Source: Promethearchaeota archaeon
GTDB taxonomy: Archaea; Asgardarchaeota; Lokiarchaeia; Sigynarchaeales; SOKP01
Reading direction: 5' to 3'
Assembly (NCBI GenBank): GCA_014730295.1
Contig: WJIN01000013.1
Coordinates: 1-19,194 of the forward strand
Length of the DNA: 19,194 nucleotides
Below the pieces are notes generated by a model. The model did no database searches, was not told the DNA's origin, and saw only the letters and a list, made by a program, of their open reading frames with translations. How positions within the stretch are numbered: position 1 is the stretch's first letter; each line of letters starts with the position of its first letter. Positions 1-19,194 of this stretch are shown in pieces. The translations under genes were made by a program, and so were the position numbers.

Positions 1-590
1 TCCCATGCCTTCTGATTTTCCACCTCTTGCTGTTGTTGTTGCTCTTGTAATTGCAGTTTGGATTCGATCTCTTGGCGGATCTCGAGCGCGGCGTCCATAT
101 CTCCCGCACGTTTGGCTTTGTAATAGGAAACATACTGGCTATTGTCAATTTCCGTGTCGGTATCGGCATCACTCTTGCGTCCTGTGATAAGAGTTCCTAT
201 AGGCCCGTGAGCTTCTCTGAGTGAGGTCAGATAAGTGGACAACCAGAACGCCAACTCATCGTTTCCACCGAGTGTATCGACGATTCCCTCAGCTATTGCT
301 TCAAGGAACCCGTCTCTAATTATCTCCTCGAGTATCTCCTTCACAGGGGCGAGAATTACCCCGATAAGTGATTTTACTATTCCCGCTGCCAAGGTTTTCA
401 AGATCGCCTGTGCGGTAAACGTTGCAAATTGTTCTAAAATATCCGTTGCTAAACCGATTCCGAGTGAGACCAATGAGCCGACAAGCTGTACAAGCGCAGT
501 CTCTTGGGTGGATTGGAGAGTCACCACTTCTGTATAGGTAATCTCCCCTATCATGTTCGCCGTGACCTCGCCGTAGGTGTATTGATTCAA
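1..590 (-). CDS. Partial large protein, N-terminal part only, possible relative of giant surface protein
   Basis: An uninterrupted minus-strand frame of 196 codons runs off the left edge. I do not recognise the family. Counted from a TTG at 590, residues 32-82 form long hydrophobic or amphipathic helices rich in Ala, Leu, Ile and Gly. Residues 141-149 read DADTDTEID, an acidic D-x-D-x-D-x3-D loop of EF-hand/dockerin type. Residues 151-196 look like a charged helix with a run of five glutamines (184-188). The start is uncertain: the frame opens just after a TAG near 603, TTG 590 has no Shine-Dalgarno, and the first ATG is at 554. An ATG at 609 lies in a different frame whose product does not look protein-like. 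One counted line (61-120) has about 58% G+C, against about 33% in a line of the nearby operon. Codon choice (ACC, CTC, GAG, TAT) is like the giant gene at 13221. It may be a real gene beginning here or the remnant of a larger one. Confidence 0.6.
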   Translation of the reverse strand, partial: MNQYTYGEVTANMIGEITYTEVVTLQSTQETALVQLVGSLVSLGIGLATDILEQFATFTAQAILKTLAAGIVKSLIGVILAPVKEILEEIIRDGFLEAIAEGIVDTLGGNDELAFWLSTYLTSLREAHGPIGTLITGRKSDADTDTEIDNSQYVSYYKAKRAGDMDAALEIRQEIESKLQLQEQQQQQEVENQKAW

Positions 591-633
591 AATGATGATA
601 AGCTAACATGTCTTATGAAAATCATAAAATTAA

Positions 634-645
634 AATTTTATATAT
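634..645 (-). promoter_or_regulatory. TATA-box candidate for the left-edge gene
   Basis: Read on the minus strand this stretch is AT-only and contains TATATAAAA, close to the archaeal box A. It lies about 45-55 bases before TTG 590, so transcription would begin near 610-615 with a short leader. It was found by eye in AT-rich DNA, so it is only a candidate. It could also serve the divergent tRNA in the other direction. Confidence 0.35.
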
Positions 646-691
646 CGTTATATTATTCAAAGCTTTTTATTAGAAAGCGTTTATTAAAGTT

Positions 692-795
692 GCCAGAGTC
701 GCTTAGCGGCTGAGCGCCAGCCTGCAGAAATGTGGGACACCTCTTACGTTTGCAATAAGTTGGTTACGGGAGTTCAAATCTCCCCTCTGGCTCCA
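692..795 (+). tRNA. tRNA-Cys (GCA) with intron
   Basis: The acceptor stem GCCAGAG (692-698) pairs fully with CTCTGGC (785-791). The discriminator is T792 and CCA is encoded at 793-795. The D stem is GCTT/GAGC (701-704 with 712-715, one G-U pair) around a GG-containing loop. The anticodon stem is CCAGC (717-721) with GTTGG (759-763), again with a G-U pair. The T arm GGGAG-TTCAAAT-CTCCC (768-784) is canonical. The anticodon GCA is at 724-726, preceded by T723. The variable region is only four bases (TTAC) and the discriminator is U; both agree with archaeal tRNA-Cys as I remember it from Methanocaldococcus. Folding requires about 30 bases between positions 37 and 38 to be removed. Confidence 0.92.
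728..757 (+). other. tRNA-Cys intron at position 37/38
   Basis: These roughly 30 bases interrupt the anticodon loop after G37 (727) and before A38 (758), the commonest intron site in archaeal tRNAs. TGCA at 723-726 can pair with TGCA at 751-754 as the central helix. ATGT (730-733) can pair with ACGT (746-749) as the inner helix. The 5' bulge is then GAA (727-729) and the 3' bulge about ATA (755-757). One extra T at 750 breaks the strict 3-4-3 bulge-helix-bulge, so the fold is relaxed. The exact ends could shift by a base or two because both junctions are A-rich. Confidence 0.8.
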
Positions 796-796
796 T

Positions 797-805
797 CTTT
801 TTTCT
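797..805 (+). terminator. T-run terminator after tRNA-Cys
   Basis: A run of six T (798-803) flanked by C follows the encoded CCA. Oligo-T runs of this kind are the usual archaeal transcription end signal and fit a stand-alone tRNA transcript. Confidence 0.55.
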
Positions 806-911
806 AATATATTATAAATTGAAGGAAAAGCTTTAAACTACTCCAAATATCATATAAATAAAGATTTAAATTTTCACCTATTTAAAGATTGTTCAATCCA
901 CTTGAAATCCC

Positions 912-933
912 AGTTAAAAAAGATTTTTTAACT
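912..933. promoter_or_regulatory. Perfect 10-bp inverted repeat before the aminotransferase gene
   Basis: AGTTAAAAAA (912-921) and TTTTTTAACT (924-933) are perfect reverse complements separated by GA. The repeat lies 54-75 bases before the start at 987. A TATA-like CATATACTAT follows at about 940-949, which would place transcription start near 970 and this palindrome just upstream of the box. That spacing fits an operator for a dimeric regulator. AT-only palindromes arise easily in AT-rich DNA, so this is a candidate only. Confidence 0.4.
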
Positions 934-986
934 AAAGCATCATATACTATTTCTAACAGAAAACATAAACAGAGATATGATGAAAT

Positions 987-2012
987 ATGGATCCTGAAAA
1001 AATTGACTTTTACAATCTTGGATTTAATTTTATAGAGACTAAAGAGATGTACGTAGCAGATTATAAGAACGGTTCTTGGAGCAAAGGAAAGATGGAGCCT
1101 TTTGGTCCGTTTGAAATCTCTCCTGGTGCGGGCGTGTTAAATTACGGTCAGGGTATTTTTGAAGGGATGAAAGCGTTAGAAGCGAAAAATGGAGATATTG
1201 TACTATTTAGACCTGAAGAAAATGCGAAGAGATTTAATGAAAGTGCAAAGCGTATGTTAATGCCGACGTATAAGGAAGACGAGTTCCTAAAAGCAGTTAA
1301 AAACGTGGTAAAAGCAAATAGAGAGTATATCCCTCCTTATGATAGCGGTGGTGCGTTATATATTCGCCCCATCATGGTAGCTAATGGACCAGTGTTAGGA
1401 GTTGCGCCTGCTGAAGAATATAAGTTAATAATTTTCACTGTTCCCGTAGGACCTTATTTTCCCGAGGGATTCAACGCGATTGACTTAGAGATCTCAAGAA
1501 AGTATACAAGAGCAGCTCCAGGTGGCTCGGGATTTGCAAAAACATGCTGTAATTACGCCCCAACTATGAAACCCGCGAAGGAAACAAAATCAAAAGGATA
1601 TGCGCAGATAATTTATTTGGACGCATCAGAGATGGAATATATTGACGAAGTAGGGACGGCAAACTTTTTTGCGGTAATTGACGGTAAATTAGCCACACCT
1701 CAATTAAAGGGAACAATTTTGCCGGGAATCACCAGAAAATCTGTATTAAAGATAGCAGAAGAGAAGCTTGGGATGAATACCGAAGAGCGAGACATTTCCT
1801 ACCAAGAATTATTTAACGAGAATTGTTCCGAAGCGTTTTGCACCGGTACTGCCGCAGTAATTACTCCCATTGGGTCTGTCTCGCTTGATGAAGAGAAACG
1901 AGTTTTTAATGACGGGGAGCCCGGAGAGATAACTGTAAAACTCTATGATTTATTAACTGGCATCCAAAGAAAAGAAATTGAAGACGAGTTTGGATGGGTT
2001 GTTGATGTTTAA
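987..2012 (+). CDS. ilvE: Branched-chain amino acid aminotransferase (PLP fold type IV)
   Basis: This enzyme transfers the amino group between leucine, isoleucine or valine and 2-oxoglutarate, the last step of branched-chain amino acid synthesis and the first of breakdown. The 341 residues match the longer BCAT subclass shared with eukaryotes. Visible landmarks are FEGMKA (about 58-63) and YIRPI; the SGFAK segment carries the PLP lysine K185, followed by NYAPTM. EVGTANFFAV and the phosphate-cup segment GTILPGITR come later. The residues after the catalytic lysine are TCC where relatives usually have a small/Gly-Gly pair. ATG 987 gives a natural N-terminus; no strong Shine-Dalgarno is seen. 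It is probably monocistronic, with a T-run after the stop and a divergent small gene beyond. Confidence 0.93.
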   Translation: MDPEKIDFYNLGFNFIETKEMYVADYKNGSWSKGKMEPFGPFEISPGAGVLNYGQGIFEGMKALEAKNGDIVLFRPEENAKRFNESAKRMLMPTYKEDEFLKAVKNVVKANREYIPPYDSGGALYIRPIMVANGPVLGVAPAEEYKLIIFTVPVGPYFPEGFNAIDLEISRKYTRAAPGGSGFAKTCCNYAPTMKPAKETKSKGYAQIIYLDASEMEYIDEVGTANFFAVIDGKLATPQLKGTILPGITRKSVLKIAEEKLGMNTEERDISYQELFNENCSEAFCTGTAAVITPIGSVSLDEEKRVFNDGEPGEITVKLYDLLTGIQRKEIEDEFGWVVDV

Positions 2013-2015
2013 CTA

Positions 2016-2027
2016 ATTTATTTTTTT
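2016..2027 (+). terminator. T-run terminator after aminotransferase
   Basis: Beginning four bases after the stop codon is ATTTA followed by seven T (2021-2027). There is no hairpin. This is typical of archaeal intrinsic termination. Confidence 0.5.
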
Positions 2028-2100
2028 ATGTTTTATTCGGTTTATTACCTTAAGGAGATGTGAGAAATTTTTTCTTCAATTTAGAGTATTCTCTGTTCAA

Positions 2101-2259
2101 TTAAGGTGATTTAGAGTCAAGTTCATCCAGCTTGTCTTGTAACTTCCTTCCCATCAGTTTAAACAGTTGTAAGAACTGAATCACATCAGATATGGATGTA
2201 TCTGGATCTTTAGTTTCTTCTTGATCTTGAATCCGCACAAATTTTTTATTTTTATCCAT
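2101..2259 (-). CDS. Small protein, 52 aa, acidic/amphipathic, unknown function
   Basis: An ATG at 2259 opens a 52-residue frame ending in TAA at 2101-2103. The product begins MDKNKKFVRIQDQEETKDPD, continues into a predicted amphipathic helix (about 23-48, with I/V/L/F in heptad-like positions) and ends KSP. The amino-acid mix (K, E, D, Q, L, I) and lack of odd residues look like a real protein, and the frame fills an otherwise empty gap. It is divergent from the phosphodiesterase gene at 2313, leaving 53 bases for both promoters; minus-strand TTTATATT lies close before its ATG. I do not recognise the family. The short helix suggests a small dimerising or adaptor protein, but this is inference. 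Confidence 0.55.
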   Translation of the reverse strand: MDKNKKFVRIQDQEETKDPDTSISDVIQFLQLFKLMGRKLQDKLDELDSKSP

Positions 2260-2312
2260 TATACTAATATAAATATGAATTCTCCAAAATAAGTTGGATT
2301 TGTATTTAATAA

Positions 2313-2831
2313 ATGCCTGATTTAAAAATAGTTATTATCGGTGATACGCATCTCCATTCGATGGATAATTTTCCCGAAAAGATGATGAAAGAGATCATAA
2401 ATTCCGATTGGTTGATTCATACTGGAGATTTTATTTCGGAAAGTGTCCTTGAAACGTTTATAGGCATAAAACAGGATAAATTTATCGGGGTATATGGAAA
2501 CGCGGACCCATTAAGCATAAGAAAGAAATTAACTCAAAAGAAAAAGTTTTCGATTTACGAAATCAGGTTTGGTTTAGTACATCCAGCTGAGGGTGGACCT
2601 GATCAGAAAGCAGAAAAGCGCGCACGTAGGAGTTTTGATAAGAGCGAGATAGATATTCTAATTTTCGGTCACACTCATTCAGCTAAGATAGAAAGGAGAG
2701 GAAGGCTCTTGATATTGAATCCTGGAAAAGGATACCTCGAAAAATCATATTATGGCCCCTCCACATCATATATTTTGTTGTTTATATCTAAAGAGAGGGA
2801 GATAAATCCTAAAATAAATTATATCGAATAA
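2313..2831 (+). CDS. YfcE/MJ0936-family metallophosphoesterase
   Basis: A 172-residue single-domain calcineurin-like phosphodiesterase, a dinuclear-metal enzyme acting on small phosphodiesters in vitro; the natural substrate of this family is not settled. The metal-binding motifs are all present: D11-T-H13, HTGD (D39), YGNAD (N63), H90 and GHTH (H120, H122), then LNPGKG (135-140). Length is normal for the family. Two spots differ from the usual pattern: GNAD in place of GNCD, and LVHPAEGG where most relatives have a His-Gly-His type motif. The histidine H90 itself is kept, so activity is likely retained. It is convergent with the zinc-ribbon gene ending at 2881. Confidence 0.88.
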   Translation: MPDLKIVIIGDTHLHSMDNFPEKMMKEIINSDWLIHTGDFISESVLETFIGIKQDKFIGVYGNADPLSIRKKLTQKKKFSIYEIRFGLVHPAEGGPDQKAEKRARRSFDKSEIDILIFGHTHSAKIERRGRLLILNPGKGYLEKSYYGPSTSYILLFISKEREINPKINYIE

Positions 2832-2880
2832 GTATAGAGAAAAGAAAGAGGTAACACCACCCATAGCATAGGCCCGCGTC

Positions 2881-3198
2881 TCATACTTCTTCAATCTTGA
2901 TTGAGGGCCATTTAATTCTTTCCTCCTTACATTCAGGACATTTAGAGGGAATTTTTAAAGTTAATCCTTTTTGATTAAATTGATAGCCGCATGCCTTACA
3001 TGAAGCGGGACGGACTAAGATTTGGAGTCCTTCATGTTTGAAAGTTTTAGCAATATGTTTAATATCATTGATCAAGCGTTTTTTCCCCGGATATTCCAGT
3101 TCCCTCAAGATTGCTTTCAGATCATTAATTTCTCTCATATTTTCCAAAATTTCCATAAGTTTCTCCCGCCGTGTCTTCCATTTTTTATCTCGACCCAA
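2881..3198 (-). CDS. HTH/zinc-ribbon predicted transcriptional regulator (COG3357-like)
   Basis: A 105-residue protein. Residues 1-62 are helical and basic (RREKLMEILENMREINDLKA), as in a winged-helix-like DNA-binding region. Residues 67-90 hold two CxxC pairs (C67/C70 and C87/C90) that make a zinc ribbon. This order matches small archaeal proteins annotated as HTH fused to a zinc ribbon; their targets are unknown. Translation starts at TTG 3198, only 2 bases past the thioesterase stop (3201-3203), so the two genes are translationally close and surely share a transcript. A nearby ATG is out of frame. A role in controlling the thioesterase or lipid/acyl metabolism is possible but unproven. Confidence 0.75.
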   Translation of the reverse strand: MGRDKKWKTRREKLMEILENMREINDLKAILRELEYPGKKRLINDIKHIAKTFKHEGLQILVRPASCKACGYQFNQKGLTLKIPSKCPECKEERIKWPSIKIEEV

Positions 3199-3200
3199 AC

Positions 3201-3635
3201 CTAATCCAAATCTCCTTCTAAATCTATAATACTTTGTTTAATCTTTTTGGGCAATTCTGATGTACTATTCAATTTATAATTATAACACACTACGTTAGCT
3301 TCTCCTATTGCCGCGAGATCGCCCAACTGCTCGCTTTTTAGCGCATATTTCATCAAAAATCGATCATTTTTCATTTCGGTTACCTTGGCCCCAACGAAAA
3401 TAGTATCGGGAAATGTTATAGGTTTTAGATATTTACAGTTTGTGGATGCCAGAATCGGTCCAACGCCCGTTTTGTCCATATAATCTAAAAAGCCAATTTT
3501 TTGAAAATATGCTATTCTCGCACTCTCAAAGAACCGAAAGTACATTACATTATTTAGATGTTGAAATGCATCCATTTGTCCCCAGAGTATAGGGATTTCA
3601 ATGATAACTGGGAATTCTTTATCCAAAGCATCCAT
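3201..3635 (-). CDS. Hot-dog fold acyl-CoA thioesterase (4HBT/YbgC/FadM-like)
   Basis: A 144-residue single hot-dog domain. The signature is WGQMDAFQHLNNVMYFRFFE (18-37), where D22 corresponds to the catalytic aspartate of 4-hydroxybenzoyl-CoA thioesterase-type enzymes and H-x-N-N follows. ILASTNCKYLKPI (61-73) is the conserved second strand. The expected reaction is hydrolysis of an acyl-CoA; the acyl group cannot be read from sequence. The start ATG 3635 has AAAGGA about 6-11 bases upstream, a fair Shine-Dalgarno, and a TATA candidate further up. It is the first gene of a two-gene operon with the zinc-ribbon regulator. Confidence 0.87.
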   Translation of the reverse strand: MDALDKEFPVIIEIPILWGQMDAFQHLNNVMYFRFFESARIAYFQKIGFLDYMDKTGVGPILASTNCKYLKPITFPDTIFVGAKVTEMKNDRFLMKYALKSEQLGDLAAIGEANVVCYNYKLNSTSELPKKIKQSIIDLEGDLD

Positions 3636-3679
3636 GATATATCCTTTGTAGAATTATGTTAGAAGAAAATTCGTTGTGT

Positions 3680-3690
3680 AATTTATAATC
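3680..3690 (-). promoter_or_regulatory. TATA-box candidate for the thioesterase operon
   Basis: On the minus strand this reads ATTATAAAT, 45-55 bases before the ATG at 3635. Initiation about 25 bases downstream of the box would leave a leader of about 20 bases, which fits the Shine-Dalgarno seen there. Confidence 0.45.
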
Positions 3691-3795
3691 ATCGTTTATA
3701 GAATTTTGCTTTTATTATTCAGTTCTGATGATTTATTTTTTCAGCGAGATTATTAATATTTTGATATTAAATTAAAAAACGATGAGCGCCTAGTA

Positions 3796-3804
3796 TTATA
3801 AATA
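3796..3804 (+). promoter_or_regulatory. TATA-box candidate for the YwgA/HD/EFR1 operon
   Basis: TTATAAATA lies about 50-60 bases before the TTG start at 3855, so transcription would begin near 3828 with a leader of about 25 bases. It is the best TATA match in the divergent gap 3636-3854 for the plus strand. Confidence 0.45.
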
Positions 3805-3854
3805 AGGAATAAACTTCTATAGAGCAAAAAAACCAAATAAAGTTAGTATTACCA

Positions 3855-4349
3855 TTGAGTATACAAAAAATTGTCAAATTTAAGAAAATCTGCGATATTT
3901 TAGAGATAGAAACGAAGGGTTCAGATGATTTTGAGAGAAGATTGATAATTCAGAAAATGTTTTATTTCCTTCAAAAACTTGGTCTTGATTTGGATATCAA
4001 ATATAACTTCTATAAATATGGTCCCTATTCTCCAGATTTAACGGATATGTATTATTCAGTTTTAAATTTAAATCGGCAAAAATTAGAATATTTTCCCAAT
4101 ATTGATTTTTCCCAGAAGGAAAACGAAATTCTCATTAAGTTAAAGAAAATCTTTCAACTATGGGGAGGGAATATTAAGGAATTAGAATTTTACGCCAGTG
4201 TATTGTATATCTATGAAGATATGTATATAAAAGACCAAAATAAGCAAAAATTAATTCAAGTTGTGAGAAAGTTTAAACCGGATCTTTTTAGAGCTTTTGA
4301 TATCGAGAAAGCGCTAAAAGATTTAAAAACGCAAGGGCTATTAGAATAG
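3855..4349 (+). CDS. YwgA-like protein (Panacea/SocA-related fold)
   Basis: A 164-residue protein. The segment RLIIQKMFYFLQKLG (29-43) followed by FYKYGPYSPDLTDMYY (52-67) is the hallmark of YwgA-type proteins: a (K/R)LxxQKMxYxxxK helix, then a YGPYSxxL turn. The fold is related to SocA/Panacea domains, which include antitoxins and proteolysis adaptors. In Bacillus, ywgA is adjacent to ywfO, an HD phosphohydrolase gene, and the same pairing occurs here. The start is TTG 3855 with no clear Shine-Dalgarno. The next gene begins 21 bases after its stop, so they are co-transcribed. It may be a regulator or antitoxin-like partner of the HD enzyme; the direct function is unknown. Confidence 0.75.
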   Translation: MSIQKIVKFKKICDILEIETKGSDDFERRLIIQKMFYFLQKLGLDLDIKYNFYKYGPYSPDLTDMYYSVLNLNRQKLEYFPNIDFSQKENEILIKLKKIFQLWGGNIKELEFYASVLYIYEDMYIKDQNKQKLIQVVRKFKPDLFRAFDIEKALKDLKTQGLLE

Positions 4350-4370
4350 ATTTACTTTTTTTAAAAGAAG

Positions 4371-5771
4371 ATGGTACGTAAAATAAATGATCCATTATTT
4401 GGATTGATAGAATTAAACAATGTAGAGTCTTACATCTTAGACACCCCAATATTTCAGAGACTACGCAGAATAAAGCAATTGGCATTAGCTAATTATGTAT
4501 ATCCGACAGCTACGCACGATAGATTCACGCATTCATTAGGTGTGTTTCACTTAACAAAAGAGATTGCATTCGAATTAAATAAAAAGAGTGGGGGGCTTCT
4601 TGACGAATTTAGCGTGGAGAATTTGAAAATGGCCGCCCTATTACATGATATAGGACATTTTCCATTTTCACATGCTCTTGAATTCCATAGTAAACAAGAT
4701 GATTTCCCTTTAGACAGTTTTCCTTCATTTTTAACCTTTCCGCATGAAGAATTTGGAAAGTATTTAATACAGAATTCCTATATTAAAGATATTCTCATAG
4801 ATCATAGCTATGATCTTAATTTGATTTGTAATCTAATCGAAGGAAAAGATATTGAAAATTTGATTCTCAACAGAATTATAAATTGGGAATTAGATTCAGA
4901 TAGATTGGATTACATATTACGAGATTCATTTTTCACGGGAGTAGGATTTGGAAACATAAATTATCACTACCTCCTCAGTAGTTTTAAGCCTTATCAAAAT
5001 AAAAGAATTGTTTTAGATAGCAAAGCCATAAGAGATATTGAACAATTTATAATTTCTCGTTTTTCCTTGCACGATAGAGTATATACTCATAAGACCAGTT
5101 CATACTTTACGTATATGTTAATGGTTGCTGGGCATAATTTAATAAGTAAATCAGAATTTCCTTCATTCCAAAACCAAAAAGAATTAGATGAGATAATTTC
5201 TACGGAACAAGATTCTATGAAGTTTGTGGAATTTTCAGATTTTTATATACTTAGCAAATTCTTTCAGGAATATATCGGGCTCAGAAATTCAATGCTAGAT
5301 GGAGAAGCAAAATATCTAAAGAAAATACTGGAAGCGGTGCTATTTCGAAAGAAGTTTTTCAAAATCAAAAAATATTCCATTTTTACCTCAAAATCAGAAT
5401 CAGAAACGGATATTTTAAAATTTCGAATAAACTCGCGCCTAGAAAAACTAAAAAAAACCTTTCCTAATGAGCTTTTCATTCATACTCCAAAGAATGCTTT
5501 TACAAAATATATGGCAACCAAAATCCCTCCATCTGGTCTGTCTAAAGATGTTGAGATGAAATTTAAGGAAGAGGAAGAACAGACTATTTGGATACAAGAA
5601 AAAAATAATCCCCCTGAAATTTTTTACAGAAGTAATGAGACCTTTTTACAAAAAATTCATGGGTTCGGGATTACAAAAGTTATGATCTATCTTAATAAAC
5701 AAAATTCTTTACTTATTGATGAATATGAATCAATTGAACCAGAAATAAAGAATATTATATATTCAGAATAG
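4371..5771 (+). CDS. SAMHD1-like HD-domain dNTP triphosphohydrolase (YwfO/COG1078-like)
   Basis: A 466-residue HD-superfamily enzyme expected to cleave dNTPs to deoxynucleoside plus triphosphate. The active-site set can be read and aligned to human SAMHD1. H54 in DRFTHSLG, H92-D93 in LLHDIGHFPFSH and D177 in DSDRLDYILRD give the four metal ligands; H96 and H101 correspond to the substrate-contacting histidines, and R178, Y181 and D185 to K312, Y315 and D319. The N-terminal DPLFGLIEL and FQRLRRIKQL are also family hallmarks. Residues about 190-466 are helical and charged, with no second domain I recognise. ATG 4371 lies 21 bases after the YwgA-like gene; the next gene follows by 22 bases. Many relatives are controlled by nucleotides at an allosteric site; that cannot be judged here. 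Confidence 0.88.
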   Translation: MVRKINDPLFGLIELNNVESYILDTPIFQRLRRIKQLALANYVYPTATHDRFTHSLGVFHLTKEIAFELNKKSGGLLDEFSVENLKMAALLHDIGHFPFSHALEFHSKQDDFPLDSFPSFLTFPHEEFGKYLIQNSYIKDILIDHSYDLNLICNLIEGKDIENLILNRIINWELDSDRLDYILRDSFFTGVGFGNINYHYLLSSFKPYQNKRIVLDSKAIRDIEQFIISRFSLHDRVYTHKTSSYFTYMLMVAGHNLISKSEFPSFQNQKELDEIISTEQDSMKFVEFSDFYILSKFFQEYIGLRNSMLDGEAKYLKKILEAVLFRKKFFKIKKYSIFTSKSESETDILKFRINSRLEKLKKTFPNELFIHTPKNAFTKYMATKIPPSGLSKDVEMKFKEEEEQTIWIQEKNNPPEIFYRSNETFLQKIHGFGITKVMIYLNKQNSLLIDEYESIEPEIKNIIYSE

Positions 5772-5793
5772 CTTACAAAAAACCTTATATTTT

Positions 5794-6624
5794 ATGATAA
5801 GAAGTGTGATTTTTTATTTTTCTCAAGTTGTAACGGGAAATACTAAATTAATTGCGGAAAAAGTAGCAGAAGGCTTAAGTAAGGGAAATAATAGGTGTGA
5901 TTTGATTAGATTAAGGAAGTATTCAAAAGATATCGATTTGATAGAAAAGGTTAATTTTGATAAATATGAGTTAATAGGAATTGGTGTACCAGTATATTAT
6001 TTTCATCCTCCTTATCATATTTTGTTTGAACTTCAGCATTTTCCGAGATTAAAAAATAAACCAGGATTTTTATTTTGTACAAGTGGAGGAAATCCGGGGA
6101 GTACCCTCTATCAAATGAAAGAGGTTTTAAATAAAAAGGGAATGAAAATTATAGATGGAAACGACAAGTGGATTGGATGGGATATGCATCAAATGTATGC
6201 AAATCAATCAAATTCAAATGGCCATTACGGATGGTTAAAATCCTCTTTTGGACATCCCAATGAGAATGAAATGAAGGTAGCGGTAATATTTGGGCAATCG
6301 CTATTAAAAAGAGTTTTAGCTCGAAATTTTGAAGAGAAGACAGATTTCTGGAAGAAAGATAATGAAACCGCGAAGATGTGGTCATGGAAAGGTATTCAAG
6401 AATGGTTTCCCGAGTTTACACTAAACGAGGAAAAGTGTGACAAGTGCGGTCTATGCGCCCAGATTTGCCCTTGGGAAGCTATTATCTTAGATCCTTACCC
6501 TAAATGGATAAGAGATTGCGATAGATGTTATATTTGCGATTTGAAATGCCCAAGAAACGCAATTGAATGCGATTTCACTTCACAGATCGAATATCTTGAA
6601 AATCTTATGGAAAAATCAAAATGA
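5794..6624 (+). CDS. EFR1-family flavodoxin/ferredoxin fusion protein
   Basis: A 276-residue redox protein. The N-terminal flavodoxin-like domain (about 1-190) opens with FYFSQVVTGNTKLIAEKV, whose S/T-x-x-T-G-N-T loop binds FMN phosphate; GIGVPVYYF and CTSGGNPG are further FMN loops. The C-terminal bacterial-type ferredoxin has C215-x2-C218-x2-C221-x3-C225 and C242-x2-C245-x2-C248-x3-C252, enough for two [4Fe-4S] clusters. Such EFR1 proteins presumably shuttle low-potential electrons in anaerobes; partners are unknown. It is the third gene of the operon that starts at 3855. A link between a dNTPase and a redox protein is unusual and may reflect convenience rather than shared work. Confidence 0.88.
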   Translation: MIRSVIFYFSQVVTGNTKLIAEKVAEGLSKGNNRCDLIRLRKYSKDIDLIEKVNFDKYELIGIGVPVYYFHPPYHILFELQHFPRLKNKPGFLFCTSGGNPGSTLYQMKEVLNKKGMKIIDGNDKWIGWDMHQMYANQSNSNGHYGWLKSSFGHPNENEMKVAVIFGQSLLKRVLARNFEEKTDFWKKDNETAKMWSWKGIQEWFPEFTLNEEKCDKCGLCAQICPWEAIILDPYPKWIRDCDRCYICDLKCPRNAIECDFTSQIEYLENLMEKSK

Positions 6625-6651
6625 ATAGCTGAAATCAGACAAAGATTTAAT

Positions 6652-6678
6652 TTAAAAAAATGAAAAAAATTTATTTTT
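6652..6678. terminator. Bidirectional T-rich end between convergent genes
   Basis: An A7 run at 6654-6660 and an A7 run at 6663-6669 give T-runs on the minus strand, and TTTATTTTT at 6669-6677 is a T-rich end for the plus strand. They lie between the EFR1 gene and the convergent 7-TM gene ending at 6671, so both transcripts can stop here. The plus-strand T-run overlaps the last codons of the 7-TM gene. Confidence 0.4.
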
Positions 6679-7804
6679 CTGTTGTTTCATAATCCACGAT
6701 GAAAAAGGGAAAAATAGATTTTAGTAAATCTATAGCACTTTCATAAACTTTAAGATTATCTTCCTTCTTCTTCAACTCATTGGCAAAGGTCTGTTCAAAA
6801 GTGATTACATATCGTTTTAATCCTTGATCCAAGAAATATGATACGTTATCCGTTATAATTACCGCTAGAATATTTTCACCAGGTTCTAAGAGAATATTAA
6901 TTCCTCTACTATTAATGTTCCGAACGCTAGCTTCCTTTTTGAAGACCTCTTTAAAAACGCTATTAATTGCGGAGATCATACCAGATAATAGTATATCTTG
7001 AATCTCTACTTGTTTCCTTGTTTTCAAATGGACTGAATGGATGGGACTTCCATCCTTTCTCAGCACCATCAAAAGGTAATTATCATTAGGTAATCGGTAA
7101 ATATAATCTATATTTGTTAGATAAGTAATAACAAATAAAATGACTCCGATAGAAGGAAAAATATTCGCTATTTCCGAAATCTCAGTTAAAATATCTGGTG
7201 CGGTAGCGGGACTTCCGAAGACTCCCAAAATAAAATAAATATCATTCAGCATTGATATTATAAATCCTAATCCCACTAATACTAAAGCTGCGCTTAAAAT
7301 GATTGGTCTAATCTCTTTTGTGTAGAGATATGTTTTAATGAAAATGGGAACCCCCAAACCTAAATATACGAATAAAGCAGGAGTCCAATATCCAATATCA
7401 GCAAGTACCCAAGCGATATCTGTATTAAATCCATTTATCCCGTTATAAAATACTAACCAGAGACCTATTGTTTGCGTCAATAACAATATTATCATAATTG
7501 AGAGACGGATTGAGTTAATCTTTTTCGAAATTAATCTTTCAAAGAAAATATAAAAGAAAAAGAAATGAAAACCATAGAGATTGAGATGAAGCGAGCGAGA
7601 AAATAACTCTAAATAAGCCTCTCCCGAAAATACTACTTCTCCAAAAATTGCAGCTAACCCAGCGAAAAGCCCAAATATTAAACTAAATAAAAAGGACCAT
7701 GCATATCTTTTTCGAATAAGTGCCTGGATAAGAAATAAAATGACTAGTATTCCAAAAGCTATGGTTATTAAAAGAACTGTCCATTCTGCAATTGAGAATG
7801 CCAA
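6671..7804 (-). CDS. Seven-TM membrane protein with C-terminal cytoplasmic sensor-like domain
   Basis: A 377-residue protein. Seven hydrophobic segments are visible at about 7-29, 35-57, 71-92, 100-121, 131-157, 168-190 and 205-229. The remaining 150 residues are soluble. They begin LPNDNYLLMVLRKDGSP, contain ILLSGMISAINSVFKEVF (271-288) and end in a helix with FEQTF (336-340). The alternation of short strands with an SGMxxAI helix and a late FExxF helix resembles roadblock/longin-type small-GTPase partner domains seen in Asgard and other archaea. That assignment is by eye and uncertain. The start is TTG 7804, with GGGG about 9-12 bases upstream. A plausible job is membrane signalling to a cytoplasmic partner. 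It is transcribed alone and convergent with the EFR1 operon. Confidence 0.65.
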   Translation of the reverse strand: MAFSIAEWTVLLITIAFGILVILFLIQALIRKRYAWSFLFSLIFGLFAGLAAIFGEVVFSGEAYLELFSRSLHLNLYGFHFFFFYIFFERLISKKINSIRLSIMIILLLTQTIGLWLVFYNGINGFNTDIAWVLADIGYWTPALFVYLGLGVPIFIKTYLYTKEIRPIILSAALVLVGLGFIISMLNDIYFILGVFGSPATAPDILTEISEIANIFPSIGVILFVITYLTNIDYIYRLPNDNYLLMVLRKDGSPIHSVHLKTRKQVEIQDILLSGMISAINSVFKEVFKKEASVRNINSRGINILLEPGENILAVIITDNVSYFLDQGLKRYVITFEQTFANELKKKEDNLKVYESAIDLLKSIFPFFIVDYETTEK

Positions 7805-7825
7805 AGTGATACCCCAATTGTTGAT

Positions 7826-7840
7826 TAAATATATATTTTA
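7826..7840 (-). promoter_or_regulatory. TATA-box candidate for the 7-TM gene
   Basis: A minus-strand AT-only stretch TAAAATATATATTTA sits 22-36 bases upstream of TTG 7804. The spacing fits a very short leader. The rest of 7805-8013 shows no other gene. Confidence 0.35.
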
Positions 7841-8013
7841 AATTATATCGATATTATATTAAATTTGATATAGGGGAACAGTTATATAACCTTTTGTGTT
7901 TTAGTCTTATAATATGAATACTTTAGAGGTTTTTCTATTAGGTTTTATATAAACATGAAAAATAGTTTGTGAAAATTGTCGTTTATTAACATTATTTTGG
8001 ATTTTTATTTGCT

Positions 8014-8636
8014 ATGATTGCCCCCATTAAATATTTTGTTTTTGGGTTTATTTCGATGTGATTTTTTCCGGAATAGACGTTCTATGATGTCTTCAGCCCA
8101 AGATTTTATATATAGGGGAATTATTTCAGCGATCTTGGACCCATTATCGCACTTTCCGGGGTATCAAATCTTATCTTATTTTTCATGTTCACCCAAGCTG
8201 CGCTCATGGTTAATGTCTTATCTAATCCTTTTATTTTTCTATTACCTAAATTTTTTGAGGACGATGATTATCAACACAATATTGCATTATCAGGATCTTT
8301 TTAGGAATTTTTGCTGCTGGATTTCTCTTTTTAACAATTTTTTACTCTATGGGATATTTTAGGAAAAATCCATATGCTTTTTGCGATATTGTTTAATCTC
8401 TCTGATTTAATTTTTGCATTCTTCTACTTTATTGCTGTTGTGAAAAATAAGGGATTTCCGAAGATTTATGGTTTTATATATATTTATATTTTTTTATTCA
8501 TGGCTGCTGTGGTTTATATAATTCTTACCTTTAGTACCTCTTTCTTACCAATATCTGATAAAGTAATAATCCAAGCAAGTTATTAAACATTGTCGCAATA
8601 TTCCTTCCTTTTATGCTACTTCTTACAATCATATAG
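8014..8636 (+). pseudogene. Decayed DUF998-like multi-TM membrane protein
   Basis: Frame-1 reading from ATG 8014 gives a membrane protein broken by TGA (8059), TAG (8074) and TAG (8113). It then continues SDLGPIIALSGVSNLILFFM and further, ending at a T-run (8298-8302) where the frame must shift. GIFAAGFLFLTIFYSMGYFR continues in the next frame to about 8380. MLFAILFNLSDLIFAFFYFI and two more hydrophobic segments return to frame 1 up to TAA 8584. NIVAIFLPFMLLLTII, a last TM segment, lies in the shifted frame to 8636. The segment SPRFYI(stop)GNYFSDLG resembles the early SP-x-(Y/F)-SI...-SDLG motif of DUF998 7-TM proteins. Three stops of two kinds and at least three frame changes rule out stop-codon reassignment. 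The relic is recent enough to read. Confidence 0.75.
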
Positions 8637-8771
8637 AGAGTATGAATTAAGTTTGGAGAAGTATGGATAGATATGATTAAGTGAACTAATAATAATGGTA
8701 GATTTTGATGGGTGGAAATTTAAAGAGCATTTAACAAAAAATTAGCTCTCTCTCTACCTTTTCATACAAGG

Positions 8772-8779
8772 TTATAAAG
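8772..8779 (+). promoter_or_regulatory. TATA-box candidate for the gelsolin-like gene
   Basis: TTATAAAG ends 40 bases before ATG 8820, so transcription would start near 8800-8805, leaving a short leader. This argues against TTG 8808 as the start. The stretch 8637-8771 shows nothing else except a CT-repeat (ctctctctct, around 8746-8756). Confidence 0.45.
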
Positions 8780-8819
8780 AGATAAATATCAAAATTTAAA
8801 TTAATAGTTGATTATTACA

Positions 8820-9875
8820 ATGCAAATGGTAAGTTCTTATTCTAATTTCATGGTTTTTCAGCTTAAAAATAATGGCGAAAGAATTCGGGTTGCTATTGAT
8901 GAGGAGGAATTCAGGAAGAAGAACGGTGAAGCTCTGTTAAAACCAAATGAAGTAATTATTATCGTAAAAGAAGAAATTCGAAGGATATATATATGGAAAG
9001 GCACAAATTCACCAGTCCGGAAAAAGTTTATCGCATCTCGTGTCGCTGCAAGCTTACAGACGGAGTTAGTGCAAGAAGCACAGTTCCATCGATGTAAAAT
9101 CGTATCGATCGATGAGGGAGATGAACTGACAGAATTTTTACACAATTTTGGTTTCGATAAGAGGGAACAAAGTAAACAAAAAACACCAAAACCATCCACC
9201 AATCAACAATATTTTTCATATGATTCAGAAACACCCCCAAATCAGCGTAGAATAGGCACGAAGCGGGTTAGTCCCCCCTCTAACGAATTGTACACACACG
9301 ATTCTCGAAAAACACATAAACCCTCTAATAAACGCCCCTTGCATAAGAACAATAAGGAAATTCTAAAAAAAGTATTAAATAGCCAACAGCCACCTCGATA
9401 TAAAAGACGGCATATATTGATTGGGAATTCTGAATTATATGGTTCAGTAGAAAAAAAGGCTACAATATTTGGAAAAGAATCGGTAGAAATCGACTGGGAA
9501 CCAATAAAAACCCTTTCAAAGGAAAGATTGGAATTAGATGGGTTTAAATTACGGATTTATATAGATAAAGAATCAAACCGCGTGGAAGCGATCGAGATTT
9601 TTGAGCGTATTGAGGAGGGTGTTCCCAAAGAATCGATGGATGAGCAAACGTCGCTCCAGAAATCCTCTATAGAAGAGGAGAATCAGAAAGTTATTAAACT
9701 AACAGAATTATATCGCCTAGGGCCAAAAACAGAAAAGAAATTCAATGCGATCGGAATTGAATCTGCCAATGAATTACTCGGAAAAGATCCAGATGCGCTG
9801 GCAAAACAAATAGATGGTGCTTCAGTAACCACTATTTCTAATTGGATTAAAGAGGTAAAAGAGCAATTAGATTAA
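8820..9875 (+). CDS. Gelsolin-like domain protein with disordered basic linker and helix-hairpin-helix tail
   Basis: I choose ATG 8820 (351 aa); ATG 8826 and TTG 8808 are alternatives. Residues about 1-112 resemble one gelsolin repeat: VIIIVKEEIRRIYIWKGTNS (46-65) matches the xVYxWxGxxS strand, then a long helix (RKKFIASRVAASLQTELVQE), then IVSIDEGDELTEFLHNFG like the V-x-Q/E-G-x-E-x-x-x-F end of the repeat. A low-complexity basic linker rich in K, R, P, S, T, N and Q follows (about 115-195). A small beta domain comes next (about 196-268), with LYGSVEKKATIFGKESVEID. The C-terminus, ELYRLGPKTEKKFNAIGIES onward, is a helix-hairpin-helix like the N-terminal domain of Rad51/DUF4332. Gelsolin domains bind actin in eukaryotes and Asgards; HhH domains bind DNA or proteins. 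Actin control is an inference. Confidence 0.65.
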   Translation: MQMVSSYSNFMVFQLKNNGERIRVAIDEEEFRKKNGEALLKPNEVIIIVKEEIRRIYIWKGTNSPVRKKFIASRVAASLQTELVQEAQFHRCKIVSIDEGDELTEFLHNFGFDKREQSKQKTPKPSTNQQYFSYDSETPPNQRRIGTKRVSPPSNELYTHDSRKTHKPSNKRPLHKNNKEILKKVLNSQQPPRYKRRHILIGNSELYGSVEKKATIFGKESVEIDWEPIKTLSKERLELDGFKLRIYIDKESNRVEAIEIFERIEEGVPKESMDEQTSLQKSSIEEENQKVIKLTELYRLGPKTEKKFNAIGIESANELLGKDPDALAKQIDGASVTTISNWIKEVKEQLD

Positions 9876-9880
9876 ATTAA

Positions 9881-9899
9881 GAGGATTATCCTCATTTTT
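9881..9899. terminator. Short hairpin plus T-run between convergent genes
   Basis: GAGGAT (9881-9886) and ATCCTC (9888-9893) are inverted around one T, followed by ATTTTT. It sits six bases after the gelsolin-like gene and 21 before the end of the convergent reductase gene. The tight loop makes a true RNA hairpin weak, but the T-run suits archaeal termination on the plus strand. Confidence 0.4.
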
Positions 9900-9919
9900 G
9901 CATAAGTTCGTAAAGTTCT

Positions 9920-11125
9920 CTAATTAATTGCTGCGAAATTTTTAATTTTTGCAAAAAATTCTTTTGAGGGTGCGGCATTAAATAGAAACATATTTACGAC
10001 CGTCTCCCTGAATAACTCATCTTGGTTCGCTAATTTCAGCATATTGGAAAGATTTTCGCCGCCTTTCTCATAAAAGAACTCGACCATTGAGCGTTTCAGT
10101 TTAAAATTCTGTATGATTTTGTTTATAGTCTGGTCTCGCCTATAACCCTTGAGAATGGATTTAGATATATGTTCCTCCTCTAACGCCTTAACCGCGGTTT
10201 CAGCTGCTACTTTCCCAGATACGATGCTCGGATGGATGCCTTCTCCGCTGATAGGAGATACAAACCCTGCGGTGTCGCCAATTAGCATAATATTTTCTCC
10301 GTATAAACTATTTTTTTTAACGCCTCTCGCCGGAAGGGGGTATGCTGCGGACCATACAGTCTTATAATCTTGGCCTGAAAGAATGTTTTTAATATGCGGA
10401 TCTCGGATAAATTTTTCATAAATATGGTTAAGATTGAACTTTAAATTCGCATCTTCGAAGGTTCCGCAACCAATATTGAATTTCTTATCGCTCATTGGAA
10501 AAATCCAGCCATATCCCTTATATGGTCGGAAAAACACATTGATACATTGTTTATCTAAAGATGTCTCTCCTTCCATTATGGCGCATTTTGCAACCCCTAA
10601 TTCATGAATATCCCATTTCTCTCGTAAACCGGATTTGACTGCTAATTTCGAACTCATTCCATCTGCAATGATAATAATTGTTCCAAAAAATTCTCCTGAG
10701 CCAGATTCTTTTTTTGTCTTGATTCCTATATTTTTTCCTTGTTTAGTTATAAAGTCATAGGAAAGATGGTTATCGAACAAATGCGCTCCCGCGTCCACGG
10801 CTACATTCCGTATAGTACTGTCTAATTCTAAGCGATCCATTACAATAGAATCATCTCTCATACTCTCCCAAGAAAACTTTAATTTATCGAACTCAGCAGA
10901 ATACATTCCAATGCTCTTGATTCTATGGGGATTGAGTTTTCTAAGTTGAGGAAAATATTTAAAAATACGAGAGCTTACCCCACCCCCACACGGCTTCCTC
11001 CAAGCAGTATTCTTTTCAATCAGCGCTACATTATAACCCGCTTTTGCTAAGATTTCCGCACATTTTGAACCCGACGGTCCCGCTCCCGAAATGACTACAT
11101 CGAATTTATGAGAATTGTGACTCAT
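9920..11125 (-). CDS. Geranylgeranyl reductase family FAD-dependent oxidoreductase
   Basis: A 401-residue flavoprotein that saturates double bonds in the geranylgeranyl chains of archaeal membrane lipids or their precursors. The N-terminal dinucleotide fold has GAGPSGS (14-20) and a terminal acidic residue in ALIEKN. KPCGGGV (44-50) is the conserved cysteine-glycine patch of the family. PYKGYGWIFP (201-210) is the PxxYxWxFP motif that lines the lipid pocket. GDTAGFVSPISGEGIHPSI (283-301) is the second FAD motif. Length is normal. The start ATG 11125 has a TATA candidate 30-40 bases upstream, so the transcript is nearly leaderless. Exact substrate (digeranylgeranylglycerophospholipid or free prenyl) cannot be told from sequence. 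Confidence 0.92.
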   Translation of the reverse strand: MSHNSHKFDVVISGAGPSGSKCAEILAKAGYNVALIEKNTAWRKPCGGGVSSRIFKYFPQLRKLNPHRIKSIGMYSAEFDKLKFSWESMRDDSIVMDRLELDSTIRNVAVDAGAHLFDNHLSYDFITKQGKNIGIKTKKESGSGEFFGTIIIIADGMSSKLAVKSGLREKWDIHELGVAKCAIMEGETSLDKQCINVFFRPYKGYGWIFPMSDKKFNIGCGTFEDANLKFNLNHIYEKFIRDPHIKNILSGQDYKTVWSAAYPLPARGVKKNSLYGENIMLIGDTAGFVSPISGEGIHPSIVSGKVAAETAVKALEEEHISKSILKGYRRDQTINKIIQNFKLKRSMVEFFYEKGGENLSNMLKLANQDELFRETVVNMFLFNAAPSKEFFAKIKNFAAIN

Positions 11126-11154
11126 TTTAGATTATATTTATGTTAGATACTTAG

Positions 11155-11164
11155 GTATATAATG
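11155..11164 (-). promoter_or_regulatory. TATA-box candidate for the geranylgeranyl reductase gene
   Basis: Minus-strand ACATTATATACC spans this site, 30-40 bases before ATG 11125. Transcription would start only a few bases before the ATG, giving an almost leaderless mRNA. Confidence 0.4.
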
Positions 11165-11248
11165 TTTTAGATTAACGAAGACCTTATTGTGTCTCCTCCA
11201 TTTGCTAATGTGTATTATAGTAGGATAAGATTTCTATAATTCAGATAC

Positions 11249-11440
11249 TCAGAACAGATGCTTGAAAAATGCTTTTATCTTGCTAAAAACACGGGCGGAA
11301 TTCTCTTCTTCTAATTTTTTCAAGGCATAGGTACAATAATGATTTTCGTGAAGGCGATGGTCATCGCAATAATATCTTCCACAGTATTCACATTGAAAGG
11401 GAATATGATCAATCTGCTTGCCGCAATATTCGCACTTCAT
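11249..11440 (-). CDS. AN1-type zinc finger protein, small
   Basis: A 63-residue protein. Residues 3-36 hold C3-x2-C6, C17-x2-C20, C25, H28, H34 and C36, the complete AN1 finger pattern with two zinc sites and the sequence CDDHRLHENHYC. Residues 40-63 form an amphipathic, basic C-terminal helix ending FSKIKAFFKHLF, which could lie on a membrane. AN1 fingers in eukaryotes act in ubiquitin-linked stress responses; archaeal versions occur alone or fused to membrane proteins, with unknown roles. ATG 11440 is preceded by a TATA candidate around 11472-11482. It is a single gene between the reductase and DUF4238 genes on the same strand, separated from both by more than 100 bases. Confidence 0.85.
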   Translation of the reverse strand: MKCEYCGKQIDHIPFQCEYCGRYYCDDHRLHENHYCTYALKKLEEENSARVFSKIKAFFKHLF

Positions 11441-11471
11441 CTTATTATGTCTAAATTATTATCTTCTAAAA

Positions 11472-11482
11472 TAATTATAGGT
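11472..11482 (-). promoter_or_regulatory. TATA-box candidate for the AN1 gene
   Basis: Minus-strand CTATAATTAT spans this site 32-42 bases before ATG 11440, giving a very short leader. The rest of 11483-11629 shows no gene. Confidence 0.35.
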
Positions 11483-11629
11483 TATGAATTACAACTCCAA
11501 AAGTGAATTGTTATTGTAAAAATGGTATAAAAAAATGAGAATAAAAGTCATTGGAACACACCCCTTTCTATTTGTCTTCTTTTCAATCCCTTATCCTTTA
11601 TAATTGTTTTCAAGATTTAAAAAAAAATT

Positions 11630-12994
11630 TCAAAATTCTATAATGAAATTATCTATATCTATTTCAATTTGAGTTTTACAATTCTCACAGCTATAATGAT
11701 CTCCTTTCCAAGAAAATGCTTTACTTTTACATTTAGGACATTTTTTGATGCGCTTCATTGTTAATGATCCTCTTCTATTTATGAATGTAGTACCACAAAT
11801 AGAGCATTTACCATTATAGATATTAATATTTTTAGTAAAATTCCAATTTATAGATAATTTTTTACATATTGGGCACTCCACACTTATCAAACCAATTTTT
11901 AGAGCTTCTTTATATTCAGAATAATACTTATTTTTAAAAACTGGAATTTCTTGTTCTTTGGCTCCATTCTTCATTAAATGCTTAATATAGTTAGTAAAAT
12001 TATTCTGAGCCTCTTTTCCATAGAATTGATTCCATATTTTGCGACCTAAATCACTTTCGACTAAGCTCCAAAATCCAAATAAAATATTGGAACTTTTAAA
12101 ATGTGGATATTTATCAAGATACACTTTTATAAATTTAAAGTTATTATATCTTGAATATAGCCAGCGATATGAATGTTGAATAATTTTAGCATTTATGAAA
12201 TTCGCAAACTTTTGATCAGCAGTTAGCAGATTATTATCTACAGGATAAATGTTTTTATCTTCAAATAAAAGACATAATTTAGGGGCCAATGGATAGAAGA
12301 TTTGTATTCCTTTTGAATCATACCCAAGACCTTCTATAGGTATCTGTTCGAATTTTCTATGTAGATATTCATTATATCGGCTTACTGGATGATCGGATGT
12401 AATAAAATCAATTGAGGAAATATTCTTAATAATCCTTAATTCTAATTTAGAGAATAAATCAAATCCTCTTGGAATATCGTCTCTTAATACCATATTTGTG
12501 GAGTCTTTGGCAAGTTTTTTTGTAAATTCAGATAAATAACTTGGTTCTGATTTAATTATTTCTAAAAACTCAATAAAATTCTCTTTAGGAGGGGGCAATT
12601 CATCCCAAAAATCTTTGACAAATTCTTCTGGAAGCATAGATAAATCTAAATCTCCATCTTTTAAAGCATTTGAAAAAATTTTAAAAATTTCCTCCATTAT
12701 CAATTTTAAATGTTTTCTTGTATTAGGTGTTCGATAATCCTGCCAAATAATAAATTTATTTACAATATTCTTCTCTTGAACTGATAAATTACTCACTCGT
12801 TCTTCTTTAATAATTTTTAAAAATATTTTATCTACTCTTTGCTCTACTTTACTTAGTTTATTTTCAATAGTATTATCTCTATCATAAAACCAATTTCCTA
12901 CTGAAACATTTTCTATTGATGTTTGATTAATGATTCCAGTAGTTTTATCATATGTAAAGATTTTACCATCAATTGAAAAATGTTTCAAATGCAT
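11630..12994 (-). CDS. DUF4238-domain protein with C-terminal zinc ribbons
   Basis: From ATG 12994 the protein has 454 residues. N-terminal landmarks are HLKHFSIDGKIFTYDK, NWFYDRDNTIENKLSKVE and IIWQDYRTPNTR, and in the middle FITSDHPV (197-204), which is the DUF4238 pattern. The tail carries four CxxC pairs (C374/C377, C397/C400, C419/C422, C436/C439), enough for two zinc ribbons not typical of the basic domain. Biochemical function is unknown. The usual family N-terminus KxQHxxPRxxLxxF is encoded just upstream (KKRQHWNPRMHLKHF, frame open back to about 13060) but has no in-frame start; an ATG at 13038 would give MKKPIHKKRQHWNPR if one A were added to its AAAA run. A one-base loss or assembly error is likely. 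It stands divergent to the giant gene. Confidence 0.78.
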   Translation of the reverse strand: MHLKHFSIDGKIFTYDKTTGIINQTSIENVSVGNWFYDRDNTIENKLSKVEQRVDKIFLKIIKEERVSNLSVQEKNIVNKFIIWQDYRTPNTRKHLKLIMEEIFKIFSNALKDGDLDLSMLPEEFVKDFWDELPPPKENFIEFLEIIKSEPSYLSEFTKKLAKDSTNMVLRDDIPRGFDLFSKLELRIIKNISSIDFITSDHPVSRYNEYLHRKFEQIPIEGLGYDSKGIQIFYPLAPKLCLLFEDKNIYPVDNNLLTADQKFANFINAKIIQHSYRWLYSRYNNFKFIKVYLDKYPHFKSSNILFGFWSLVESDLGRKIWNQFYGKEAQNNFTNYIKHLMKNGAKEQEIPVFKNKYYSEYKEALKIGLISVECPICKKLSINWNFTKNINIYNGKCSICGTTFINRRGSLTMKRIKKCPKCKSKAFSWKGDHYSCENCKTQIEIDIDNFIIEF

Positions 12995-13220
12995 TCTAGG
13001 GTTCCAGTGTTGCCGCTTTTTGTGAATTGGCTTTTCATAGTAAATAGAACATTTTCTTATTTCTCAAAATTTGTAAGTAAATAATATAAATATTATCTGA
13101 GCATAGAATTAATGATTTTTAATAATCTAGTCCTTAGCTAAGATTTGAAGAGTATATTATTTCATATCATCTTAAATTTTCACCTTGAAATAATTCAAAA
13201 TAATCTTAGGAAAAATTTAT

Positions 13221-16200
13221 GTGACCCTTACCTTAGACGAGATCATTACCAATTACATTCAGTCCTTCGAGACTGATATTGAAGACATGGTAAATGATTT
13301 AGTCATAGAATTTAGTTATCTTACCAACGACGGATACTATGAATATCAATCCGATCCCGTCGTATTATCCTTAAATTATTCTGAAATCCAACTCGATATT
13401 GAAGAGGGAATCTATTCCATTCAGTATAACAAAGATCTTCAAAAAATCTATGATATGGTAGGTGCGGATAATATGGATATTCGCATCACCATCTCGCAAC
13501 GGGGAAACGCTTCACGCTTTATTCCTTACATTTTGTTGGAACAATTTGACTATCTTTCCGATTCCCATATTATTGAGAATTTTGACAGGATGCCCAAGGA
13601 TGTGAACGGTAATATGGACATCTCCTCGCTCACACATACTCCCCATTACTTCCAGCTCTTATCACAAAATCTGCTGGATGAGCCATTTGAATTATTGGAA
13701 GATTCACAGATCACGATCGGATTGAAAAATCTCCCCAACACCACTTTAGTCAGTTTAGAAAACGACCAATTTACCTACTTAGGAGACGCCCACACACATC
13801 AACTAACTCCAAGCAACGGCTATTCCATTCCGAACTTGGGCATGTTTATTGATACCTATGAAATTGAGGAGCCATTATATCAAAACGGCTTTGTAGACCT
13901 CTATTACGGCAGCGGTACCGAGATCGACGGCGAAAAATATTATGAGATAGAAATCCCGATGGAAGCTCGGTTCAGTGGTATTGACAATTACGAATCCGAC
14001 ATCTTTAATTCCGTACCTACCTCCTGGGAAGATCAATTTACCTTTACTACCGACTTTCTCACGACCGATCATATAACCGTGTCGGGAGAGGTCCTATACC
14101 ATGAAATATTTGACTTAACGGCGGGAATGGACGAGTATATTCCGTCGGCAGAAATCGAAGCAATCTTTGACGAATATGAATATATTTACTTCGGAATTGA
14201 ATTAGCCGAAACAGATATATCTCGTATAAAGAGTATCCATAAGCCAAAAACATATACGCTTAGCGTTCATGGGTTCCCCGCGGGTAATCACCAAGATCTC
14301 TATATTAACGAGTTTTCAGATGGAGGGGTTAATCCTTACGTGCATAATGCGCCTTTAGCGAAAGAGAAATATGCTCTTGAATTCGATGAGAACGGCACCG
14401 CATACGTACTCTTCTTTATCCCGATGGGTGGAGGCGAATTCGGAAACCATTTAGACTTTAACAAACTGATGGTAGATTATTATGTGAACGCCGAGTTTGA
14501 ATACGGAAACGATTATATTATCGATGAAAACCCGATGAATCCCTATGAGTCGCAGATTATTTGGGATTATGGATTTCTTAACCGCACCCATTATAATCTA
14601 CACCCCGATTTCTCACGAGATCATAGTTTTACCGTCGGGTATAGCGCCTTAGAATGGGACATCTTCGACGACCGCTATATTAAAGATTGTGATGATATAT
14701 TTACCTTCCGACCGCACGAGTTCTATAATATCTCGGTCTTATATACGGGTGAGATTACCTCGGAGAACTTCTCGGTGCAGTATATCGTGCCCGAAGGACA
14801 ATATAAAGAAGACCATATTATTTTCCCGAAGATCTATGTACTTGCGCAGAGCGACGCAGACGAGGATACATATATGCTCGATGAAGTACCGAATTGGGAG
14901 AAACACGCCTATATTGAACAAGTCGCACCCAATTCCTACAATTATACCATCAATTTCGACGAAATCGAAGCGAACCTCCTCAACGGCTTCCATATCGCAG
15001 AAGACTCCTATATTTATATACTCGCCCGCTATAATTCCACCCAACTACGCTACAAGATGAGCAGGACGCCGTTCAATTATGAGTACGTCAATTCAAGCTA
15101 CGGCGATTATCATATAAAATTATTGGTTGATGATCAGTTAGTATCTGTCTCAAGCGATATTACAGATTTTAGTAACTATGTAGATACTATTAAAAGCGGA
15201 TATATCTATTTTGCGAATCGATCTATGGGAGAGGACGGGTACATCGCCCCTCAGAGTAAAATAGAGCTTCAATATAAGTTTAAACTCCAACCAGGCGTGC
15301 TCGAGAGGAAAAATGTGATGATTATTACCAAGCCGTGGACAAACCTTTTTGAGACCGAGATGAACTCCTCAATTACCTACCGCGAGCAATATCGCAAACT
15401 TTCGGGAGGCTCGATCATTGCCCCATTTGAATTTTCGCTTTCAATTGAGGATAAACACAGCCTTTATCTCAGTTATCGCCTCACAAAACGCGATTACTAT
15501 GAGGATGTTCACGTGATTTCTCAAGACGCATGGAACGGTTATGGATATGAATATAGTATTATGAACAGTCAACTCGACCAATATATTGATGTCGCCGCAG
15601 ACCCCGATGATGTGGGTATCAGTGTATATTACTTCAATAGCATGGGAGAGATGGAATTTTTGGATTCGAGCCATTATAATATTGATCTTGACCCCTACCC
15701 ATCGGTTATAATCAAAAACGATGGAAATGTGTTAGTAGAGAATAATGCGATCGACCGATTTTTCATAGGTTTTATCCCCGAGAACGAGAATGTCGAGTTT
15801 GCCAAATATACCTTCTCCTATAACCCGATGTATGGTATTAACGAAACGCTTACTATGCCAACTTGGGAATTAATTGGAAATGAAGGGAAGAAAACGGTTA
15901 TCCCCAATTTGGATGCGTTCTATTACATTGACGAGGAGCAATCCACAATCGAAAATACGCTGTGTTATACTTCCGAAGTATCCGCCTATTTAGAAGCGGG
16001 AGAGAGCATCGAATTCAATTTGGCAGAGGAATTAAATACGGATACTTACCAAGAGCTTTTAGCCAGTATTCACAACGGAGAGTATTCATCCTTGTATATC
16101 AAAACCGCGGTTTCACCTATACAATCCTTAGATCTCCTAATTATCACCTTAAAAAATAGTTTTGGAACCCCTATTGACACCCAAACGGTTTCACGGGAGG

Positions 16201-19194
16201 AATTTGAGATGTGGGATTATGAGATCCAAATTGATATACCCACGACACCAAACGATCTAACGTATCTTGAGATCGAACCGATCTTTAGAACGGATGGGAT
16301 CTATGATCCGAATAACCAGAAAGGAGTCCCCCAGATGCAATATACCACGTGGACCGAGGACTCTGCCTATTATACGAAAAACGGAAGCAAATATATGAGC
16401 GTCGAGTTAGAGCACGACCTTATCGAAGAGCCCGAAAGCTTGGAAGTTGCCTATATCTTTAATGAAAACGCAGAACATCTGACCTTCCCCGAAAACGCCT
16501 CAATTACATGGAAATACGAATATCAGCGCTACTTCCTTCAGATCCCCGCAACCTATTGTGACCCCGAAAATCCCGCTCAATTGATCTCATTTGGCGAAGA
16601 CGATATCATACTCATCCGCTACAATTCCCCCGTAAGAAAGGCGCTTCCCATCAGTATCGGGAAAATGTATTTCGAGAAAGAGGGTGATATAAGCCTTCCG
16701 CGAGCGGAGTGTATGCTCATCAACGCGAACGGCACCACCTCACAATATTATGGGGAATTTGAACATGATTATTATTATTCTATTCCCTTGCGAACGACTC
16801 CGTTTGACACCGAAGATTCGGGAAGTTATAAGGCGATCGAGGTTAACCTCACTCTTTCCGATTTAGAAGCATTTGCTGACGAGAACGGCTATATTGAGTT
16901 CAGTAATCTCATGTTTAGCGTCCCAGACCCTACCTATGAGCTTACGATTAACGAGATCGTAGTACTGAAGAATTCCTACGAGTCAACCTCCGAATACGGT
17001 TCCACGGATAGCAGGGTGTGGCAATATTCCGAGACCGAAATGTTTGAGATCGATGAAGATCCCAGCGATGATGAATATAGTTTAGCATTTGAGGAGACAC
17101 CGATATTTTATGAAGAGCCGAATAATTTCTGGATAGAATGTCTCACTATCTACGATCCGGAGGGTAATTATTATTCCGCAGGGATTTACGGCGATCAGTA
17201 TCAATTGCATTATAATAGTACCAATAACACGTTCACGTGGAATCCTTCATTTAACCAATATCCCGATTATTTCGGTATGGGATTTGAAGAACCGCTGATG
17301 GTCGCGCCCAATGAAACGCTTTATTTCGAGTATTGCACCAACGCATCCTGGGCAGAGCCGATCCGCATCGACCAACCCAATATCGACCTCAACTCGATCC
17401 GTGCGGTCTATGATTATAACTACTTACTCAAGCCGGAGCATTATGATTGGTATTCGGAGATGTTCGGTTATACTAATGATTACGAGAATATCGCCTATTC
17501 GTTCAAAGAAGAAGATGAATATAGCATCACCCAATTTTATACCGAATCGTTTGAAATTTACGAAGATATAAGTGTTTATGAGCATCACTTTGATCTCGGA
17601 GACCTCTGCTTAAGCGAGGACTTTGTCAATCTGACCTTAGACCGCGTGATAGGGCGTACCCCTACCTTTGAGGTAGAAACATTAAACAATAACGAGAATT
17701 ATACACTCACATTCTGCCCTGAGATGAATTCACTTACCATCGAGGATCTCGAGCCTTTGGACGGTTCCTTACAAATATTTGACCAAATTAGTATTTATTT
17801 GAATTATTCCTATGCCCCGGTCTCAACATATAGTGAATTGACTTTACTGCCCGCTTTTAATTCGACCTTCCTTACCGACCCCGAGGAAACGTTCTATAAC
17901 CACCTTAACATAGACTACTCATATTTATCAGAATCGGGAGAGGTGTTGTTTGCCGAAAGTTCGGACATGATAGGCGGCGACCATACGTCGTTCGAGTCGA
18001 TTTCCTATAGTCCAAACCCCTCGCTTAGCACAAATCACGTGTTAGACCATTACGGTACCGAACTATATGATAATTTCAATACCTATTATGATGAAAGTGT
18101 GATCATCTATGCGGCGGATTTAGAGTCTGACGGTGAGGTAGATTACAAAGAAGTACGAGATCTCAATCGGGACGGCATATATGATATTATTAAGTACGGA
18201 ATTGATGATCCCGATTATGAGGGGCAGATCATTTGGCACACCATTATTCAACATTTTGAAGACCAGCAAACCACCCTAGATCGTAATCTTGCGGAAAAGA
18301 CGGAAACGCAATGGTTTGATATCGACGATACCGCCTTTGCACACTGCGATAAAGACATTTGGCAACTGCTCTTCCGCCTTGAGAATATATTCCTTTTCCC
18401 AATCTTGAAAAATCTCGGAAAATTAGTGATTCCCGATTTGGATTATTGGGCAAAGAAAACCTCTCAAACCGAAACCACCACCGAGACCACGCAATCAAGC
18501 CTCTATTACAGCGTCAAGACCGATGTAAACCGCGACGGCTATGCGGACACCCAGATGGACTATGAGAAGATTGAATATAGTACCGACTATACCCAAGTGG
18601 AATCACGAGAAACCATCTTTGCGGCAAAATACAGAGACATCTATACGATGATCGGGGAGTATCTTGCCCGCTCCGTCGGGTCACTCGTGGTTGGACATAT
18701 TTACGACTTGGTCTTTACCGACAAATTGACCGAAGCGCACCTAAAATCGGGAGACTTTGGTGGTTGCGATTATTTCACGCAAGTTGCAGGACCCGTGCTT
18801 CATAATACCTATCGTAAGTTTACCGAAGAGGTCACCACACAATACACCTCTCAATCAGTAGGACAAGAAAGTATTACCATCACCGACTATGAGAAGGGAG
18901 AGATACTAGAGCAACGCACCTATGCGGACGACTTTAGGACACAAGAGATCGATGAGGTGGAAGGATATCTTTCCAATCTCTTTAGCGAGCATACCATCAC
19001 GAATGTTGAGACCGGAGAGCAGCTCATCATCGAGTTCGACCCCACATTACCGTTTACCGATCCTGCAAACATCAGCTGGTCATCCGAAGTCTGGGGAGCG
19101 GATAATATCCCGATTAAATATGATAAATTGACCAGAGATATTGACGGGGAAATCTCTATCGAAAATAGGTTTTCACAAGAGGTCACCTTAGCGA
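13221..19194 (+). CDS. Giant acidic, beta-rich, putative surface protein, partial (N-terminal part in window)
   Basis: One frame stays open from 13194 to the right edge with no stop: at least 1,991 residues from GTG 13221. I do not recognise the family. The protein is rich in D, E, Y, N, S and T, with few lysines and about ten cysteines, and reads as successive beta-sandwich-like blocks. NxS/T sequons are frequent (NGSKY, NSTNNT, NLTL), as in exported archaeal proteins. Codons 1633-1641, 1647-1655 and 1768-1776 are D-x-[DEN]-x-D-G-x-x-D calcium loops (the first has S before the D-G). A Thr-rich hinge lies at about 1747-1760 after a hydrophobic helix (about 1713-1743). No signal peptide follows GTG, and the Shine-Dalgarno is weak, so an upstream exon-like truncation or loss of the true N-terminus is possible. 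G+C is higher than the operons (one line about 58%). Transport across the membrane is inferred from sequons. Confidence 0.75.
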   Translation, partial: MTLTLDEIITNYIQSFETDIEDMVNDLVIEFSYLTNDGYYEYQSDPVVLSLNYSEIQLDIEEGIYSIQYNKDLQKIYDMVGADNMDIRITISQRGNASRFIPYILLEQFDYLSDSHIIENFDRMPKDVNGNMDISSLTHTPHYFQLLSQNLLDEPFELLEDSQITIGLKNLPNTTLVSLENDQFTYLGDAHTHQLTPSNGYSIPNLGMFIDTYEIEEPLYQNGFVDLYYGSGTEIDGEKYYEIEIPMEARFSGIDNYESDIFNSVPTSWEDQFTFTTDFLTTDHITVSGEVLYHEIFDLTAGMDEYIPSAEIEAIFDEYEYIYFGIELAETDISRIKSIHKPKTYTLSVHGFPAGNHQDLYINEFSDGGVNPYVHNAPLAKEKYALEFDENGTAYVLFFIPMGGGEFGNHLDFNKLMVDYYVNAEFEYGNDYIIDENPMNPYESQIIWDYGFLNRTHYNLHPDFSRDHSFTVGYSALEWDIFDDRYIKDCDDIFTFRPHEFYNISVLYTGEITSENFSVQYIVPEGQYKEDHIIFPKIYVLAQSDADEDTYMLDEVPNWEKHAYIEQVAPNSYNYTINFDEIEANLLNGFHIAEDSYIYILARYNSTQLRYKMSRTPFNYEYVNSSYGDYHIKLLVDDQLVSVSSDITDFSNYVDTIKSGYIYFANRSMGEDGYIAPQSKIELQYKFKLQPGVLERKNVMIITKPWTNLFETEMNSSITYREQYRKLSGGSIIAPFEFSLSIEDKHSLYLSYRLTKRDYYEDVHVISQDAWNGYGYEYSIMNSQLDQYIDVAADPDDVGISVYYFNSMGEMEFLDSSHYNIDLDPYPSVIIKNDGNVLVENNAIDRFFIGFIPENENVEFAKYTFSYNPMYGINETLTMPTWELIGNEGKKTVIPNLDAFYYIDEEQSTIENTLCYTSEVSAYLEAGESIEFNLAEELNTDTYQELLASIHNGEYSSLYIKTAVSPIQSLDLLIITLKNSFGTPIDTQTVSREEFEMWDYEIQIDIPTTPNDLTYLEIEPIFRTDGIYDPNNQKGVPQMQYTTWTEDSAYYTKNGSKYMSVELEHDLIEEPESLEVAYIFNENAEHLTFPENASITWKYEYQRYFLQIPATYCDPENPAQLISFGEDDIILIRYNSPVRKALPISIGKMYFEKEGDISLPRAECMLINANGTTSQYYGEFEHDYYYSIPLRTTPFDTEDSGSYKAIEVNLTLSDLEAFADENGYIEFSNLMFSVPDPTYELTINEIVVLKNSYESTSEYGSTDSRVWQYSETEMFEIDEDPSDDEYSLAFEETPIFYEEPNNFWIECLTIYDPEGNYYSAGIYGDQYQLHYNSTNNTFTWNPSFNQYPDYFGMGFEEPLMVAPNETLYFEYCTNASWAEPIRIDQPNIDLNSIRAVYDYNYLLKPEHYDWYSEMFGYTNDYENIAYSFKEEDEYSITQFYTESFEIYEDISVYEHHFDLGDLCLSEDFVNLTLDRVIGRTPTFEVETLNNNENYTLTFCPEMNSLTIEDLEPLDGSLQIFDQISIYLNYSYAPVSTYSELTLLPAFNSTFLTDPEETFYNHLNIDYSYLSESGEVLFAESSDMIGGDHTSFESISYSPNPSLSTNHVLDHYGTELYDNFNTYYDESVIIYAADLESDGEVDYKEVRDLNRDGIYDIIKYGIDDPDYEGQIIWHTIIQHFEDQQTTLDRNLAEKTETQWFDIDDTAFAHCDKDIWQLLFRLENIFLFPILKNLGKLVIPDLDYWAKKTSQTETTTETTQSSLYYSVKTDVNRDGYADTQMDYEKIEYSTDYTQVESRETIFAAKYRDIYTMIGEYLARSVGSLVVGHIYDLVFTDKLTEAHLKSGDFGGCDYFTQVAGPVLHNTYRKFTEEVTTQYTSQSVGQESITITDYEKGEILEQRTYADDFRTQEIDEVEGYLSNLFSEHTITNVETGEQLIIEFDPTLPFTDPANISWSSEVWGADNIPIKYDKLTRDIDGEISIENRFSQEVTLA

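Follow-up and report, generated by a model that had tools for sequence, protein, structure and literature searches.

Polymorphic toxin systems, as set out in the part of Zhang et al. 2012 available to us (PMC3482391), entail a constant trunk, a variable C-terminal tip, an adjacent partner that follows the tip, and standalone cassettes. LRR proteins are listed there as immunity proteins beside T5SS toxins, HNH-fold nucleases with an HH motif are listed as tips, and a general paucity of these systems in archaea is noted. The orphan modules of the CdiA/CdiI and Rhs systems are a related case. In the accessible portion of PMC4927057 they consist of 5'-truncated trunk homology joined to another tip and another partner, and they are regarded as a possible recombination reserve. 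Giant genes in Asgard archaea are known from mobile elements, the aloposons, whose giants Otus and Ephialtes are described in the available text of Wu et al. 2022 (PMC8813620) as tandem pairs of 3,000-6,000 aa at tRNAs. Aloposons are further marked by a tRNA site immediately downstream of the giants and by four genes upstream, one of which encodes a MinD/ParA ATPase. PMC11573180 records around 23 Asgard proteins that reach at least 5,000 aa, of which 12 are Lokiarchaeotal; its accessible part gives no function or architecture for them. Our literature search found no explanation for the huge Lokiarchaeal proteins (the archaeal polymorphic-toxin survey PMC6509191 lay outside the comparison). The frame analysed here is likely a piece of trunk, truncated on its 5' side, from a family of Lokiarchaeal giants that works in the manner of polymorphic toxins.

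The window is the entire contig, 19,194 bases in length, and its features are collected in Table 1. The frame at 13194-19193 (+) translates into 2,000 residues free of stops, of which 1,991 codons follow from the GTG. In 200 shuffles of the ORF slice the longest stop-free run was 188 codons, and the frame aligned over its full length with six giants from five other genomes at 37-49% identity; together these results exclude chance. A seventh giant matched in two stretches only (22-29% identity). The protein search, in which the best 7,990 candidates were scored, returned seven relatives besides the query itself at 38-49% identity, and the five that are named are entries from marine sediment metagenomes (two) and from one Helarchaeota MAG (three). 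The product is rich in acidic residues and tyrosine (D+E 18%, K+R 5%, Tyr 8.6%) and contains 26 N-x-S/T sequons, compared to 17.3 expected by shuffling, the measure used throughout. The slice matched no Pfam family and no PDB sequence at E up to 1, and a search of viral contigs with the trunk gave no match. It has no signal or anchor of its own. Its two DxDxDG-type loops may, we presume, bind calcium. The ORF begins abruptly at a position internal to the giant family. A frameshift was considered as the cause and rejected, because none of the frames upstream of 13182 showed homology to the family. Judged by these alignments, the window ORF is an internal slice that covers about one eighth of a far longer protein, and not a whole gene.

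Table 1. Features of the window (19,194 bases), with strand and assignment.
Feature	Position	Strand	Remarks
Second slice of the giant family	3..590	-	About residues 13,601-13,780 of G003:C3; runs off the left edge
tRNA-Cys(GCA) gene	692..795	+	30-nt intron; about 100 bp from the left slice
Ordinary chromosomal block	880..11563		Collinear with G156:C1, 89% nt
Block not found in G156:C1	11564..13220		Holds DUF4238 gene 11630-12994 (-)
Internal trunk slice	13221..19194	+	About residues 10,976-12,952 of the 14,832-residue G003:C3 protein; GTG start, contig end open
DxDxDG-type acidic loop, DLNRDG	18159..18176	+	Sequence motif
Second DxDxDG-type loop, DVNRDG	18522..18539	+	Sequence motif

The slice at the left edge also starts abruptly and corresponds to the pre-tip region, with two hydrophobic segments. 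The neighbouring tRNA-Cys gene was overlooked by ARAGORN when run without introns. Genome G156 is the nearest relative of the window that we found. Its contig C91 (3-449) carries a remnant of the giant family with two stops at a contig edge. The chromosomal block includes, at 8808-9875, a gene with a Gelsolin-like N-terminal part and a helix-hairpin-helix end (weak Pfam), matched in 211 of the 227 genomes of the phylum. On the left side, G156 has another gene where the window has the giant piece. On the right side, collinearity with G156:C1 stops about 110 bp from the 3' end of the 23S rRNA, the place of which is occupied in the window by the DUF4238 gene (GC 0.26). Both giant pieces lie outside the breaks of synteny, one by the tRNA-Cys and one at the position that the 23S rRNA 3' end has in the relative. 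Their GC3 is 0.49-0.52 versus 0.17-0.36 for the genes in between, a gap larger than that at other giant loci, and the first 20 kb of G156:C1 contain no giant. These observations suggest that the contig might be a chimera, in which the assembly fused giant pieces to a chromosomal block of 10.7 kb. We regard this as a possibility of substance, though not the favoured one: 5'-truncated copies stand in mid-contig in other genomes (G001:C66, G134:C14, G148:C50), and the tRNA-Cys segment is diverged and, compared with its orthologous surroundings in G156 and G157, inverted, as it would be after a real rearrangement. We lean towards the two outward-facing slices being orphan copies that truly stand at these places. 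They are probably 5'-truncated, and their tips and partners would lie past the contig ends.

The first genome scan found eight loci: seven are Lokiarchaeotal, and the eighth sits in an Anoxychlamydiales bin. The latter (L004, JAAKFN010000045.1), a Lokiarchaeal giant fragment in an Anoxychlamydiales MAG, is probably a binning contaminant. The longest frame around the match in the seven Lokiarchaeota genomes was 11,504 to 14,833 codons in five, and 3,269 and 3,032 codons in the other two. We also surveyed the phylum, scoring at most two candidates per genome, so that the counts are lower bounds: at least 17 of 227 genomes matched, and at least 12 frames of at least 9,000 residues were present in at least 10 genomes. 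Eight giants are complete from start to stop (14,832, 14,548, 14,473, 12,880, 12,736, 11,494, 11,373 and 11,220 residues), and complete frames occur in eight of the ten genomes with frames of that size. The other four of the 12 frames are those of G001:C74, which crosses 16.6 kb of masked sequence, G107, which runs off its contig, G003:C41, which runs off the fetched stretch, and G132:C75, which begins 115 bases from the contig end. These results bear on the earlier note, which had read the window frame as the real coding sequence of a giant gene, acidic, Tyr-rich and sequon-rich, in no named family and of Asgard origin, and had proposed a search for orthologues in other Asgard genomes. The reality of the frame, its composition and its lack of a family hold, the relatives lie in Helarchaeota and Lokiarchaeota records, and the phylum survey supplies the orthologues. 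The giant gene stands in part, as a real uninterrupted frame that gave an incomplete view of a larger protein; the abrupt internal start and the second family piece at 590-3 (-) had been missed.

The giants typically begin with hydrophobic segments at the N-terminus, which are followed by a long acidic trunk, then by a hydrophobic pre-tip and finally by the C-terminal tip. Nine of the 11 giants have 1-15 hydrophobic segments within the first 1,500 residues (eight in G107). The two that have none, G132:C75 and G003:C41, may be incomplete at their sequenced N-termini. A whole Pfam scan of one giant, G003:C3, located three Laminin_G_3 domains and one DUF2341 in the trunk, upstream of the slice equivalent to the window; behind the region equivalent to the window ORF come hydrophobic segments and then the tip. 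The change point to the tip is near an NPNPK motif, where the motif is present.

Behind the conserved trunk the C-terminal domain is variable, and the switch from one tip to another is abrupt. L004 and P0010 are 79.5% identical over 1,770 residues; the identity declines in the last 250, and then similarity is gone. Up to the tip, the trunk of G140:C48 is 62% identical to those of G003:C3 and G001:C74 across 4.5-4.7 thousand residues. Its last 400 residues are instead 34% identical to the tip of G003:C41, although trunk stretches of these two giants are only 23-29% identical, and the genes that adjoin the two tips are 67% identical to each other. A third case is a 5'-truncated copy in mid-contig (G001:C66:22313-28384), which is 88% identical to residues 11,823-13,170 of the G001:C74 giant. 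The similarity stops just past the NPNPK motif, after which there are a different tip and an LRR gene of its own. At the DNA level the two are 87% identical over 4,029 bp, and dN/dS of 0.12 with dS of 0.53 argues that the orphan trunk has been kept or homogenised and is not decaying.

We examined the genes next to the tips. Among the 11 long giants with their 3' end in sequence, an LRR protein adjoins eight (in one case as the second ORF) and a small protein adjoins three. By the same motif count, seven of 171 other ORFs are LRR-like (Fisher P 4e-8). The small partner has paired CxxC motifs, and we call it zinc-ribbon-like, its Pfam support being below the cut-off. Nine further 3' ends were available: five with an LRR gene (L008, G001:C66, G134:C14, G005:C37 and, as the second gene, G148:C50), one with a CxxC gene (G132:C247), and three (L004, L006, G002:C8) with no recognised partner. 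Either partner is thus at most two genes away at 17 of 20 family 3' ends. A tandem duplicate of the CxxC partner, 80% identical, is seen at G001:C77:101576-102305.

The tips were searched alone across the 227 genomes. Type-B tips were at all seven of their places beside one LRR family, 44-72% identical to the LRR protein of G140. Type-A tips gave 34 matches, which make up 32 places, all examined, and the CxxC family stood beside 25 of them. Of the seven exceptions, three are followed by an LRR-like ORF (G108:C69, G157:C43 and G003:C30, short in the last), one has an LRR gene on its 5' side (G157:C7), and at the remaining three neither partner was recognised (G123:C41, where the tip is decayed, G125:C93 and G156:C109). 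The tip type mostly predicts the neighbouring gene. With 18 of the type-A places added, the pairing stands at 25 of 32 instead of 12 of 14, and the sequon count of the tips, described below, at 10 versus about 201 expected instead of 1 versus about 126; both remain clear of the controls. Many type-A and type-B tips are trunkless and stand beside the same partner families, as standalone cassettes. One trunkless type-B tip, compared to all proteins, had two matches, one of them itself. On the contig of the G003:C3 giant, a trunkless type-A tip with a CxxC gene (5847-7381) is located about 12 kb downstream of the giant. In several genomes (L126, L127, L128, L131, L135) a trunkless type-A tip and CxxC gene are found beside genes that look ribosomal by eye; the first four of these tips are 533-548 aa in length and retain some sequons.

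The tips are depleted of sequons. The last 700 residues of the 11 giants hold none, compared to 50.9 expected, and 12 further tips from long fragments or database proteins (G002:C8 left out) hold one versus 59.1, which gives one versus 110 for giants and long fragments pooled. Eight trunkless tips had none versus 15.7. In 22 more tips, mostly trunkless or on short trunks, there were nine versus 75.5, five of them in the L126, L127, L128 and L131 group (16.2 expected). For all 53 tips, which are related and not independent, the count is 10 versus 201.2, and nine of the 10 sit in copies that have no trunk or a short one. In the 11 giants the pre-tip is also low (15 versus 71.8). The trunk of nine giants is at expectation, with 541 versus 541.9; the trunks of G114 and G132 are sequon-poor too, and that of G108 somewhat so. 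The partners show no comparable shortage, with 40 versus 40.5 for the LRR proteins and 9 versus 9.3 and 6 versus 9.2 for the CxxC proteins. Neighbouring ORFs served as controls: 125 without a hydrophobic segment had 261 sequons versus 264.7, and 58 with such a segment had more than expected (225 versus 178.2). In the last 1,600 residues of the 11 giants the reversed motif was normal (115 versus 121.6); D-x-S/T was also low (104 versus 153.7), for which we have no explanation. No such shortage would be expected of a protein that stays clear of the glycosylation machinery, and we therefore infer that the tips of the giants are exported and have to stay bare. Export of the tip, here putative, is implied by the N-terminal hydrophobic segments together with the sequon shortage; no secretion or entry machinery was identified. 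The partners presumably stay inside the cell, and some trunkless copies may have been freed from the sequon constraint.

No tip matched a Pfam toxin family above the cut-off. The start of type-B tips resembles GIY-YIG (Pfam E 0.032, below the cut-off, in two of five members), and the type-B profile found no nuclease in the PDB. In type-A tips an H-H and a further H, read from the alignments, are kept in two alignments of six tips; the HH is absent in G108 and in several weaker type-A matches. We liken this H-H...H pattern to that of the HNH-fold toxins in the available part of PMC3482391. The tips are perhaps nucleases. One giant tip (L006, 16643-19342) contains a ubiquitin-like domain (PF00240, E 9e-8, above the cut-off), and short beta-grasp-like stretches may occur by eye at the start of other tips.

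Set against the described systems, the family has three of the features that define polymorphic toxins: a variable C-terminal domain behind a conserved trunk, an adjoining gene family that mostly follows the tip type, and standalone tip cassettes. It appears to work like such a system, with toxin fold, export route and toxicity putative. It differs from the systems in the available text of PMC3482391 in its trunk of about 9,000 residues or longer, its archaeal host, its tips unmatched in Pfam and the sequon shortage. The whole Pfam scan of G003:C3 found no bacterial trafficking domain, and no FHA-type or two-partner secretion match at E up to 0.1, as would be expected of CdiA (T5SS), which is also accompanied by a CdiB partner. 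The orphan copies have the composition of the CdiA/CdiI and Rhs orphans and may likewise be a recombination reserve; unlike those in the accessible portion of PMC4927057, the G001 orphan sits on a different contig from its long relative. We do not class the family as CdiA or as an aloposon.

The LamG domains, the acidic trunk and the hydrophobic segments at the N-terminus would also be in keeping with a giant adhesin or surface fibre that only binds surfaces or cells. The variable tip would then be an adhesive or recognition domain, and the LRR and CxxC neighbours would have other roles; LRR-like genes do occur away from giants (the seven of 171 above). Such a protein has no need of a sequon-free adhesive tip while its trunk carries sequons at the expected number, and both the trunkless tips beside the same partner families and the orphan copies are left unexplained. 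We consider this reading rather unlikely. The earlier note had likened the product to archaeal surface or adhesion proteins and would have taken beta-sandwich blocks and a C-terminal anchor as support for a surface protein. An adhesive stalk is retained as one part of the picture, the whole pattern being that of a polymorphic toxin; the anchor is not evident in the relatives, in which that end is a variable, sequon-poor tip, usually beside a partner gene.

The window ORF itself could be a dead remnant, a pseudogene, as its abrupt internal start and the lack of a signal or anchor of its own might indicate, and decayed remnants of the family do occur, as in G156:C91. This is unlikely given that 5,973 nt run without a stop and that the last 851 residues keep 77 of 77 family-invariant positions, defined as those on which all the other rows that carry a letter (at least 12 of 15) agree; the 15 relatives, in the same test, missed 0 to 9 of theirs. 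That the giants are mobile elements like the aloposons, in which giant genes lie in tandem and are integrated at tRNAs, is very unlikely: giant Asgard genes, truncated extra copies and a tRNA near the window's left piece are shared with the elements in the available part of PMC8813620 (compared by gene arrangement), but the stretches fetched hold single genes of 11,000-15,000 aa and no tandem giants of 3,000-6,000 aa, and at the 12 other loci, with flanks of varied length, some ending near the gene, no tRNA is directly downstream or otherwise adjacent, the nearest being about 6 and 9.5 kb away.

If the giants do work like polymorphic toxins, the N-terminus would anchor the protein, the trunk would reach outwards and bind via LamG, and the hydrophobic pre-tip might help the tip to cross the target membrane. 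The tip would be the effector, possibly a nuclease, and protection of the producer would fall to the partner. Toxicity, immunity and delivery are here inferred from sequence. With about even confidence, we propose that Lokiarchaea are armed for cell contact with weapons that each consist of one polypeptide, up to about 15,000 residues long, whose distal effector cassette can be exchanged. The cassettes on giants would have been purged of N-x-S/T because archaea N-glycosylate exported proteins, and the immunity partners would not, so that the absence of sequons would mark exported effectors and tell toxin from antidote in raw sequence. The shortage in the tips, compared to the normal partners, offers a simple and testable signature by which to look for exported effectors in other archaea that glycosylate. 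If true, a contact-type effector system in the group closest to eukaryotes would bear on how these cells meet their partners and rivals.
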